Source of the DNA: a virus
Virus record (IMG/VR): IMGVR_UViG_3300043777_000227
Location: 1-52,890 of that record
DNA: 52,890 nucleotides
Strand: one strand, 5' to 3'
A program made the translations under genes and the position numbers. The notes below the pieces were generated by a model. It saw only the letters and a program-made list of their open reading frames with translations, was not told the origin of the DNA and did no database searches. Shown here in pieces: positions 1-52,890 of this stretch. Position 1 is the stretch's first letter. Each line of letters begins with the position of its first letter.

Positions 1-1062
1 GAACCAGGCTCCTTCCCACTGGTTCCCAGCCGTAAGGACTGAAGAACCGCATTGCGTCCATGTGTTCGTTCCATCTGAGATTGAACTAGTTTGCACGTTG
101 GCATTGGATGCTCCTCCACCAGCTCCAATGTATATAAGATTCCCAACCGGGCATGGCGTCCCTTCGCTAATTGGTGTTACGTTTGTAGCGGTCGCTGAAT
201 TCGATGCGCCCATGCAAGCGACATACATGCCAGAAGGAGCGGTCCCCGACGTATTGGATTTCATGGCTATCGCTACGCCAACATAAGCCGCTGAAGCGCT
301 AGAAGTAATAGTTGGCGTAATGGTACTGGCAGAGCTAACAGTCTCAAAGGCTGACGCCTCACCGTCTCGAATGTTATTTGAGGTCTGGCTCCAGCCACCA
401 GCCGCAGCGAAAGGCCCAAGGGCGTTTTGGGTGGTGAAGGTGTTGGTAGGGTTTGTTTGGACTGTAAAAACCCCCGCCCAATCGTTACTGGCGGTTGTGG
501 TGAGATTCCCAGCTGCGAAGGCGGTTACAGACGATCCACTGGCATTTTCCGAGCAAGCATCGAACGAGCCGATGTTGTAGAGCTGGTAGACGTGCACTTG
601 CGCATGGGTAACAGCTGCGGGAAATGTGACGGTGATTGCCCTGGTGCCAGTCGCTAGGCCAATTGAATAGAACACCTCGCCCCAGCGGTTATTAGTCGAG
701 TCGTTGGCTTCGCACGAAGCGTGAGTGTAGGTATTGGATTTGTCGTCCGTGACGGTCGGGACTTCAGACGAAGCCGCCCCATAGGTTACGAAGATCACTC
801 CACTGTTGCCGGCGAGCGTCGGGTCCACATACCACGTACAAAAAGCATCTCCCGCACAAGTCACCGTGCCTGATACCAAGGTTGTGACCTGGGAATCTAC
901 TGTACTTCCACTAATATTAGAGGATACAAAACCAGGAGTTGCCGGCGCTGCGGAGGTACCGCCACCCCATCCGGCCTTACCGCCTACACCGGCACTCCCC
1001 CCTGTGCCCTGGGCGCAGAGCGGTAAACAGGCCAAAAAGAACAACGCAACTAATTTTCTCAT
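1..1062 (-). CDS. Secreted/fibre-like protein, C-terminus outside window
   Basis: The frame is open from the ATG at 1062 to the left edge (354 codons), so the C-terminus is missing. Residues 1-19 (MRKLVALFFLACLPLCAQG) look like a Sec signal peptide with cleavage after the AQ region. A Gly-rich linker follows, then Ser/Thr/Asn/Gly-rich beta-type sequence without a recognisable catalytic motif. Its start overlaps the stop of the preceding giant fibre gene by ATGA, so the two are probably translationally coupled. Composition and position suggest a virion fibre or host-surface protein. A signal peptide is odd for a virion component, and the same 'AQG' context occurs in two other fibre-like genes here. 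Function is not assignable beyond that. Confidence 0.75.
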   Translation of the reverse strand, partial: MRKLVALFFLACLPLCAQGTGGSAGVGGKAGWGGGTSAAPATPGFVSSNISGSTVDSQVTTLVSGTVTCAGDAFCTWYVDPTLAGNSGVIFVTYGAASSEVPTVTDDKSNTYTHASCEANDSTNNRWGEVFYSIGLATGTRAITVTFPAAVTHAQVHVYQLYNIGSFDACSENASGSSVTAFAAGNLTTTASNDWAGVFTVQTNPTNTFTTQNALGPFAAAGGWSQTSNNIRDGEASAFETVSSASTITPTITSSASAAYVGVAIAMKSNTSGTAPSGMYVACMGASNSATATNVTPISEGTPCPVGNLIYIGAGGGASNANVQTSSISDGTNTWTQCGSSVLTAGNQWEGAWF

Positions 1063-4000
1063 GGTGTTGAATACTCCGCCGAGACGACCCAGGTGTCGGT
1101 GGTGCAGGTCGCGCCCGCTGTTGAGATGTAAATGCCGATCAAGTCTCCAGCAGCATAGGTAAGCGTTTGCGTCTGCGACGTTGCGTTCCCCTTCGTTTGG
1201 GTGGTTGAGGTCGCTATTTTCGCTGTGCCGGTGTTAGAGGTCCCATCGAACACATTAAAGGTTGGCGCGGTAGTGCACGACCCGCCTAGAGCTGCGGTCA
1301 TGGTTAGATTAGTAAAATGCCCTGCTGCGACCGCAATGGTCTGAGCCACAACCGTGTTGACGGCTGTTGAACCAAACAGCGCCGGGCCAGTAGAAATAGT
1401 GCCCTCCACCGGTGTAATAGTCTCGGTCATGGTACCCGAGGAGTTGGTATAAAGTGGGAAGCCTGTAGCTGGAGCACCCGCCAATACTCTTAACTGAGAG
1501 GTGACCGAAGTTGGGGCTTGCCAGCAAATCGAGTTGGCAGTGTTACAAGGTGCCACCCCCGATGAGCTTGATCCCTGCGGTAGGTCCAGGAAGCCAGCGG
1601 TAGTGCCCGTAGCAGTAAAAATAGGGGCTGCCATACCAGAGGTTCCAGTGTAGGTAAGGGTGTTGGCGGTTGTGGCCCCATCGTCCAGGGCTGATTTAGC
1701 CAGGAGAGCAATTGTCGAGGAACTGGACTTGGGGATGAAGCCCGAGGTTATGGCCGAGGCCTCTCCAGCGCATAAGGCATCCGCACCGTTGATTGGGCAG
1801 TGGAAGTTTTTCCCAGTGGTGTCATATCCAATACTCGCTGTGCCGTTGGAAGTTAGGCCCGCCTGGGAAGGAATTTGTAAGGAGTTGGAGGTTGTGGAGG
1901 CGCTCATATTCAAGGTCATGGCCGCCGCACCTGTATTAGCCGCATCCTTACGCACTATATTAGTTCCCAGAATACCAGAATCCGCCAGGGTGTTACCTGC
2001 ACCGTAGGTAGTCACATCTCCATTGGCGCCGGTCACGGAGGTCCCGTTAATCTTTGTACAGGTGATTGCATTCGAGCCGGAGGTGGTGCAATCTCCGGAA
2101 ATCTCGGCGGCGGTCATGGCAGAGGCATTACCTCGCACCAACCCAGTTAGGGTGCTCCCTGTACCAGTGCCTCCATTAGCTACTGGCACAACCGAAAAGG
2201 AAGTTGTTGGTGCTCCACCAGCACCTCCTCCTAGCACGAACTGGCCGGATGCCAGCAACCCTGAGGAAGTTTGCGTGGTGGTATTGGAGAAGTAAGGAAT
2301 TCCCCCCGAGGTGACCGTCCCCGCCACAGTCAAGGGGTAGGTGCCACCTCCACCACTCCCTGCGGAGATAGTGCCAAACTGGCCGGTGGCGGTATTAAAA
2401 GTTAGCGCATTGCCAGCACCTGTATTAGGAAAGGCTGAGAACTGTGGGACTTGAACGCTCTGCCAGTTGCCTGAGGAGTTGTTGTAGATAAAATCAGCCC
2501 AGTTGCTGAACAGGTTGGCGTTGTCTATTGTATCCGTGGTAGGCGCCAGGGTCATCTTCCCGGAGTTGTTGTTCACTATCAATACCGGGAGTGCCTGCCC
2601 AAAGCCTGCGGCGGTATGTACCGGGAAGGTAAAGGTTGAGGTACTGGTTCCGGCGCAGAAGATTACTCCAGCTCGGTCCAGCACACTCAAAGTTTGAATC
2701 CCACAAGTAGTCTCTGAATTGGGATTGACCACCACTCCCGCTAGTCCAAATGTGGGCGCAGTGGCGGCTCCACCAGAAGGGGTCTCCAGAATGTATTGAG
2801 GTACGCCATTAGGCGAGGTTGGGCCGTTTAATGCAGTCGCTGCCCCACCCGCGCCGCCATAGATAAAGCAACCCAGGGTTGTGCATGGATCAACAAGAGT
2901 TGCCTGATATGTAGGGTCCGCTGCGGCTCCATTCGATGTAAGAACTGTACCAGAGACGCCAGGAGTTACAAAATTAAACGCCGAGGCACCTTCAGCAATA
3001 GGCACAGCATGGGCGGCAGGTGCACTAGCCCCTGTGCCACCGGAGGTGGTATTTACCGTACCTGAGGCCTCTTCCTTTTCGATGATGCCAGAGGTGTTCA
3101 CCGGGGTTATGGTAATACCCATGGTGTTGGCTGTGGAGGTGGTAAGGTTTAGGCCGGCTTGAGAGGTCTGATTGACGGCGTTGATTAGGAAGGGGATTGT
3201 GCAGGTCGAGCCAAGCACACAACTTTGCGAGTTTACCGTAAGAGAATCGCTAGCTAGGTTGGCAATGGGCAGCAACCCGGTCACAAACGAGCTGCCACCC
3301 GCCAGGTTGATTGGCCCAACCTTCACGTCCGCTGAGCCATTGCCCAGTACGGGCTGGCCAGAGGTTAGCGCTCCAGTGCTGTGGGTAACCGTACCAGCAC
3401 CCGAGGGCGTGGTCCAAGAAGCCACTCCAACAGAGGTTTCCTGTAGATATTGAGTGCCCGAGTTATTACCGGTCACATCAGCCCAAGCCGAGCCTGTCCA
3501 GACACAGATGTCGCCAGCGTTGACTGGAACGCAACCGGTCAGATTAGCGGCGTTGGTGGCAGTGCCCGCGTTACCTGAGGTATTGAAGGCTCCAGTGCCG
3601 GTCATATTAGTCACGGCGATGGTAGGAGCCGTCTGGAAGGTTGGAGTGGCTGCGGCGCCAGATGCAGGGCCAGCTAGCACGGTATGGGCTGATTCAGTAC
3701 CAAACACCAACGTGACCGCCCCAGTCGAGCTGGAGTTGGTGATGATGCTGCCGGAGTCTCCTGACACCGAGGACACGCCCGAGATTGGAGCTGTGCAGCT
3801 GGGAGTGGTTAAATCCCAGCTAGTGCCATTATACACAAAGCTATATTCATGGTTGGCGCACAAATCTCCAAAAACCAGTGCAGCGCCATTTTGCTTGGTA
3901 GCTTGCACCGCCCCAAGCCCGTTCAAGTTGATTGTAACCGCTGAGGTGTTGGGGTTGGCCACCTTCACGTTCAAGGGCATGCCGGTGGGTATGCTGGATA

Positions 4001-6260
4001 GCGTCAGAGGGGTGGTGATTACCAAGGCGTTGGTTGTGCCAGTATCCAAATGCGAATTGATTGCTCCTGACACATCCAAGGAGCTATTGGTAAAGCGAGC
4101 TACGCTAATTAGTTGGTTGGCAGCTGGGACTGGGGTGAGCGTGGTTAGCGCCTGGCCAGTATAAAGGAAAGAAGTTGTGGTACCACCAGATATAAAGAAT
4201 GCCGAGGTGATTAGTGAGGAGCTTACTATAGGTGTGGTCTGGACCTCTACACAATAGCCCCCAGGCGTAAGGGGTGTAGTAACTGGTAAGGTCCAGCTAT
4301 AGGTGATGGCATTGTTAGCTCCCGAAACGCTCACTGGTGAAGTATAACTTGGAGATGATGTTATCGAAAATGTCCGGTCGCAAGTAGTGCTGGAAGTGGT
4401 ATAGAACTGGGCGTAGTAGGTTCCAGCAGCTAGCGAGCCACCAGTCGTGGCTGTGCCCAATGGAGAGGTTGGCGGTAGCACCTTGGCAACTTGAACGTCC
4501 AAGGATTCCTTTATAGTCTGCTCAAGTCCAGAGTTAAAGGCATTGGTATCCCCTAGCCCAAACAACACGCCGAAGGCCGGATCAATTCCTATATTGCAGA
4601 ACAAACCTCCAGATGCGCACCAGCGGTCAGCGAGAGTCGGCCCTCCTCCAATGCCAAGAAGTGGAGTGGGAAATAGCGCGGAGGTGGGTTGCGCTATTTC
4701 AAAAGAGTTATCTGAGACGTGATCGGTTCCGCCGTATTGCTCATTCGAGCGGCCTTGGCCGGTGGCATTTCCATTCGCGTCTACCACTTGGCACTGAGGG
4801 CCGAAACAGTTGAAACTCACCATATGACCAGCGAGAACTTGAACGACCGGGGCTAGTGTCAGTCCATAATTGACATCCAGAAGCCACACGTTATTCAAGG
4901 TGGATGTCGAATCATTGAGCGTGAGGACTGGCGAAGGGCCGTTTGCATCTTCAATTGTCACTCGGTCGAATATAAATGGTCCAAGACCCTGACCAGCAGT
5001 TCCTGAGGTGTTTGAGATCGTCAGCCAGCCATTAGAGGAATCTTCGTTCTGAACATCCCGAAAGATCATCTCATTAATGGCAGCGCCGCCAGAGAATTGA
5101 GAACGAATGATTACTTGTTCGGCTCCTCCTGCATCTGTCACGTCCGACGTTTTGATAATGGACAAGAAAGGCTGCGTACCAGATTCAATTGTATAGATAA
5201 CAGGCGGGAGGGTTGTGCTCACTCCCTGAAACGATGCGTTGCTATGGTTGACCCGGTAGACCTCCAGCATGTTTGTGAGCTTGAGGGGGGTGTTGTCGGC
5301 CTGGCCCGTGATCGCTACTGACATCGGGGCGTTGTCGAAAGTGACGTGATTCGTATTGTTGACGTAAACAGCCTGGTTGTACCCGACCATCGCCAAATCC
5401 TTGAATGAACTATCCTGATTCCCATTGTTCAATTGGAAGACGGGCGCATTGTTGGGATTTGTCCCAGGGAGGACCACGATCATCGCGGCTGGATTCCCAA
5501 ATTGGAAGTCGCTGCCCCCTGTCAAACCGCGTATTTCTAAGAACGCGCAGCCACTTGGCAGGTTAAAAACAGGGAACACGGACGGCAGCTGTGGTTGTTG
5601 TACGCGGTAAACACCCGGTGGAAATAATACCGCTGGATGCATTGTAAAGAAGTTATCACCTGTTAATGTTGCACAAGAGGCAATGATGGCCGAGGAAATG
5701 GCAGCTGTGTCATCAGTACTTCCATCCCCCTTAGCGTTGTAAGGTGGGCAGGTTACGTCAATCCATGGGCGTGGCCCGGAGTCGCAAGAACTCTCAGTAA
5801 TTTGAAGTTGGCTACCGGTATCATGTACAGCTGCCGGCCCTAAGGTTAAGGAGCCTGCATTAAGCTGCAGATCGCCTTGATTGCCTCCAGGATTAGCCCC
5901 TCCCGATCCGCTATTCAAGGTAAGAAATTCATCATAGGGCTGGACGCTAGGCCCAGAGATTGTTATTAGATAATTACCTGGCGTCACATAGAAGTCGTAG
6001 TTGCCTCGGGCATCAGCCGTAAGGGGGTTAGGCGCCACCACCGTCAGTGCTAGGTTGGAGTAGATCGTGGTCTTGGGCGTGCAGGGGAAGACGTTCGTAG
6101 CCGCTGATGGCGAGCAGACCGTGATGGTCGCTCCACCCACCGGCTGGCCAGCCTGGTTGAGCACCGGATGGTCCACCCAGTGAACTCCCTGGGCATAGAC
6201 GGGCACCGTGCCCAGTAACATAAACAGCGCTGTGAATAGCGCGATTCTAATTGCCCGCAT
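1059..6260 (-). CDS. Giant fibre protein with signal peptide and pectate-lyase-like domain
   Basis: 1733 residues from the ATG at 6260, which has GGAGG 8 nt upstream. A longer reading from 6305 lacks a ribosome site and would bury the signal peptide MRAIRIALFTALFMLLGTVP (cleavage near VYAQG). Next come a carboxypeptidase-regulatory-like beta-sandwich (about residues 26-120, with AGQPVGGATITVC and ARGNYDFYVTPGNY) and a Pectate_lyase_3-type start (about 160-280; YNAKGDGSTDDTAAISSAI, LFPPGVYRV), typical of phage tailspike depolymerases. The remaining ~1200 residues are low-complexity Gly/Ser/Thr/Ala repeats. The likely role is host recognition or polysaccharide cleavage. A repeat near the C-terminus (about 1540-1750) matches one in the 12996-14330 protein. 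The signal peptide is unusual for a tail fibre. Confidence 0.8.
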   Translation of the reverse strand: MRAIRIALFTALFMLLGTVPVYAQGVHWVDHPVLNQAGQPVGGATITVCSPSAATNVFPCTPKTTIYSNLALTVVAPNPLTADARGNYDFYVTPGNYLITISGPSVQPYDEFLTLNSGSGGANPGGNQGDLQLNAGSLTLGPAAVHDTGSQLQITESSCDSGPRPWIDVTCPPYNAKGDGSTDDTAAISSAIIASCATLTGDNFFTMHPAVLFPPGVYRVQQPQLPSVFPVFNLPSGCAFLEIRGLTGGSDFQFGNPAAMIVVLPGTNPNNAPVFQLNNGNQDSSFKDLAMVGYNQAVYVNNTNHVTFDNAPMSVAITGQADNTPLKLTNMLEVYRVNHSNASFQGVSTTLPPVIYTIESGTQPFLSIIKTSDVTDAGGAEQVIIRSQFSGGAAINEMIFRDVQNEDSSNGWLTISNTSGTAGQGLGPFIFDRVTIEDANGPSPVLTLNDSTSTLNNVWLLDVNYGLTLAPVVQVLAGHMVSFNCFGPQCQVVDANGNATGQGRSNEQYGGTDHVSDNSFEIAQPTSALFPTPLLGIGGGPTLADRWCASGGLFCNIGIDPAFGVLFGLGDTNAFNSGLEQTIKESLDVQVAKVLPPTSPLGTATTGGSLAAGTYYAQFYTTSSTTCDRTFSITSSPSYTSPVSVSGANNAITYSWTLPVTTPLTPGGYCVEVQTTPIVSSSLITSAFFISGGTTTSFLYTGQALTTLTPVPAANQLISVARFTNSSLDVSGAINSHLDTGTTNALVITTPLTLSSIPTGMPLNVKVANPNTSAVTINLNGLGAVQATKQNGAALVFGDLCANHEYSFVYNGTSWDLTTPSCTAPISGVSSVSGDSGSIITNSSSTGAVTLVFGTESAHTVLAGPASGAAATPTFQTAPTIAVTNMTGTGAFNTSGNAGTATNAANLTGCVPVNAGDICVWTGSAWADVTGNNSGTQYLQETSVGVASWTTPSGAGTVTHSTGALTSGQPVLGNGSADVKVGPINLAGGSSFVTGLLPIANLASDSLTVNSQSCVLGSTCTIPFLINAVNQTSQAGLNLTTSTANTMGITITPVNTSGIIEKEEASGTVNTTSGGTGASAPAAHAVPIAEGASAFNFVTPGVSGTVLTSNGAAADPTYQATLVDPCTTLGCFIYGGAGGAATALNGPTSPNGVPQYILETPSGGAATAPTFGLAGVVVNPNSETTCGIQTLSVLDRAGVIFCAGTSTSTFTFPVHTAAGFGQALPVLIVNNNSGKMTLAPTTDTIDNANLFSNWADFIYNNSSGNWQSVQVPQFSAFPNTGAGNALTFNTATGQFGTISAGSGGGGTYPLTVAGTVTSGGIPYFSNTTTQTSSGLLASGQFVLGGGAGGAPTTSFSVVPVANGGTGTGSTLTGLVRGNASAMTAAEISGDCTTSGSNAITCTKINGTSVTGANGDVTTYGAGNTLADSGILGTNIVRKDAANTGAAAMTLNMSASTTSNSLQIPSQAGLTSNGTASIGYDTTGKNFHCPINGADALCAGEASAITSGFIPKSSSSTIALLAKSALDDGATTANTLTYTGTSGMAAPIFTATGTTAGFLDLPQGSSSSGVAPCNTANSICWQAPTSVTSQLRVLAGAPATGFPLYTNSSGTMTETITPVEGTISTGPALFGSTAVNTVVAQTIAVAAGHFTNLTMTAALGGSCTTAPTFNVFDGTSNTGTAKIATSTTQTKGNATSQTQTLTYAAGDLIGIYISTAGATCTTDTWVVSAEYSTP

Positions 6261-6453
6261 TAGGAGAACCTCCGTTGGTGTCTGCGATGGCGTGAATAAC
6301 TGCATAGATAGCTTGCCGGGTCCAGCTCCACTTGGGGTCGGGAGGTGGTAGGGAGTCTACTGCCCGGCGTAGATAGAGGTGCGCTGCACCACCAGTAAAG
6401 AAACTGGCTAGGGCACCTAGGGTATGATATAGATAAGGATGTGCGTCGTGCAT
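6247..6453 (-). CDS. Small hypothetical protein between endolysin and fibre gene
   Basis: 68 residues. The ATG overlaps the endolysin stop (TAATG), and its 3' end overlaps the fibre start by 14 nt, so it sits inside a translationally coupled lysis/fibre block. One weakly hydrophobic stretch (about residues 11-29, LGALASFFTGGAAHLYL) could be a membrane segment. The rest is Pro/Trp-containing and polar. Its position next to a lysozyme makes a holin or lysis accessory possible, but there is only one weak helix and no family signature. Function unknown. Confidence 0.6.
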   Translation of the reverse strand: MHDAHPYLYHTLGALASFFTGGAAHLYLRRAVDSLPPPDPKWSWTRQAIYAVIHAIADTNGGSPNAGN

Positions 6454-6908
6454 TATTGAACTGCTCTATATAGCCAGCCGTTCCAGTACATCTGCGCTGA
6501 CGGCCGTTGGGCTATTAAATCAACATAGTGCTGGACGTGGCACTGGCGGAGCCGGCCAATCAGGTCCGGTACCCTTAGCAGGGCGTTGTCGGTCACTGGC
6601 CCGTAGACTCGATCTACTGGCACGCCAGCTATGGTCTGGAAAATTCCTATGGCCGTCGGCTGGCCTAGGTTCACTGACATATCCAGGAACTTATTGGCGG
6701 TCACCTGATCGCTCCAACCGTCCCAACACCAGAAATCCCTTAGATAGATAGCCTGGGCCTGGTTTACCGTTAAGGCCGCTATATCCAAGGCTGGGTAACT
6801 ACGCTGACTTATGCCGTACTTCGAAAGGCCTCCCGGATCGTTTTGGTCGTTTACCAACCCGCCCTCTCGGGAGATCACCAGGGTTACGGCGATGGAAAAA
6901 CTGGCCAC
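6453..6908 (-). CDS. Endolysin, GH108 N-acetylmuramidase
   Basis: 151 residues. The N-terminal motif REGGLVNDQNDPGGLSKYGI is the glycoside hydrolase 108 signature, with the catalytic Glu at about residue 15. The C-terminal half (about 80-150) resembles the PG_binding_3 domain that follows in this family (AIGIFQTIAGVPVDRVYGPVT). The enzyme would hydrolyse peptidoglycan glycan strands at lysis. The start is GTG at 6908, directly abutting the previous stop, with GGAG 5 nt upstream. No signal peptide is visible, so release would need a holin; none is clearly recognisable in the window. Confidence 0.9.
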   Translation of the reverse strand: MASFSIAVTLVISREGGLVNDQNDPGGLSKYGISQRSYPALDIAALTVNQAQAIYLRDFWCWDGWSDQVTANKFLDMSVNLGQPTAIGIFQTIAGVPVDRVYGPVTDNALLRVPDLIGRLRQCHVQHYVDLIAQRPSAQMYWNGWLYRAVQ

Positions 6909-7235
6909 CTAGACTCCGGCTTCGGGCGCCGGCTCTCCAACCTGTCCGCCTGAGCGCGCTTGGCCCTTCTGGTTGGCTTGCTGGACGCTAACCCGGTCAA
7001 TACCCGGACGCATTAGCCGCAGCATGGAAGCTTGCCAGACCTTCAGCCGCTCTTCCACATAGTCGGCGTCTTCGGCGGAGAGGAGGTGCGTGCCGGGCTT
7101 AAATTCCTGGTTATTGCGCCAGATGCCATCGAAGGCGTGCTCGTAGACATCCACGGCGGGGATGGTTACATAGCGCCAACCCTCGGCAATCTTGCTGAGA
7201 GCTTCGGCGCTGGGCTTCTTAACTGGGGTTGCCAT
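6909..7235 (-). CDS. Hypothetical late-operon protein
   Basis: 108 residues, Lys/Ala-rich N-terminus, then a compact region (about 18-75) with many aromatic and acidic residues (GWRYVTIPAVDVYEHAFDGI) and a polar, Gly/Pro-rich tail. No membrane segment and no family recognised. It abuts the endolysin start with no gap and lies in the virion gene series, so a small structural or assembly role is plausible, but nothing in the sequence proves it. Confidence 0.65.
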   Translation of the reverse strand: MATPVKKPSAEALSKIAEGWRYVTIPAVDVYEHAFDGIWRNNQEFKPGTHLLSAEDADYVEERLKVWQASMLRLMRPGIDRVSVQQANQKGQARSGGQVGEPAPEAGV

Positions 7236-7254
7236 TCTAGTGTCTCCTTGAAAT

Positions 7255-7905
7255 CTATCCCTCTTCTACTTCGCCAGCGCCGGGGGAAGTCACATCGTCG
7301 CCGGTGAAGGCTACAACCTCTTGCCAGCCTTGCCCATCATCCAGGACGTAGGACATGACGCCCCCTGGCGGCAGGCTGTGCGGTGCTTTATAGATGGCGG
7401 TGTCGCCCGTTAGGTAGGCGTGGGCAGCGCCAAAATTTCTCGAATGTGTCACAGCGATGATCGGCTTGTCAGGGTGCGAACGGGTGTACTGCAGTAATTT
7501 CTCGAAGTCCCTCTGGAACCTATTCAAATAGCTCTGGAAGCTCTCGCCGCCTGGGGCCTTCTTGCGGGGATTGTCAATCAGCTCGAAGAGCTTCTCCAAC
7601 ACATCGGTGACCTTAACGCCACAGTACTCGCCAACATTCCAATCTCTGAGCGCCCCGGTGTAGATGATCGGCAGGAAATTTTCCGTGGCAATTATCTCGC
7701 CGGTCACACGAGTGCGCTGCAAATCCGAGGCTACAACCTTTTCGACCGTTTTGTCCTGGAAGAAGCGTGCAGCGTCTCTAGCTTGCTGCACGCCCTCCCG
7801 TGATAACGGCACGTCCATCCAAGACCTAATTCGTTCACCCGTCTTAGCATTGAAGTCCGTGGCCCCGTGGCGAACCATATAGAGCTTAGGGGCGTTGGTG
7901 TGCAC
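7255..7905 (-). CDS. Histidine phosphatase superfamily protein (phosphoglycerate-mutase-like)
   Basis: 216 residues. The catalytic RHG motif is at residues 11-16 (VRHGAT). Downstream elements expected for the family are visible: Arg/Glu region about 66-95 (SDLQRTRVTGEII), WNVGEYCG near 88, and the second His in AVTHSRN (about 151). The protein should form a phospho-histidine intermediate; substrate unknown. The start is GTG at 7905, overlapping the HNH gene by 20 nt with GGAG just upstream at short spacing; an internal ATG before VRHG lacks a ribosome site. Such phosphatases are uncommon in phage late operons and may act on a nucleotide, sugar phosphate or host phosphoprotein. Confidence 0.85.
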   Translation of the reverse strand: MHTNAPKLYMVRHGATDFNAKTGERIRSWMDVPLSREGVQQARDAARFFQDKTVEKVVASDLQRTRVTGEIIATENFLPIIYTGALRDWNVGEYCGVKVTDVLEKLFELIDNPRKKAPGGESFQSYLNRFQRDFEKLLQYTRSHPDKPIIAVTHSRNFGAAHAYLTGDTAIYKAPHSLPPGGVMSYVLDDGQGWQEVVAFTGDDVTSPGAGEVEEG

Positions 7906-8239
7906 AGACTCCGCCGTTGATCCGTTTACTTTGGTTGCAATTGTAGCATAAAACTTGGAATCCGTCGGGGAACTGGTTCTTTATAATCCAAAGATAAATA
8001 CCAATCCCCCCACGGAATCCAATTTGCTTTCGATGTGCGTAGCCGTCGTTTTCTACGTGGTCAATAGCCAGGAAAGATTTTTCAGTCTCCCCACAGCACG
8101 CACACCGATAGCCACCATACGCCGCGTAAACCGCGTCCTTTACACGCATACGATATTCCTTCATCTTGACGAGTTGTTCGCCACGGTGAGAGTGATACCA
8201 TTTACGGCGAGAGGCCCGCGCTTTATCCGGCGTAGTCAT
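7886..8239 (-). CDS. HNH endonuclease next to capsid gene
   Basis: 117 residues from the ATG at 8239, which overlaps the capsid stop by one base (TAATG). An in-frame ATG at 8326 would add 29 residues but lies inside the capsid gene. The C-terminal half has the zinc/HNH pattern: CACCG, then LAIDHVENDG, then CYNCNQSKR, closely resembling free-standing phage homing-type HNH nucleases. The basic N-terminus (RASRRKWYHSHRGEQ) suits DNA binding. It is a small mobile-type nuclease inserted between the capsid and phosphatase genes. A packaging role is also possible for HNH proteins, but those usually sit beside the terminase. Confidence 0.85.
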   Translation of the reverse strand: MTTPDKARASRRKWYHSHRGEQLVKMKEYRMRVKDAVYAAYGGYRCACCGETEKSFLAIDHVENDGYAHRKQIGFRGGIGIYLWIIKNQFPDGFQVLCYNCNQSKRINGGVCAHQRP

Positions 8240-9249
8240 TACATGTTGACAGAGGATGCACCGGCACTGCGTACACGTCTCAGCCAATTCTGATTGGTTA
8301 TGATCGACTTGAAAGCGAATTTCCAACCGATCTTGCGGTTCTGCTGCAAGGGGTCGGTCTGTCCGCCAGGAGCCACGACGTAGACACGCAGGTTCTGCAG
8401 GTCGCTGATCTGGTACGCAAAGCGTCCCATCGCAAACGAACTATAGACCGTGGTGGAGGCGCCGGAGGTTGTCTGCGCAGTTGCGGCGAAGCCCGGAGCG
8501 TTCGAACGAACGACTCTAAACCCGCCATAGCTGCCAACTTCCGCCCGCCAGATAGCCTCGGTCTTGTTGAACTGGTGCGAGGCCTTCCAATCGGGGTCCT
8601 TCTGGATGCCAGCGTAGGGCTGCGGGCTGGTCACCAGCACGTACTCTCCGCCCTCGAAGGGGCGTGCGCCTTGACCGTTCAAGGTCGCATCCAGCTCAAC
8701 CAAGTCCACTCCCGCAATCTGGTCGGTGGCCAACACCGAAGTGTCGCCCGCCCGGTTGTTGGGGTAGTAGGAATTGGTCGCGCCGTTGAGCACGTTGTAG
8801 ATCAGCTGGTCGTAAGTTTCTGCGGCCTGCAGACCCAGGATGTAGATGGTGCGTTCGATGATGTTGTGGCGAGCGGTCAGCTCGGCGAGGTCAGAAATTC
8901 TGACCACAACACCATACTGCTCGGTGACCGCCTCGAATTGGTCAATGGTAATTCCGACCGCATCCGGGGGTACACCTTCTGTTAGTTGTGTTGGAGTTGA
9001 GGAGACAGTCAGCTTCTCTTCACGAGTGAAGCGGATGGTCTTCGAGCTGTTCGAAGGAAGCGGAATCTTCTCACCAGTCTGATCCAGAATGGTGTTCAAT
9101 TCAGCCACTTCCAGCAATCTCGCCGACATGAAGGTGATGAGTTCCGCAGCGGTTGAGCCGGCATTGCCGACCGTCCCTGAGGTCACCGTAATCACATCGG
9201 AACCAAAGCCAAACAGAACTAGCAGGCTATTGAGTAGATTGCGAAACAT
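8239..9249 (-). CDS. Major capsid protein, N4-gp56 family-like
   Basis: 336 residues. It follows the scaffold gene. The N-terminal part is AELITFMSARLLEVAELNTI followed by a polar arm, a central region EAVTEQYGVVVRISDLAEL with NIIERTIYILGLQAAETYDQ, and the DPLQQNRKIGWKFAFKS C-terminal element. All are typical of the N4-gp56-type HK97-fold capsid proteins. About 415 copies would build an icosahedral shell of moderate size only if the lattice is T=7; the T number cannot be read from sequence. ATG at 9249 has AGAGG 4-5 nt upstream. CTAG words, common elsewhere in this genome, are almost absent in the gene, which may reflect codon selection in a highly expressed gene. Confidence 0.88.
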   Translation of the reverse strand: MFRNLLNSLLVLFGFGSDVITVTSGTVGNAGSTAAELITFMSARLLEVAELNTILDQTGEKIPLPSNSSKTIRFTREEKLTVSSTPTQLTEGVPPDAVGITIDQFEAVTEQYGVVVRISDLAELTARHNIIERTIYILGLQAAETYDQLIYNVLNGATNSYYPNNRAGDTSVLATDQIAGVDLVELDATLNGQGARPFEGGEYVLVTSPQPYAGIQKDPDWKASHQFNKTEAIWRAEVGSYGGFRVVRSNAPGFAATAQTTSGASTTVYSSFAMGRFAYQISDLQNLRVYVVAPGGQTDPLQQNRKIGWKFAFKSIITNQNWLRRVRSAGASSVNM

Positions 9250-9260
9250 AGAGCCTCTAG

Positions 9261-10148
9261 TTAGAGACGCACCGAGTCCAAACGGACATTACCTACCCCC
9301 TGGCGATTATAGCGCTCCAAAAGTGCCTTGCGGCCTTCTGGTGTGCTTAACATCGCTTCGACATCACGCGGGTTAAAGGTGCTAGGCTCCGCTGAGGGGG
9401 TAACAGTCGTGGTGGAAAGGGTGGGTCTGGGTTGGGTTTGAGCAACAGCCGGGGCCGCTTGGGCCTGGGCCTTGAGTAGGTCGGGCATACGCAGTCCATC
9501 ACCCGCTAGCTTCGCAAGTTCCATAAGCTGGTCAAGTTGTGCTTGAGCCGCTTGGGGATTGTGCTCTAGTTGGGCTATGGCATCACGCAGCACGGGGAGG
9601 CGCTCTCCGACCTGTTTGTAGGTCTCGCTCCCCATGAATTCCCGCACGCCGGGCGTTCTAGCGTCGGCGGTGCGAATTGCCCGTTCTCTAGCGACTTCAC
9701 CAAGTAAGTCCTGATATGGCGCTAGCACGCTCCTAATCAGCTCGGCCTGAGCTTGGACGTAGCCCTTCTTGTCCTGGGAGGAGGCGGCTTTGGCGATTTG
9801 ATCGTAAAGCGCTTCCGCCGGATCGGCTACTGGCTCTGGCTTGGGCTGAGGCAGCTTGCTTTGCGCGTCGAGTAAGTCTTGGCGAAGTTTAGCTATATAG
9901 CGATCTTTTTCTTCGTAGCCCTTGATCGCCTCCTCTTTCGTTCGATATGTGCCAAGGAACGGTTCAGAGGGCGCTGGGGCAGCTTGTGGCGGCTCAGCTG
10001 GGACCGGGGCAGTAACTTGTGGTTGCTGGTCCGGATTTGGGAACAACTCGTCTAGGTTCAAATCAGCACTGGGCGGGGCGTCAGCGAATAGGGCGCCTGG
10101 GCGCGAAATCGCCACTGCTGCTTGTGCTGCTGTTTGTGCTTCGGGCAT
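9261..10148 (-). CDS. Scaffolding-like protein
   Basis: 295 residues, Ala/Gln/Pro/Glu-rich, mostly predicted helix with charged coiled-coil stretches (about 70-110 and 140-230) and a disordered Pro/Thr tail near 240-265. It sits between the portal/small gene and the capsid gene, the usual place for a scaffold, and has no membrane segment or enzyme motif. The C-terminal ~35 residues (FNPRDVEAMLSTPEGRKALL) form a compact basic helix, the expected capsid-binding end of a scaffold. Assignment rests on position and composition. Confidence 0.75.
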   Translation of the reverse strand: MPEAQTAAQAAVAISRPGALFADAPPSADLNLDELFPNPDQQPQVTAPVPAEPPQAAPAPSEPFLGTYRTKEEAIKGYEEKDRYIAKLRQDLLDAQSKLPQPKPEPVADPAEALYDQIAKAASSQDKKGYVQAQAELIRSVLAPYQDLLGEVARERAIRTADARTPGVREFMGSETYKQVGERLPVLRDAIAQLEHNPQAAQAQLDQLMELAKLAGDGLRMPDLLKAQAQAAPAVAQTQPRPTLSTTTVTPSAEPSTFNPRDVEAMLSTPEGRKALLERYNRQGVGNVRLDSVRL

Positions 10149-10195
10149 CTAGTCTCCATCCTTGTGAGATTGAGGGTCCGCTTGTGGCGGTACTG

Positions 10196-10582
10196 CTATT
10201 GGGAGCTCTGGGCTCCGACAATTTCTAGTTCGCGCTGGATGGCCTGGAATGCAGCCAAGTCCTGGTTGCGCGGGGATTCGGGCGCGCTCTGTCTACGAGA
10301 AAAGCCCACTGCCTGGCGGACTTGATCGTCCAACCAGCCGGCCCAAGCAATGCCCGATTTAATGAACTCTGAGTCTTCTAGCCGAGCTTGACGCTTGCCC
10401 TCTAGCTCGCTACGCAGCAGGCTGCGCTGCAGGCGAAGTTTCTTGGCTAGGTACATGAATCCAGGGTGGTACTGGAGCGACTGGACCTGCTGGGCTATCT
10501 CGGGAGTCATCTCCTCTAGTCGGTCGTCAGCCGCCACCTCAACCACCTGGATTTCCTTAGCTATCTTGGTAAACCAACTCAT
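10196..10582 (-). CDS. Hypothetical head-module protein
   Basis: 128 residues, almost wholly helical and charged, with a likely coiled coil (about 20-75; KKLRLQRSLLRSELEGKRQ). The ATG overlaps the portal stop by ATGA, so it is translated with the portal and precedes the scaffold. Position fits a head-assembly accessory protein. No family recognised. Confidence 0.7.
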   Translation of the reverse strand: MSWFTKIAKEIQVVEVAADDRLEEMTPEIAQQVQSLQYHPGFMYLAKKLRLQRSLLRSELEGKRQARLEDSEFIKSGIAWAGWLDDQVRQAVGFSRRQSAPESPRNQDLAAFQAIQRELEIVGAQSSQ

Positions 10583-12669
10583 TCTGAGCCCCCTGGTACC
10601 TCACCTAACCCACTCAAGCCCATTCCCCCTGCGCCCATCATCCCACCAATTGACCGGGCTGCGGTGGTAGTGCCGGCACCGGGCAGCTTGCCTTCCTGCT
10701 GCATGCCACGAGGACGGCCGGGCTTGCCACCTGGCGTGTGGCCTTCCTTGCTCTGGTGAGACCACTTGGCCTTGGCCCCAGCGATGTCCATGCTCGAAGA
10801 GTGCTGCAGAGCGGCTTCCAGCGTCATCAACGCTATCTGCTGCTGGAGGGCTGCTTGCTGCTCCTGGGCCACTTGCTGGTCGGACTTGATTAGCTTGTTG
10901 ATATTGCGGATTTCGAACACCTTGCCCAGCTCACGGATGCCTTCACCCATGTTCCAATAAGGCGTCTGGCCAGCCCAATTGGCGTAGGCCAGCATGTTGC
11001 GCTGCCGGACCACTTTATTGGTGGCGTAGTTGGCGCAAACCAGGTCGAAGTCAAAATTGCCAATCAGCATTTCGGGCTTGACCAGTGGCCATTTCTCGAT
11101 GCCTACCGGCGCATCGGTAACCCGAACCTCCTCAGCCTGGGTCATATACTGCTGGATCATGGAAGCACACATCTCCAACATAGGCTGTAGGATGTCCAAC
11201 TCCATATTCCTAATGAACATCTTGAATCGGAAGTTCGACTCATTCATGACTTGGGAGATGCCTGTGGCTGTTTTGTTGCCCGAGCCGGTACCAACCCCCT
11301 TGGAGTAGAAATCGCTCACCCCCGAGCTTAGTTCGATCATGTTCTTGTACACATCCAACAGCGCGTAGTCGCCTCGCTGAGGTGTGAAGAACGGCAGGGG
11401 CGCAATGACCGTGTTGGGGTCGCCAACCACCCCAACCTTACCGCCAGGGGTGTTGAATAGGTTTAGCGCCGCATGGTCTATGTCCGCCTCGATGTTGTAG
11501 GCGTAGCGGCGATTGATGCCCAGATTCCAGTTGTCGGTGATCATGTTGACCATGCGATTCATTGCATCGTTCAGGTCAGAGATGATCTCGATGACGCCCA
11601 AGCCAAATTTCTCGTTGGGCAATTTAATAAAGCTAGTGTACAAGATTGGCGCTCTTTTATGGGCGAAGGGGTTTGGGCCATGGTAGAGGAGCACTCCAGC
11701 CCCGCCATAAACACGGCGCTTCCAGGCGGAGTAGCTGGCTTGGCGGTAGCTAGCGCGGAGGTCCTTCCAGGAGATTGCCTCGGTGTCCTTACCATAGGTC
11801 ATCAAAGTCAGAGTGTCGTTGGTCTCGTCCCACAGCTCGGCCATGCGGATGATGATGTTGTCGGGATCGACTTCCTGTTCGATAGCCTGGGCTAGTTTCA
11901 ACATACCCTCAGCACTATAGAGATTGGGGTTCATCTCGGATTCGCGCTTCATTTCGCCCCACGACTTCTCGCACATATGGGCAACTAGGCCTCCGTCTGG
12001 GTCTACCAGCAGGTCGTAGGCGTCAATAGGCGTCAGTCTGGGCCGTTGACGCGGAATCTTCTTCTCGATGGGGTGCACGGCTATGACTATTGGCGCTCCC
12101 GTAGAAGGATCAATTACCGGCTGTTGTTGGGGCTGGCCAGTCTGCGGATCGATGATTCGGTTGCCCATTGGATCGGTAACGGGCTGCATGGCTAGTTCTG
12201 GCTGGGCGTCTACCCCTTCATCATAGCCCCAGTCCCAGTCCACCTTAATGCCGGCAAAGCCGTAGATGGACAAATTGCGCATCAGCTCTTCTATCTGGGC
12301 GATGGCACGGGCTTTGTGCAGTTTGTAGCCCAGCACGGCTTGCATCGCCTCGCACGCCGAGTCATCAGCCTGGGAGCGGCCTTTGCACTCAAACCAAGGA
12401 TCGAAGCTGAAGAAAGCGTCCGAAGTTCGCGACACCACCGTCTCTACGTTGCTAAGCGCATAGGGCACAAAGGTGTTCGAGCGAGGCGTGGTGTTGTCTG
12501 GGAAGGTGTAGATATCCTGCTGGCCAACATACTGGCGGTAGAATAAGCTTCGGCGCTGATCATACTGCCTTCGAAAGAAGAGCATCCGGGTAATATTGGC
12601 GTCAGCTCGACGCGCAACTTTATCCAGGTCTTCTCTATCGCCAGGTAGTTGAGGGGGAATTTCTGGCAC
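10579..12669 (-). CDS. Portal protein
   Basis: 696 residues, the usual size for a podovirus-type portal. It opens with a helical acidic region (DREDLDKVARRADANITRML), then the wing/stem core with an 'FVPYALSNVETVVSRT' segment, a DPDGG loop, PNEKFGLGVIEIISDLNDAM typical of portal cores (about 340-365), and a Gln/Gly/Met-rich C-terminal tail that may form the barrel. Twelve copies would form the DNA entry ring and bind the terminase. The start is GTG at 12669 with GAGG 8 nt upstream. It lies in the canonical order portal-scaffold-capsid, though many genes from terL. Confidence 0.88.
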   Translation of the reverse strand: MPEIPPQLPGDREDLDKVARRADANITRMLFFRRQYDQRRSLFYRQYVGQQDIYTFPDNTTPRSNTFVPYALSNVETVVSRTSDAFFSFDPWFECKGRSQADDSACEAMQAVLGYKLHKARAIAQIEELMRNLSIYGFAGIKVDWDWGYDEGVDAQPELAMQPVTDPMGNRIIDPQTGQPQQQPVIDPSTGAPIVIAVHPIEKKIPRQRPRLTPIDAYDLLVDPDGGLVAHMCEKSWGEMKRESEMNPNLYSAEGMLKLAQAIEQEVDPDNIIIRMAELWDETNDTLTLMTYGKDTEAISWKDLRASYRQASYSAWKRRVYGGAGVLLYHGPNPFAHKRAPILYTSFIKLPNEKFGLGVIEIISDLNDAMNRMVNMITDNWNLGINRRYAYNIEADIDHAALNLFNTPGGKVGVVGDPNTVIAPLPFFTPQRGDYALLDVYKNMIELSSGVSDFYSKGVGTGSGNKTATGISQVMNESNFRFKMFIRNMELDILQPMLEMCASMIQQYMTQAEEVRVTDAPVGIEKWPLVKPEMLIGNFDFDLVCANYATNKVVRQRNMLAYANWAGQTPYWNMGEGIRELGKVFEIRNINKLIKSDQQVAQEQQAALQQQIALMTLEAALQHSSSMDIAGAKAKWSHQSKEGHTPGGKPGRPRGMQQEGKLPGAGTTTAARSIGGMMGAGGMGLSGLGEVPGGSE

Positions 12670-12672
12670 GAA

Positions 12673-12984
12673 TTAGCCTCGGTTCAAGAGCTGTGTGTAG
12701 ACCGTTACGGTAGTGGCGCCGGCGTTGTACACCGCGTAGCTATCGTAGTAGTCCGAGAGGTCATAGACCGCCACGACGTTAGCGGGGATACGGAAGTTGG
12801 TGGCAGCGGGCACCTTTGCATTAGCCGCATTGAAGAAGATAATTGTAATATCTCCCGTGGCGTTAATGGCGAAAATGGTCCGATTGCCTAGGGTTTTAGT
12901 TGCCCCAGCGGTTGTGCCGGCTACTGTATAACTGGCGTCAGAGCCCGGCCCACCTGGCACAAAGATTGATGTAAATGTAGCCAA
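12673..12984 (-). CDS. Small beta-rich structural protein
   Basis: 103 residues, rich in Thr, Ala, Val, Ile and Tyr with alternating hydrophobic pattern, suggesting an all-beta fold (TITIIFFNAANAKVPAATNF). No signal peptide, no enzyme motif. It is sandwiched between the portal and a fibre-like gene, so a head decoration or connector role is plausible. No family recognised. Confidence 0.7.
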   Translation of the reverse strand: MATFTSIFVPGGPGSDASYTVAGTTAGATKTLGNRTIFAINATGDITIIFFNAANAKVPAATNFRIPANVVAVYDLSDYYDSYAVYNAGATTVTVYTQLLNRG

Positions 12985-12995
12985 AGAAATTCTCC

Positions 12996-14330
12996 TTAGA
13001 ATACCGAGCAGTAACTGCCGCGCTTGACGATGAAGTTGTCGGTGCCGGTGGTAGTAAATGCGTAAACGCTGAAAACGCCTGGTGTAGCGTTAGAGGGTTG
13101 CTCAATTGTCCCGTCCAGGGTGGCTTCCCAGATGGTGGTAGCCGCTGAGGGGGTGAACTGTACAACTGATGTTGGCGTGGTGGATGCGAGGTTTTGAAGA
13201 TTACCGGCTGTAAAGGTTGAGGCGCTAATTTCCACAACCCCCATCACGCTTAGGTTGGTTGGAGCGGTGCCGGTAACTCCCACACCGAATTGGTCTACAA
13301 CTGCTGCCGAAGCCTGATCGTACATCAGCCCGCAGTGGAAGCTATAATTAGCTGCCTTGGAAGTGGGGAGTGTGTAGGACAGCCCTGTGATTAGCTGGAG
13401 CGATGCAGAGGTTGAGTCGGTGAAGTCCGAGGTGACGAACACCTTGTTTCCACCAGAGAAAACCTCAGCTGTGGTGATATTTTTAGCGTCGTCAGTGATC
13501 GAGGAGTTTGAGCCGCAGGCACCAGCACCGCCTCCTTTAAAGAGAACATTAGAGGTTAAAGCTGCTGTCATAGCAAACGCTGTGGTTGAGGTGGCGCAGG
13601 CCACACCGCCTGAGGTTAACCCAGAGTTAGTTTCAGTTAGCGCCAGGCTCTTGTTGGTAAGGGACTGAGTGCCGGCTAGGTTGACCAGAGTATCAGTAGC
13701 TGCGGGGATCGTTACGGTGAACACCGACGCGGCTGAAGCTGGAGAGAGGATGATGCCTCCCGTAGCCGTCGAGCTGGCCAGCTCCAAGGTTCCGTTAGAG
13801 GTACCGGGAATTCCCAAGGTTGGGGTTACCGAGAACGAGATAGCCGACGCTGAAGTACCAACAAGCATTGTGCCCTGGGCGGGGACGATCACCGAGCCAG
13901 TTACTACCGAGGCAGCGTTAGTCCAATCCAATAACCCGCTGGCTGCGGTGCCCGGCCAGATATACTCGAAGGCGGTGACCGCTGCAGGACATTCCTCGGT
14001 GATTGAATTGGCCGTGGCGTGACCGTTAGCTGAACCTTGCACGCATAGAAAGTAGCCAGCTGTACTACCACTTGCTTTGAAGCTGGGGGCCGTTATTCCA
14101 CCAGCATCGGTACACGTTAAGACATTAGCTGTGGTGATTCCCTGATCGCACAAGCTTGCTGCGCCGATGGTGGTGGTGCCAGTGGCTAGGGGCAGGAAGC
14201 CGTTGGTTTGGCCTGAAACTGTACCCGATGCCCCAGCAGCTCCTGCACCTCCATTAAATTGGCCCTGTGCAACCGCTAGACTGGTACACAGCACAATTCC
14301 TACTAGAATTGAAAGAAACTTAGTTTTCAT
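12996..14330 (-). CDS. Fibre-like protein with signal peptide
   Basis: 444 residues from the ATG at 14330. A reading ten codons longer would place a polar leader before the signal peptide MKTKFLSILVGIVLCTSLAV, whose cleavage would be near AQG. Gly-rich linker, then Ser/Thr/Ala-rich repeats. Residues about 37-95 (GFLPLATGTTTIGAASLCDQ, ITAPSFKASGSTAGYFL) match a module near the C-terminus of the giant fibre (GFIPKSSSSTIALLAKSALD, MAAPIFTATGTTAGFLDLPQ). The C-terminal ~110 residues look like a compact beta domain (ASLQLITGLSYTLPTSKAAN). Probably a receptor-binding or surface protein. Its start overlaps the preceding gene by 11 nt. Confidence 0.75.
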   Translation of the reverse strand: MKTKFLSILVGIVLCTSLAVAQGQFNGGAGAAGASGTVSGQTNGFLPLATGTTTIGAASLCDQGITTANVLTCTDAGGITAPSFKASGSTAGYFLCVQGSANGHATANSITEECPAAVTAFEYIWPGTAASGLLDWTNAASVVTGSVIVPAQGTMLVGTSASAISFSVTPTLGIPGTSNGTLELASSTATGGIILSPASAASVFTVTIPAATDTLVNLAGTQSLTNKSLALTETNSGLTSGGVACATSTTAFAMTAALTSNVLFKGGGAGACGSNSSITDDAKNITTAEVFSGGNKVFVTSDFTDSTSASLQLITGLSYTLPTSKAANYSFHCGLMYDQASAAVVDQFGVGVTGTAPTNLSVMGVVEISASTFTAGNLQNLASTTPTSVVQFTPSAATTIWEATLDGTIEQPSNATPGVFSVYAFTTTGTDNFIVKRGSYCSVF

Positions 14331-14625
14331 TTTTGGAGTCTTCCAAGATAACTCGATCAAAAGGTTCGAAGTCCCACTTGCCTTTTTCCCAGCTATCTAC
14401 GCCCTTTTTAAGCGCCTGGTAGGCTTCTTCAACTCGCTGGCGACGCAGTTCGGGCGGGGTGGTGGCTATCATATACCAATAATAAGCCATCCAGCAGTCC
14501 TTACAGCCTCGGGGCTGGGGCACCTTGTTGCTACCCAGATAGTTGTGCTTCGCGCAGACAAGCTGGATTTTCTCCTTGTCCAGCACTTCCTTCGCGTAGG
14601 CTTCTTTTTGGGCGGCGGTTAACAC
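14320..14625 (-). CDS. Hypothetical protein with CxH/CxxC motif
   Basis: 101 residues. A central segment CAKHNYLGSN...RGCKDCWMAYYWYM contains Cys/His spaced as a possible small zinc site (about 24-45). Flanking parts are helical and strongly charged (KEAYAKEVLDKEKIQ; RRQRVEEAYQALKKG). No membrane helix. It lies between a membrane protein gene and the fibre gene in the late operon. Function unknown. Confidence 0.65.
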   Translation of the reverse strand: MLTAAQKEAYAKEVLDKEKIQLVCAKHNYLGSNKVPQPRGCKDCWMAYYWYMIATTPPELRRQRVEEAYQALKKGVDSWEKGKWDFEPFDRVILEDSKNEN

Positions 14626-14652
14626 TTTATAATCCCTAGGGGCTTCGGCGAG

Positions 14653-15018
14653 TTAGCCAGGATCACCTGTGCTGGGACCTTGAGGGGTGGGAAGGTCCTT
14701 CCTCGCCGAAGCTAACTCTTTGTCTAAAATAGGTTCCAGGCGCATCGAGGATAGTTGAAACCAGTTCAATGTCAGGCGCATGCCGGTGTAGCCAGCCAGC
14801 AGGAGAGGCAGATCGAAGTACACCATCCCCCAGATCAGCATAAGGCTGGGCACCGTGACGCCTACAAAGCAGCCTTCCAGCGGACTAGCCAGATGCACCA
14901 CTAACCACCTGACGAGCGGATTCGCCTCTATCCTGGGGCCATATTTTTCTAGGCGCCGGGACGTAAAGAGCGTATCTGCTAGGGTGGCTAGGAATGCCAG
15001 GATAGCTAAGATGAGCAC
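14653..15018 (-). CDS. Membrane protein, DUF5658-like
   Basis: 121 residues with three to four hydrophobic segments (about 1-15, 36-50, 51-70, 74-85). The pattern ADTLFTSRRL followed by IEANPLVRWL resembles the 'D..T...G..E.NP' signature of DUF5658-type small membrane proteins. The soluble C-terminus is charged and Pro-rich. It overlaps the next gene by one base. A role in lysis or envelope remodelling is possible; a holin is an alternative because none else is clear, but the family match points elsewhere. Confidence 0.65.
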   Translation of the reverse strand: MLILAILAFLATLADTLFTSRRLEKYGPRIEANPLVRWLVVHLASPLEGCFVGVTVPSLMLIWGMVYFDLPLLLAGYTGMRLTLNWFQLSSMRLEPILDKELASARKDLPTPQGPSTGDPG

Positions 15019-15296
15019 TAAAGCGCCGAGGTCTTGCCGACTTCCACCTTGCCGTGGCCGCTATATGCGGGCTGGGCGAACTGGGAGTCATAGGCTTCGT
15101 GCCGCTGGGCGGAGTACTCCTGGCTGACGTTGGTGTAGGCGTGCGAGCCGGGGGTGTCGTGCATCTCGCCATCCACGCTAGAGCGAATATTGCCGGCGGT
15201 GTGTGCGACAGTCGGGCTATCTTCGGACATCTCCCCGCCAAGGTGAGGGGCGGCGCTATGCCATTTCGGGTTGGGGTTTTTCGCTGCGACGTTCAT
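15018..15296 (-). CDS. Hypothetical polar protein
   Basis: 92 residues, very polar and His/Ser/Asn-rich with no hydrophobic core, probably disordered (PKWHSAAPHLGGEMSEDSPT). It is followed by two more small disordered proteins, all in the late operon with tight spacing. Possibly a minor virion or head-interior component. No family recognised. Confidence 0.6.
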   Translation of the reverse strand: MNVAAKNPNPKWHSAAPHLGGEMSEDSPTVAHTAGNIRSSVDGEMHDTPGSHAYTNVSQEYSAQRHEAYDSQFAQPAYSGHGKVEVGKTSAL

Positions 15297-15304
15297 AGTG
15301 TCTC

Positions 15305-15517
15305 CTAAAAGGTTCCGTCATGGCCCATATCACAGCTGTAGTCCATGTGACAGGGCGCTGAATCATAAGATTTGGCGTTCGGGTCAGCGACTGAGTTGCC
15401 GCTAGCCTCGCCATCAGAAGTGTGCTGGGGGACCATTTGCGGCGCTGTACTGCCCGCCATGTCATCTCCCCTAGTGCGGGGGCCTTCCTGCAGGCCGGCC
15501 CATTGGTTCTCGCTCAT
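15305..15517 (-). CDS. Hypothetical short polar protein
   Basis: 70 residues, polar and probably disordered, ending in a curious Cys/His/Met-rich tail (PCHMDYSCDMGHDGTF) that could bind a metal. The ATG overlaps the stop of the preceding Pro/Gly-rich gene (ATGA). No family recognised. Confidence 0.55.
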   Translation of the reverse strand: MSENQWAGLQEGPRTRGDDMAGSTAPQMVPQHTSDGEASGNSVADPNAKSYDSAPCHMDYSCDMGHDGTF

Positions 15518-15951
15518 TGGATGTTTGCTCCTGCACCTGAGGAGGTGCTAGTTGTGGGCGTTGCTGGGATATTGACTGGTTTGCTGGCTCCAGGCGTCGA
15601 GCTTGGGCCATCGCTAGGCGGTACTGCGCCGGCGTGCGAGCGGCTTTGCCAGCTGCCAGTACCTACCGGGTAGTCAATCACCTGGTCGTTGGCGCCGGGG
15701 TCCATGCGCACCACTTCGTGCGTGGAGGCGCCAGGAATATACATAGAAGCCGAGGGGGCTTGGGGGCCGCCTGCGCCAGGAGCGCTAGGTCCTCCGGACA
15801 TTGGTTTAGACATCGGGGGCATCATAATTGGTCCTTCATCCGGCGCTATGCCGGGAATTGGGCCGCGTGGCGGCACCATAGGGGGATTGCCCCGCATCAC
15901 TATTTGGGATGCTGGGCCAGAAATTCCGGGATCGCTAGCTTCCCGCGCCAT
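15514..15951 (-). CDS. Pro/Gly/Met-rich late protein
   Basis: 145 residues dominated by Pro, Gly, Ser, Ala and Met, with Pro-rich runs (PPMVPPRGPIPGIAPDEGPI) and no predicted globular core. A central segment (MYIPGASTHEVVRMDPGAND) echoes 'HIPGGSMHEIVYMDCEVHDG' at the end of the next upstream gene, suggesting a duplicated short module. Both lie in the late operon and overlap slightly. Possibly a minor structural protein. Confidence 0.6.
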   Translation of the reverse strand: MAREASDPGISGPASQIVMRGNPPMVPPRGPIPGIAPDEGPIMMPPMSKPMSGGPSAPGAGGPQAPSASMYIPGASTHEVVRMDPGANDQVIDYPVGTGSWQSRSHAGAVPPSDGPSSTPGASKPVNIPATPTTSTSSGAGANIQ

Positions 15952-16132
15952 CGTGGACCTCGCAGTCCATATAAACTATCTCGTGCATGCTGCCGCCGGG
16001 GATGTGCGTTTCTCTTTTGGGCTTCCAACCGGCCTTCCGAAGCGTGCCATACACATAAGCGTCCGCGTGCTCGCCCGAGAGGCCTTTTTTAGAGGCCTCC
16101 CGTTCGAGTTTGTGTTCTAGTGCTTTGGGCAT
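15935..16132 (-). CDS. Small basic protein with KREASKKGLSG/AYVYGTLRKAGW motif
   Basis: 65 residues. The N-terminal ~40 residues (LEREASKKGLSGEHADAYVY, then GTLRKAGWKP) form a basic helical motif that recurs in structural proteins and hypothetical proteins of many phages; its function is not established. The C-terminus carries an IPGGSMHEIVYMD segment similar to the following gene's IPGASTHEVVRMD. It overlaps the following gene by 17 nt. Confidence 0.65.
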   Translation of the reverse strand: MPKALEHKLEREASKKGLSGEHADAYVYGTLRKAGWKPKRETHIPGGSMHEIVYMDCEVHDGAGS

Positions 16133-16133
16133 T

Positions 16134-16637
16134 CTAGCCGATCTGAGCTATCTCGATCTGCAAGTTGCCACCAACCAAGCCCGTGGGGGCATGGCCAGCA
16201 ACAGAAATACCCAGCTGATCGCCAGCATTCATCAAGAGAACACTCTTGGTTGCGGTGAGGGTTAGCTCTTGGCGTGTGTTAGCGACGATGGTGTGCAGGT
16301 TTACTGTAGCCGCAAGGATACTAGTGCCCGAAGTGATCGCCGTGGCATCTGCCGTAACCTTCAAGCAGTCCAGGGTTGGGGGCGTAGCATCCGAGCTAAT
16401 TACTGAGCAGTTGAAGCGAGCGTTGAGAATTTTGCAATTCCACGGCGCTTCAAATATCCACTTCGTTCCCGTCGCCGCAAAGGTGACCACATCCACGTTT
16501 ACCGAGACAACTTCCCTGGTTGTGGGCTTGTAGGCGGTGACTGTAGGGCTTGCGGCCGGTGCACCGGCATAACCACTAGCCTCTTGTAGGGTAGTGAGAA
16601 CGCCAAGGACCGGGTTTTCAGCAACAAATAGAGCCAT
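16134..16637 (-). CDS. Beta-rich structural protein
   Basis: 167 residues, no signal peptide or membrane helix, mostly alternating hydrophobic/Thr/Val residues (REVVSVNVDVVTFAATGTKW) consistent with a jelly-roll-like beta fold. Embedded in the virion gene series just after another all-beta protein. Plausibly a decoration or head-tail protein. No family recognised. Confidence 0.7.
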   Translation of the reverse strand: MALFVAENPVLGVLTTLQEASGYAGAPAASPTVTAYKPTTREVVSVNVDVVTFAATGTKWIFEAPWNCKILNARFNCSVISSDATPPTLDCLKVTADATAITSGTSILAATVNLHTIVANTRQELTLTATKSVLLMNAGDQLGISVAGHAPTGLVGGNLQIEIAQIG

Positions 16638-16664
16638 GACTATTCTCCTTTAGCAGTCAGCGCC

Positions 16665-17306
16665 TTAGCTAGAGAAGGCGATGATCGCTCCGAAGGAGAT
16701 GGTCACCGCAGAGGTGGTGACTGTGGGGTAGTAAATCGTGAAGCCGGTGGTCGTCACTGCGCCCAGGCTGAGCTTGTTGGTGCCAGTCTGGAACAAAGCT
16801 GCGGCCGTGGAGCTGTCTGAGCCGTTGCCGGCGTAGAACAAGTTCACCCAAACGGGCAGGGCGCCCTTGGTGTCTACAGCGGTTGCGGCGGAGTTGACTT
16901 CGGCCACCACTCCCGAGTTGCTCGCAGCAAAGTAGCTGCCGTTAACCGAGCTAACCGTGAGGTTGGTGACGTTGTTGCCGGAGTTGGTGAAGCCGGTGAC
17001 CGCCACCACATCTCCAACTGCAATGCGGGTAATCGGTCCAAAGCTATAGTAATCGGCATAGGTCGAGGTCGTGGCGTCCACCTTGACCTGGGTGAGGGGC
17101 AGCACGAAGGTGTTTCCAAAGGTCTGCGTGCCGTCAATGAAGCCTACCGCTACTGAAGTGGCGGTAGAGCCTGATAGAATCGTCCCGTAGCCGTAGAGGG
17201 TCTTGGCTAGCGGGCCGCCATTCTGGTCAGCGATTATCTGTCCGCCTAGGGCGGAGGTAGCCGGCTGGCCGATGTAACTAAGATTAACTTGAGCTGATGC
17301 TCCCAT
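16665..17306 (-). CDS. Beta-rich structural protein
   Basis: 213 residues, rich in Thr/Val/Ala/Gly with strands throughout (ATSVAVGFIDGTQTFGNTFV; GDVVAVTGFTNSGNN). No cysteines or enzyme motifs. The start overlaps the glycosyltransferase stop by 23 nt. Together with the next gene it probably encodes abundant virion surface protein, which might be a target of the glycosyltransferase; that link is inference from adjacency only. Confidence 0.7.
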   Translation of the reverse strand: MGASAQVNLSYIGQPATSALGGQIIADQNGGPLAKTLYGYGTILSGSTATSVAVGFIDGTQTFGNTFVLPLTQVKVDATTSTYADYYSFGPITRIAVGDVVAVTGFTNSGNNVTNLTVSSVNGSYFAASNSGVVAEVNSAATAVDTKGALPVWVNLFYAGNGSDSSTAAALFQTGTNKLSLGAVTTTGFTIYYPTVTTSAVTISFGAIIAFSS

Positions 17307-18123
17307 CGGGATTTGTTTCCTTGTTTGTGGGTTGCGTCCGGGAAGGATCGCCGGACGGGTCTATTAAACCGGGAATTTCTTCGCCGGCTTCTCTGGCTCG
17401 GTAGGGCAGGCTGTCTTTAGGCAGCTGGAAGACCCGCGTTGTCGGGGGTCCGGGGTACGCTATGTCCCAGTGGTCGCACAAAATGCCGCCGTGCGCCACT
17501 ATCTTGAAGCCTGCGTGCCTAACCGAATTGCAGAAACTTATGTCTTCGCTCACTACCACTGAGCTGACTGCGGGATCGCACGATTTGACGTCGATCCAGG
17601 GGAACCAAGGCTTGGGGATGTGCTTGAACACCTCGCACTTAATCATCATACAACCCGCGCCCATCCCCGAAACTTCAAAAACTTCCCCTACTCGCCAGTC
17701 CCAAAATGGCCCCAACCCCAATCCCCTGAAGATTACTGGCCCTGGCGGGTCGCATTTAGTCATGTAAATGCCGCCAGCGGCCATTACCTTAGGGTTGTTC
17801 TCCAGCACATAGTGCAATCGGCGGAGAGCATTTGGCGGTGGGATGGTGTCATCGTCCACGAACCAGAGGTACTTGGCCTCGGCTTTGACCGCTTCCTCAG
17901 CGATTAACTCCCTAGCCACCTCGACTGGCCGGTCGTTGATCATCAGCATGCCACAACTCAGATGGGTTGGCGGCGGCTGCATGGACATGGCCACCACCAG
18001 CTCGCGTGGCACCATCTGGCGGTTACTGGCTAGGCCGGTGAGCAGCCCTACCCGATACCCCTCCGGGAAGGCTGCCGGTAACGAGCCCCTCGCTTGCACT
18101 ATCTTCTCTGGCGTCTCTGACAA
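17284..18123 (-). CDS. GT2-type (GT-A fold) glycosyltransferase
   Basis: 279 residues. Acidic nucleotide-sugar/metal motif WFVDDDTIPPPNALRRL at about 86-102 is the DxD-type signature of GT-A enzymes. The middle shows CMMIKCEVFKHI and VVSEDISFCNSVRHAGF (acceptor-side 'ED' motif) as in phage Anp1-like/GT2 proteins. The C-terminus is polar. It would transfer a sugar to virion protein, DNA or host glycan. The start is TTG at 18123 preceded by GGGGGG at good spacing. It overlaps the preceding small gene by about 100 nt in another frame, so a later start cannot be excluded. Confidence 0.85.
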   Translation of the reverse strand: MSETPEKIVQARGSLPAAFPEGYRVGLLTGLASNRQMVPRELVVAMSMQPPPTHLSCGMLMINDRPVEVARELIAEEAVKAEAKYLWFVDDDTIPPPNALRRLHYVLENNPKVMAAGGIYMTKCDPPGPVIFRGLGLGPFWDWRVGEVFEVSGMGAGCMMIKCEVFKHIPKPWFPWIDVKSCDPAVSSVVVSEDISFCNSVRHAGFKIVAHGGILCDHWDIAYPGPPTTRVFQLPKDSLPYRAREAGEEIPGLIDPSGDPSRTQPTNKETNPDGSISSS

Positions 18124-18274
18124 AGGTTCCCCCCTCGATGCGAATTATATGCTGCTTGAGTTCTCCACATTGCGTGCAGATCGCTGGGATAATGATTCGG
18201 TTAGGGACCCCCTCAACCTGAATCATTTCCTCGACGTGGAAGCGATGCTGGCCTTCGCAGATGTCACTTGCCAC
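18023..18274 (-). CDS. Small hypothetical protein overlapping glycosyltransferase
   Basis: 83 residues from GTG at 18274, with GGAG 8 nt upstream. The first ~50 residues look like a real small domain (HRFHVEEMIQVEGVPNRIII, ICTQCGELKQHIIRIEGG) with one CxxC pair. The last ~33 residues are read out of frame with the start of the glycosyltransferase gene and are low in structure. Overlap of 101 nt is larger than usual here. Function unknown. Confidence 0.55.
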   Translation of the reverse strand: MASDICEGQHRFHVEEMIQVEGVPNRIIIPAICTQCGELKQHIIRIEGGTFVRDAREDSASEGLVTGSLPGGVSGRAAHRPSQ

Positions 18275-18422
18275 GGCTAATCTCCACCAAATTTTCTGAC
18301 ACCTGGACTTCCCTGATGCGGAACTTGGCCGGGATGTTGCCCTCCTGGCTAGGTGCTGGGTCTTTCTCCTCAGCGATTTGACGCTGGAGATTGGCTATGG
18401 CCTGCTGGAAGGCGGTGTTCAC
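18264..18422 (-). CDS. 52-residue hypothetical protein
   Basis: 52 residues starting with GTG at 18422, whose GTGA overlaps the stop of the upstream membrane protein gene. The reading is amphipathic helix (NTAFQQAIANLQRQIAEEKD), then IPAKFRIREVQVSENLVEIS. It fills what would otherwise be a 145-nt gap in an operon with no other gaps, and its 3' end overlaps the next gene by 11 nt. No family recognised. Confidence 0.6.
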   Translation of the reverse strand: MNTAFQQAIANLQRQIAEEKDPAPSQEGNIPAKFRIREVQVSENLVEISRGK

Positions 18423-19081
18423 AGCGTTCCCTTGACGTAATAGGCTGGCTCAGCTAGGCGCAGAGCGAAATCGAATATCTTCAATGCAAAGGGCACTGGC
18501 TTGAGGTCGTTGCGAATTTTCTGGATGTACATATCGGCTGCTTGGTGAACGTCCTTGGCGGCTCCTTGAAGGTCGTTAGAGCCATTTCGTATCGCCAAGA
18601 AGGTTGCGGGGATGTCCGGATCGCCGGTTAGGGTCTTCAGATTATATGCTGTGCTATTCAAATCGGCTATACCAGGCGCCATCGAGCTAACCTGTAGATC
18701 GAGATTGTCCAGGGAGGACCCAATTTCGATTTGAGTAGCATGCAGGTCCTGCAGGGTTTGAGGGATTAGCTGTTGGTTGATCGCCAGGGAGGTGTCCGTC
18801 GTCGCTGTCTGGATCGCCAGAAGGGTATTTAAAACCTGTCGCGTCGTCGTCAGGATGGCCTTCGACTCGACCTGGGAGTTGTCCTCGACTATCTGGGTCG
18901 TCTTGCGCACATTCCTGGCGGTTAGAGTCGCCTCGTCCAGGAAGGCGTTGGTATGTAGCACAAGCTCCGGCAGGCCCTTCACCGCTGGATACGCTAACCA
19001 GCATCCATACCCCAGTGCGCAAAGTAACAATATCACCAGGACGTGCCTGATTAGCGTCAGAGCCTGCAGGAGTTTGGCCAT
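18419..19081 (-). CDS. Membrane-anchored coiled-coil protein
   Basis: 220 residues. One N-terminal membrane helix (about 11-31, RHVLVILLLCALGYGCWLAY) followed by a long heptad-like helical region (about 45-190; ATLTARNVRKTTQIVEDNSQ; LQDLHATQIEIGSSLDNL), a topology like tail-associated or spanin-type membrane fibres or MCE-type helical proteins. The C-terminus is amphipathic. It is in the late operon and may act at the cell envelope during lysis or DNA delivery. Not assigned to a family. Confidence 0.7.
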   Translation of the reverse strand: MAKLLQALTLIRHVLVILLLCALGYGCWLAYPAVKGLPELVLHTNAFLDEATLTARNVRKTTQIVEDNSQVESKAILTTTRQVLNTLLAIQTATTDTSLAINQQLIPQTLQDLHATQIEIGSSLDNLDLQVSSMAPGIADLNSTAYNLKTLTGDPDIPATFLAIRNGSNDLQGAAKDVHQAADMYIQKIRNDLKPVPFALKIFDFALRLAEPAYYVKGTL

Positions 19082-19087
19082 TATCCA

Positions 19088-19411
19088 TTAGGCTGCGGGT
19101 GTTGAGGTGCTGGGCGTGGAACTGGCTGGCGGGGCTGTGGCTGCAGCTACTGCGGCGTTGAGCGCTGCGGCTTGGGCGTTGATGGCCTGTGCGGCCGACT
19201 CAACTGCCTGGTCACTATCACCGCCCGCTAGAGCCGCTAGAATCGCTGCGGCTTCCGACTGAATTTCTGCTGTTGCTGAGCTGACTGCTGTGGTTAGGGC
19301 GGTGACTGCCGCTTGCAAATCGGTAAGGCCTTGTGCCATCTTTAGTATCTCCTGTACGACCATGGTGAGTTGTCCGTTGATTTCCCGAAGCAGACTCTTG
19401 TCGGTTGTCAA
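19088..19411 (-). CDS. Ala-rich helical hypothetical protein
   Basis: 107 residues taking TTG at 19411, whose TTGA overlaps the upstream stop. A longer reading from 19504 would run inside the neighbouring gene. Mostly Ala/Gln/Thr helix (LTDLQAAVTALTTAVSSATA) that is likely a coiled coil, with a Pro/Ser/Thr tail ending in AAA-like residues. An internal ATG (MVVQEILK) is an alternative start but has no clear ribosome site. Structural role unknown. Confidence 0.6.
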   Translation of the reverse strand: MTTDKSLLREINGQLTMVVQEILKMAQGLTDLQAAVTALTTAVSSATAEIQSEAAAILAALAGGDSDQAVESAAQAINAQAAALNAAVAAATAPPASSTPSTSTPAA

Positions 19412-19701
19412 GGTTGTTCGATGTCCTCGATCTTCTTTGCGCGTTCGATGTCTCCAGCCTCGGCCTTGTAGCCGTGCGAACTCTGGAGCTTGCTCAACCA
19501 CCAAGAGGTAAATTTTCCCAGTAAATCGCCCCGATTAGCCGCCCTTTGAGCACGAGAGCTAATTGTTTCATCTGGATTGCCGCCTAGCAACACATTGGCG
19601 AACTGGTCCACCCCCACCAACGCTCGGTGGACGTAGCCTTCCTTGGCGGCTTGGGACTCTTCCTTGGCTATAACCTGAGGGCTAAGGGGCTGATCGGTCA
19701 T
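19408..19701 (-). CDS. Conserved phage hypothetical protein
   Basis: 97 residues. The segment VGVDQFANVLLGGNPDETIS followed by SRAQRAANRGD and a C-terminal 'DIERAKKIEDIEQ' is familiar from small hypothetical proteins found in many tailed-phage late regions; its function is unestablished. A Trp-rich middle (GKFTSWWLSKLQ) suggests a globular helical protein. It precedes a coiled-coil gene and follows the 110-residue gene. Confidence 0.7.
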   Translation of the reverse strand: MTDQPLSPQVIAKEESQAAKEGYVHRALVGVDQFANVLLGGNPDETISSRAQRAANRGDLLGKFTSWWLSKLQSSHGYKAEAGDIERAKKIEDIEQP

Positions 19702-19702
19702 A

Positions 19703-20035
19703 CTACACCTTGCTGGCGGCTAGCTTAGCTGAGGCGATGATCGCCTGCATGTCCGCCACAACGTTCTTGTCGAAGGCGACATTGATGCCATTGGCCTCTG
19801 CAGCAGCGCCGGCGTCTTCTACAGCCTGGGCCACCTGGTCAATCAAGGTGTTTCCCAGGACAAAAGCTGCGGTACTACCCGGAACGAACGCTTCCACAAC
19901 CGGCGAAATGGCGTTCACGTCGGTGATAATCTTGGCCGCAACGGCCGGAGCGCCATTAGCTACCTTCTCCAAGAACGATTTAACATCCTCGGCGCCTTTC
20001 TTGAAATCACTTACCAAAGTTCCTAGAACTGACAT
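19703..20035 (-). CDS. Small helical hypothetical protein
   Basis: 110 residues, Ala/Val-rich with two or three amphipathic helices (SDFKKGAEDVKSFLEKVANG; VLGNTLIDQVAQAVEDAGAA). No cysteines, no clear membrane span. Located directly after terL with a 10-nt gap. Such Ala/Val-rich proteins near terminase are frequent in phages without a known role. Confidence 0.65.
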   Translation of the reverse strand: MSVLGTLVSDFKKGAEDVKSFLEKVANGAPAVAAKIITDVNAISPVVEAFVPGSTAAFVLGNTLIDQVAQAVEDAGAAAEANGINVAFDKNVVADMQAIIASAKLAASKV

Positions 20036-20045
20036 TGCATCCCTC

Positions 20046-21569
20046 CTAGTGGGAATAGCTATTCGATTGGATAAACTTGGCTTTCTCGGCTGGGCTGAGA
20101 ATTAGCTCGCTACCTCGATTGGGTCGAGGATTCTGCGCGCATATATATTGGAAACTGTTCATTAGGTGGTCATTACGCTTGCGGGGCTTGTCCTTGCTAA
20201 GACCCTTCTGGTCGCCTCTAGCAAAGAAATCCCAGACGTAATGGGCGATTTCCCCCTGGAAATCCTTTAGGTCGTCGAAAAAGTATGCCTTTGCATGAGG
20301 CGAAGTCGGCTCAACAGTAGCCTGGATGTACTCACGGGAAGCATTGAGCCCATAGTCTTCTCCAACCACTGCCAGTCTAACTGGTATCTGGGCATCTCGG
20401 TAGAGCTGCTGATTCGTTTTATGTGTCTCGGCATTGCGTTGAGAGCCCCATTTTGGGTCAATTAGCCAGAGGTCGATTCGATCCCCGCCGTTTCGAACCA
20501 GGATATTCTTGGCGTGCTCAGAGACAACAAGGTCTCTTTCATAATACTCTCGATAGAAGTATAGGTCACTGTTAGGCGCCACGGCACACCAGAGACAGGC
20601 AGTTGTTCCAGTGGCAGCGGGGTCAATACATACCACTCTCCGCCAACTTCTAGGAAGGGGGATAGGCTTAATGAGGTGCTTTTTGGGCTCCCATTGGTTA
20701 TAGACAAGGCCTGATCGCTGGATGAACTCGCCATAAAGTCTAGCTTTCTCCTCGTAATGGCCGGCCCATTTCACCTTGAGACGAGTTTTCTCTTCCTCAG
20801 GCACGTAGGGATTGTCCAGCACGCTCAAGTAAACAAAGGCCAAATCCTTTGCCCCAGATTTCCACTCCTCCCACAGGTCGAACACCCACGGCGTTTTCGT
20901 ACCCGAAGCGCAATCTGTTAGCGGCGTGAGGGTTATTAGTATCTTGCCGGCACAATCGACCGTACGTTGATAGCATTCGTCGTAGATTTCGACCTCGGGC
21001 TCTTCGTCAATCCAAACCAAGTCTACGCTAGCCCCTTGGAATTTTTCCCTGCCCGAGTCGGCTGACTTGCAGGTAAGGAGGCTCCCGTTCGTCCCCAGGA
21101 TTTGGTACTCCGAGTCGCTGATCTTTTTCACGAGCGAGGGATCGCTGGGAAATAAAGCTGGATGGTCTTTGCCACGGCGAATCTTTTCGCCCCAAAGGAC
21201 GTCCCTGACGGTTGGAAAGTCCAGCCCAACTACCCAGATTACGTTCGGTGGCTCCGGTATCGGTAGGTCCTTGACCCATTCCCATGCTGGCTCGTCCTTA
21301 AAGTAGTCTTTGCCGAGAAACCACGCTATGGCTATAGCGGCTCCGACCTCGGTCTTGCCGGAGCGATTACCCCCCAACAGCCCAATGACCTTCTTGTCGG
21401 GCGTGAAGGCCTTGAATAGCGCTGGCTGGTTGCCCTCCTTATAAGGCGACCAGTACTTAATATAGCTGGTTTGGCGCTTGTTAGCTTCAACCGCCTCCAG
21501 GATCGCCAAGGCTTCCTGAGAGTCGTAGGCCTCTAGCTCCCGCAAAGCGGCTTCAACTCCGCTCGACAT
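20046..21569 (-). CDS. terL: Terminase large subunit
   Basis: 507 residues. Walker A GGNRSGKT at 66-73, Walker B DLVWIDEEP at about 183-191 and a motor domain to ~280 drive DNA packaging. The RNase H-like nuclease starts at ~310 with VVCIDPAATG (first acidic residue near D316), a second acidic site at WLIDPKW (D371) and the C-terminal RKRNDHLMNSFQYI (acidic residue near 480). All the catalytic elements are therefore present. ATG at 21569 overlaps the upstream gene by 17 nt. It begins the late series with the small subunit two genes upstream. Confidence 0.95.
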   Translation of the reverse strand: MSSGVEAALRELEAYDSQEALAILEAVEANKRQTSYIKYWSPYKEGNQPALFKAFTPDKKVIGLLGGNRSGKTEVGAAIAIAWFLGKDYFKDEPAWEWVKDLPIPEPPNVIWVVGLDFPTVRDVLWGEKIRRGKDHPALFPSDPSLVKKISDSEYQILGTNGSLLTCKSADSGREKFQGASVDLVWIDEEPEVEIYDECYQRTVDCAGKILITLTPLTDCASGTKTPWVFDLWEEWKSGAKDLAFVYLSVLDNPYVPEEEKTRLKVKWAGHYEEKARLYGEFIQRSGLVYNQWEPKKHLIKPIPLPRSWRRVVCIDPAATGTTACLWCAVAPNSDLYFYREYYERDLVVSEHAKNILVRNGGDRIDLWLIDPKWGSQRNAETHKTNQQLYRDAQIPVRLAVVGEDYGLNASREYIQATVEPTSPHAKAYFFDDLKDFQGEIAHYVWDFFARGDQKGLSKDKPRKRNDHLMNSFQYICAQNPRPNRGSELILSPAEKAKFIQSNSYSH

Positions 21570-21906
21570 CTAGCGCCTTTAGTCTTTCTGGGGTAACATA
21601 GCCTATTTCCAACATGGTAGGGATTTCCTGGTTCTTGAAGTGGCGAAGGCCATAGCTAGCCATAAACACTTCCCGACCATCCTGGTCCTTATCGAAGAGA
21701 ACTTTATAAGCCTTCTCGCCCCACAGCACTGATCCATCACTATGCTGGCCTGGATGACCGGCTTCTAGCGTGCAGTGGGTTGTAAACCAGACACCTTCTC
21801 GGCGGGCGTCGCCGTGCTTCCAGCCGTCGTCCTTGGCTTCGAAGCGGTTACTGCATTGCAGCTCAATTTGCACGCTGGTCCTTGGATTCACTCTCAGCTC
21901 GCTCAC
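21553..21906 (-). CDS. Hypothetical protein between terminase subunits
   Basis: 117 residues. The N-terminal part has a CSNRFEAK...HCTLEAGHPGQHSDGS pattern in which two Cys and two to three His could bind zinc (about 18-57); the 'C..E.GH.G.H' motif occurs in short actinobacterial and phage zinc-binding proteins. The C-terminal half is alpha/beta (VTPERLKALDVE). It overlaps terS and terL at both ends, so it is co-translated with them. Function unknown. Confidence 0.65.
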   Translation of the reverse strand: MSELRVNPRTSVQIELQCSNRFEAKDDGWKHGDARREGVWFTTHCTLEAGHPGQHSDGSVLWGEKAYKVLFDKDQDGREVFMASYGLRHFKNQEIPTMLEIGYVTPERLKALDVERS

Positions 21907-22303
21907 GCAATTTTTGGCGAATTTGGTCCAAATCCCTGCCTGTCATGCCAGCAAAGACGTTCACATTGCCCGCTTCACCGACCCAACCCTCGACTTTTGT
22001 AGCCTTTAGGATCACCTCAGCGGCTTTGTCGTACTCACCGCGAGTGAACAATTCCTCCGCGCAGGCTAGAAGCTTGCCGACGGCAGTCTTTTTGGACCAT
22101 TCCTTGTCGGTGCCAATCTCTCTAAAATGACGATTTCGGCTGCTACGCAAGATTCGCTGGAATACCGCTGAACGAAAGGTGTTCCTGGCCTCCAGAGTGG
22201 TCATCGGCACCTTCAGTCGGGTAGCCGCTTCGGTGATCTGGAGCCCCTCACGGCTCATTAGGTCGGCCACATCCTGCCACCAGGCTTGTTCTTCTTTAAC
22301 CAA
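21863..22303 (-). CDS. terS: Terminase small subunit-like protein
   Basis: 146 residues, the first gene of the late operon and one gene upstream of terL. The N-terminus carries a helix-turn-helix (LMSREGLQITEAATRLKVPM, 15-34), then basic and helical regions, as in small terminase subunits that recognise the packaging site. The middle (KKTAVGKLLACAEELFTRGE) is an oligomerisation-like helix. Assignment rests on HTH plus position; some other DNA-binding regulators would look similar. Confidence 0.7.
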   Translation of the reverse strand: MVKEEQAWWQDVADLMSREGLQITEAATRLKVPMTTLEARNTFRSAVFQRILRSSRNRHFREIGTDKEWSKKTAVGKLLACAEELFTRGEYDKAAEVILKATKVEGWVGEAGNVNVFAGMTGRDLDQIRQKLRERAESESKDQRAN

Positions 22304-22599
22304 GGAAGTGAATTCCTCTCCAAAGCGCCACTAAGCCCAATGAAATCAACAAATCGGCTTGTAGCACAGAAAGTTTAGGCAGTTTAAACGCTTGCCCAGG
22401 CGTGGAGTACGCTTGCTGTCCAGTCAAGTGGGCTCCTTTAAGCCTTTTAAAGGGCTATCGCTGGTTCACGCCAGCACGAGTATCCAGACAGTAGCTGGAT
22501 GTATATGTGCAATAGGAGCCAGAATCCGTCCAGGCTGGTAAAAATCAGCTAAAATTGTCAAAATAACTGGCCTAAAATGAGTTACTTATGGGTGCGGGG
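22304..22599. other. Divergent non-coding region with inverted repeats
   Basis: About 300 bases without a credible gene between the leftward late operon and the rightward early operon. It contains a 16-nt near-perfect palindrome at 22441-22456 and two consecutive stem-loops: GCTGG/CCAGC (22460-22464 with 22471-22475) and ATCCAG/CTGGAT (22482-22487 with 22495-22500). An AT-rich block follows at about 22540-22590. These repeats could be operator sites, a replication origin or a packaging site; the sequence does not decide. I could not find a convincing leftward promoter. Confidence 0.45.
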
Positions 22600-22630
22600 T
22601 TGCAGTACTAAGTCGAATTGCTGCTATAAT
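22600..22630 (+). promoter_or_regulatory. Extended -10 promoter driving the early operon
   Basis: TGCTATAAT at 22622-22630 is a perfect extended -10 (TG-N-TATAAT). The best -35 match is TTGCAG at 22600-22605, 19 nt upstream, slightly long but tolerable for an extended -10 promoter. It points rightward, towards the structured leader and the first early gene at 22851, with transcription expected to start near 22637. It is the only sequence of this quality seen in the divergent region. Confidence 0.6.
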
Positions 22631-22639
22631 ATAACTAGA

Positions 22640-22850
22640 AAAGCTGATTAGTAAATGGGTTAGTTAGGACCCAACTGCGATACGATGGCGATGTCGAGTG
22701 GTAAAGCTAAACCCCTGCGCTGCAAGCTGTTAGCAGCGTTGAACTTGACGGCCAGTTGCGCGCACACGCAAGCAAAGCCCGTTGGGTGAGCGGCGCATCG
22801 GTCGTTAACCCAATGCCGAGCCTACCGCTAGTGACACATGGAGACACACC
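22640..22850 (+). ncRNA. Structured 5' leader of the early operon
   Basis: Downstream of the predicted start site about 210 nt are non-coding and fold well. CGCTGC/GCAGCG pairs 22718-22723 with 22733-22738; TTGCG/CGCAA pairs 22756-22760 with 22767-22771; TTGGGT/ACCCAA pairs 22782-22787 with 22808-22813 and encloses a GC-rich loop. A GGGT/ACCC stem lies near 22658-22673. The 10-mer at 22760-22769 and AAGCCCG at 22775-22781 recur in a second leader at 25578-25601. The GGAGA site for the first gene lies at 22840-22844. Probably a regulatory leader; may also be a stable RNA. Confidence 0.5.
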
Positions 22851-23165
22851 ATGAGTGATTTGATGCTTCCGAACATTGACGACGTAAGAGAGCGTATTCA
22901 GCAGACCATCGCCGATCACCTTGCATTGGAGAAAGCTGGCAAGACTGGCAATCCGTACTTCGCTTATGGCGGGGCTAACGGCATTGACATGGAGGTTGGT
23001 GGGGTTGTGGGCAGACTCAAGGTGGGTTGGTTCGCCTTGAAGCCAGCCGAGCAAGTAGCTGCGAAGCGTGCTGCTACGGCCACAAGCGCGTTTGCCACGG
23101 CGAAGCGCCTTATGACCACGGAAGAAAAGCGTGCAGCAGCCGAGGAATTGCTGGCCGATCTCTAG
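22851..23165 (+). CDS. First early gene, hypothetical
   Basis: 104 residues, ATG with GGAGA 6 nt upstream. Two parts: a polar alpha/beta N-terminus (VRERIQQTIADHLALEKAGK, then GNPYFAYGGANGIDMEVGGV) and an Ala/Lys-rich helical C-terminus (VAAKRAATATSAFATAKRLM). No cysteines or membrane segment. As the first gene behind the strong promoter and leader it is probably highly expressed early. No family recognised. Confidence 0.7.
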   Translation: MSDLMLPNIDDVRERIQQTIADHLALEKAGKTGNPYFAYGGANGIDMEVGGVVGRLKVGWFALKPAEQVAAKRAATATSAFATAKRLMTTEEKRAAAEELLADL

Positions 23166-23277
23166 GCCAGTAGCAAGCTGGTTAGGCACTAGCCTACGCA
23201 AGTCCAGCGACTAGGCCGTTGGAGACAACGTGCTTAGTCAGTGGGCTTTCGGTAATCGAGCCTGCTAGGAGGCGCTT
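23166..23277 (+). ncRNA. Intergenic RNA with chained hairpins
   Basis: 112 nt holding several strong stems. GACTAGGC pairs with GCTTAGTC (23209-23216 with 23232-23239) and stacks on CGTTG/CAACG (23217-23221 with 23226-23230) closed by a GAGA tetraloop, giving 13 pairs with one bulged base. TAGGC/GCCTA (23183-23187 with 23192-23196) and CCAG/CTGG (near 23167-23181) lie before it and a GGCT/AGCC stem after it. AGGAGG of the next gene is at 23267-23272. Probably a translation or RNA-stability element. Confidence 0.5.
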
Positions 23278-23436
23278 ATGAGAGCCAAGGTGTTTGAGTA
23301 CTTGACGTACAGCTTTCCCGTCGTTAGGACTACAACCGAAGCGCACGTACTTGCGGCACTAGAGCGACGGTTTGAGCTGACGCCGCGCTTTGCCAAGTTT
23401 TACCTTGACCAGTGGTTTGGTCAGGTAGGGGGCTAA
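23278..23436 (+). CDS. 52-residue hypothetical early protein
   Basis: ATG with a perfect AGGAGG 5 nt upstream. The product (FEYLTYSFPVVRTTTEAHVL, LERRFELTPRFAKFYLDQWF) is alpha/beta with a basic centre and aromatic end. The stop is followed two bases later by the next start. No family recognised. Confidence 0.65.
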   Translation: MRAKVFEYLTYSFPVVRTTTEAHVLAALERRFELTPRFAKFYLDQWFGQVGG

Positions 23437-23437
23437 C

Positions 23438-23812
23438 ATGGGGCTACTACCAGTCAAGAATTACCCACTGGCTAAGGCGCTCAAGAAGGCGAACCATGCC
23501 GACCAGCGCATACCCGTGGGCATGGACGCCAAGCACTGGGACGCCATACTTAAGCAGCGCCTGATTGACGCCTATGTGTCCAACGCTATGTGGGCGGGCT
23601 ATCAGGTCGCCAAATGGGTAGAAACTCGCCGGCGCATAGGAACGGGCTATGCTGATGCGCTGGAATTGCTCAACGATGAGAGGCTTATGGGCGAGCGGCT
23701 AGACGAGTTCGCTGTACATGCCGCTTTGCGCCCATTTGCCATTCGCCGGGCTAGGGCTTTGGTGCTATCTGGCAAGCTCCAGCCCCGCCGGGAACAAGCC
23801 AATGGAAACTAG
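23438..23812 (+). CDS. Hypothetical basic early protein
   Basis: 124 residues, helical and strongly basic (about 22 Lys/Arg), no cysteines. Segment GMDAKHWDAILKQRLIDAYV suggests a helix-rich fold; the C-terminus (RPFAIRRARALVLSGKLQPR) is Arg-rich and could bind nucleic acid. Stop overlaps the next gene's start by ten bases. No family recognised. Confidence 0.65.
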   Translation: MGLLPVKNYPLAKALKKANHADQRIPVGMDAKHWDAILKQRLIDAYVSNAMWAGYQVAKWVETRRRIGTGYADALELLNDERLMGERLDEFAVHAALRPFAIRRARALVLSGKLQPRREQANGN

Positions 23813-24047
23813 CTGCCCTAGCTGTGGAAGCATGTACATGGTAGATCGCCCATTGGTTGAATATTGGCGCAACGATATTAGCATGGGTCTAAAGCCATGC
23901 CGTGATCGCTGGCACATCGAGCGCCACGACGTTGATGCCGAGTTTGAGGCTAGAATGACGTTGATTGACCCCAACAAGCTGATCTTGAACGACTGGGATA
24001 TTCACTTTCTGCGCGATATGCAGATTGAGGTGCCTCGTGCCAATTGA
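23802..24047 (+). CDS. Small Cys-containing early protein
   Basis: 81 residues from ATG 23802, inside the end of the preceding gene. CPSCGSMYMVD at 5-15 is a CxxC knuckle; a further Cys and HIERHD follow (about 33-43), so a single zinc site is plausible. Remaining sequence is alpha/beta (LIDPNKLILNDWDIHFL). Ribosome site is weak (GGGA), suggesting coupling to the upstream gene. No family recognised. Confidence 0.6.
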   Translation: METSCPSCGSMYMVDRPLVEYWRNDISMGLKPCRDRWHIERHDVDAEFEARMTLIDPNKLILNDWDIHFLRDMQIEVPRAN

Positions 24048-24114
24048 GCTGGTTTGCTTACTAGGCGTTTGGCTATTTACCTTAGGTTGGAAGCTGCGAC
24101 GCCTAGGCTATTAG
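24037..24114 (+). CDS. 25-residue single-span membrane microprotein
   Basis: GTG at 24037 with GAGG 6 nt upstream. The whole product (PIELVCLLGVWLFTLGWKLR) is one hydrophobic helix with a basic end, a common design for phage microproteins that sit in the inner membrane. It overlaps the preceding gene's stop. Real coding status is uncertain because of its size. Confidence 0.4.
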   Translation: MPIELVCLLGVWLFTLGWKLRRLGY

Positions 24115-24181
24115 ACTGCGCTGTTGGTCGCTCTAGTGTCAACAGAGCTACCATTGGGCAGTTTAACTCTAAGGAGGTTGT

Positions 24182-24304
24182 ATGGACAATGATAGCACAG
24201 AGTTGGTGCATGTCGAACCCGCAGTTGGCGAAATCGTCGAGGAGCCGATTGAGGCTCGAGGCGAGCAGGAAGCCGATGCCGCCGAAGAAGGCGAAATCGA
24301 CTAG
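24182..24304 (+). CDS. 40-residue highly acidic early protein
   Basis: ATG with AAGGAGG 4 nt upstream. Of 40 residues, 15 are Asp/Glu and only one is Arg (EEPIEARGEQEADAAEEGEI). No hydrophobic core, so it is disordered or forms an acidic helix. This density of negative charge is typical of DNA-mimic proteins (anti-restriction, anti-host transcription), but short acidic proteins also arise otherwise. No family recognised. Confidence 0.55.
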   Translation: MDNDSTELVHVEPAVGEIVEEPIEARGEQEADAAEEGEID

Positions 24305-24396
24305 GCAACGAAGTCTGTTGCTGCTTTGCTAGGTTTGTGTCTAGCAGCCAGAGCCATGTGGATTCGAGTGGCTTTGGCTAGTGGACATAATCCACT
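24305..24396 (+). ncRNA. Hairpin-rich leader before 24410 gene
   Basis: 92 nt with four predicted stems: GCAAC/GTTGC near 24305-24316, GCTAG/CTAGC near 24328-24342, AGCCA..GCCA/TGGC..TGGCT around 24347-24380, and AGTGGA/TCCACT (24380-24385 with 24391-24396). The last stem ends one base before the GGAGG of the next gene (24397-24401), so it could occlude or present the ribosome site. Confidence 0.4.
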
Positions 24397-24409
24397 GGAG
24401 GAACTAGCT

Positions 24410-24559
24410 ATGGAACAAGAATGCGAATTTTGCGGTACCGAGCTGTGTGAGTGCGAACCAAGCGAGCTAGAACCCCGCCAGATGCTCCGCGCTGTGTGCA
24501 TAGCGGTGCTGGCTGGGCTGGTGATTTGGGTGGCGCCATTTGCGGCGTTCCTGCTATGA
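24410..24559 (+). CDS. 49-residue zinc-knuckle membrane protein
   Basis: ATG 24410 with GGAGG 8 nt upstream. N-terminus ECEFCGTELCECEP contains four Cys that could form a zinc knuckle; residues about 26-49 (MLRAVCIAVLAGLVIWVAPF) are one membrane helix. A cytoplasmic zinc head on a membrane anchor suggests a scaffold or inhibitor at the inner membrane. Stop overlaps the next start. Confidence 0.6.
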   Translation: MEQECEFCGTELCECEPSELEPRQMLRAVCIAVLAGLVIWVAPFAAFLL

Positions 24560-24780
24560 GGCGCACTAACACAGAGCTTCTTGCCATAATCAACTACTCA
24601 CCTGGTTTGTGCCTATGTGGGCATGGCGAAAGCTGTGGGGTGTGCTCACGTAGCGACAAAACCCGTGAATTTGAGCATATCGCCAAGGAGTTAGCTAAGC
24701 GAGAATTAAAGAGACGTGGCGTTGTGCTGAAGGTTGCGAACAGAGCACACGGCTATTTCTCCACGGAATACATGCTGTGA
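24556..24780 (+). CDS. Small Cys-rich basic protein
   Basis: 74 residues starting by an ATGA overlap with the previous gene. CLCGHGESCGVCSR (about 19-32) offers a four-Cys zinc site; the rest is a basic helix (FEHIAKELAKRELKRRGVVL). Likely nucleic-acid or protein binding. No family recognised. Confidence 0.6.
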   Translation: MRRTNTELLAIINYSPGLCLCGHGESCGVCSRSDKTREFEHIAKELAKRELKRRGVVLKVANRAHGYFSTEYML

Positions 24781-24869
24781 TGCGGCGCTACGCTCTGGAC
24801 AGGGAATTGCTGTGGGATGTGGTAATTTTGCTGGTGATCTTGGCGATATTCGCTGGGATTCTACATTAG
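24780..24869 (+). CDS. 29-residue single-span membrane microprotein
   Basis: Start overlaps the previous stop by TGATG. Basic N-terminus (MRRYALDRELLW) then one membrane helix (DVVILLVILAIFAGILH). Coupled translation and topology support a real gene, although it is very short. Function unknown. Confidence 0.45.
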   Translation: MRRYALDRELLWDVVILLVILAIFAGILH

Positions 24870-24897
24870 CCCGTGATTTCTTGATTGGCAGACTTCC

Positions 24898-25149
24898 ATG
24901 GATAAATTCATTCAAGAGGTGTTGCACCGACGAAATAGCTATATTGGTAGTAGGGATGGTCCCGTAATAGCCAGAGAAGGTGAGTTTATTAAGCAACCTC
25001 CCGGCTATCGCCAAGCGATGGAGTTTCTGCTGGCTGGACGTACAACCTTGCCCCCTAGTCCTGAGGAGCCTAATATTTACTGGAGCACTTTGGGCAGCAA
25101 GGGTAGAATATATCGCTTTTGGTTAAAGGAGGCCAAATGGCCAACATAG
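24898..25149 (+). CDS. Hypothetical early protein
   Basis: 83 residues. Basic N-terminus (DKFIQEVLHRRNSYIGSRDG), a middle helix (GYRQAMEFLLAGRTTLP) and a C-terminal strand-rich part (NIYWSTLGSKGRIYRFWLKE). Ribosome site before ATG 24898 is weak. The end overlaps the next gene by 13 nt. No family recognised. Confidence 0.6.
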   Translation: MDKFIQEVLHRRNSYIGSRDGPVIAREGEFIKQPPGYRQAMEFLLAGRTTLPPSPEEPNIYWSTLGSKGRIYRFWLKEAKWPT

Positions 25150-25316
25150 GTTACTATTGCATTTGTGGCGAGCGTTGTGACACTCCCATGCTGCTTAGCC
25201 GCCACCAAGCTACCTGCAAGGTGGTTAGGGAGCCGGGCACACCATTTCCAGCCGCCTTGGCCAAGATAAATCCACCGGGAGCACAATATGGACACCATGC
25301 TCGCCAAGCTAGCTGA
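25137..25316 (+). CDS. Small zinc-finger-like protein
   Basis: 59 residues from ATG 25137 with AAGGAGG upstream. CICGERCDTPMLLSRHQATC has C-x-C...C...H-x3-C spacing close to a C2H2/C2HC finger, followed by a basic Pro/Gly-rich tail. The 3' end overlaps the following membrane gene. Possible DNA or protein binder. Confidence 0.6.
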   Translation: MANIGYYCICGERCDTPMLLSRHQATCKVVREPGTPFPAALAKINPPGAQYGHHARQAS

Positions 25317-25410
25317 CATGCTACAAGCCATTAGATACCTCGCTGTGGGCCTGCTGTGTGTACTGGCGGCGCTAGTCTGGATATTTGACAACGACCGTTG
25401 GTGGAGCTAG
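25288..25410 (+). CDS. 40-residue single-span membrane protein
   Basis: ATG 25288 with GGGAG 7 nt upstream. Amphipathic N-terminus (DTMLAKLADMLQAIRYL) then one membrane helix (AVGLLCVLAALVWIF) and an aromatic end (DNDRWWS). Size and layout are compatible with a small lysis-timing or membrane-disrupting protein, but no family is recognised. Confidence 0.5.
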   Translation: MDTMLAKLADMLQAIRYLAVGLLCVLAALVWIFDNDRWWS

Positions 25411-25412
25411 CT

Positions 25413-25574
25413 ATGAGCTTCCATAACGACATTTTCGTGCTTAGCCAAGCCCTACGTGCGCTGAACACAGCACCACGCTTCAAAGTGGGTGAAACTGACA
25501 GCTACGAGATAGCACGCTTGGTACAGGAGCTACTACGCCAAAAGGAATTTGACCACGAATCCATTGATTCCTGA
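25413..25574 (+). CDS. 53-residue hypothetical protein
   Basis: ATG 25413, two bases after the preceding stop, with a purine-rich site (GGTGGAG) upstream. Soluble, helical, mixed charge (NDIFVLSQALRALNTAPRFK; YEIARLVQELLRQKEF). Followed directly by a structured leader. No family recognised. Confidence 0.55.
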   Translation: MSFHNDIFVLSQALRALNTAPRFKVGETDSYEIARLVQELLRQKEFDHESIDS

Positions 25575-25630
25575 CGTGCGCACACGCGCGAGTGAAGCCC
25601 GCTAGTCGGCTGGAATCGCCAGCCGGGAGG
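25575..25630 (+). ncRNA. Structured leader sharing a motif with the operon leader
   Basis: CGTGCG/CGCGCG (25575-25580 with 25585-25590, loop CACA, one wobble) and CGGCTGG/CCAGCCG (25607-25613 with 25619-25625, 5-nt loop) form two strong hairpins. The 10-mer GCGCACACGC (25578-25587) and AAGCCCG (25595-25601) repeat those at 22760-22769 and 22775-22781. The second hairpin ends immediately before the GGGAGG of the 25636 gene. Confidence 0.45.
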
Positions 25631-25635
25631 CCAAA

Positions 25636-26019
25636 ATGCTTTACAATCGAGCGGACATGGAATTGGAGTTAGAAATTATTGAGATCGCCAGCCAATCGCT
25701 GAGTCGCAAGGTAGCTGCTGGAGAAATCTCGGGCTTCGAGTGCTTGAGGGTTGAGCGCGAGCTGGATTATCGCCGTCGCCAAGCCAAGGGCAAGCTGCTG
25801 CGAACCCAGGGGATAGTCAGCGACATTCGCGCCGCTAAATATCGCCTGCAAGACGCCAACAATTTGCAAGCTGGACCTGAGTACAAGCGCCAAGCTGTTG
25901 CGCTGGCTGAAGCAGCCGTCAAGAGAGCGCTAGCAGCCACTCGATTCAACCAGTCGCCTTATCGCCGTAAGGAGCAAGATGGAGAAATCGTTCAAGAATT
26001 GCAAGCGTCTATTGGGTAA
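25636..26019 (+). CDS. Coiled-coil early protein
   Basis: 127 residues, ATG 25636 with GGGAGG upstream. Nearly all helix with heptads (ELELEIIEIASQSLSRKVAA; ECLRVERELDYRRRQAKGK; AVALAEAAVKRALAATRF), no cysteines except one. The basic C-terminus may bind nucleic acid. The stop overlaps the next gene by 41 nt. No family recognised. Confidence 0.6.
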   Translation: MLYNRADMELELEIIEIASQSLSRKVAAGEISGFECLRVERELDYRRRQAKGKLLRTQGIVSDIRAAKYRLQDANNLQAGPEYKRQAVALAEAAVKRALAATRFNQSPYRRKEQDGEIVQELQASIG

Positions 26020-26137
26020 GCATTTGTGCTGTCTGTGCAAGCACCGGCGTGCGTTCTGCTGGCGCATCAACAAACGAATTGCGTGCCGAAATTGTCTGAA
26101 TTGGATACTTATTAGGCGCGAATTGGGCTTGCGCTAA
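25979..26137 (+). CDS. 52-residue Cys-rich basic protein
   Basis: ATG 25979 with AAGGAG 4 nt upstream, inside the end of the previous gene. Cys residues in KHLCCLCKHRRAFCW and ACRNCLNW suggest a compact zinc ribbon; the remainder is very basic, fitting nucleic-acid binding. Out-of-frame overlap of 41 nt with the upstream gene. No family recognised. Confidence 0.55.
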   Translation: MEKSFKNCKRLLGKHLCCLCKHRRAFCWRINKRIACRNCLNWILIRRELGLR

Positions 26138-26181
26138 CGAGGTTGTAACTTTAGCGACGTAGTTTGTCGCCAGGAGATAGC

Positions 26182-26445
26182 ATGAAAAAGTTTACCCTAG
26201 GCTGTGTGCTGGGCGTTTTGTTGGGTGCTGTGCCAATCCACGCCGATGACACTGTGAAGGTGATGGACCGGGCAGAACGCTTGCTCAAGGTGGACTCCAG
26301 CCTGATCGAGGAGTTCACTGAGTTCTACGTGACGGTTTGCACTGTCAATCCGGCAGACGCGCAGGTTAGCTCGGTCTGCTTGGAGCATAATTCCAAGATT
26401 GATGTGCTTTTCAAGAAAATCATCGCCATTGGTAAAGAGAAGTAG
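26182..26445 (+). CDS. Small exported (periplasmic) protein
   Basis: 87 residues from ATG 26182 with AGGAG 5 nt upstream; a reading six codons longer lacks a ribosome site. MKKFTLGCVLGVLLGAVPIH then A^DD is a clear Sec signal peptide; a second Cys pair (CTVNPADAQVSSVC) may form a disulphide. Mature part is helical (VKVMDRAERLLKVDSSLIEE). It probably acts in the periplasm, for example in superinfection exclusion. No family recognised. Confidence 0.65.
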   Translation: MKKFTLGCVLGVLLGAVPIHADDTVKVMDRAERLLKVDSSLIEEFTEFYVTVCTVNPADAQVSSVCLEHNSKIDVLFKKIIAIGKEK

Positions 26446-26550
26446 TCCAACAAAATCGCCTAGCCGAGACTAAAAACCTCGCTAGTCGCTAGCGGCTGGC
26501 TTGGCCATTCCGGGTACCGGCCAGCCGCGCCTCCTACTTTAGCAGAGAGG
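26446..26550 (+). ncRNA. Structured intergenic leader
   Basis: About 105 non-coding bases before the 26556 gene. CGCTAG/CTAGCG with a TCG loop (26480-26494) is followed by a nested stem: GGCTGGC/GCCAGCC (26495-26501 with 26519-26525) enclosing CCGG/CCGG. GAGAGGAAA of the next gene follows. The pattern repeats the hairpin-before-ribosome-site design seen at 23209, 24380 and 25607. Confidence 0.4.
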
Positions 26551-26555
26551 AAACT

Positions 26556-26963
26556 ATGCAAACGAACCAAGAAATTGCGGACAAGGCGTTGGATTTAGTT
26601 AAGCAGGGCGTCACCACACTCTACACCGACGTTCAGAAGGTTGCGCCACAGGTCTGGAACATGGCCTTGCGGCAAACAATTGTTGACGGTGTGGAATGTC
26701 TGATTGGGGTTGGGCTAGGGGCCGGGCTGATCGTGTTTGGGCGTTATCTTTGGATTCATGGTACTAAGCTACGCGCGGCCCACATTAATCTGAGCTGGTA
26801 CAACTCAGACAGAGAGACAGGTTGGAAGGTCTGTGGCTGGATTGCGGGGGTAACGGGCTTCCTTATTGTAACGATCTGTCTATTTAACGCCATTGATCTG
26901 CTGGGCAATCCCGGCTACTGGACGCTGGTAAGGCTGATCCAGCTAGCACAGCCTAACCACTAG
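26556..26963 (+). CDS. Two-span membrane protein
   Basis: 135 residues, soluble helical N-terminus (QEIADKALDLVKQGVTTLYT) then membrane segments at about 49-72 (VECLIGVGLGAGLIVFGRYL) and 92-112 (WIAGVTGFLIVTICLF). Leader contains GAGAGG 6-7 nt before ATG. The topology resembles small phage envelope proteins; no holin signature. Unknown function. Confidence 0.65.
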   Translation: MQTNQEIADKALDLVKQGVTTLYTDVQKVAPQVWNMALRQTIVDGVECLIGVGLGAGLIVFGRYLWIHGTKLRAAHINLSWYNSDRETGWKVCGWIAGVTGFLIVTICLFNAIDLLGNPGYWTLVRLIQLAQPNH

Positions 26964-26973
26964 GAGTTACCAA

Positions 26974-27132
26974 ATGTGTCAACGCGGCCAATGCTGGGGA
27001 ATTCGTGACACCATCGCCTATCACGACACGGAAACCCTGCTGAAATTCCTGAAATTGATCCAGAACCGCGAAGCCTACTGGCGCAGAGCTGTGCTAGTTG
27101 AGCTGGGAAAGCGAGGCGTTAATGTCCAATAA
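26974..27132 (+). CDS. 52-residue hypothetical protein
   Basis: ATG 26974 with AGGAG 7 nt upstream. CQRGQC at the N-terminus, then IRDTIAYHDTETLLKFLKLI and an Arg-rich helical end (NREAYWRRAVLVELGKRGVN). Overlaps the next gene's start by ten bases. No family recognised. Confidence 0.55.
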   Translation: MCQRGQCWGIRDTIAYHDTETLLKFLKLIQNREAYWRRAVLVELGKRGVNVQ

Positions 27133-27364
27133 ACCTATCTGTCCACATTGCAGTAAGCCGATTCAATCAAACCTCTTACCCCAGGCTAGCAAGGATAAGC
27201 TGGCTAAGTTTCGTTACCGCGCGGAACAATTAGTACAGGAGATCGCCGAGCGTCGAAATAAGCTGCGCGACCTTATTGACGAGTGCGGAGACTTGGAAGA
27301 GCACTGTGACAACTTTGAGAACCTAATGCAAGAAGCCTTGGACGGGCTGAGCGAGGTTATCTAA
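27122..27364 (+). CDS. Zinc-knuckle plus coiled-coil protein
   Basis: 80 residues from ATG 27122, GAGG 5 nt upstream. CPHCSKPIQ (7-15) is a single CxxC knuckle; the rest is a charged coiled coil (LAKFRYRAEQLVQEIAERRN; LIDECGDLEEHCDNFENLM) that probably dimerises. Stop overlaps the next start as TAATG. No family recognised. Confidence 0.6.
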   Translation: MSNKPICPHCSKPIQSNLLPQASKDKLAKFRYRAEQLVQEIAERRNKLRDLIDECGDLEEHCDNFENLMQEALDGLSEVI

Positions 27365-27567
27365 TGGCCAAGCATCTTAAGTCCTTTTGGCTCTGTAAGA
27401 TAATCGGCCATGCCTATCACACCGTTTCCCTGAAAAATTGCGCTGTGTCGAATTGCCGGCGGTGTGGCGCAAGGTACTATAGCCCAGATTATCCAGTGCA
27501 CCTTGAAAATGAGGTGGAAATTCGGGCTGGGCAACTTGGATTGCTGCCAGAGGCACGCGAACAATGA
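27364..27567 (+). CDS. Small Cys/His protein, DUF1660-like
   Basis: 67 residues. CKIIGHAYHTVSLKN, CAVSNCRRCGARYYSPDYPV shows the 'C..(F/I)GH...C.RCG..Y' layout of small prophage zinc proteins (DUF1660-like). Translationally coupled to neighbours on both sides. Likely a small zinc protein of unknown role. Confidence 0.6.
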   Translation: MAKHLKSFWLCKIIGHAYHTVSLKNCAVSNCRRCGARYYSPDYPVHLENEVEIRAGQLGLLPEAREQ

Positions 27568-27743
27568 AAAATCCCCTTGAAAGCATTCATGTTAGGGCCG
27601 CGATCATGGCCCTAATCATTTTTGGTGAAGCTTGCGCTTGCGCCTACTGGACGGTTGTTGGGGAAATTGTAGCAATCGTGCTCATAGTGGCATTGGCAGT
27701 CATGGTTTGCTACATCATGGCCCTTGTCATGGGGCCTGAATAA
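27564..27743 (+). CDS. Two-span membrane microprotein
   Basis: 59 residues starting by ATGA overlap. Segments AAIMALIIFGEACACAYW and VGEIVAIVLIVALAVMVCYI are hydrophobic helices; the C-terminus is short. Coupled translation to both neighbours. A membrane role at the inner membrane is certain from composition; function unknown. Confidence 0.55.
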   Translation: MKNPLESIHVRAAIMALIIFGEACACAYWTVVGEIVAIVLIVALAVMVCYIMALVMGPE

Positions 27744-27880
27744 TGAGCTGGTGCGTCAAGGTCAAATCGCTCTGGGGCTGGGAGACTCGCGCCGAATTCA
27801 AATTCCGCGATGAGGCTTGCAACTATGCCCACTGGCTCCGCAAGCAAACCCGTTTTTTGGTACAGGTCGAGGCGTTGTGA
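27743..27880 (+). CDS. 45-residue hypothetical protein
   Basis: Start overlaps the previous stop by one base (TAATG). Small, basic and aromatic (SWCVKVKSLWGWETRAEFKF; YAHWLRKQTRFLVQVE), predicted alpha/beta. Many Trp and Lys/Arg could bind nucleic acid. No family recognised. Confidence 0.5.
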   Translation: MSWCVKVKSLWGWETRAEFKFRDEACNYAHWLRKQTRFLVQVEAL

Positions 27881-27911
27881 CCGGGCTGGGCACTCCTAAG
27901 GAGGTGGCGAG

Positions 27912-28175
27912 GTGAGCGACGTTTACGTGGTTATGGGCCAGACTGGCGAGTATTCAGATCGCACCGAGTGGGTTGTCGTCGCGTACAGCAATGAGGCCGA
28001 TGCACAGAAGCATGTTGAGAACGCCACCCGCAGAGCAAAGGAACTGGAAGTTACCAAGCCGAGGAACTGGGAAGCTCTGGAAGCCCACCTCGCCTCAAAT
28101 GAGTTTGACCCCGCCATGCAGCTTGATTATACGGGAACGCGCTACTACTACATGGCCGTGGAGTTGCGTTCGTGA
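27912..28175 (+). CDS. Hypothetical early protein
   Basis: 87 residues from GTG 27912 with AAGGAGG 7 nt upstream. Begins with a strand pair (VYVVMGQTGEYSDRTEWVVV) and continues with a helix rich in Glu/Lys (DAQKHVENATRRAKELEV), ending in a strand (YTGTRYYYMAVELRS), like small phage DUF7336-type proteins. This gene begins a 1.2-kb stretch where CTAG, common elsewhere, is nearly absent. Confidence 0.6.
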   Translation: MSDVYVVMGQTGEYSDRTEWVVVAYSNEADAQKHVENATRRAKELEVTKPRNWEALEAHLASNEFDPAMQLDYTGTRYYYMAVELRS

Positions 28176-28384
28176 CCATCCCGAAGCGGAAGGCGAAGCG
28201 AAGCATCTGGAGTATTGAGACTATCTATTGCGAGCAATTGGAAGAAGGCGTGCTGCTGGCGACGGCAGTATTTCGAGACTCTCAATTCGGCATGGCGCTG
28301 CGAAAGAGTTTCAAGACGGGCGATCTGGTGCGCGTTACGGTTGAAATCGCCCCCATCCCGAGCAAGAGGAGCAAAAAGCGATGA
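28172..28384 (+). CDS. Small basic hypothetical protein
   Basis: 70 residues, GTG at 28172 overlapping the preceding stop as GTGA. Strand-rich core (YCEQLEEGVLLATAVFRDSQ; TGDLVRVTVEIAPIP) with very basic ends. Overlaps the next gene by ATGA. Possibly nucleic-acid binding. No family recognised. Confidence 0.55.
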   Translation: MTIPKRKAKRSIWSIETIYCEQLEEGVLLATAVFRDSQFGMALRKSFKTGDLVRVTVEIAPIPSKRSKKR

Positions 28385-29112
28385 GCAAACAGTTTGGCTG
28401 CGCGTACTGCGATTTTGAAGCCGACAGTGGCGATGAAGTTTGGGACCACTTTATAGCCAAGCACAAGGATAAACGCGATGTTCTTCGCCGTCCTGCCGCC
28501 CCCAGCGGAGAGCGGCAGTGGCTCAAGAATATCAGGGATGGAATCTCCACTCCCGATGCAGCGCTAAAGGAAATGGAAGCCAATTTGTTGCGGATTTGCT
28601 CTCTGGCCGCGCCATCCCAACCAACCTCCCCGGCCCCGCAGCCGAACGTAGATAAGAAGCTCGACGCAATTGATCGTCGCAACTCAGTCGTGGATTCAAT
28701 GGTCGCGGCCCCGCAGCCATCTGCAACGGCCCGTGAAGTGGCGCACAAGATTCTTGGAAACGGTTTGACCTCGAAAGCGTATGACGACGTTGCGGTGATT
28801 ATCGAATCCTTCTCTGCCCGCGAACACGAAACCGGAGCTAACTGGATGTTAGACAATATTCGTGCAAGCGTAAGGGGCTATCCAGATCACGGCGGAGATA
28901 TCGAAGTTATGCAGCAGATTGAACGCATCATTGCCCGATCTGTGGCCGCTACGATTGCGAATATTACTGGCCGAATGATCGAGGACATTATGATTCACAA
29001 GCCGGTGTATGAGGTGGCCGACAGAGGCGATACGACAGATGACGTTGACAGCGACAAGCTAGCCGCAGAAATTCGGGCCGAACTTGCGGAGCGAGAGCGA
29101 GCCAGAAAGTGA
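28381..29112 (+). CDS. Zinc-finger protein with long helical tail
   Basis: 243 residues. The N-terminus CAYCDFEADSGDEVWDHFIA followed by KH is a C2H2 zinc finger (7-28). A linker rich in Pro/Ser/Gln (about 75-95) joins helical regions (EVAHKILGNGLTSKAYDDVA; MQQIERIIARSVAATIANI) and a charged C-terminal helix (DKLAAEIRAELAERERARK). It probably binds DNA or host protein. ATGA overlap with the upstream gene. No enzyme motif seen. Confidence 0.65.
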   Translation: MSKQFGCAYCDFEADSGDEVWDHFIAKHKDKRDVLRRPAAPSGERQWLKNIRDGISTPDAALKEMEANLLRICSLAAPSQPTSPAPQPNVDKKLDAIDRRNSVVDSMVAAPQPSATAREVAHKILGNGLTSKAYDDVAVIIESFSAREHETGANWMLDNIRASVRGYPDHGGDIEVMQQIERIIARSVAATIANITGRMIEDIMIHKPVYEVADRGDTTDDVDSDKLAAEIRAELAERERARK

Positions 29113-29122
29113 GCTATGCGAG

Positions 29123-29221
29123 ATGAGTGTAGCGTATTTGCGGATTTACTTGGCAGTCGTTTGGGCAGCGTTGCGCGTCCCTAACCCTGCGCCCCCTAGG
29201 AGAACAATTTGGGCGTTTTAA
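29123..29221 (+). CDS. Possible 32-residue membrane peptide
   Basis: ATG 29123; product SVAYLRIYLAVVWAALRVPN then a Pro/Arg tail. One short hydrophobic helix. Ribosome site is poor (GCGAG). Overlaps the next gene's TTG start by 13 nt. Included because it fits the pattern of coupled membrane microproteins; may be chance. Confidence 0.25.
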   Translation: MSVAYLRIYLAVVWAALRVPNPAPPRRTIWAF

Positions 29222-29430
29222 GTGAACCACATGAAACTCCTGCTCGGCGGGCTGGCGACATGGCTCCAGAAAGCCCTTTGCTGCGCTTGGCGAGGCTCCT
29301 GGCCGGCGCAATGTGGACGCCAGTACCCAAGGACCAGACTTTTAGCCCGTGCAGGCTTCGCGTGATTGTACGCCTAGCACGCCGGCTGGTGGAACTAGCG
29401 GACCAGGAGGTGAAAGGTGCACGAAGCTAG
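29209..29430 (+). CDS. Hypothetical basic early protein
   Basis: 73 residues from TTG 29209 with AGGAG 6 nt upstream. Arg/Leu-rich helical C-terminus (CRLRVIVRLARRLVELADQE) and a Pro-rich middle (MWTPVPKDQTFSP). It overlaps the next gene by 14 nt. No family recognised. Confidence 0.5.
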   Translation: MGVLSEPHETPARRAGDMAPESPLLRLARLLAGAMWTPVPKDQTFSPCRLRVIVRLARRLVELADQEVKGARS

Positions 29431-29584
29431 AGAGTTTTGGGGTTTGATAAACCTGTTTGCCGCTTTCTGCTTGGTGGTAGCTTGCGTAGGCTTGGCAATT
29501 AACCAGCTGTGGATGTTTGCATTTATCTGCGCGGCGGCACTGGTAATCGCCTCAATCAATGCGTTCGTCTGCTTGAACGACTAG
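29417..29584 (+). CDS. Two-span membrane microprotein
   Basis: 55 residues from GTG 29417 with AGGAGG 6 nt upstream. Two hydrophobic helices (LINLFAAFCLVVACVGLA; WMFAFICAAALVIASINAFV) joined by a short loop, ends in CLND. Hairpin topology is that of many small phage membrane proteins. Function unknown. Confidence 0.6.
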   Translation: MHEAREFWGLINLFAAFCLVVACVGLAINQLWMFAFICAAALVIASINAFVCLND

Positions 29585-29591
29585 GAGCCGC

Positions 29592-30152
29592 ATGGCCACT
29601 AAAGTTGAGGACGTTTTCCAGTGCGACCGCTGCCAAAAGCTGGAGTACTGGTCAGAGGTGGTGGTTAGCGAGGTGAACCACGAAGGCTATTTGTGCAGGG
29701 ATTGCGGAAAATTTCCCGGAGGAGTGCCAGCACCAGTTTGCGTAAGGGATGGTGTTGATATGCAAAGGGTTATCAACTCCACCTACCAGGTTGACTCTCT
29801 AATCGGCAAATGGCGCTGCCCAGTCTGCACCGCCGAGACAATCATGGGCGTCAGGCAGGTGGAATTGCTCCAAAAGCGTGTCCGCCCAGCGGTAGACGCC
29901 CCAGACGCCTACCCTTGCCTGCCAGACGGCAAGCTGGATGGAGTAACAATTCTGCGCCGAGCCTGCCGCCATTTCCAAGAGGACGAAGCGCCCGATTGGA
30001 GGGAAGGCGAGCAAGCCGCCTATAATCAACTATTTAGGAAATGGTTCGAGCTAAGCTGCATCGCTGATGGCGAGGAAGTCTGCGACATCGCCACTTGGGA
30101 CGAGCTGGCTGGAGCTGAGGCGCACTTGAACGAGGTGATGAATGCCGACTAG
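29592..30152 (+). CDS. Zinc-ribbon-rich early protein with AVDA motif
   Basis: 186 residues. Three CxxC pairs: CDRCQKLEYW (11), CRDCGKFP (35), CPVCTAETI (76), consistent with one or two zinc ribbons. The segment RVRPAVDAPDAYP (about 96-108) shares 'R-R-P-A-V-D-A' with the 30607 protein and 'AVD[AD]' with three other early proteins. The C-terminal half is acidic helix (FRKWFELSCIADGEEVCDIA). No catalytic motif; probably a binding protein. Confidence 0.65.
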   Translation: MATKVEDVFQCDRCQKLEYWSEVVVSEVNHEGYLCRDCGKFPGGVPAPVCVRDGVDMQRVINSTYQVDSLIGKWRCPVCTAETIMGVRQVELLQKRVRPAVDAPDAYPCLPDGKLDGVTILRRACRHFQEDEAPDWREGEQAAYNQLFRKWFELSCIADGEEVCDIATWDELAGAEAHLNEVMNAD

Positions 30153-30234
30153 CAACATTCCCGGCAATACCCATTTCCGCTGCGTGCAGCTGCACTACGC
30201 TCCAATTGGAGCCAAAAATGAGCCAGGCTGGTAA
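30142..30234 (+). CDS. Possible 30-residue peptide
   Basis: ATG 30142 with GAGG 6 nt upstream, starting inside the preceding gene. Product PTSNIPGNTHFRCVQLHYAP is polar and ends in EPGW. It fills most of the 105-nt gap before the next gene. Weak evidence; may not be translated. Confidence 0.3.
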   Translation: MPTSNIPGNTHFRCVQLHYAPIGAKNEPGW

Positions 30235-30257
30235 ATTATTTGCAAAAAAGGTGAAAA

Positions 30258-30641
30258 ATGTTTGATTTCCTGCTTCCCAAGCCCGGACCCAAGCTGTTAG
30301 GCCCAGCGCCCAAAGCGGCTGTGGATGACCCCCTGGCAGATAACTATTTCGCCTACTTTGTAGATGCTGGTACCAAGGTCCGGGCTGAGTGCGAATGTGG
30401 CTGCCGCTGCACCTACAGCTTGCGCTATTCGACGCTCAAGGGCATCCTGGACACCGCCCCAATGATCAATATAGCTTACCATGAGCTAGACCCTTGTGAG
30501 GCGGAAGGCGATCTCTGCAAGTACAACTGGATTGACTCAGACGCCTGCTACCGAGAGTTTATAGGCAGTTTCCAGCGCGCCAAGCGTGCTGAGAAGGAGG
30601 CCCAAGATGGAGCAAGGATCGCCACCCAGCCCGCCGTGTAG
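30258..30641 (+). CDS. Cys-rich hypothetical protein with AVDD motif
   Basis: 127 residues. KVRAECECGCRCTYSLRY places four Cys in nine residues (about 46-54), and more Cys lie in DPCEAEGDLCKYNW and DACYREF, suggesting a zinc-bound domain. The N-terminus has LLGPAPKAAVDDPLADN, the AVD[AD] motif seen in four other early proteins. Lys/Glu tail. Overlaps the next gene by 35 nt. Unknown function. Confidence 0.6.
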   Translation: MFDFLLPKPGPKLLGPAPKAAVDDPLADNYFAYFVDAGTKVRAECECGCRCTYSLRYSTLKGILDTAPMINIAYHELDPCEAEGDLCKYNWIDSDACYREFIGSFQRAKRAEKEAQDGARIATQPAV

Positions 30642-30765
30642 CCCAAGGATTAGGCCAGCGGTGGACGCCGAAGAACTGGAGAACGATCTCCAGCTGCTAC
30701 CAGGCGAGTTCAACTGCCTGGCTGGCTACCGGCTCAATGGCTACGAGTTAGGAGGTGAAGGTTGA
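30607..30765 (+). CDS. 52-residue protein ending in Gly-Gly-Glu-Gly, upstream of ligase
   Basis: ATG 30607 with AAGGAGG 7 nt upstream. Disordered Pro/Ser-rich start (EQGSPPSPPCSPR), then RIRPAVDAEELENDLQLLPG and a C-terminus YRLNGYELGGEG. The last codons contain the GGAGGT ribosome site of the next gene, which starts four bases before this stop. A small, acidic, unstructured protein ending in GGEG beside a glutamine-synthetase-fold ligase recalls Pup (ends GGE/GGQ, joined by PafA). The ending could equally be a by-product of the ribosome site. Not a family match. Confidence 0.5.
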   Translation: MEQGSPPSPPCSPRIRPAVDAEELENDLQLLPGEFNCLAGYRLNGYELGGEG

Positions 30766-32090
30766 TAACTCCAGAGGAATTTGACGCACTCCACGCTGAG
30801 CTAGCCAAAGACGCTGAGCCAGCCAAGGAAATTCCCCAGGGCGGCTGGGTTGTAACGGAAAATGGCTCATTGGGACATCGCCAGCCAGGCCAGGACACCT
30901 GGATCAGCCTGTTCTACAAGACCGTTGATGGCGCCAAGGTTCGCTCAGACTACTTCTACCCAACAAACCAACCCTGGAAGCTAGCCAAGCACCAAGGCTT
31001 TACCCTGCCAAAGTTCGCCGGCTTGTTGCCTGAGCTGTGCAAGCGGCTGAATGTCTCGGCGACTTCAGGCACTGACCCAGAAATCTTCGTCCAGGATCGC
31101 TGGGGCGACATTCTCCCGGCTTGGAGTTTCCTGCCCAACAAAGCTGAGGCGTATAAGTTGCCTCGTTGGGAAAATGAGAAGGTGTTTAGGGACTCCGGCC
31201 CGCTATCGGCAGAAGTCAAGGCCAACTCCGTAGCCTACTGGGATGGCTTTCAAGCTGAATTCTCCACGCCAGGAGTGAACTGCCTAGACATCCTCTGCGC
31301 CGAGGTGTTCCACCAGTTGAAGGCGTTGCAAGCCAAGATGCCTTTGGGCTGCAAGCTAAGCCCAGAGAGCACCCTACCAGTAACCCAGCTAGTTCTGGAC
31401 AAGGCTAGCGAGGAGCATGTCGCTCTAGGCTGCAAGCCTTCCCTGAACGCCTATGGGCACAAGGGCATTTGCGTGGAGAATTGCCGGGATTTGCGCCACC
31501 GTTTTGCTGGAGGTCACATCCATTTTGGCCTGGACGAGCAGTTCAAAGCGCCTGAGCAGCTAATTGCTGCCGTCAAGATGATAGACGCGGTGATGGGTGT
31601 AGCCTCGGTGAGCCTGCTGCCCAAGGAATCGCCAATTCGCCGCCGCTACTATGGACTGGCTGGTGAATATCGCACGCCCAGCCATGGACTAGAGTATCGA
31701 GTATTGAGCAACTACTGGCTGCGCTCACCCAAGCTATTCATGCTAACCTTTACGTTGGCCAGAGGCGCCATGCGGTTGGGCCTCAGGGATTTCCGCAAGG
31801 ATTACCAAGCTAGCGACGCCGAGGTGACTGAGTGTATCAACAACCACGATGTGGACTTGGCGTGCAAGCTGATTGATCGGAACCGGGTGATCTACGAGGC
31901 GCTATTGAATGCCTACTGTAACGCCGATGCCAGAGGCGTGGACTATACCCTGGCTATGTTCAAGGGTGGCGTGGACAATTACCTGCCCAGCCAGGATATT
32001 CCGGCGAACTGGCACCTAGACCAACCAACCTATGGATACGCCAACAAGGAGCTGAGCGGGCGATGGGGACTGCACCTAGCAAGCATCTAA
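30762..32090 (+). CDS. COOH.NH2 ligase, phiEco32-like type 2 (copy 1)
   Basis: 442 residues from TTG 30762 (TTGA overlap; GGAGG 5-7 nt upstream). Family hallmarks of the glutamine-synthetase-fold amidoligases: SGTDPEIFVQD (102-112), AEVKANSVAYWDGFQAEF (about 150-167), HRFAGGHIHFG (246-256) and YGLAGEYRTPSHGLEYRVLS (297-316). These supply the acidic and His residues expected for ATP/Mg and substrate. The predicted reaction is ATP-dependent ligation of a carboxylate to an amine; substrates unknown. N-terminal ~95 residues and a C-terminal ~120 are accessory. Two divergent paralogues lie at 34859 and 40072. Confidence 0.85.
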   Translation: MITPEEFDALHAELAKDAEPAKEIPQGGWVVTENGSLGHRQPGQDTWISLFYKTVDGAKVRSDYFYPTNQPWKLAKHQGFTLPKFAGLLPELCKRLNVSATSGTDPEIFVQDRWGDILPAWSFLPNKAEAYKLPRWENEKVFRDSGPLSAEVKANSVAYWDGFQAEFSTPGVNCLDILCAEVFHQLKALQAKMPLGCKLSPESTLPVTQLVLDKASEEHVALGCKPSLNAYGHKGICVENCRDLRHRFAGGHIHFGLDEQFKAPEQLIAAVKMIDAVMGVASVSLLPKESPIRRRYYGLAGEYRTPSHGLEYRVLSNYWLRSPKLFMLTFTLARGAMRLGLRDFRKDYQASDAEVTECINNHDVDLACKLIDRNRVIYEALLNAYCNADARGVDYTLAMFKGGVDNYLPSQDIPANWHLDQPTYGYANKELSGRWGLHLASI

Positions 32091-32353
32091 GCGCTCTGGA
32101 ACTGGACAACCTGCGCCGGCAGCGAGCACGCTGCCCAGCTTGCAATGGCACTGGCCGCCAGCCCGACCAGCTCACGCAGTCCGATGACCGCTTTTGTGAG
32201 CCATGCCACAGCTTTGGCTGGGTGCTGCCCAATGCTAATTGCGCTTGCGGGCGCTCCCCAAATATGGAGCAGGAAGGGATTTTATTTTGTGGCAGGCCAC
32301 CTTGCCTGGAGCGGCTCAAAACCGCCAAGCTAGTGGACCAATATTTGTACTGA
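32063..32353 (+). CDS. Small zinc-binding protein
   Basis: 96 residues, starting 28 nt before the ligase stop in another frame. CPACNGTG (24-31) and CEPCHSFGW (45-53) are DnaJ-type zinc knuckles; CACGRSP and FCGRPPCLER add more Cys. Likely a zinc-ribbon binding protein partnered with the ligase or RNA. Ribosome site is weak. Followed by the long structured non-coding segment. Confidence 0.6.
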   Translation: MGTAPSKHLSALELDNLRRQRARCPACNGTGRQPDQLTQSDDRFCEPCHSFGWVLPNANCACGRSPNMEQEGILFCGRPPCLERLKTAKLVDQYLY

Positions 32354-32718
32354 GTTGCCACATCGAACTTGAGGAAGCATCCAGTTGTCACGCAGCCGCG
32401 CCTGAAGTCTGACAGTGGCCCTAAGGGCCTGGGGGTGAGAACTCCTCGTTTGACACGGGAACACTTTCAGGCACGGTCGGTTGGCGTAGAAGCTAGTTGC
32501 CTCTGTGCGCGACGTAAGCCTGGGTTGGGCCAGCGATAACGCTATATTCGCCTTCGGGTGGATCACTAGCGCGCTGGTATGGACCACGCCTTGCAAAAGG
32601 CGTTCAGGGCTGGGCGTCCGGTTAAACAAGTAGCTAGTCTGCGCCCGTTGACGGTGCCGAGGGAACCGGCATGGACACGGACTGGCGCTGTTTCCTCAGG
32701 AAATTTTCTGGAGGTTGT
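32354..32718 (+). ncRNA. Large structured non-coding RNA A
   Basis: 365 nt without a credible gene and with multiple strong helices: CCTGAAGT/ACTTTCAGG (32401-32408 with 32463-32471) closes a domain holding GGCCC/GGGCC (32417-32421 with 32425-32429) and CTCGT/ACGGG (32445-32449 with 32455-32459). A 15-pair arm (CCAGCG/CGCTGG, CGCTA/TAGCG, CGCC/GGTG; 32530-32577) is capped by a UUCG tetraloop; ACGCCTT/AAGGCGT (32586-32603) has a GCAA loop. GTGCCG/CGGCAT and GGGCG/CGCCC lie further 3'. UUCG and GNRA loops plus long-range pairing argue for a folded RNA. No known class recognised. The next gene's GGAGG is at 32710. Confidence 0.6.
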
Positions 32719-33102
32719 ATGACAGGCTGCTTAGCTGAATCCTTGTATCTGCTGGAAAGCTCATTGAGAACACGCGGCTATAGTGTGTGCAGGATGAATG
32801 GACGAACCGTTCATGTTACAACTTCCCAAGGCGCCAAGTTTGATCTGTCGTTTCTGGATGGAAACCGCCGCGTATTGGTCAGCAATCATGTGTGGGTGCC
32901 GCCAGAGGATCGAGGTAGGGGTGAAGGTAGGCGCTTGCTGAATCTGCGTGAGGTGGTCGCCAGGGAAGCTGGCGTAAACCTACTAATGGCAACTGTGCAT
33001 AATACCAACAAGCCAGAAATCCATTTGCTGTCCACAAGCGGTTGGAAGCGCCTGTTGAATAGGCGTGAAACCAAAGTATCCTTGTGGATTAAAAAGCTCT
33101 AG
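32719..33102 (+). CDS. GNAT-like acetyltransferase
   Basis: 127 residues from ATG 32719 with GGAGG 4 nt upstream; longer readings run into the structured RNA. NHVWVPPEDRGRGEGRRLLN (about 71-90) matches the 'V.P..RG.G.G..L' acetyl-CoA loop of GNAT proteins, followed by LREVVAREAGV and the 'N....l..s.GW.rL' element (NKPEIHLLSTSGWKRLLN). The N-terminal half is short, so the fold may be trimmed. Acyl transfer to an amine would fit the neighbouring amidoligase genes, but the substrate is unknown. Confidence 0.7.
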   Translation: MTGCLAESLYLLESSLRTRGYSVCRMNGRTVHVTTSQGAKFDLSFLDGNRRVLVSNHVWVPPEDRGRGEGRRLLNLREVVAREAGVNLLMATVHNTNKPEIHLLSTSGWKRLLNRRETKVSLWIKKL

Positions 33103-33519
33103 GCGTCGTCCAGCCGGGAGTGGTTGCCGCCTACTGGCGGTGGACCTAACCGAGTGTGGGCACTAAACGCCGAAAAGCGGCGGCGAACAGCTGCCGTTGA
33201 GGGGACCGCTACGGCGGTTCGCAGCGCAAGCTGCTGGGTCGAACATCGCAAGCCAGCCTTGGCCGGTAGGGGGAGACTGGTGCGCGAGCAAAATGTTGGC
33301 AGCTTCCACAACCTGTGTGGAACCAGCTGACTAATCCCGTGGACCCGCTAGGCGAGCTTGGCCAAGGGCTGAAACCCCTTGCCCCGGCGACGACCCTAGC
33401 GACCGAGACCAAAGATAAATTTCCACGGGTTCCTAGCCGGGGATGCACCAGCGCGAAAGCGGGAGGCGCAAGCCTTGAGTGGTGCGGAGGTCCCCGGCAA
33501 AGTTTCTAAGGAGACTAGC
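33103..33519 (+). ncRNA. Large structured non-coding RNA B
   Basis: 417 nt non-coding with many exact helices: CCGCC/GGCGG (33127-33140), CGCCG/CGGCG (33168-33182), GCCGT/ACGGC (33193-33214), GCAGC/GCTGC with a GCAA loop (33221-33234), TTCCACA/TGTGGAA (33304-33322) and CAAGGG/CCCTTG (33363-33381). The 3' domain is a textbook multi-helix junction: GCCGGGGA/TCCCCGGC (33436-33443 with 33491-33498), inside it GCACCA/TGGTGC (33445-33450 with 33480-33485), enclosing CGC-GAAA-GCG and AGGC-GCAA-GCCT hairpins. No tRNA, tmRNA, RNase P or intron core was recognised. The ribosome site of the next gene is at 33508-33513. Confidence 0.6.
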
Positions 33520-34146
33520 TTGGACCTAGTAATAACACCTAGCCGCAGGTTGATTCACCAAGCAGTCTATCCAGCTGGCCAACGCCTGCCGAAATGGCCC
33601 GACAAGCAATATGGCGGCTACCGGCCTTGGGCGCCAGTGGAAACTCGCCGGCATGGGCATGTCATACAAATCGAGCCTAACCGCTTCTCGCACCAAGACG
33701 GCTGGTTCAGCCCGCTGAAGGACAAGCAAGACTCCGGCTCGCTGTTGGAGCTAGCCGGGGGAAATTTGAAATTTGGCGATTATATCTATTGGGTAGGGCA
33801 CAAGGTCCAGCGGGCAAACTTCTCGCTGTGCCGCTGGTGCCACAAGAATTGCTTCGATTATCGAGAGCGCAAGGACCACTTCGACAAGGTGCGCACGGAA
33901 ACCTTCTCGCACGCCAAGCTGTTGGACTTCTCCGCCAAGCTGCTACGGGCTAGGGATTTGTGCGTGAGCTGTGGTTGCCACACCCGCCAGCAGAAATGGG
34001 GCGTGCCTTTGTGCCAAACGCTGAGGTGCATGGAGTACTTTATGTTCGATGTGCACATCCTGGATGGCAAGCTGGTGCAGGAGTGCCAAAACGCCGTGCT
34101 GCGCGATTTGGGACTGGCTGTGGACAAAAGGGTGGTGTGCGTATGA
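33520..34146 (+). CDS. Zinc-binding hypothetical protein in ligase cassette
   Basis: 208 residues from TTG 33520 with AAGGAG 6 nt upstream; a start 15 codons earlier would read through the RNA's 3' helix. CRWCHKNCFDYRERKDHF (about 103-120) and LCVSCGCHTRQQKWG with PLCQTLRC (146-170) provide seven to eight Cys/His for zinc. The N-terminal half is strand-rich and basic (RHGHVIQIEPNRFSHQDGWF). It ends overlapping the next gene. No enzyme family recognised; could recognise a peptide or RNA. Confidence 0.65.
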   Translation: MDLVITPSRRLIHQAVYPAGQRLPKWPDKQYGGYRPWAPVETRRHGHVIQIEPNRFSHQDGWFSPLKDKQDSGSLLELAGGNLKFGDYIYWVGHKVQRANFSLCRWCHKNCFDYRERKDHFDKVRTETFSHAKLLDFSAKLLRARDLCVSCGCHTRQQKWGVPLCQTLRCMEYFMFDVHILDGKLVQECQNAVLRDLGLAVDKRVVCV

Positions 34147-34862
34147 AGCAATTTCACATCGAACGCTACCTAAATCCCAAATGGACTTGGCGGTTGGGCA
34201 GCAAGCCCGATCCATTTCCTGGCCAGTGGCCTACTCGCTTGTTCCTGCGCCATGACGAATCCAAGTTCCTTTATCTGGGCAAGCCCAGTATTCCCCAGGT
34301 CCAGCGCTTCAACCTCCTGGTCCAGAAACTTGGCCTGAACATCTGGGACTGTGCGGTGGAATTCGACCGAGGCGGCGCTGTCTACACCCACACCGGCCAG
34401 AAGGGCACTGCGCATACCGGCAATTTGTTCCAGCTCTACCACCATTGGAACTACCCCGATAGCTTGGCTAGGCACCTGACCATACCGCTACACTGCAAGC
34501 GGCTAGGAGGCCAGTCGGTATACTCACCGTGGCAAACCTTGCCGCCGGGCTATGACGAGGCGTTTCTCCAATGGCTGGCGGACTTTCTGGGTGGCAAGCT
34601 GAAAGCCCCAGCACCTGAGCCGTCCAAGAAAAAAGCTAACCAACTGGAAGAAATCCTAGAGCGCTATGCTCCACCGCTGAGAGCGGCGCAGGCGCGGCCA
34701 GGTGGTATATTCCAAGCCCAGTGGAACGGGCGGGAGATTTTTGGGGGTGGGGTCAATGCACAGCCGGCTCCTGAACCTCAACCAGCTCAGCAGCAAGGCC
34801 GTCGAGCGCTGCCCGATCTAGATGAATGGAATCCACCAGAAATCGTCGAGGTGCGTGATTGA
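34143..34862 (+). CDS. Hypothetical protein with Pro/Gln-rich tail in ligase cassette
   Basis: 239 residues, ATG 34143 overlapping the preceding stop. The first ~160 residues look globular (RLFLRHDESKFLYLGKPSIP; IWDCAVEFDRGGAVYTHTG), the rest is a charged linker and Pro/Gln-rich tail (QPAPEPQPAQQQGRR) ending NPPEIVEVRD. A disordered, carboxylate-rich tail would be accessible to a ligase, so it is a candidate substrate or partner of the ligases; that is inference. Overlaps the next gene by TTGA. Confidence 0.6.
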   Translation: MKQFHIERYLNPKWTWRLGSKPDPFPGQWPTRLFLRHDESKFLYLGKPSIPQVQRFNLLVQKLGLNIWDCAVEFDRGGAVYTHTGQKGTAHTGNLFQLYHHWNYPDSLARHLTIPLHCKRLGGQSVYSPWQTLPPGYDEAFLQWLADFLGGKLKAPAPEPSKKKANQLEEILERYAPPLRAAQARPGGIFQAQWNGREIFGGGVNAQPAPEPQPAQQQGRRALPDLDEWNPPEIVEVRD

Positions 34863-36358
34863 GCGCTTACACCGACCTCCGAGAAGATTTCCGCCAAGCG
34901 CTAGTACTAGGTGGTGTGCGACGAGACGACCACCTCAGCGCCCACTGGCGTGAGCAGCTGCCTAGCCACATCCGAGAGGTCTGGCTCCGGCGCTACTACC
35001 GCCCAGTAGAAAATCCTCTAGCACCCCTGGGCCAGTACGTCAACCATTTCCTGGTGGGTGCTGACCCAGAGTTTAGCCTGGGCATGGATGGTGGGTTGGA
35101 GGACGCCTGCAATCTCAATCTGAAAGCTGGGCTGGCTTGGGGCGCAGATAACAATGGCCGCCTAGCTGAGCTGCGCCCCGTACCCAGCAGGAGCTGCCTA
35201 AGGGTGGTTGCTAGCATAGGCGCTGAGCTGCGCTGGATGTCCTGGTTGCACAAAGGATTGATGAACTACCAGTGGAAATCTGGCGCCTGGACTGGGCGAG
35301 ACGGGCTAGGCGGCCATGTACACTTCGGTCGCAAGAAGAAAACCCTCACCCCCGCAGAAACTGCCGCCTTGGACACTCTCTGCTTCTGGCTGTACCAATC
35401 GGGGATTTTCAACTACGCTGAAGGCAAGGAGCGCTACCAGCGCACTCGCGGGCATGGAGGCTATGGACGCCCAGGGGACATTCGCTGGCAGCTCCACGGA
35501 TGGGAGTACCGAACGCTGCCTAGCTGGCTGGACAGCCCGTGGCTAGCTTATTTCAGCTTGACGCTGAGCAAGCTGGCGGTGTTTGACCCGCAGCTATTGC
35601 CCCGTTTGCACAAGAATCTGGAGTTGGAGTCGCCTTCGCGCATCAAGGACCACCTCTCAGCGCTGCTAGCCTATTACCAGCATCGAGACGACGACGCTGC
35701 CTTGGCTTATGCAATCCTGGTGAGGAGGGATTTCCCGAAGTATGACCCCAGCGATTTCAAGCCGCGCTGGGGCATCTTCGCACCACCGTTGCTAGTACCT
35801 CTAGTTCACATCATCCCTAATAGCGTGGAACCAGCGGAGGTGGAAGTGCGAGAAATGGCCCAAGCCCTGCTAGCCGGCCGTCCACCAGAGCCAGTAAACT
35901 CTCAGCCTACCTGGCATCCGCATCTTCTACCAGTAAACTATGTATATCTCCCGGATATGGTGCAAACGCGCCATGCCCCTGGGCTAGGTGAGCTGATGGT
36001 TGGACTCTGCACCTACGGGGAGGGTGTGCAGGTCCGCTCGCTAGGCGAGCGCCAATCAAGTATCTATATAGGCCAGGATTGGGCAAGGTATCTATCTCGA
36101 AAGCACTGGCAAGAGCTAAAGCTGCGCTTCCCCGACATCAAGTTCTCCCAAGACGAGTCAAATCGCCTGACCTTTACCACAGGCATTGACTACAAGCGCT
36201 ATGGCCGGGAGCTAAAGCGCTGGCTCTGGGAAGGCCAGTTGCCAATCTGGCGCGTCGAGGATGTGCAAGCTGGTAGCTATACCCAATGGCAAGCCTCCAG
36301 AAAGATTCCTGAGGCGCCTAAGGCTAAGCCAGCTGGAAAGTATTCTATCCAACTATGA
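34859..36358 (+). CDS. COOH.NH2 ligase, phiEco32-like type 2 (copy 2)
   Basis: 499 residues from TTG 34859 (TTGA overlap, GAGGTG 5 nt upstream). Core motifs: VGADPEFSLG (66-75), GADNNGRLAELRPVPS (95-110), LGGHVHFGRKK (150-160), GYGRPGDIR (201-209) and HGWEYRTLPSWL (213-224). These match copy 3 much better than copy 1 (shared GYGR.GD.R). The extra C-terminal ~200 residues contain a domain absent from the others (LGERQSSIYIGQDWARYLSR). Predicted ATP-dependent amide ligation; substrates unknown. CTAG occurs 15 times in this gene, about three to four times the chance rate. Confidence 0.85.
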   Translation: MSAYTDLREDFRQALVLGGVRRDDHLSAHWREQLPSHIREVWLRRYYRPVENPLAPLGQYVNHFLVGADPEFSLGMDGGLEDACNLNLKAGLAWGADNNGRLAELRPVPSRSCLRVVASIGAELRWMSWLHKGLMNYQWKSGAWTGRDGLGGHVHFGRKKKTLTPAETAALDTLCFWLYQSGIFNYAEGKERYQRTRGHGGYGRPGDIRWQLHGWEYRTLPSWLDSPWLAYFSLTLSKLAVFDPQLLPRLHKNLELESPSRIKDHLSALLAYYQHRDDDAALAYAILVRRDFPKYDPSDFKPRWGIFAPPLLVPLVHIIPNSVEPAEVEVREMAQALLAGRPPEPVNSQPTWHPHLLPVNYVYLPDMVQTRHAPGLGELMVGLCTYGEGVQVRSLGERQSSIYIGQDWARYLSRKHWQELKLRFPDIKFSQDESNRLTFTTGIDYKRYGRELKRWLWEGQLPIWRVEDVQAGSYTQWQASRKIPEAPKAKPAGKYSIQL

Positions 36359-36374
36359 AAGGTGGTGGTGAACG

Positions 36375-37460
36375 ATGTGCGGCATCGGAGGAATAGTTCG
36401 CTACGGTGAACGGCCCATTCTACCCTGGCAGGTGGAGATGCTAGCCTGTTCGCTGGAGTATCGAGGTAACGACGCTACAGGCCTGGTTGTGCAATTCCAG
36501 GATGGCAGTTTGGAGCTACTTAAGAACCATGAGCCAGCCTGGCAGTTTATGTCAGCCAAGGACACCCAGGAGTGGCTAGCCAAGCAGCTGGACCGGCCAG
36601 AGCACAAGCTGGTGCTGGTCCACACCCGCAAGATGACCAAAGGCAGCCAGTACCAGAACAAGAATAACCACCCGATGTTTGATGGCCAAGCCGCCATCAT
36701 CCACAATGGGGTGATCTCCAATGACGACGACCTATTCAAGTCCCTCCAATTGGAACGGGCTGCCGAGACCGATTCGGACATCATCCGCGCCATTGTGGAC
36801 AAGTGGGGTTTGGATCGCAAGCTAGTAGGCCGGGACGGCAAGTTAACCAAGCTAATTGGCTCAGTGGCCTCAGCAGCAATCCACCCTGGCTACCCACAGA
36901 AGTTGCTCTTGCTGCGGAGCAACAACCCGCTCTACATCGGCACCAACAAAGAGCACATGGCGTTTGCCAGTTGCAAGCGCAGCTGCTTCCTGGTGCTAGG
37001 CAATTGGGTTAAGCGTTTTGGCATTGAGCAGCGAGTCCACGACAACGACCTGGCGTTCATTTCCATGCCTAACCATACTGGCTGGCTGTTGGACCTCTCC
37101 AAGAAGGAGCTGGCTTGGCACGATGAATTCACCGCCTCGCACTACGAGCGCAAGATAGTCTACAACGTCCACAATCCCGATTGGAAGCGCCGCAAGGAAG
37201 AAGCCGAGCGGGCCTTCGACCGAGCACAAAAGCTAGCCGAAGAAGAACGCAAGAAGGAGCCGCCCACCCGCCCTTTAGTCCAGCGTCGTCCGGACTATGT
37301 AGTGTGCCAGGGCGAACTGTCCGGCAAACGCTGTACGACTATTTGCGATCTGCGGGCTCAATCTGTGGAGAAGCCGATATGGAAGATGGCTTGTCCAGAT
37401 TGTGGGACTAACCTGGTGAATATGCCTGCGTGCAATTCCCAAGGCGAGATTATCCAGTAA
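36375..37460 (+). CDS. Class II glutamine amidotransferase (GAT-II)
   Basis: 361 residues, ATG 36375. The N-terminus CGIGGIVRYGERP places the nucleophilic Cys at residue 2, exposed after Met removal as in Ntn amidotransferases. YRGNDATGLV (about 30-39), LVHTRKMTKG (78-87) and AIIHNGVISNDDD (109-121) are the glutamine-binding and catalytic motifs of this fold. It should release ammonia from glutamine for the ligases. The C-terminal ~90 residues add a charged helix and a Cys-rich end (CQGELSGKRCTTICDLR; CPDCGTN) that may bind zinc. Confidence 0.85.
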   Translation: MCGIGGIVRYGERPILPWQVEMLACSLEYRGNDATGLVVQFQDGSLELLKNHEPAWQFMSAKDTQEWLAKQLDRPEHKLVLVHTRKMTKGSQYQNKNNHPMFDGQAAIIHNGVISNDDDLFKSLQLERAAETDSDIIRAIVDKWGLDRKLVGRDGKLTKLIGSVASAAIHPGYPQKLLLLRSNNPLYIGTNKEHMAFASCKRSCFLVLGNWVKRFGIEQRVHDNDLAFISMPNHTGWLLDLSKKELAWHDEFTASHYERKIVYNVHNPDWKRRKEEAERAFDRAQKLAEEERKKEPPTRPLVQRRPDYVVCQGELSGKRCTTICDLRAQSVEKPIWKMACPDCGTNLVNMPACNSQGEIIQ

Positions 37461-37475
37461 TTTCTAGGAGGCCAA

Positions 37476-38306
37476 GTGCCAAATTATATTATCCGTCGGT
37501 TGAAGCTAGGCCGCCGGAGCTGTAAAGGAATTCGCATCGCCAGTCGCCATCTTCGCCGCTCAATCCGCCATGATCGGGGAGTGCCTCAGGATGCTGAGTG
37601 GGTCTTTCGCTGGGGCTGCACGGCCCGCATACCCCACGACCGGGTGGTAAACTCCCCGGAGGCTATCAACTGCGTCAACAACAAAGCCGGTTTCCGCGAG
37701 AAACTCCAAGAAGCCGGACTATGCCCACAGACTTGGTTTAATTATGTGGATGTTACATTCCCCTGCATCGTGCGTCCTATGTTTCATGCCCAGGGCAAGA
37801 AGCTCTGGAAGTGTGACAACATCCAGCAATTAGCTCTGGCCGCAGATCGCGCAGGCCAAGGTTGGTACGCCAGCCAGTTGATTAATAAGACCGCCGAGTA
37901 CCGCGTCCTGGTCGCTCAGGGTCGAGCTGTTTGGGTGGTCAAGAAGATTCCAGCTAACCCTCAGGCTATCGCCTGGAATGTGAACCAAGGCGGTCGCTTT
38001 GAGAATATCTCCTGGGACAATTGGCCGCTCAAGGTGGTCAAGACCGCCATCCAAGCTTGGAAGCTTAGCGGCCTGGATTTCGGCGGGGTGGACATTATGG
38101 AGGACGCCGACGGCAAATGCTATGTGCTGGAAATCAACTCAGCGCCTAGCCAGACCTCGCCCTACCGCCAGCAATGTATGGCTAAGGTGTTTGATTGGAT
38201 TGTTGAGCACAACTCCTGCAAGGAAATCCCCTTGCCTGAGGAAAAGGGTGGCTATAGGAAATTTATCCACCCAGCAATCTCCCAGGATGCTCGACTAGGA
38301 GCCTAG
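37476..38306 (+). CDS. ATP-grasp ligase
   Basis: 276 residues from GTG 37476 with TAGGAGG 6 nt upstream. FPCIVRPMFHAQGKKLW (about 90-107) is the ATP-binding lysine/glycine loop; ASQLINKTAEYRVLV follows; GLDFGGVDIMEDADGKCYVL (about 200-220) with EINSAPS is the catalytic Mg-binding E-x-N end of ATP-grasp enzymes. The N-terminal ~60 residues are basic. It would activate a carboxylate as acyl-phosphate and join it to an amine, alongside the GS-fold ligases. Phage cassettes pairing these with GAT-II were predicted by Aravind and colleagues. Confidence 0.8.
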   Translation: MPNYIIRRLKLGRRSCKGIRIASRHLRRSIRHDRGVPQDAEWVFRWGCTARIPHDRVVNSPEAINCVNNKAGFREKLQEAGLCPQTWFNYVDVTFPCIVRPMFHAQGKKLWKCDNIQQLALAADRAGQGWYASQLINKTAEYRVLVAQGRAVWVVKKIPANPQAIAWNVNQGGRFENISWDNWPLKVVKTAIQAWKLSGLDFGGVDIMEDADGKCYVLEINSAPSQTSPYRQQCMAKVFDWIVEHNSCKEIPLPEEKGGYRKFIHPAISQDARLGA

Positions 38307-38307
38307 C

Positions 38308-38511
38308 ATGGCCCAAGCACCTCTGTGTTTCATATGTGGTGGGCGAACGGGCAATCGCGCCATCATAACCAACATGCGAACCCGCCGGGGCTTCTGCCGG
38401 AAGTGTAACGAAATGCCTGGATTCTGGCGCATGTTCTGGGACTCGCGTTCAGAAGTTAAACCAGCTGTAGACGACCCTCTAGGAAAGGAGCCAGAAAACC
38501 TTGCCAAGTAG
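38308..38511 (+). CDS. Small zinc-ribbon protein with AVDD motif
   Basis: 67 residues. CFICGGRT (7-14) and CRKCNEM (30-36) form a four-Cys zinc ribbon. The tail contains VKPAVDDPLGKEPENLAK, a member of the AVD[AD] motif group. It starts one base after the ATP-grasp stop, so it is probably co-translated with it, and its 3' end overlaps the next gene. Unknown function. Confidence 0.6.
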   Translation: MAQAPLCFICGGRTGNRAIITNMRTRRGFCRKCNEMPGFWRMFWDSRSEVKPAVDDPLGKEPENLAK

Positions 38512-39085
38512 AATTCGTGTGATGTACGCCACCCGAGACGGGGCGACTTTGTACGGCAAGAAGGTACTAACCGAGTTCTTGAAGTGGGCAGCGACCAATC
38601 CGGCTACGGCCAAGTATGTTGCTGCACCCGGCTGGAAAACTCTGCCCCTCTGGAAGCGCCTGCAAACCCTCCAGAAGCTTGGCAACTGGACCGGCAAGCT
38701 GACCATTTGGCGAGAGCGCCGAGGCGTCCACGCCAAGGAGAGCCATGCCATAGCCACCTGCAAGATACGTGGCCTGCGGCGGAAGCGTGCTAAGGAAGCC
38801 CAGCCAGTCAATCCCTGGGGCCAGTATATGGTCAACTGGCAATGGAACCGAGACGCGCTAGACAGCTCAGAGGGATTTCGCATTATTTTGCAACGTGCCA
38901 TCCTCGCTGGGGACCAGTTCGCTGAAGTTGGCGGGGTTCCTTACAAAATAAACCGCTATGTTACCATCCTAAAGCCAGTAGCCGGGCGTGCAGGCTACAA
39001 GAAATTCCGCATGCCTCAAATGGAATATCGCGTAGCGGGTGAGGCTCCTGCGCCTGGCCATCCCCAGGTAGGAATCTGGCGCTAG
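38501..39085 (+). CDS. Hypothetical protein in ligase cassette
   Basis: 194 residues from TTG 38501; AAGGAG lies 10 nt upstream, so a slightly later ATG (38522) is also possible. Basic and Trp-rich (GKLTIWRERRGVHAKESHAI; RLQTLQKLGNWTGKLTI), with an alpha/beta C-terminus. No cofactor motif seen. Its place between the ATP-grasp and sigma-like genes is the only hint of role. Confidence 0.55.
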   Translation: MPSRIRVMYATRDGATLYGKKVLTEFLKWAATNPATAKYVAAPGWKTLPLWKRLQTLQKLGNWTGKLTIWRERRGVHAKESHAIATCKIRGLRRKRAKEAQPVNPWGQYMVNWQWNRDALDSSEGFRIILQRAILAGDQFAEVGGVPYKINRYVTILKPVAGRAGYKKFRMPQMEYRVAGEAPAPGHPQVGIWR

Positions 39086-39086
39086 G

Positions 39087-39302
39087 ATGCTTGGAACCAG
39101 CTACATGGCCACTTTGCACGCTCCAGGTGGCCCTCTGCGCCATCGCTGTCTATTACACGACGCCATCTCACCGGGCAAGGGGCTAGTATTGGTGCAGGAT
39201 GGCGACCACACCTACTGGTCTTGCGAGAAGTGCTTGAATAAGCTACTGGCTTGGCACTGTAAGCCAGCTATAGTTACTGAGGGGGCTCATGGAGAAACCT
39301 GA
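39087..39302 (+). CDS. Small Cys/His protein
   Basis: 71 residues, ATG 39087 immediately after the previous stop. HRCLLHDAISPGKG, then WSCEKCLNKLLAWHCKPAIV gives three Cys and several His (CxxC about 47-50), compatible with a zinc site. Ends overlapping the sigma-like gene by 14 nt. No family recognised. Confidence 0.55.
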   Translation: MLGTSYMATLHAPGGPLRHRCLLHDAISPGKGLVLVQDGDHTYWSCEKCLNKLLAWHCKPAIVTEGAHGET

Positions 39303-39876
39303 TTACCAACTGGACGAGGACGCCTACTGGCTATGGGCCAAGGCTAGTGGCTTCGAAAGGGACAGAGCCGCTGAGGCGCTATACCCGGTGCTCCTGCGCT
39401 ATGCCCGGAGCATCCTCTGGCGCCGACTGGACTGGCGAGAGCGCCACGCCGTCTATGAGCTAGCCGACCAAGCAGTAGCGCTAGCCATGACCTCGAAAAC
39501 TTACCTCGGCCAGAGCAAGTTTACTACCTGGTTCTTTAGTGTCGTGGACAACCTGGCTAAGCGCTGGCTAGACAGGGAGAAGCGCCATCTCCGCCAGCAA
39601 GTTGACGCCGAGATAGGTGAAATGTCCGCTCCAGATAATCCCCTGGACGCCCGCATCATGGTAGACCAGCTTCGCTCCCGATTAGAACCCCTCGACCAGG
39701 AGGTGTTCGATTTCAAATTGCTAGGTACTCAATTTCTGCCAGAGGACGGCGAAGCGAGCCGCCAGTTTTGCCAAGAACGCTCCTGGCGTTATATAGACTC
39801 CTCGAACAACGAACTGGAGAACCGATGGAAGCAGCTAAAGAAGCGCATCCGCGAACAGCATTTGGCCGCGAGCTAG
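39289..39876 (+). CDS. ECF-type sigma-factor-like protein
   Basis: 195 residues, ATG 39289 with GGGGG 5-6 nt upstream. Region 2-like part: RAAEALYPVLLRYARSILWR (about 26-45), then YLGQSKFTTWFFSVVDNLAK (71-90) and RWLDREKRHLR, matching the 'F.tWl..Ia.N...r..R' core of ECF sigma factors. Region 4-like part: RLEPLDQEVFDFKLLGTQFL (131-150) and an HTH-like SWRYIDSSNNELENRWKQL (about 165-183). It could redirect host RNA polymerase to middle or late phage promoters. phiEco32, which carries the same ligase family, also encodes an ECF-like sigma factor. Confidence 0.7.
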   Translation: MEKPDYQLDEDAYWLWAKASGFERDRAAEALYPVLLRYARSILWRRLDWRERHAVYELADQAVALAMTSKTYLGQSKFTTWFFSVVDNLAKRWLDREKRHLRQQVDAEIGEMSAPDNPLDARIMVDQLRSRLEPLDQEVFDFKLLGTQFLPEDGEASRQFCQERSWRYIDSSNNELENRWKQLKKRIREQHLAAS

Positions 39877-40079
39877 TTCGCTATGCCTCCGATGTGCAGG
39901 ACCTGGCGGAAATGTCCGAAGCGCTCCGAGCTAATTTAATTAGCCAAGCCCGCTTTGCCCAACTACTCCGCCAGCAAGGCGTCCAAGCAAAGCTGGCCGC
40001 TAACTTGCTGCACTCGGTGGTGGCCTGCTTGCAGAAGGCGCAGGAGCAATTGGAATTTTTGGGGTATACGGATGGTTAA
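39825..40079 (+). CDS. Helical protein behind sigma-like gene
   Basis: 84 residues from ATG 39825 with GGAG 6 nt upstream, starting 52 nt inside the sigma-like gene in another frame. All helix (LVRYASDVQDLAEMSEALRA; KLAANLLHSVVACLQKAQEQ). Out-of-frame start inside a sigma-like gene and coupling suggest a partner or anti-sigma function, but that is inference only. Ends overlapping ligase copy 3 by eight bases. Confidence 0.55.
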   Translation: MEAAKEAHPRTAFGRELVRYASDVQDLAEMSEALRANLISQARFAQLLRQQGVQAKLAANLLHSVVACLQKAQEQLEFLGYTDG

Positions 40080-41184
40080 TTACTATTATGAAGGACAGCT
40101 TGGCAACGGTGTGTACTCAACGACTGGTGGACTTCTGGGCAACTACCCTCAACCCGCTGCCCCAGCCGCTCCAGAGCCACAATTCTGGGACGAGCCAGTG
40201 CCCGGCCAGCCGCCCATCCGGCACCTTCTAGAGCCAGGCCAGCCTCCACCTACAGAGAGAGAACTCACTGACCTACAAAGACTTCAAGTAGACCGCCCGG
40301 AATACGGTTTGCAGTGGTATGGACCAGGCGCTAGGTATTTATATTATATAGCCAGACAAGCACCACCGTCGGAGCCGATTCCCCAAGAAGTAGACGAGGA
40401 CGCTAGCGAAATGACTACCCGATTGAAATTGCTAAATCCCTTCAAGATAGGCGCCGATCCAGAATTCGTCGCCTTGAACCCCGATGGATCGCTGTGTATG
40501 ACTGGATTGCCGCACGATGGGCCAGTAGGCCACGACCACGGCGGCAGAGTGCTAGAGCTGCGGCCTGGCCCTAGCCGCTGGGCGCTGAGGGTGGTGCGCA
40601 ACATGCAAACCCTCCTGCACTCCAAGCCCCTAGCTAAGTTCTCCGACAAGCGATGGCGTGCTGGTGGTATGGCCAAGCATGGCCAACAGGTTGAGCCGCT
40701 AGGCGGGCATATACACTTCGATGTGCCAGCGTATAACAACATCGGTGTGTTCAGTCCAGCCGCACTTGCTGTGGTCAAGGCTTGCGACCAGCTAACCCGC
40801 TGCTTTGAATCGCTGGAGATATTACATAGCCAAGAGGCCAATGCTCGCCGACATGGCCAGCACGGCTACGGTCGCCTAGGCGACGTTAGAGACTGCGATG
40901 GCCGGTTGGAGTACCGCACACCAATCTCCTGGCTCTACAGCCCGCAGGTGGCCTATTGGGTGCTGACTGGCTACAAGCTGGCCGCTGCCGCGCCAGAAAG
41001 CACCCGAGACCTACAGCCCGCTAATGGCAGCTGGGCAGCTCTGAAGGATTGGTACCAGCAATTTTCTGGCAAGGACATTGACGCCGAAAGGGCGTTGGAA
41101 AAGCTTGCGGCTAGGGGGTTGAAAGCTGTGCAAGGCGATCCCGAAGCCGACATCAAGGAGACATGGAGAGAACTTGCTTTATGA
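40072..41184 (+). CDS. COOH.NH2 ligase, phiEco32-like type 2 (copy 3)
   Basis: 370 residues from ATG 40072; the frame continues upstream but only through the previous gene. A Pro-rich N-terminal arm (about 25-65, PQPAAPAAPEPQFWDEPVPG) precedes the core: KIGADPEFVALN (125-136), HDHGGRVLELRPGPS (154-168), PLGGHIHFDVP (209-219), GYGRLGDVR (265-273) and RLEYRTPISWL (278-288). Closest to copy 2. Predicted amide ligase, with an unusual Pro-rich arm that may dock partners. Followed by an ATGA overlap. Confidence 0.85.
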   Translation: MVNYYYEGQLGNGVYSTTGGLLGNYPQPAAPAAPEPQFWDEPVPGQPPIRHLLEPGQPPPTERELTDLQRLQVDRPEYGLQWYGPGARYLYYIARQAPPSEPIPQEVDEDASEMTTRLKLLNPFKIGADPEFVALNPDGSLCMTGLPHDGPVGHDHGGRVLELRPGPSRWALRVVRNMQTLLHSKPLAKFSDKRWRAGGMAKHGQQVEPLGGHIHFDVPAYNNIGVFSPAALAVVKACDQLTRCFESLEILHSQEANARRHGQHGYGRLGDVRDCDGRLEYRTPISWLYSPQVAYWVLTGYKLAAAAPESTRDLQPANGSWAALKDWYQQFSGKDIDAERALEKLAARGLKAVQGDPEADIKETWRELAL

Positions 41185-41735
41185 ACCTAACGCAGCAATT
41201 TCCCGAGCTAACCGAACTAGACGGGTTGTACAATTTGACTCAAGAATCCATTAAAACAGATGTGGCCAAGGTCAAGACGCCCTTTGCGTTCGCTACCGCC
41301 CCATTCCGCGAAGGCGCTGACCATTACGGCTATGACAAGGCCGCCAAGCAGCTGGCCAAAGCTGGCTGGGAATGCCTGGGCAACCGCTATAATGCCCTGC
41401 ACGGGCCGAACTATATCTCCTTGTGGTGGCTCAAGTTGAATCACAAGCCCCAGGACATGGCCGCTATAGGCCCCTACGCTGGCTGCTATTATCAAGACGG
41501 CCCAAAGAAAAATTTCCCCAAAGGCTATCGCTACGCCCAAGCGTGCTGTGGATTGCACCTAGGCTCGCCAACCGCCAAGGAGTTGCCTGCTTGGAAAGCT
41601 AGCCAGTTCCTCCAGCTAATTAGAATGGAAGGCGGCTCGGTTGCTGGCTACACCTGCGTTGCTGCTATAGGCAAAGTTTCCTACTGGACCAACTCGAACC
41701 AAGGCAATTTCTCCAAGCGCTGCATCTGCCAATGA
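41181..41735 (+). CDS. Hypothetical protein after ligase copy 3
   Basis: 184 residues from ATG 41181 (ATGA overlap). Segments include FATAPFREGADHYGYDKAAK and ISLWWLKLNHKPQDMAAIG with many aromatic residues, a Cys pair (QACCGLH) and a Cys-rich end (SKRCICQ). Looks globular alpha/beta; no catalytic motif recognised. ATGA overlap with the next gene. Confidence 0.6.
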   Translation: MNLTQQFPELTELDGLYNLTQESIKTDVAKVKTPFAFATAPFREGADHYGYDKAAKQLAKAGWECLGNRYNALHGPNYISLWWLKLNHKPQDMAAIGPYAGCYYQDGPKKNFPKGYRYAQACCGLHLGSPTAKELPAWKASQFLQLIRMEGGSVAGYTCVAAIGKVSYWTNSNQGNFSKRCICQ

Positions 41736-41917
41736 TCGTCAAGGAATTTATTGCTAAGCTAAAGAAGCAGCCTCAAGACGCAGAGGTTGTCCAACAAGAG
41801 GCCGAGATGGGCTTCTACAGTGCTGCCGATGTATACCCAGCTAGAGAGTTTCGCGACTATGATGACTGGGTATCTTTAGAAGATGCTCCCCGCCCCAAGA
41901 TAGTCGTAGTAATCTAA
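41732..41917 (+). CDS. Small acidic protein
   Basis: 61 residues starting by ATGA overlap. Helix at start (VKEFIAKLKKQPQDAEVVQQ) then an acidic Tyr-rich part (EAEMGFYSAADVYPAREFRD) and a short strand end (PRPKIVVVI). Similar small proteins are seen in phage replication regions without known role. Confidence 0.55.
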   Translation: MIVKEFIAKLKKQPQDAEVVQQEAEMGFYSAADVYPAREFRDYDDWVSLEDAPRPKIVVVI

Positions 41918-41939
41918 CCCGTAGTTCCCCAGGAGACCT

Positions 41940-42212
41940 ATGAAACCTCAGCTCAAGCTAAAGCCAGGTACGCCAGTAAAATTGCTCTGGGTAGATAGCA
42001 CCTCTCGCCACGGCTGGAAGTATCCCCGTACGAACCAGCAGTGGGACCCCGACCCGGTAATAATCCCTACCATCGGCTTTGTTGTAGGCGTCAACAAAGC
42101 GGCCCTGGCTGTATCCCACAGCTTCGACCCGGTGGATAAGTCGTTTCTTGATCCCATAGACATCCCCTGGGGCTGCATCCAGAAGCTAGCGAAGTTGCGC
42201 CATGGCCGATAA
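41940..42212 (+). CDS. Hypothetical beta-rich protein
   Basis: 90 residues, ATG 41940 with CAGGAGACCT, the same ribosome site used before 44507 and nearly that before 43432. Strand-rich and basic (LKLKPGTPVKLLWVDSTSRH; PTIGFVVGVNKAALAVSHSF). Perhaps an SH3- or OB-like small domain. Ends overlapping the next microprotein by 11 nt. No family recognised. Confidence 0.6.
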   Translation: MKPQLKLKPGTPVKLLWVDSTSRHGWKYPRTNQQWDPDPVIIPTIGFVVGVNKAALAVSHSFDPVDKSFLDPIDIPWGCIQKLAKLRHGR

Positions 42213-42291
42213 CTCGGCTGCTTGGGATGCTGGGCTAATCACCTTGGCGCTAGTCCTCTTTGTGGCCATCTGGTTCCTAAGGAGCTGCTAA
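42202..42291 (+). CDS. 29-residue single-span membrane microprotein
   Basis: ATG 42202; product ADNSAAWDAGLITLALVLFV then AIWFLRSC, one membrane helix with a polar N-terminus and a Cys end. Its stop overlaps the next gene's start as TAATG, giving translational coupling. Size makes it tentative. Confidence 0.5.
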   Translation: MADNSAAWDAGLITLALVLFVAIWFLRSC

Positions 42292-43070
42292 TGGAAATTG
42301 ACAACTCAGCCAGCCAAGCCTGGTGGTTTTGCCCGCTAGCCTACTTCGAGCGCTATCAGGATGGCCAGTCAGCCAGCGCAGTAGACGCCCCAGACAGGGA
42401 CTTTGGGAGTCGAATGCATGAACTCCTAGACAGCCATTACCTCTCCAAGCCAGAGCCCGCCAGTAAGTACCCTGGCGTGGAAGATGAGGCGCAGGCGACC
42501 TTCGCCGCCTACCTCGGCCACTACCCCCAGGAGGACTGGGAAGTGGTGGAAGGTGAGCGGGTCTACCGGCAAGTCATTCCCGGCACTAGCCATCTGGCTG
42601 TAGCCAAGATAGACCTGCTGGTGAGAACTAGCTCCGGGCTGTGGATACTTGACCATAAGACCGAGCGCCGAGGCTCTAGCAGCAACTCCCAGGAGAGCTG
42701 GGCCAGCCGCCCCCAAGTCAGCATCTATGAATGGATGATCGCTCAAGTCTATGGCGAGGACCCAGCTGGTATAATCATTAATAAGATCACTCGCCAGTCT
42801 GAGAAGGGCCGCACCTCTCCCAGCTTCGAGCGCTTCGTGACGCATCGGACCAAGGCTCAGCGGGCTGAGGCGATGGAGTTCCTAGCCAGGACTGCTGATC
42901 TAATCACCGAGGCTAAGATGGCTGATCGCTGGCCAGCCAACCGGCACAACTGTATGCAGGGCTGGAAGAAATGCGATTACTTCCAAGCACACCTAACCGG
43001 CTGGACGGACGCTTTGCGAGCCAAATTTCGCGCTAAGGAGGACTACCTTGCTGCGGGAGGGAAGAAATGA
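42291..43070 (+). CDS. PD-(D/E)XK nuclease, RecB/Cas4-like
   Basis: 259 residues from ATG 42291 with AAGGAG upstream. Sequence FGSRMHELLDSHY (38-50), then AKIDLLVRTSSGLWILDHKT (105-124) with the catalytic D108, D121 and K123 of the (D/E)-x-K motif, plus C-terminal Arg/Lys. N-terminal CPLAYFERY and C-terminal NCMQGWKKCDYF supply three Cys, fewer than the four needed for a standard Fe-S cluster. It should be an exonuclease for recombination/end processing with the neighbouring Sak4-like protein. Contains the AVDAPD motif at about 30-35. Confidence 0.8.
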   Translation: MEIDNSASQAWWFCPLAYFERYQDGQSASAVDAPDRDFGSRMHELLDSHYLSKPEPASKYPGVEDEAQATFAAYLGHYPQEDWEVVEGERVYRQVIPGTSHLAVAKIDLLVRTSSGLWILDHKTERRGSSSNSQESWASRPQVSIYEWMIAQVYGEDPAGIIINKITRQSEKGRTSPSFERFVTHRTKAQRAEAMEFLARTADLITEAKMADRWPANRHNCMQGWKKCDYFQAHLTGWTDALRAKFRAKEDYLAAGGKK

Positions 43071-43264
43071 TCCCGAAAAGCCAGCTGGTCCTGCGCGTAA
43101 GCGCGCTGAGAAGCGCGTCCGATGCTAGTTTGCTATGGGCGCTAAGCCGTTTGCGCTCAGAACTTTGGCGTAGGGGCAAGCTTTTATTTGACGGAGATTA
43201 CCAGCCTACGCGCTTTTCGGCTCCTATTGCACCGAATCCCCAAGCGAGCAAACCAGATGGATGA
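43067..43264 (+). CDS. Small basic hypothetical protein
   Basis: 65 residues, ATGA overlap with the nuclease. Basic helical start (IPKSQLVLRVSALRSASDAS; LSRLRSELWRRGKLLFDG) and Pro-rich tail (FSAPIAPNPQASKPDG). Probably nucleic-acid or protein binding. No family recognised. Confidence 0.5.
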   Translation: MIPKSQLVLRVSALRSASDASLLWALSRLRSELWRRGKLLFDGDYQPTRFSAPIAPNPQASKPDG

Positions 43265-43463
43265 CCTTAGAGCCAAGCTACAAGCCATGGAACGCGCTTT
43301 GGTAGAGCCCTCCCTAGGCGAACGCGAATGTTTCCTTTGCAACAAGGGATTCTACCGGGCTGTCAATGGCAAAGCCCGCGAGTGTCCGATGTGTACCTCA
43401 GGAGTCCTACCCCCTTTCAAGGAGACCTACAATGAGTCCGAATGGTCCAGCTGGCTTTGCTGA
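43257..43463 (+). CDS. Small zinc-ribbon protein
   Basis: 68 residues from ATG 43257, eight bases before the previous stop. CFLCNKGFYRAVNGKARECP then MC gives the four Cys of a zinc ribbon (about 24-44) and an acidic end. Located between the recombination nuclease and Sak4-like genes. No family recognised. Confidence 0.6.
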   Translation: MDDLRAKLQAMERALVEPSLGERECFLCNKGFYRAVNGKARECPMCTSGVLPPFKETYNESEWSSWLC

Positions 43464-43662
43464 GCGCCAGAACTTCATAGTTGAAGTGCTGGTTACCGAG
43501 CTGCGCAAGTACCGCGTAGACGCTCGCTCGACCGAAGAGGCTGAGCAGTCAGTGGAGAGCCAGGTTGGCGAGTCTGGGTCAGACCTCTACGACGAACCGC
43601 TTAGCTACGATGCCGAAGTAGTGGATGTGGAAGTGGATAGTTCCTACCCCGAGGAGTCCTAA
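43432..43662 (+). CDS. Acidic hypothetical protein before Sak4-like gene
   Basis: 76 residues from ATG 43432 with AAGGAGACC 6-7 nt upstream. The first half is basic-neutral (GFAERQNFIVEVLVTELRKY), the second half is very acidic (EEAEQSVESQVGESGSDLYD; AEVVDVEVDSSYPEES). Stop overlaps the Sak4-like start (TAATG), so the two are co-translated. A regulator or chaperone of the ATPase is possible. Confidence 0.55.
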   Translation: MSPNGPAGFAERQNFIVEVLVTELRKYRVDARSTEEAEQSVESQVGESGSDLYDEPLSYDAEVVDVEVDSSYPEES

Positions 43663-44483
43663 TGTCCCTAGTCGTGAAGAATTCCAAAGCCCTAGTCACG
43701 GAGAATATGAAGTGGAAAATTTTGTTAGTTGGGCCGGCTGGCGCTGGCAAGACTTCCTGGATCAGTACCGCGCCAAACGTAGGCGTCGCCGCTTGCGAAT
43801 CTGGCCATGGCTCTGGCCTGCTGAGCATTGCCCAATCTGGCCTAGACTATGTGGAGCCTCGCTCAAAGGCTGAGTTCGAATCCTTCTGCACTGGCCAGGT
43901 GTTCAAGGACAAGTCCACTCTGGCAATTGACAGCCTTACCGCCATGACACGCACCTTCATCAAGGACCATGCGCTAGGTTTTGCGCGCAATCGTGGCAAC
44001 TCCGAGAAGCGAGCAGCCGGTGTGCCCGAGCTGGATGACTACCAGATTATGGCGGAGGTTACCCGTGGACTTATATCCAAAATTCTTGACCTCGACAAAC
44101 ACATCATCATCACCTGCGGAGTCAAAGCCCTCAAAGACGCTGACGGAGGAATTCGAGGCCTTGCTCCTGATCTTCCTGGAGCAATGGCTGACGCAGCACC
44201 AGGAATGCTGGACTTCGTTTTGTACGTTAAGTCCCGGAAAGTACTACGTGACCCTAGAGACAAGTCCTCCGAGTATACCCAACGTTACCTCATATCGGAG
44301 AATGATGGCTACCACACTGGAGCCAAAGCCCGTAGCTCCCTCAACGGAAAATCCCTCCTCGACCGAGAAGAAATCTATGACCTTCAGACTGGCGCCGGGT
44401 GCTTCCCAGCGCTCTTCAACAAGATTGTAAACGCCTACCTGGCGTCCAATGGCACGACTGCCGCCTCAGCGCAGTCCAATTAA
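43662..44483 (+). CDS. Sak4-like RecA-fold recombinase ATPase
   Basis: 273 residues. Walker A GPAGAGKT (24-31), Walker B STLAIDSLTAM (about 81-91), and DKHIIITCGVKALKDADGGI (about 145-164) match the AAA_24/Sak4 group of phage single-strand annealing proteins with a RecA-like ATPase core. It should load onto ssDNA with the adjacent ssDNA-binding protein and PD-(D/E)XK nuclease. ATG 43662 overlaps the previous stop. Confidence 0.8.
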   Translation: MSLVVKNSKALVTENMKWKILLVGPAGAGKTSWISTAPNVGVAACESGHGSGLLSIAQSGLDYVEPRSKAEFESFCTGQVFKDKSTLAIDSLTAMTRTFIKDHALGFARNRGNSEKRAAGVPELDDYQIMAEVTRGLISKILDLDKHIIITCGVKALKDADGGIRGLAPDLPGAMADAAPGMLDFVLYVKSRKVLRDPRDKSSEYTQRYLISENDGYHTGAKARSSLNGKSLLDREEIYDLQTGAGCFPALFNKIVNAYLASNGTTAASAQSN

Positions 44484-44506
44484 CGACGAAAGTCCACAGG
44501 AGACCT

Positions 44507-44950
44507 ATGAGTCAAGGATGGGAAAACGTAAAAGTTGCAGAGATCGCCGAGACCACTGGGGGATATGCGCCGCTACCCGCAGGCGAACACACCTTCAAAT
44601 TGCTTGGCGCTAAGATGGACAAATACCGGCCCGATAATCTCGCGCTGGATTTGGTGATTGATGAAGGTGCTGGCAAGGGCCGCAGGGTGTTCCCTACGCT
44701 TCCTCCGCCAGCAAACAACGAAGCATGGCCTGCCCAGGCTATTGCTAAGTTGGGGGGTGTCTTGGGTGTTCAGGCTCAGCCTGGCGAAACGCCGGTTGAC
44801 TTCCTGAACAGAGTTGCCGCCAATGGCAACGCACGCTTTAAGGCTACCACCGGGATCAAGGAATATACTAAGCGCGATGGGACCACAGGCTCTGATGTGG
44901 CCTTTCAATGGTTTAGTATACTGCCAGTTGCCGGTTCCGTCGGAGCCTAG
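44507..44950 (+). CDS. Single-stranded-DNA-binding-like protein (DUF669-type)
   Basis: 147 residues from ATG 44507 with CAGGAGACCT. A compact beta-rich N-terminal part (AEIAETTGGYAPLPAGEHTF, KLLGAKMDKYRPDNLALDLV), then 'VFPTLPPPANNEAWPAQAIA' and GNARFKATTGIKEYTKRDGT. The layout is like phage DUF669/SSB-like proteins that follow recombinases. It should coat ssDNA. OB-fold assignment is inferred, not proven by motifs. Confidence 0.6.
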   Translation: MSQGWENVKVAEIAETTGGYAPLPAGEHTFKLLGAKMDKYRPDNLALDLVIDEGAGKGRRVFPTLPPPANNEAWPAQAIAKLGGVLGVQAQPGETPVDFLNRVAANGNARFKATTGIKEYTKRDGTTGSDVAFQWFSILPVAGSVGA

Positions 44951-44955
44951 TAAAC

Positions 44956-44979
44956 TTGGGGCCGCTAACCCGGCCCCAA
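44956..44979 (+). other. Perfect 9-bp hairpin between SSB-like and polymerase genes
   Basis: TTGGGGCCG (44956-44964) pairs exactly with CGGCCCCAA (44971-44979) around a 6-nt loop. No U-run follows, so it is not a standard Rho-independent terminator. It lies 8 nt before the polymerase ribosome site (TGGAG, 44987-44991) and repeats the hairpin-before-ribosome-site arrangement of the early leaders; possible function: attenuation or RNA stability. Confidence 0.55.
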
Positions 44980-45010
44980 CCCTTCCTGGAGTAAATCCCT
45001 GCCAATTAAA

Positions 45011-47530
45011 GTGCGCGATGTAGCAGCCTGCGACGGCTGCCCAATGCAAAGGCTCTTTCCGGACAACGCCTTTGTTGCGCCCGCCATCAACGACGGGACC
45101 CGGCTGGTAATCGCCGAGGCACCTGGCGAGGTTGAGGCTGCTGTAGGGGAGCCGCTAGTTGGCCCTACGGGCGCTTGGCTGCGTGGTCGCTACGACGAAG
45201 TTAAAAAGGAGTGGCGAGGTGGTCTATTTGCCAAAGCCGGTGTTCGAGATGCATCCGTCAGCCGTTGTAATACGATTCAATGTCGGCCGCCTGATAACGT
45301 CTATCCAACTGACCCGGAAGCGCGTAGTTACATTTCCCGCGAGGCTGCGGATGAAGCTGTTGCGCATTGCCAGCGGGCTCACGTTCTACCTCTACTTGAG
45401 AGCCGAGACTGGACTAGGATCGACCTGCTGGGCGACAAAGCGCTGCGAATCGTGGCACAGCAGGATGGTGGAATCCTACGCTGGCGCGGTTCGCCAATAT
45501 CAATCCCAGCTCTTGGAGATAGGATTGTTGCGGTACCCACTGTCCATCCGGCAGCTCTGGCTAGAAATCAATCGCTAATCCCGGTAGTAGTCAGCGATCT
45601 CAAGAAGTCTCTTGTAGTACCCCGAGAGGATTATGTCCCCCGACCGACCATCGAACAAGTCCGAGAGTTTGTTTCCACCAGGTTTGCCACAGACATCGAA
45701 ACCGACATCGCCAGCGGTACTGTGCTGTGCGTCGGGCTTAGCGACCGGGCTGGAAGAGCTATTTGTATCCCTTTTGAGGGAGCCTATCTACAGGAACTTA
45801 AAAGAATTTTCCTCGATGCCGAGGAAATTGTTGGACACAATTGCCTCCAATTTGATTTGCCCCGCCTGCGGGAGCAAGGAGTACGAATCCCGGACTCTGT
45901 ACGGGTTTGGGACACTATGCTACTCCAACATCTGCTGCAACCCGACCTGCCACACGACTTGGGATTTCTTGGAAGTATCTTCACCAACAAGCCAGCCTGG
46001 AAGCATCAGTCTGGGGACGACCTCGAACTCTACTGCTGCAGAGACACCGATGTCACCTGGCAATGCTTCCTCCAGCTGAGACCACTTGCCAAAGCTGAGC
46101 ACCTGCTGGATATCTACGAGAGAATTAGCCGGCCGCTGGCGAGCATTTGTCTCCAGATGCACCAACTTGGAATCCAAGTTGACCCCGGACGGATCAGCAC
46201 CGTTCGAGAAAAGCTAAATGCAGAAGCCATCCAACTCGAAAAGTCGCTCCCGGAAGCTCTTGCTACCAGGACACTGGCGATCAAGCGGCGTCAGCCCGCT
46301 CCTCCAGGAACGCTTGGAAAGTCTGGGAAGCCCGTTAAATTCGTCCTTGTTGACGACACGGAGCTGGAAGTCCCTTGGCGCAGCCCTGAAGTCCTTGGAA
46401 GCTGGCTATATGAGACGCTTGGACTCCCTGAGCAACTAAATCCTAAGTCCCTCCGCCGCACCTCCGACAAGACAGCGCTAGCCAAATTGGAATCTCGGCT
46501 GGCTAAGGGCCGGATGAACTTCTCCACCCGCCGAGAGCGGCTGGACGCCGACCAGATAGCTGGCTGGATACGCGCGCTGCAGAAGCTACGCAAGATTGAC
46601 AAGCTGTTGGCTGCGTTCCTGCAAGGAGAAACTCTAAATGTCGAACGGGTATTCCCACATTATAAAGTACATGGTACTAGCTCTGGGCGGCTTAGTTGCA
46701 GTGAGCCGAATATGCAGCAAATTCCTGAGGCGGCCCGCTACATATATGTGCCTAGCCATCCCACCTGGCGCTTCCTCGAAGTCGATTTCTCGCAGTTGGA
46801 GAACCGTCTCACCGCTTGGTTCGCCAACGACACGGCGCGTTTACTCCGACTCGCTCAGGAGGGCTTCTCGGAGCACCGCTGGCTCGCCAGCGAATTCTTC
46901 CAAATCCCCTACGCCGAGGTAGCCAAGGACAACGACAAGGACGCCCCTTACGGTAAGGCCAAGCGCATTGGCCATGGTACCAATTATGGGATGGGCGCCA
47001 AGAAAATCTCCTTGATGTACGACATGGACCTTGGCGAGGTCAAGAAACTCCTAGATCAATGGAAGGTGTTAAATGCCCCAACAGTTGCCTGGCAGCTCCG
47101 AACCGCAGAGCTGGCCAAGTCGCAAGGATATCTGGTTAATCCTTTCGGGCGTAAGCGCTGGTTCTATACTGATAGTTACTATACTGAGTCTCTCAGTTTT
47201 CTCCCCCAGTCCACTGGTGCCGATATTATGCATCGCAGCGCAATTGGTCTGCTTTACAGCCGCCTTGGGCTTCCTTATGAAATGGTTGCTGAGTACGTAA
47301 AGGTTGTGGACCCTCTACCAGAGCCAGCCCGGCTAGTCCTACAGGTCCATGACTCATTCCTGTTCGAGATGCCTGGTGAGATGCTGGACGAGGTAGCCCA
47401 GGTAGTTTCCCGTGTAATGACTCAACCTTGGTCCGAGCTGGGCGGCATGTCAATTCCTATTGATTTTAAAGCTGGCCAGCCCCGCGATAGCTGGGGAGAA
47501 CTTTTACCTTACAAACTGGAGACAACATGA
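45011..47530 (+). CDS. Uracil-DNA-glycosylase / 3'-5' exonuclease / DNA polymerase I fusion
   Basis: 839 residues from GTG 45011; a CTG at 44999 has a much better placed ribosome site (TGGAG, 7 nt) and may be the true start. Residues 1-~205 form a family-4-like uracil-DNA glycosylase: Cys7, Cys10, Cys91, Cys120 suit an Fe-S cluster, with EAPGEVEAAVGEPLVGPTG (36-54), CRPPD and VPTVHPAAL (H179). Residues ~220-390 are a DEDDy exonuclease (DIET, GHNCLQFD, CCRDTDV). The polymerase (about 530-839) has LEVDFSQLENRL (motif A), AKRIGHGTNYGMGA (motif B) and QVHDSF (motif C). At the Phe762-equivalent site a His is seen. It probably replicates the genome and repairs uracil. Confidence 0.9.
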   Translation: MRDVAACDGCPMQRLFPDNAFVAPAINDGTRLVIAEAPGEVEAAVGEPLVGPTGAWLRGRYDEVKKEWRGGLFAKAGVRDASVSRCNTIQCRPPDNVYPTDPEARSYISREAADEAVAHCQRAHVLPLLESRDWTRIDLLGDKALRIVAQQDGGILRWRGSPISIPALGDRIVAVPTVHPAALARNQSLIPVVVSDLKKSLVVPREDYVPRPTIEQVREFVSTRFATDIETDIASGTVLCVGLSDRAGRAICIPFEGAYLQELKRIFLDAEEIVGHNCLQFDLPRLREQGVRIPDSVRVWDTMLLQHLLQPDLPHDLGFLGSIFTNKPAWKHQSGDDLELYCCRDTDVTWQCFLQLRPLAKAEHLLDIYERISRPLASICLQMHQLGIQVDPGRISTVREKLNAEAIQLEKSLPEALATRTLAIKRRQPAPPGTLGKSGKPVKFVLVDDTELEVPWRSPEVLGSWLYETLGLPEQLNPKSLRRTSDKTALAKLESRLAKGRMNFSTRRERLDADQIAGWIRALQKLRKIDKLLAAFLQGETLNVERVFPHYKVHGTSSGRLSCSEPNMQQIPEAARYIYVPSHPTWRFLEVDFSQLENRLTAWFANDTARLLRLAQEGFSEHRWLASEFFQIPYAEVAKDNDKDAPYGKAKRIGHGTNYGMGAKKISLMYDMDLGEVKKLLDQWKVLNAPTVAWQLRTAELAKSQGYLVNPFGRKRWFYTDSYYTESLSFLPQSTGADIMHRSAIGLLYSRLGLPYEMVAEYVKVVDPLPEPARLVLQVHDSFLFEMPGEMLDEVAQVVSRVMTQPWSELGGMSIPIDFKAGQPRDSWGELLPYKLETT

Positions 47531-47889
47531 AACTAGCCTTAGCAGCAATAGTACTACTAGCTATACCTCTCGCAGCCCAAGCGCCTACTCCCAAGATTTC
47601 CCAGGAACTCCGGGCGCAGATGGCCACGCTGCAACGTGATCTCAACGCCGATGTGGCCGTCTCAGCCCAAAGGGAACTCCAATACGACAAGGACCAGAAG
47701 GCCACCTCCGACGACTATACCGCCAAATCCAAGCAGTTTGACGAGTTGAAGGCCCAGGCCTACAAGGAAGCTGGCGTTAGCCAGGCGGATTTTTCCTTGG
47801 ACACCAATCAGCTGGTTTTTGTGCCAGTTCCTAAGCCGGCTGCTAAACCTGCCGCTGCCCCCCTCCCACCCACAGCGGGTGCTAAGTAG
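47527..47889 (+). CDS. Exported helical protein
   Basis: 120 residues, ATG overlapping the polymerase stop. Signal peptide MKLALAAIVLLAIPLAAQA, then a charged, Gln/Asp-rich helical mature part (ISQELRAQMATLQRDLNADV; DYTAKSKQFDELKAQAYKEA) and a Pro/Ala-rich tail (KPAAKPAAAPLPP). The exported, coiled-coil style fits a periplasmic chaperone-like or binding protein, unusual directly after a DNA polymerase. No family recognised. Confidence 0.6.
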   Translation: MKLALAAIVLLAIPLAAQAPTPKISQELRAQMATLQRDLNADVAVSAQRELQYDKDQKATSDDYTAKSKQFDELKAQAYKEAGVSQADFSLDTNQLVFVPVPKPAAKPAAAPLPPTAGAK

Positions 47890-47939
47890 GCTAGCTGTAC
47901 ACCTCGCTTTAAATCCCTCAGGAGACCAAGCCCAAAACT

Positions 47940-48245
47940 ATGACCGACGACCAAATCATCCCCATGTCCCACTACCAGCTGCGCACCACTGGCGAGCCCG
48001 TCTTTGTAGTCCAGCGGCCGATGGGTGCAGCGCAATGGCAGTGCATCCGACCAATCCAGTCCCAAGCCACTGGCCTTAGTCATGTAGAGTATATGGCTTT
48101 CGCCGAGGAATTGGAATTGCCGGAGACGGCCATACGACGGGAGATTGACCAGATAATCTTCCGTGAGAAGTACGCCCTCCAGTCCCAGTCCGCCCTACAA
48201 GAAGCCTCCAAAGCGCCAGGACCCCAGCTCGTCAAGCCCAACTAA
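47940..48245 (+). CDS. Hypothetical replication-region protein
   Basis: 101 residues, ATG 47940 with a ribosome site (CAGGAGACC) about 15 nt upstream, which is long. Strand-rich N-terminus (YQLRTTGEPVFVVQRPMGAA), then a helical acidic part (MAFAEELELPETAIRREIDQ) and a Gln/Ser tail. Located just before the RepA-like ATPase and may be its partner. No family recognised. Confidence 0.55.
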   Translation: MTDDQIIPMSHYQLRTTGEPVFVVQRPMGAAQWQCIRPIQSQATGLSHVEYMAFAEELELPETAIRREIDQIIFREKYALQSQSALQEASKAPGPQLVKPN

Positions 48246-48253
48246 GGAGCCGT

Positions 48254-49108
48254 ATGGCCGAACTGCTCTACGACTTTTTGGCGAAGCCTATCCCGATAGT
48301 GCCTCAGTTGATTGGCCGGGGCATCCTTCCTAAGCAGGGTCGTTTGGTGCTGGGTGGTGAGCCTAAATCCAACAAGTCCTGGATAGCGCTGGAGTTAGCC
48401 TTGGCTATGGCCCAAGGCCGTGCAGCTTTCTCAGCGGTCTACAAGTCGGGCACACCCGTCCTGCCAGTCACCGGGAAATATCGTATTCTCTACATCGAGC
48501 AGGAGATTGGCGAGACCGAACTCCAGAAGCGCCTAACCAGCTTGATGACTGGGCAAGACGCCTTGGGAATTGATTTCTATGTAAAATCCAAGGACCTGGA
48601 GATGCGGCTCGACACTCCCGAGGGGCACCTGGCCATAGCGCGAGAGGTCGAGCAGGTCAAGCCAGACTGCTTAATCCTGGACCCCTTGGCTAAGTTTCAC
48701 TTATCAGGCGAGAATTCCTCGCAGGAGATGGGAGCGGTACTCCGTGTCGGACAACACCTTACCCAAGACTACAACTCGGCGCTTATTTACGTGCATCACA
48801 CGTCTAAGCCGAATCCCGAGAATCCCCGTAGGGGAGGGGATCGCCTTCGGGGTTCTAGTGCTATCTTTGCTGACGTGGATACTTGTGTTATTGTTGAGCG
48901 AAAGAGTTCTGAAAGCAATCTGGAACCTGTCATTGAACTAGACATCGAGATGCGCTGCGGGGAGCCGCTGCCCAAGCTATATGTACAGCGATTGCGCTCC
49001 GGGCAAGTGGTTTACCTGGGCGAGGATTACCGCTGGCAAGGCGACAGAGTTGGTATGACCGGGGAATCTGGCCGGCGGAGTAGAGTCTATGATCCTACAA
49101 GGAGATGA
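48254..49108 (+). CDS. RepA-like hexameric ATPase (AAA_25-type)
   Basis: 284 residues, ATG 48254 with AAGGAG upstream. Walker A is GGEPKSNKS (34-42), with Asn where most have Gly; RILYIEQEIGETELQKRL (about 76-93) and Walker B DCLILDPLAKF (about 135-145) fit the RecA-fold AAA_25 family that contains RepA and phage replicative helicases. It is short for a processive helicase, so it may load or act at the origin. It is the only candidate helicase in the window. Overlaps the next gene by ATGA. Confidence 0.75.
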   Translation: MAELLYDFLAKPIPIVPQLIGRGILPKQGRLVLGGEPKSNKSWIALELALAMAQGRAAFSAVYKSGTPVLPVTGKYRILYIEQEIGETELQKRLTSLMTGQDALGIDFYVKSKDLEMRLDTPEGHLAIAREVEQVKPDCLILDPLAKFHLSGENSSQEMGAVLRVGQHLTQDYNSALIYVHHTSKPNPENPRRGGDRLRGSSAIFADVDTCVIVERKSSESNLEPVIELDIEMRCGEPLPKLYVQRLRSGQVVYLGEDYRWQGDRVGMTGESGRRSRVYDPTRR

Positions 49109-49518
49109 AATTGGCTACTAAAAAGAAAGTTGACGAATTGGCTAAGACCCTTAGCAAGGCTAAGGACGCTGTTACCTGGACACAGGTTAGAGCCATCGCT
49201 TTGGTGTTGGTTATGGCTCTCATATTGGGAGCTGTAGCTTATGCGATTGAGGACAATGGCTACGACGCCGGTAAACACGAAGGTCATTCCCTCGGTTATG
49301 AGGAGGGCGGCAGGGCGATGGCTAGTGCTTGGCAGGACTATAGCCAACATGAAGAACGCCGATATGCTGCAGAAATAACCGACCTGCAAGAGCAGCTAGA
49401 CGCCGCCAAGCGTGCCTGCAAGAAGACCTGCCCAACGGTGCCTGCTGGAATGTATTTTACAGTCCCGACCGTTAACGGAGCGTTTATTGGAACTAATGGC
49501 GCAACGACAACTCACTAA
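49105..49518 (+). CDS. Single-span membrane protein with coiled coil
   Basis: 137 residues. Basic N-terminus, one membrane helix (about 30-51, AIALVLVMALILGAVAYAIE), then a Gly/Tyr-rich loop (GYDAGKHEGHSLGYEEGGRA), a coiled coil (AAEITDLQEQLDAAKRACK) and an aromatic/Thr tail. This anchor-plus-coil layout is also seen in i-spanins; position in the replication region argues against a lysis role. Overlaps the next HNH gene. Confidence 0.55.
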   Translation: MKLATKKKVDELAKTLSKAKDAVTWTQVRAIALVLVMALILGAVAYAIEDNGYDAGKHEGHSLGYEEGGRAMASAWQDYSQHEERRYAAEITDLQEQLDAAKRACKKTCPTVPAGMYFTVPTVNGAFIGTNGATTTH

Positions 49519-49882
49519 GCGCCAGTTAGCTATCTTGCGGCGCCGGGTCTACTCCGCCAACTACCGGGCTCGGCGTCAATACGAGCGGACTGAGGAACTG
49601 GACCTGGAGGAAATCCTTGCCCTCTTCGCCATAGCGCCTCACTGCTATTACTGCTCACGCAAGCTAACCCCCTCGACGCTCAGCTTGGACCATAAGGTAC
49701 CGCTGGGTACTGGCGGCTCCAACTCGATCTCTAATATAGTACTGAGTTGCCGCCGAGATAACCGCTACAAGTCCGCGCTGCCCGCTGAGCGGTATCAAGC
49801 GTTCCTAGCTCACCTCCAAGCGGGCGGATTTCTGGAACTCTTCTTTAGCCAGTATAGACCCCACGCCTTCCGGAGACGGTAA
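49496..49882 (+). CDS. HNH endonuclease
   Basis: 128 residues from ATG 49496 inside the preceding gene. [20 protein letters not shown] (about 50-69) and [20 protein letters not shown] contain the HNH beta-beta-alpha metal motif (H-D... N...) with two zinc knuckles (CYYC, CRR). Basic N-terminus ([20 protein letters not shown]). Free-standing nuclease, coupled by TAATG to a second HNH gene. Confidence 0.8.
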
Positions 49883-50313
49883 TGCCCCCTAACTCTTTTC
49901 AATACATTCCCGGCTCAGCTTGTTGGCTATGGCCTGGATGGAAAAACGATTCAGGCTATGGGTTACTTACACGCAATGGGAAAGATATTTTGGCCCATCG
50001 AATGTCCTACGAGACGTTCCGTGGGATAATCCCGGAGGGGATTTGTGTTTGTCATCACTGTGATGTTCCTTCTTGTATAAATCCTGCCCACTTGTTTTTA
50101 GGTACTCCCGCTGAAAATAACGCTGACCGAGCTGCTAAAAGCCGTAATGGTCAGCGCCCCACCCCAACGCATTGCAGGCATGGTCATCCTTACGATGACT
50201 ACAACCGCTGCTACCGTAAGCGACCTAACGGAAAACTTTGGGGATTGTTCTGCCGCACTTGCAATCTGGAGCGAGTTCGCCGCTACTACAAAGCAAAGCG
50301 AGGTGTAAGTTGA
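49882..50313 (+). CDS. HNH endonuclease (HNH_3-type)
   Basis: 143 residues. [20 protein letters not shown] (24-43), [20 protein letters not shown] (about 51-70) and [19 protein letters not shown] are the hallmarks of the HNH_3/AP2-type phage homing nucleases. C-terminal [13 protein letters not shown] and [10 protein letters not shown] give a further zinc-binding part. Directly coupled to the previous HNH and to the exonuclease gene behind it. Confidence 0.85.
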
Positions 50314-51002
50314 ACAAACCAAAGATACTTAGTTTCGACCTAGAAAGCGCGGGAGTCAATGCATTGAAGTCTGACTTGGGCTTTGTAATTTGCTTCGGCT
50401 ATAAATGGGCGCACGAAAAGCAAGCCCATGCCATAACCATCTCCCGCTCAGCGCTAATGGCCTTCGATGACTCGGCGCTTCTCAAGGAGGCTAGCAAGTT
50501 GATGTCCGAAGCTGATTTGCTGGTTGGCCACTATGCGTCGGTGTTTGACCGGCGCTTTATCCAGGGACGATTGCTAATCAACGGGTTGCCGCCTATCCCT
50601 CCCACGAAGATGCGCGACACCTGCATGATTGCCCGCTCGGTAGCCAATTTCTCCTCCAATCGGCTGAAGCATCTAGCCAAGATACTCGATCTCCGGCACC
50701 AAAAACTGGAGAACAATTGGCCGGATGCCTGGTTCGAAGTGATGCGCGGCAATATGACCAGCTTGCACGACCTGGCTGAGTACTGCAAGGGTGACGTGCT
50801 GGCCGTTGAGGAACTCTACCATCGGCTCTGCCCCTTTGATAACGCGCACCCTCGCATGGTCGCTGATAGGTCGCTGTGCAAAACCTGTGGCGGCAAGGTA
50901 GAGTACCGGGGCTTCGCCTATGTGAACGAATCCAAGTACCGCAAGTATGTCTGCAAGAGCTGCTCCAAATGGGGCAGAGAGACCAACGCGGTGAAAGCAT
51001 GA
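50310..51002 (+). CDS. DnaQ-like (DEDDy) 3'-5' exonuclease with zinc tail
   Basis: 230 residues from TTG 50310 (TTGA overlap; GAGGTG 5 nt upstream). [15 protein letters not shown] (4-18) contains the first acidic pair; [16 protein letters not shown] (about 69-84) the second; [18 protein letters not shown] (about 154-171) the last acidic residue with Tyr. The C-terminal ~50 residues form a zinc ribbon ([20 protein letters not shown]). An extra proofreading or processing nuclease beside a polymerase that has its own exonuclease domain. Confidence 0.75.
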
Positions 51003-51184
51003 CCACCTTAACGCTCACCTTCCAGGTGCCAGACGAGTACTCTGAGTTGGAGCTGGAGTATTACATCCGGGAATACTTCACGGTTTCTGGGCTCTCGCTC
51101 GCTTTGGGTGCGCACAAACGCAGTATCACGCTCCCATTCCTGGGGTATACTTATATCCTTAACGCTGAGCCACCCGAGGCCTAA
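50999..51184 (+). CDS. 61-residue hypothetical protein
   Basis: ATG 50999 overlaps the exonuclease stop. Strand-rich start ([20 protein letters not shown]), acidic helix and an ALGAHKRSITLPFLGYTY end. Looks like a small alpha/beta protein. No family recognised. Confidence 0.55.
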   Translation: MTTLTLTFQVPDEYSELELEYYIREYFTVSGLSLALGAHKRSITLPFLGYTYILNAEPPEA

Positions 51185-51186
51185 CC

Positions 51187-51705
51187 ATGTCACACGCTTG
51201 TATAGACACCTTCCTGGGCGTGCACTTCGACCTGCTGGAGCCACGCCCGAAGGACATCCACATCGAGGACATAGCCCATGCGCTCAGTAACCTCTCGCGC
51301 TTCACCGGGCACTGCCGGCGCTTTTACTCCGTGGCTGAGCATAGCCTTAACGTGGCTAGCTATCTACCTGATCGTTGGAAGCTGTCTGGATTACTTCACG
51401 ACGCGGCAGAAGCGTATATAGGCGATATGACCCGAGCGCTCAAGCACCACACCCTTTGTGGGCAGTACTTTCGGGAGGTGGAGTGGCCCATCGAGCAGGC
51501 TATCCAGGAGCGTTTTCAACTGCCGGAGCCAGACCACGAACTAATTAAGGCTGCGGACAACGCCGTCCTGAAGGTTGAGCAAGAGCAACTCATGCACAAC
51601 TCCGCTTGGCCACACCAGCGGCACTCTGCAATGATTCGATGCTTGCCGCCACCCGAAGCTGAGCAGGCCTTCCTGAAGGAGTTCTATGCTCGACAAGCTA
51701 CATGA
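51187..51705 (+). CDS. HD-domain phosphohydrolase
   Basis: 172 residues. RFTGHCRRFYSVAEHSLNVA (about 38-57), then LSGLLHDAAEAYIGDM (66-81) show the H...HD metal-binding signature of YfbR/HD hydrolases, and LIKAADNAVLKVEQEQ the distal Asp. Such phage enzymes dephosphorylate nucleotides or degrade nucleotide signals. Ends overlapping the next gene by 20 nt. Confidence 0.85.
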   Translation: MSHACIDTFLGVHFDLLEPRPKDIHIEDIAHALSNLSRFTGHCRRFYSVAEHSLNVASYLPDRWKLSGLLHDAAEAYIGDMTRALKHHTLCGQYFREVEWPIEQAIQERFQLPEPDHELIKAADNAVLKVEQEQLMHNSAWPHQRHSAMIRCLPPPEAEQAFLKEFYARQAT

Positions 51706-51916
51706 GCTAGAGGACAAGTACCTGCTATTGCTCAAGGAGCTGGGCAAGTTCCGCTATGCGCTATCTGGGCTGATCTACCAGGAGGAGTGCCGTGTTAGTG
51801 ATCTTAGGCGTGCTGGACTTGATACTGCTAGTCTATCTGTGCCTGGTGGACAGGAAGCTCCTGCTTGTGGAGCAGCAATCGCTGGAAGTCGAAAAGGCAA
51901 ACCTCTCCCTCTATAG
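51686..51916 (+). CDS. Possible small helical protein overlapping membrane gene
   Basis: 76 residues, ATG 51686 inside the HD gene. The first ~38 residues (DKLHELEDKYLLLLKELGKF) look like a real amphipathic helix; the rest is read out of frame with the next gene and is Gly/Ser/Pro-rich. It may be a short gene with a long out-of-frame tail, or its first part may be joined to the next frame by +1 frameshifting. Uncertain. Confidence 0.35.
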   Translation: MLDKLHELEDKYLLLLKELGKFRYALSGLIYQEECRVSDLRRAGLDTASLSVPGGQEAPACGAAIAGSRKGKPLPL

Positions 51917-52034
51917 GGAGTACTTCAATGCACGACTAGCTTGGTACCAGGCTAGAGCCAATAAAAAAGCCGCTGAGGTTCCAGCGGCTGGTCCAGCACA
52001 AATTGTAGAAGCTCCTAGGGCCGGCGAGGAATAA
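51792..52034 (+). CDS. Single-span membrane protein, last early gene
   Basis: 80 residues from GTG 51792 with GGAGGAG 4-5 nt upstream. N-terminal membrane helix (LVILGVLDLILLVYLCLVD), then a charged helix (LLLVEQQSLEVEKANLSLYR; YQARANKKAAEVPAAG). The layout recalls i-spanins. It ends convergently with the minus-strand integrase-like gene, overlapping by 20 nt. Confidence 0.55.
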   Translation: MLVILGVLDLILLVYLCLVDRKLLLVEQQSLEVEKANLSLYREYFNARLAWYQARANKKAAEVPAAGPAQIVEAPRAGEE

Positions 52035-52344
52035 CCACTGGGTTATCCAACTCCATACCCAGTTCATTGATTAGGTAGTTGAAGAAGCTACTCAGCACGC
52101 CCAGGTCGGTTCGGACTGTCGCAAACGCCGCCCCCTCTGCCAGCCGATCTGCCAGATAGTCGTTGACATCCGTAACGTGCACTTGGCTGGGTTTGGACTT
52201 CCTGGGCCAGCGCCGCCACATAAATTGCAGCCGGTGTGAATAGACCTGGGCAGCTTTGGAGGTCATATTGCGAATACAATTAGCTTCCCATCGGCCAATT
52301 ATTGGTGCCAGGTCTTTTGGCCAGTTGAATTTTTCTGCGTTCAT
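52015..52344 (-). CDS. Stand-alone phage-integrase SAM-like (core-binding) domain
   Basis: 109 residues, ATG 52344 overlapping the upstream gene as ATGA. The sequence RNMTSKAAQVYSHRLQFMWR, VTDVNDYLADRLAEGAAFAT, LSSFFNYLINELGMELDNPV matches the N-terminal SAM-like core-binding domain of tyrosine recombinases. The catalytic domain (R...HxxR...Y) is absent: the gene stops at IPRRP. It could be a DNA-binding relic or a specialised packaging/recombination helper. The stop lies against the plus-strand genes with no terminator visible. Confidence 0.65.
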   Translation of the reverse strand: MNAEKFNWPKDLAPIIGRWEANCIRNMTSKAAQVYSHRLQFMWRRWPRKSKPSQVHVTDVNDYLADRLAEGAAFATVRTDLGVLSSFFNYLINELGMELDNPVVIPRRP

Positions 52345-52890
52345 TTAAAGCCCTCGGAAAGCGCGTGTTCGTATTCAGCCCTCTGCTTGTCCGGCATCGC
52401 GGACGAGTCGAGGGCTTTTTGTTTTTCCAGGATCACATCCTGCAAGGCATCCTTCTCGCTAGGGGAGGCCTTCTTCCAGACCTCAGCTAGCTCCGGCAGG
52501 GTTAACTTCTTGCCCCAGCGCTGAATCTCTGGATCGCCAGCCTGATCTATAATCTTGTTAACCTGTTCCAGGCTAACCTCGCCTTTGTTGATGGCGTCAT
52601 CGGCTATGGCGTCGGCGCTAGGCGACTGACGTGCATAGGCGTCTTCTATGTCGCGCAAGGCTCGGTTGCCAGTGCCCCTAGCAGCAGCCGGCTCCCTCTG
52701 GAAATATAGCTGGCGAGCTTCAGTTAGGCCAGGAGTCCTATAGATATTAGATTGGACACCGATCATTTGTAGAGCAGCATCTAGAATACCTGAGTGGTCT
52801 TGGCTGAGGTACTTCTGCGCGGGGATTGGCAAAACTTGCTTCGCCAGGTCCACTGCCTGATCGCCTAGCCCGACCCTCCTACCCAGCTCA
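52341..52890 (-). CDS. C-terminal part of a large late protein, N-terminus outside window
   Basis: The frame is open from the right edge to the stop at 52341 (182 codons); a GTG at 52853 is only an internal possibility. The sequence is helical, Ala/Gln/Glu-rich and charged (LTEARQLYFQREPAAARGTG; LEQVNKIIDQAGDPEIQRWG), resembling C-terminal regions of very large phage internal or polyvalent proteins. It is coupled to the integrase-like gene. Being on the minus strand at the right edge, it probably belongs to the late operon that also leaves the window at base 1. Confidence 0.5.
   Translation of the reverse strand, partial: ELGRRVGLGDQAVDLAKQVLPIPAQKYLSQDHSGILDAALQMIGVQSNIYRTPGLTEARQLYFQREPAAARGTGNRALRDIEDAYARQSPSADAIADDAINKGEVSLEQVNKIIDQAGDPEIQRWGKKLTLPELAEVWKKASPSEKDALQDVILEKQKALDSSAMPDKQRAEYEHALSEGFK

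Follow-up and report, generated by a model that had tools for sequence, protein, structure and literature searches.

Amidoligase cassettes occur in LUZ24-, Pa11- and RIO-1-like podoviruses, where their function is only predicted (PMC5498523, PMC10580990), and they go by the name "peptidoglycan modification cassette" in the literature (PMC5498523; PMC11945000; PMC10580990). The prediction is credited to Iyer et al. (2009) and Hardies et al. (2013) in the accounts given by PMC5498523 and PMC10580990. Phages named as carriers are RIO-1, PSA-HP1, LUZ24/PaP3/tf, PA11/O4, CW02 and phiEco32. In cultured podoviruses the cassette lies beside replication genes and comprises one PF14395 ligase, one PF12224 ligase (Amidoligase_2), a class II glutamine amidotransferase (GAT-II), an ATP-grasp enzyme and usually a γ-glutamyl cyclotransferase (GGCT); in RIO-1 a glutaredoxin adjoins it. 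The literature searched contained no experiments on any such cassette, and the peptidoglycan target is a prediction passed between papers.

The window analysed here comes from an uncultured phage and spans positions 1 to 52,890 of the IMG/VR virus record IMGVR_UViG_3300043777_000227. Its first-pass annotation recognised an amidoligase cassette of the predicted type with more ligases than usual, which stands, and overlooked that many cultured podoviruses were already known to carry the standard form. The kind of cassette is thus known; what is new is a variant found throughout a clade, in which the second ligase is of another kind and a third is often added.

Cassette layout

The gene coordinates of the first-pass annotation are correct. 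The parts are as follows:

30762..32090, + strand: lig1, PF14395 COOH.NH2 (GCS/GS-fold) ligase (PF14395 33.1 bits, PHROG 3815 E 1e-30, tree, motifs)
32063..32353, + strand: zn, small DnaJ-like zinc-finger protein (CPxC..CxxC..CxCGR..C..C)
32671..33102, + strand: GNAT acetyltransferase-like protein, motif A RGRGEG (profile, family alignment)
33475..34146, + strand: u1, zinc-binding, two Cys/His clusters (CRxC..H; CVxC..WGVPxC..C)
34143..34862, + strand: u2, protein with FPGxxPTR ... YxGKP ... EFDR motifs, function not assigned (family alignment)
34859..36358, + strand: lig2, second PF14395 lineage, with C-terminal extension (PF14395 58.4 bits, tree, predicted GS/GCS fold)
36375..37460, + strand: GAT-II, N-terminal nucleophile (Cys2) glutamine amidotransferase with C-terminal four-Cys zinc ribbon (profile, alignment)
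37476..38306, + strand: RimK-like ATP-grasp ligase (profile, PHROG 2599 E 2e-23)
38501..39085, + strand: u3, protein with sporadic conservation among the relatives compared, function not assigned
39289..39876, + strand: sigma-70 family (ECF-like) factor (orthologue profile scores, synteny)
40072..41184, + strand: lig3 (ORF 39955/40072), third PF14395 lineage, short form without C-terminal extension (PF14395 74.7 bits, tree 99/92)

The start codon of lig1 is a TTG at 30762 behind AGGAGGTGA, and that of lig3 an ATG at 40072. A longer u2 ORF from 33960 would overlap u1. Exonuclease, Sak4, polymerase and helicase genes follow downstream, which places the cassette in the early/replication arm.

Recurrence in related contigs

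The window has at least 21 related virus contigs in IMG/VR, which together with it make up a comparison set of 22. They share the gene order lig1–zn–(GGCT)–(GNAT)–u1–(u2)–lig2–GAT-II–ATP-grasp–sigma–(lig3), where brackets mark optional genes. The zn, u1, lig2 and GAT-II genes are present in all 22 contigs and the ATP-grasp gene in 21. Fourteen contigs also have lig3, and hence three PF14395 ligases each; all 14 carry u2, which is otherwise confined to one fragment ending before the lig3 position. PF12224 matches none of the 22 contigs, while the same profile matched 5/5 cultured-phage records as a control. Lig2 occupies the place of PF12224 in the variant.

Ligase lineages

PF14395 has matches at exactly three places across the whole contig, all above its curated cut-off of 25 bits, and in 0/14 control genomes. 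The motifs read TDPE/QAE/GGHIH/EYR in lig1, ADPE/AELR/GGHVH/EYR in lig2 and ADPE/LELR/GGHIH/EYR in lig3, which bears out the initial identification of three phiEco32-like COOH.NH2 ligases. Family alignments retain DPE and EYR in 18/18 lig1 sequences, DPE, Glu, HxH and EYR in 18/19 lig2 sequences, and DPE and EYR in 13/13 (HxH in 12/13) lig3 sequences. In contig G003, lig2 lacks the catalytic motifs and the neighbouring lig3 is intact.

In the tree, lig1 groups with known phage PF14395 members, and lig2 and lig3 form a separate sister pair. By sequence comparison the three are assigned to three old PF14395 lineages, with lig1 as the counterpart of the single PF14395 ligase in known podoviral cassettes. 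The first-pass wording "three ligase copies" thus does not hold, and a recent triplication of one ligase is ruled out by the separation of the lineages. Lig2 as a diverged PF12224 Amidoligase_2 is likewise ruled out (<1% probability in profile comparison). Relatives of lig2 were found neither by tblastn in 50,697 phage records nor by a pattern scan with the lig2 alignment in 84,980 species genomes. Scans of viral contigs with single lig2, lig3 or GAT-II sequences gave no matches, and the relatives were recovered only with alignment queries.

Predicted structure of lig2

Lig2, the one of the three ligases in which a GS-type fold was tested, gave a predicted model of pTM 0.61 and, as the first-pass annotation had suggested checking, a GS/GCS-type fold. 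The model aligns with Dop, PafA, YbdK, GCS and GS at Z 8.5-14 across about 175-265 residues, and its core (about residues 60-350) with Dop/PafA, YbdK and γ-glutamylcysteine synthetase at Z about 11-14. The best matches are Dop and PafA (Z 13-14), which lead YbdK and GCS by only 1-2. The likeness to PafA/Dop, YbdK and GCS lies in the fold and in DPE, E, HxH and ExR motifs that fit a GS-type active site; identity is 7-12%, and lig2 has an extra C-terminal region. The profiles of all three ligases and the predicted structure of lig2 tie these genes to amidoligases rather than to unrelated families, and none of the three has lost its catalytic residues.

Partner proteins and intergenic regions

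The amidotransferase starts with MCGIGG and matches PF13522 at 55 bits; it is placed in class II, as first annotated, by its Cys nucleophile (18/19 in the family alignment) and domain score. The ATP-grasp call is equally upheld, with PF08443 RimK at 38 bits and the metal motif ExN kept as LEINSAP (LExN in 19/19 aligned sequences). The GNAT-like protein, also proposed at first pass, exceeds the PF00583 cut-off of 20.7 with 24.3 bits, and its family is present in 13/22 contigs. Profile searches of the window gave no PF06094 or PF13772 match for GGCT, a gene that 11 of the other 21 contigs carry. A class I GAT/C26 peptidase (PF07722) is absent from 19 variant contigs searched; the same search matched O4 and T5S1, and not tf. 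Taken together, sequence or predicted structure gives the cassette three ligases of the GS/GCS fold whose active-site motifs are intact, a RimK-like ATP-grasp enzyme and a glutamine amidotransferase, joined by GGCT in half of the relatives.

The ECF-type sigma-like factor is a partial case: the window copy falls below the Sigma70_r2 cut-off (E 0.085), but orthologues at the equivalent place pass it (36.6 bits in L048; regions 2 and 4 in L040). It lies immediately upstream of lig3 in most contigs that have lig3. The predicted model of u1 (pLDDT 46) is too poor for use; u1 has no similarity to the ~185 aa protein found in classical cassettes, and its identification with that protein is ruled out. 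Two structured RNAs had been proposed as well, but their membership of the system lacks support: in the gaps at 32354-32670 and 33100-33480, folding is only moderately stronger than in shuffles (z -2.65 and -2.08), and an Rfam search gave no credible match.

Proposed function

The cassette is probably (roughly 0.6) a variant "peptidoglycan modification" amidoligase pathway, most likely making an amide-linked modification of the cell envelope during infection. This reading draws on the family matches, catalytic motifs, predicted lig2 fold and recurrent gene order in 22 contigs, as well as on cultured-phage cassettes of like logic and their name in the literature. A multi-step pathway encoded in the early/replication arm would spend ATP to join carboxylates to amines, with lig1, lig2 and the ATP-grasp ligase forming one amide bond apiece. 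GAT-II may supply ammonia to the adjoining lig2, or cleave an amide, and GGCT, in contigs having it, would strip a γ-glutamyl group. In the larger subtype, lig3 with u2 may add a further bond, and the sigma factor would set the timing of downstream gene expression. The target is most likely a polymer of the cell envelope, be it the stem peptide of peptidoglycan or some other, and such a change would block competing phages or lysins. Since lig2 and lig3 lie outside the PF12224 family, the chemistry may differ from that of the classical cassette. Against the envelope stand the absence of GGCT from the window, where no cell-wall gene was recognised beside the cassette, and the action of Dop and PafA on protein, their lead over YbdK and GCS being small.

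PafA attaches Pup, and RimK attaches glutamate to S6. The ligases could similarly tag proteins of the host or phage with an amino acid or a small protein, a reading favoured by the top rank of Dop and PafA, the RimK-like ATP-grasp enzyme and the small proteins zn, u1 and u2 interspersed among the enzymes. It is nonetheless rather unlikely, given that narrow structural lead and family alignments in which the C-termini of zn, u1 and u2 have neither a conserved Glu/Gln nor any other tail of the Pup or LysW type; the missing tail also rules out that one of the small zinc proteins is a carrier like LysW or Pup. A more speculative form, to which we give little credence, makes lig2 and lig3 a new GS-fold catalytic unit for protein-directed amide conjugation, distinct from the classical cassette, with u2 as substrate or scaffold and one ligase paralogue able to turn into a pseudoenzyme subunit, as the lig2 sequence of G003 may exemplify.

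The GCS-like ligase, ATP-grasp enzyme and GGCT, which co-occur in many relatives, mimic a γ-glutamyl cycle, and together with the glutaredoxin of RIO-1 they suggest a γ-glutamyl/glutathione-like compound or modified amino acid that is made and turned over. Such a small-molecule pathway would need fewer ligases, GGCT is missing from the window and half of its relatives, and the variant's conserved families include no recognised redox gene, so that we hold it to be a minority possibility. Amide-attached nucleotide or DNA modification with a contribution from the cassette is very improbable: the position among replication genes would suit it, but is the rule in known cassettes too, and the searches of window genes recognised no enzyme of base hypermodification. 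Modification of the envelope is the preferred reading.

Comparison with known cassettes

About 300 phage records contain a lig1-type ligase, phages of Pseudomonas, Escherichia and Vibrio among them, yet no cassette product was found in the literature searched. The variant provides a natural experiment, in which lig1, GAT-II and the ATP-grasp enzyme persist through the exchange of the second ligase family, GGCT and GNAT are optional, and lig3 travels with u2; this narrows the pathway to a testable four-enzyme core.

With the podoviral cassette the variant shares a PF14395 ligase, GAT-II and RimK-like ATP-grasp enzyme in one early cluster, an adjoining primase/polymerase, frequent GGCT and a predicted sigma factor close by. 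All three ligases belong with PF14395 (COOH-NH2_lig, phiEco32-like COOH.NH2 ligase-type 2), lig1 among the phage members and lig2/lig3, unlike these, as their own sister pair. The podoviral second ligase is PF12224, whereas the variant has the PF14395-lineage lig2 instead. Part of the podoviral members have a class I GAT/C26 peptidase, which the variant lacks, and GGCT, usual there, is absent from the window. Where the podoviral cassette has a ~185 aa protein, the variant has two conserved zinc proteins, zn and u1, and it extends beyond that cassette by a third ligase, lig3, together with u2.

Enzymes and Active Sites

Three genes annotated in the first pass as amide ligases, lig1 (30762-32090), lig2 (34859-36358) and lig3 (40072-41184), each exceed the PF14395 (COOH.NH2 ligase) profile cut-off of 25 bits (33.1, 58.4, and 74.7). 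A six-frame PF14395 search of the window contig matched exactly these three places, and none of 14 control genomes gave a match. The class II glutamine amidotransferase (GAT-II), RimK-like ATP-grasp and GNAT assignments of that annotation likewise hold, each passing its Pfam cut-off. The proposed ECF-type sigma-like factor is a weak profile match in the window copy alone, but orthologues at the same cassette place pass Sigma-70 region 2 and, in relative contig L040, region 4. These enzyme classes are very probably correct. Besides the zinc proteins zn and u1, the cassette contains very small Cys-rich ORFs at 38308-38511 and 39087-39302.

The catalytic residues, for which a check had been named, are kept: the GS/GCS-type motifs (DPE, a second Glu, GGHxH, and ExR) are intact in all three window ligases and nearly all homologues. 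Clear exceptions are lig1 of contig L034 (GGHLT) and lig3 of L040 (GGHVW). In lig2 of relative G003 (L006 17228-18634/L048 7827-9236), DPE and GGHxH are both gone, the ORF is intact and the adjoining lig3 complete; this lig2 is likely a pseudoenzyme, judging from its sequence. The GAT-II nucleophile Cys is kept in 18/19 contigs checked, and its C-terminus is a conserved four-Cys ribbon (seven aligned).

The AlphaFold2 model of lig2, made on the lig2 alignment (pTM 0.61, mean pLDDT 62, core at about 60-340 best), structurally matches Dop, PafA, YbdK, plant and E. coli γ-glutamylcysteine synthetases, and glutamine synthetases best (Z 13.9 to 8.5); a Foldseek search by itself points to these families too (E about 0.002-0.01). 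The model supports a carboxylate-amine ligase fold, which says nothing of substrate. A search of 84,980 species genomes for lig2 with short conserved patterns, which distant relatives would escape, gave no match.

Genome Setting

The virus record (IMG/VR; 52,890 bases) carries structural genes on the minus strand of its left part, including:

20046-21569, minus strand, terminase
10579-12669, minus strand, portal
8239-9249, minus strand, major head protein

A glycosyltransferase-2-like protein lies amid them (17284-18123, minus strand; score slightly below the Pfam cut-off). Early and replication genes (PD-(D/E)XK-type exonuclease, Sak4, DNA polymerase, helicase) occupy the plus strand of the right part, and the cassette sits in this early arm with replication genes downstream. 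Window and relatives are metagenomic contigs. The window could in principle be partial, and the γ-glutamyl cyclotransferase (GGCT) missing from it might lie outside; the cassette itself is fully covered.

Two structured RNAs had been proposed. The intervals 33100-33480 and 32354-32670 are GC-rich and lack a convincing gene. Their predicted folding is somewhat more stable than that of shuffled sequences (z -2.1 and -2.65, respectively), and neither has a credible Rfam match.

Conservation and Ligase Lineages

IMG/VR relatives of lig1 and lig2, with clustering of neighboring genes, gave 22 contigs including the window, with the order lig1 – zn – (GGCT) – (GNAT) – u1 – (u2) – lig2 – GAT-II – ATP-grasp – (u3) – sigma – (lig3), GGCT and GNAT shifting somewhat. 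All 22 have lig2, GAT-II, u1, and zn (zn found by profile); ATP-grasp is in 21, the exception, L051, ending ahead of its position. GNAT-like genes occur in 13/22 and GGCT in 11/22; the C26 peptidase family was found in 0/19 tested. By sequence comparison the contigs form a single phage clade, with terminase 55–67% and portal 50–59% identical to the window in nearly all contigs tested; lig2 is just 32–39% identical (eleven aligned relatives).

In a maximum likelihood tree of 35 ligases, lig2 and lig3 split from every lig1-type sequence (100/100), lig3 forming one group (99/92) and lig2 another (89/78). Variant lig1 clusters with giant-phage lig1, then more distantly with known phage PF14395 ligases.

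Fourteen contigs have three PF14395 ligases, and all carry u2, a protein of unknown function (weak match in L050). Outside this set u2 occurs only in L051, a fragment stopping ahead of the lig3 position; it was not found in the five lig3-less contigs reaching far enough, nor in two shorter ones. Most of the sequences recovered with the u2 profile had also gone into building it, so only L035 and L050 count as independent matches. Because two-ligase contigs cluster together in the lig2 tree, this pairing may reflect one gain or loss, not repeated co-selection.

Proposed Pathway

The data show the enzyme classes, the conservation of their order, the intactness of their sites, and the exchange of the second ligase; the pathway steps below are inferred. 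We put the probability that its enzymes share one pathway at about 0.85. GAT-II follows lig2 in all variant contigs, mostly closely, and would supply it with ammonia or open an amide. Lig1, lig2, and ATP-grasp, with lig3 in the larger subtype, would make three to four amide bonds. GGCT, where encoded, would trim a γ-glutamyl group, and GNAT may acetylate an amine on the product. Purely by analogy with the classical cassette, the cell envelope is the leading candidate target, at about even odds.

Related Clusters and the Classical Cassette

In giant-phage contigs L011 (432,844 bases; 9521-14086) and L009 (446,541 bases; 7448-11062), lig1-type PF14395 ligases stand in tandem, three in the former and two in the latter, and a long (340–351 aa) protein with a GGCT domain comes next; a PF12224 gene lies ~27–31 kb away, and PF13522 GAT-II was not found in either. 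A contig binned as archaeal (Thaumarchaeota MAG, L053 2678-10620) has a cluster of lig1, PF12224-type ligase, GAT, and ATP-grasp, and could be viral or mis-binned.

A closely similar cluster is present in cultured podoviruses: Alcaligenes phage QDWS535, Pseudomonas phages O4, Bjorn, and tf, Zobellviridae phage T5S1, Salinivibrio phage CW02, and Pseudoalteromonas phage RIO-1. Lying near primase/helicase or polymerase, it combines two ligases, one of PF14395 and one of PF12224 type, with a protein of ~160–205 aa, GAT-II, ATP-grasp, and in most cases GGCT; gene order and accessory genes differ among phages. The literature treats it as a peptidoglycan modification cassette of seven genes, with superinfection prevention as a hypothesis (PMC5498523; also PMC10580990 and PMC11945000), and its genes are listed elsewhere (PMC3890496); the portions consulted of these four papers report no experiment on its function. 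PF12224 was detected in 5/5 cultured phages tested, whereas the same search gave 0 matches in the 22 variant contigs. Membership of lig2 in PF12224 is ruled out by profile comparison (0.4% probability, versus 97% against lig1); thus, in the variant, lig2 occupies the PF12224 position of the classical cassette without belonging to that family.
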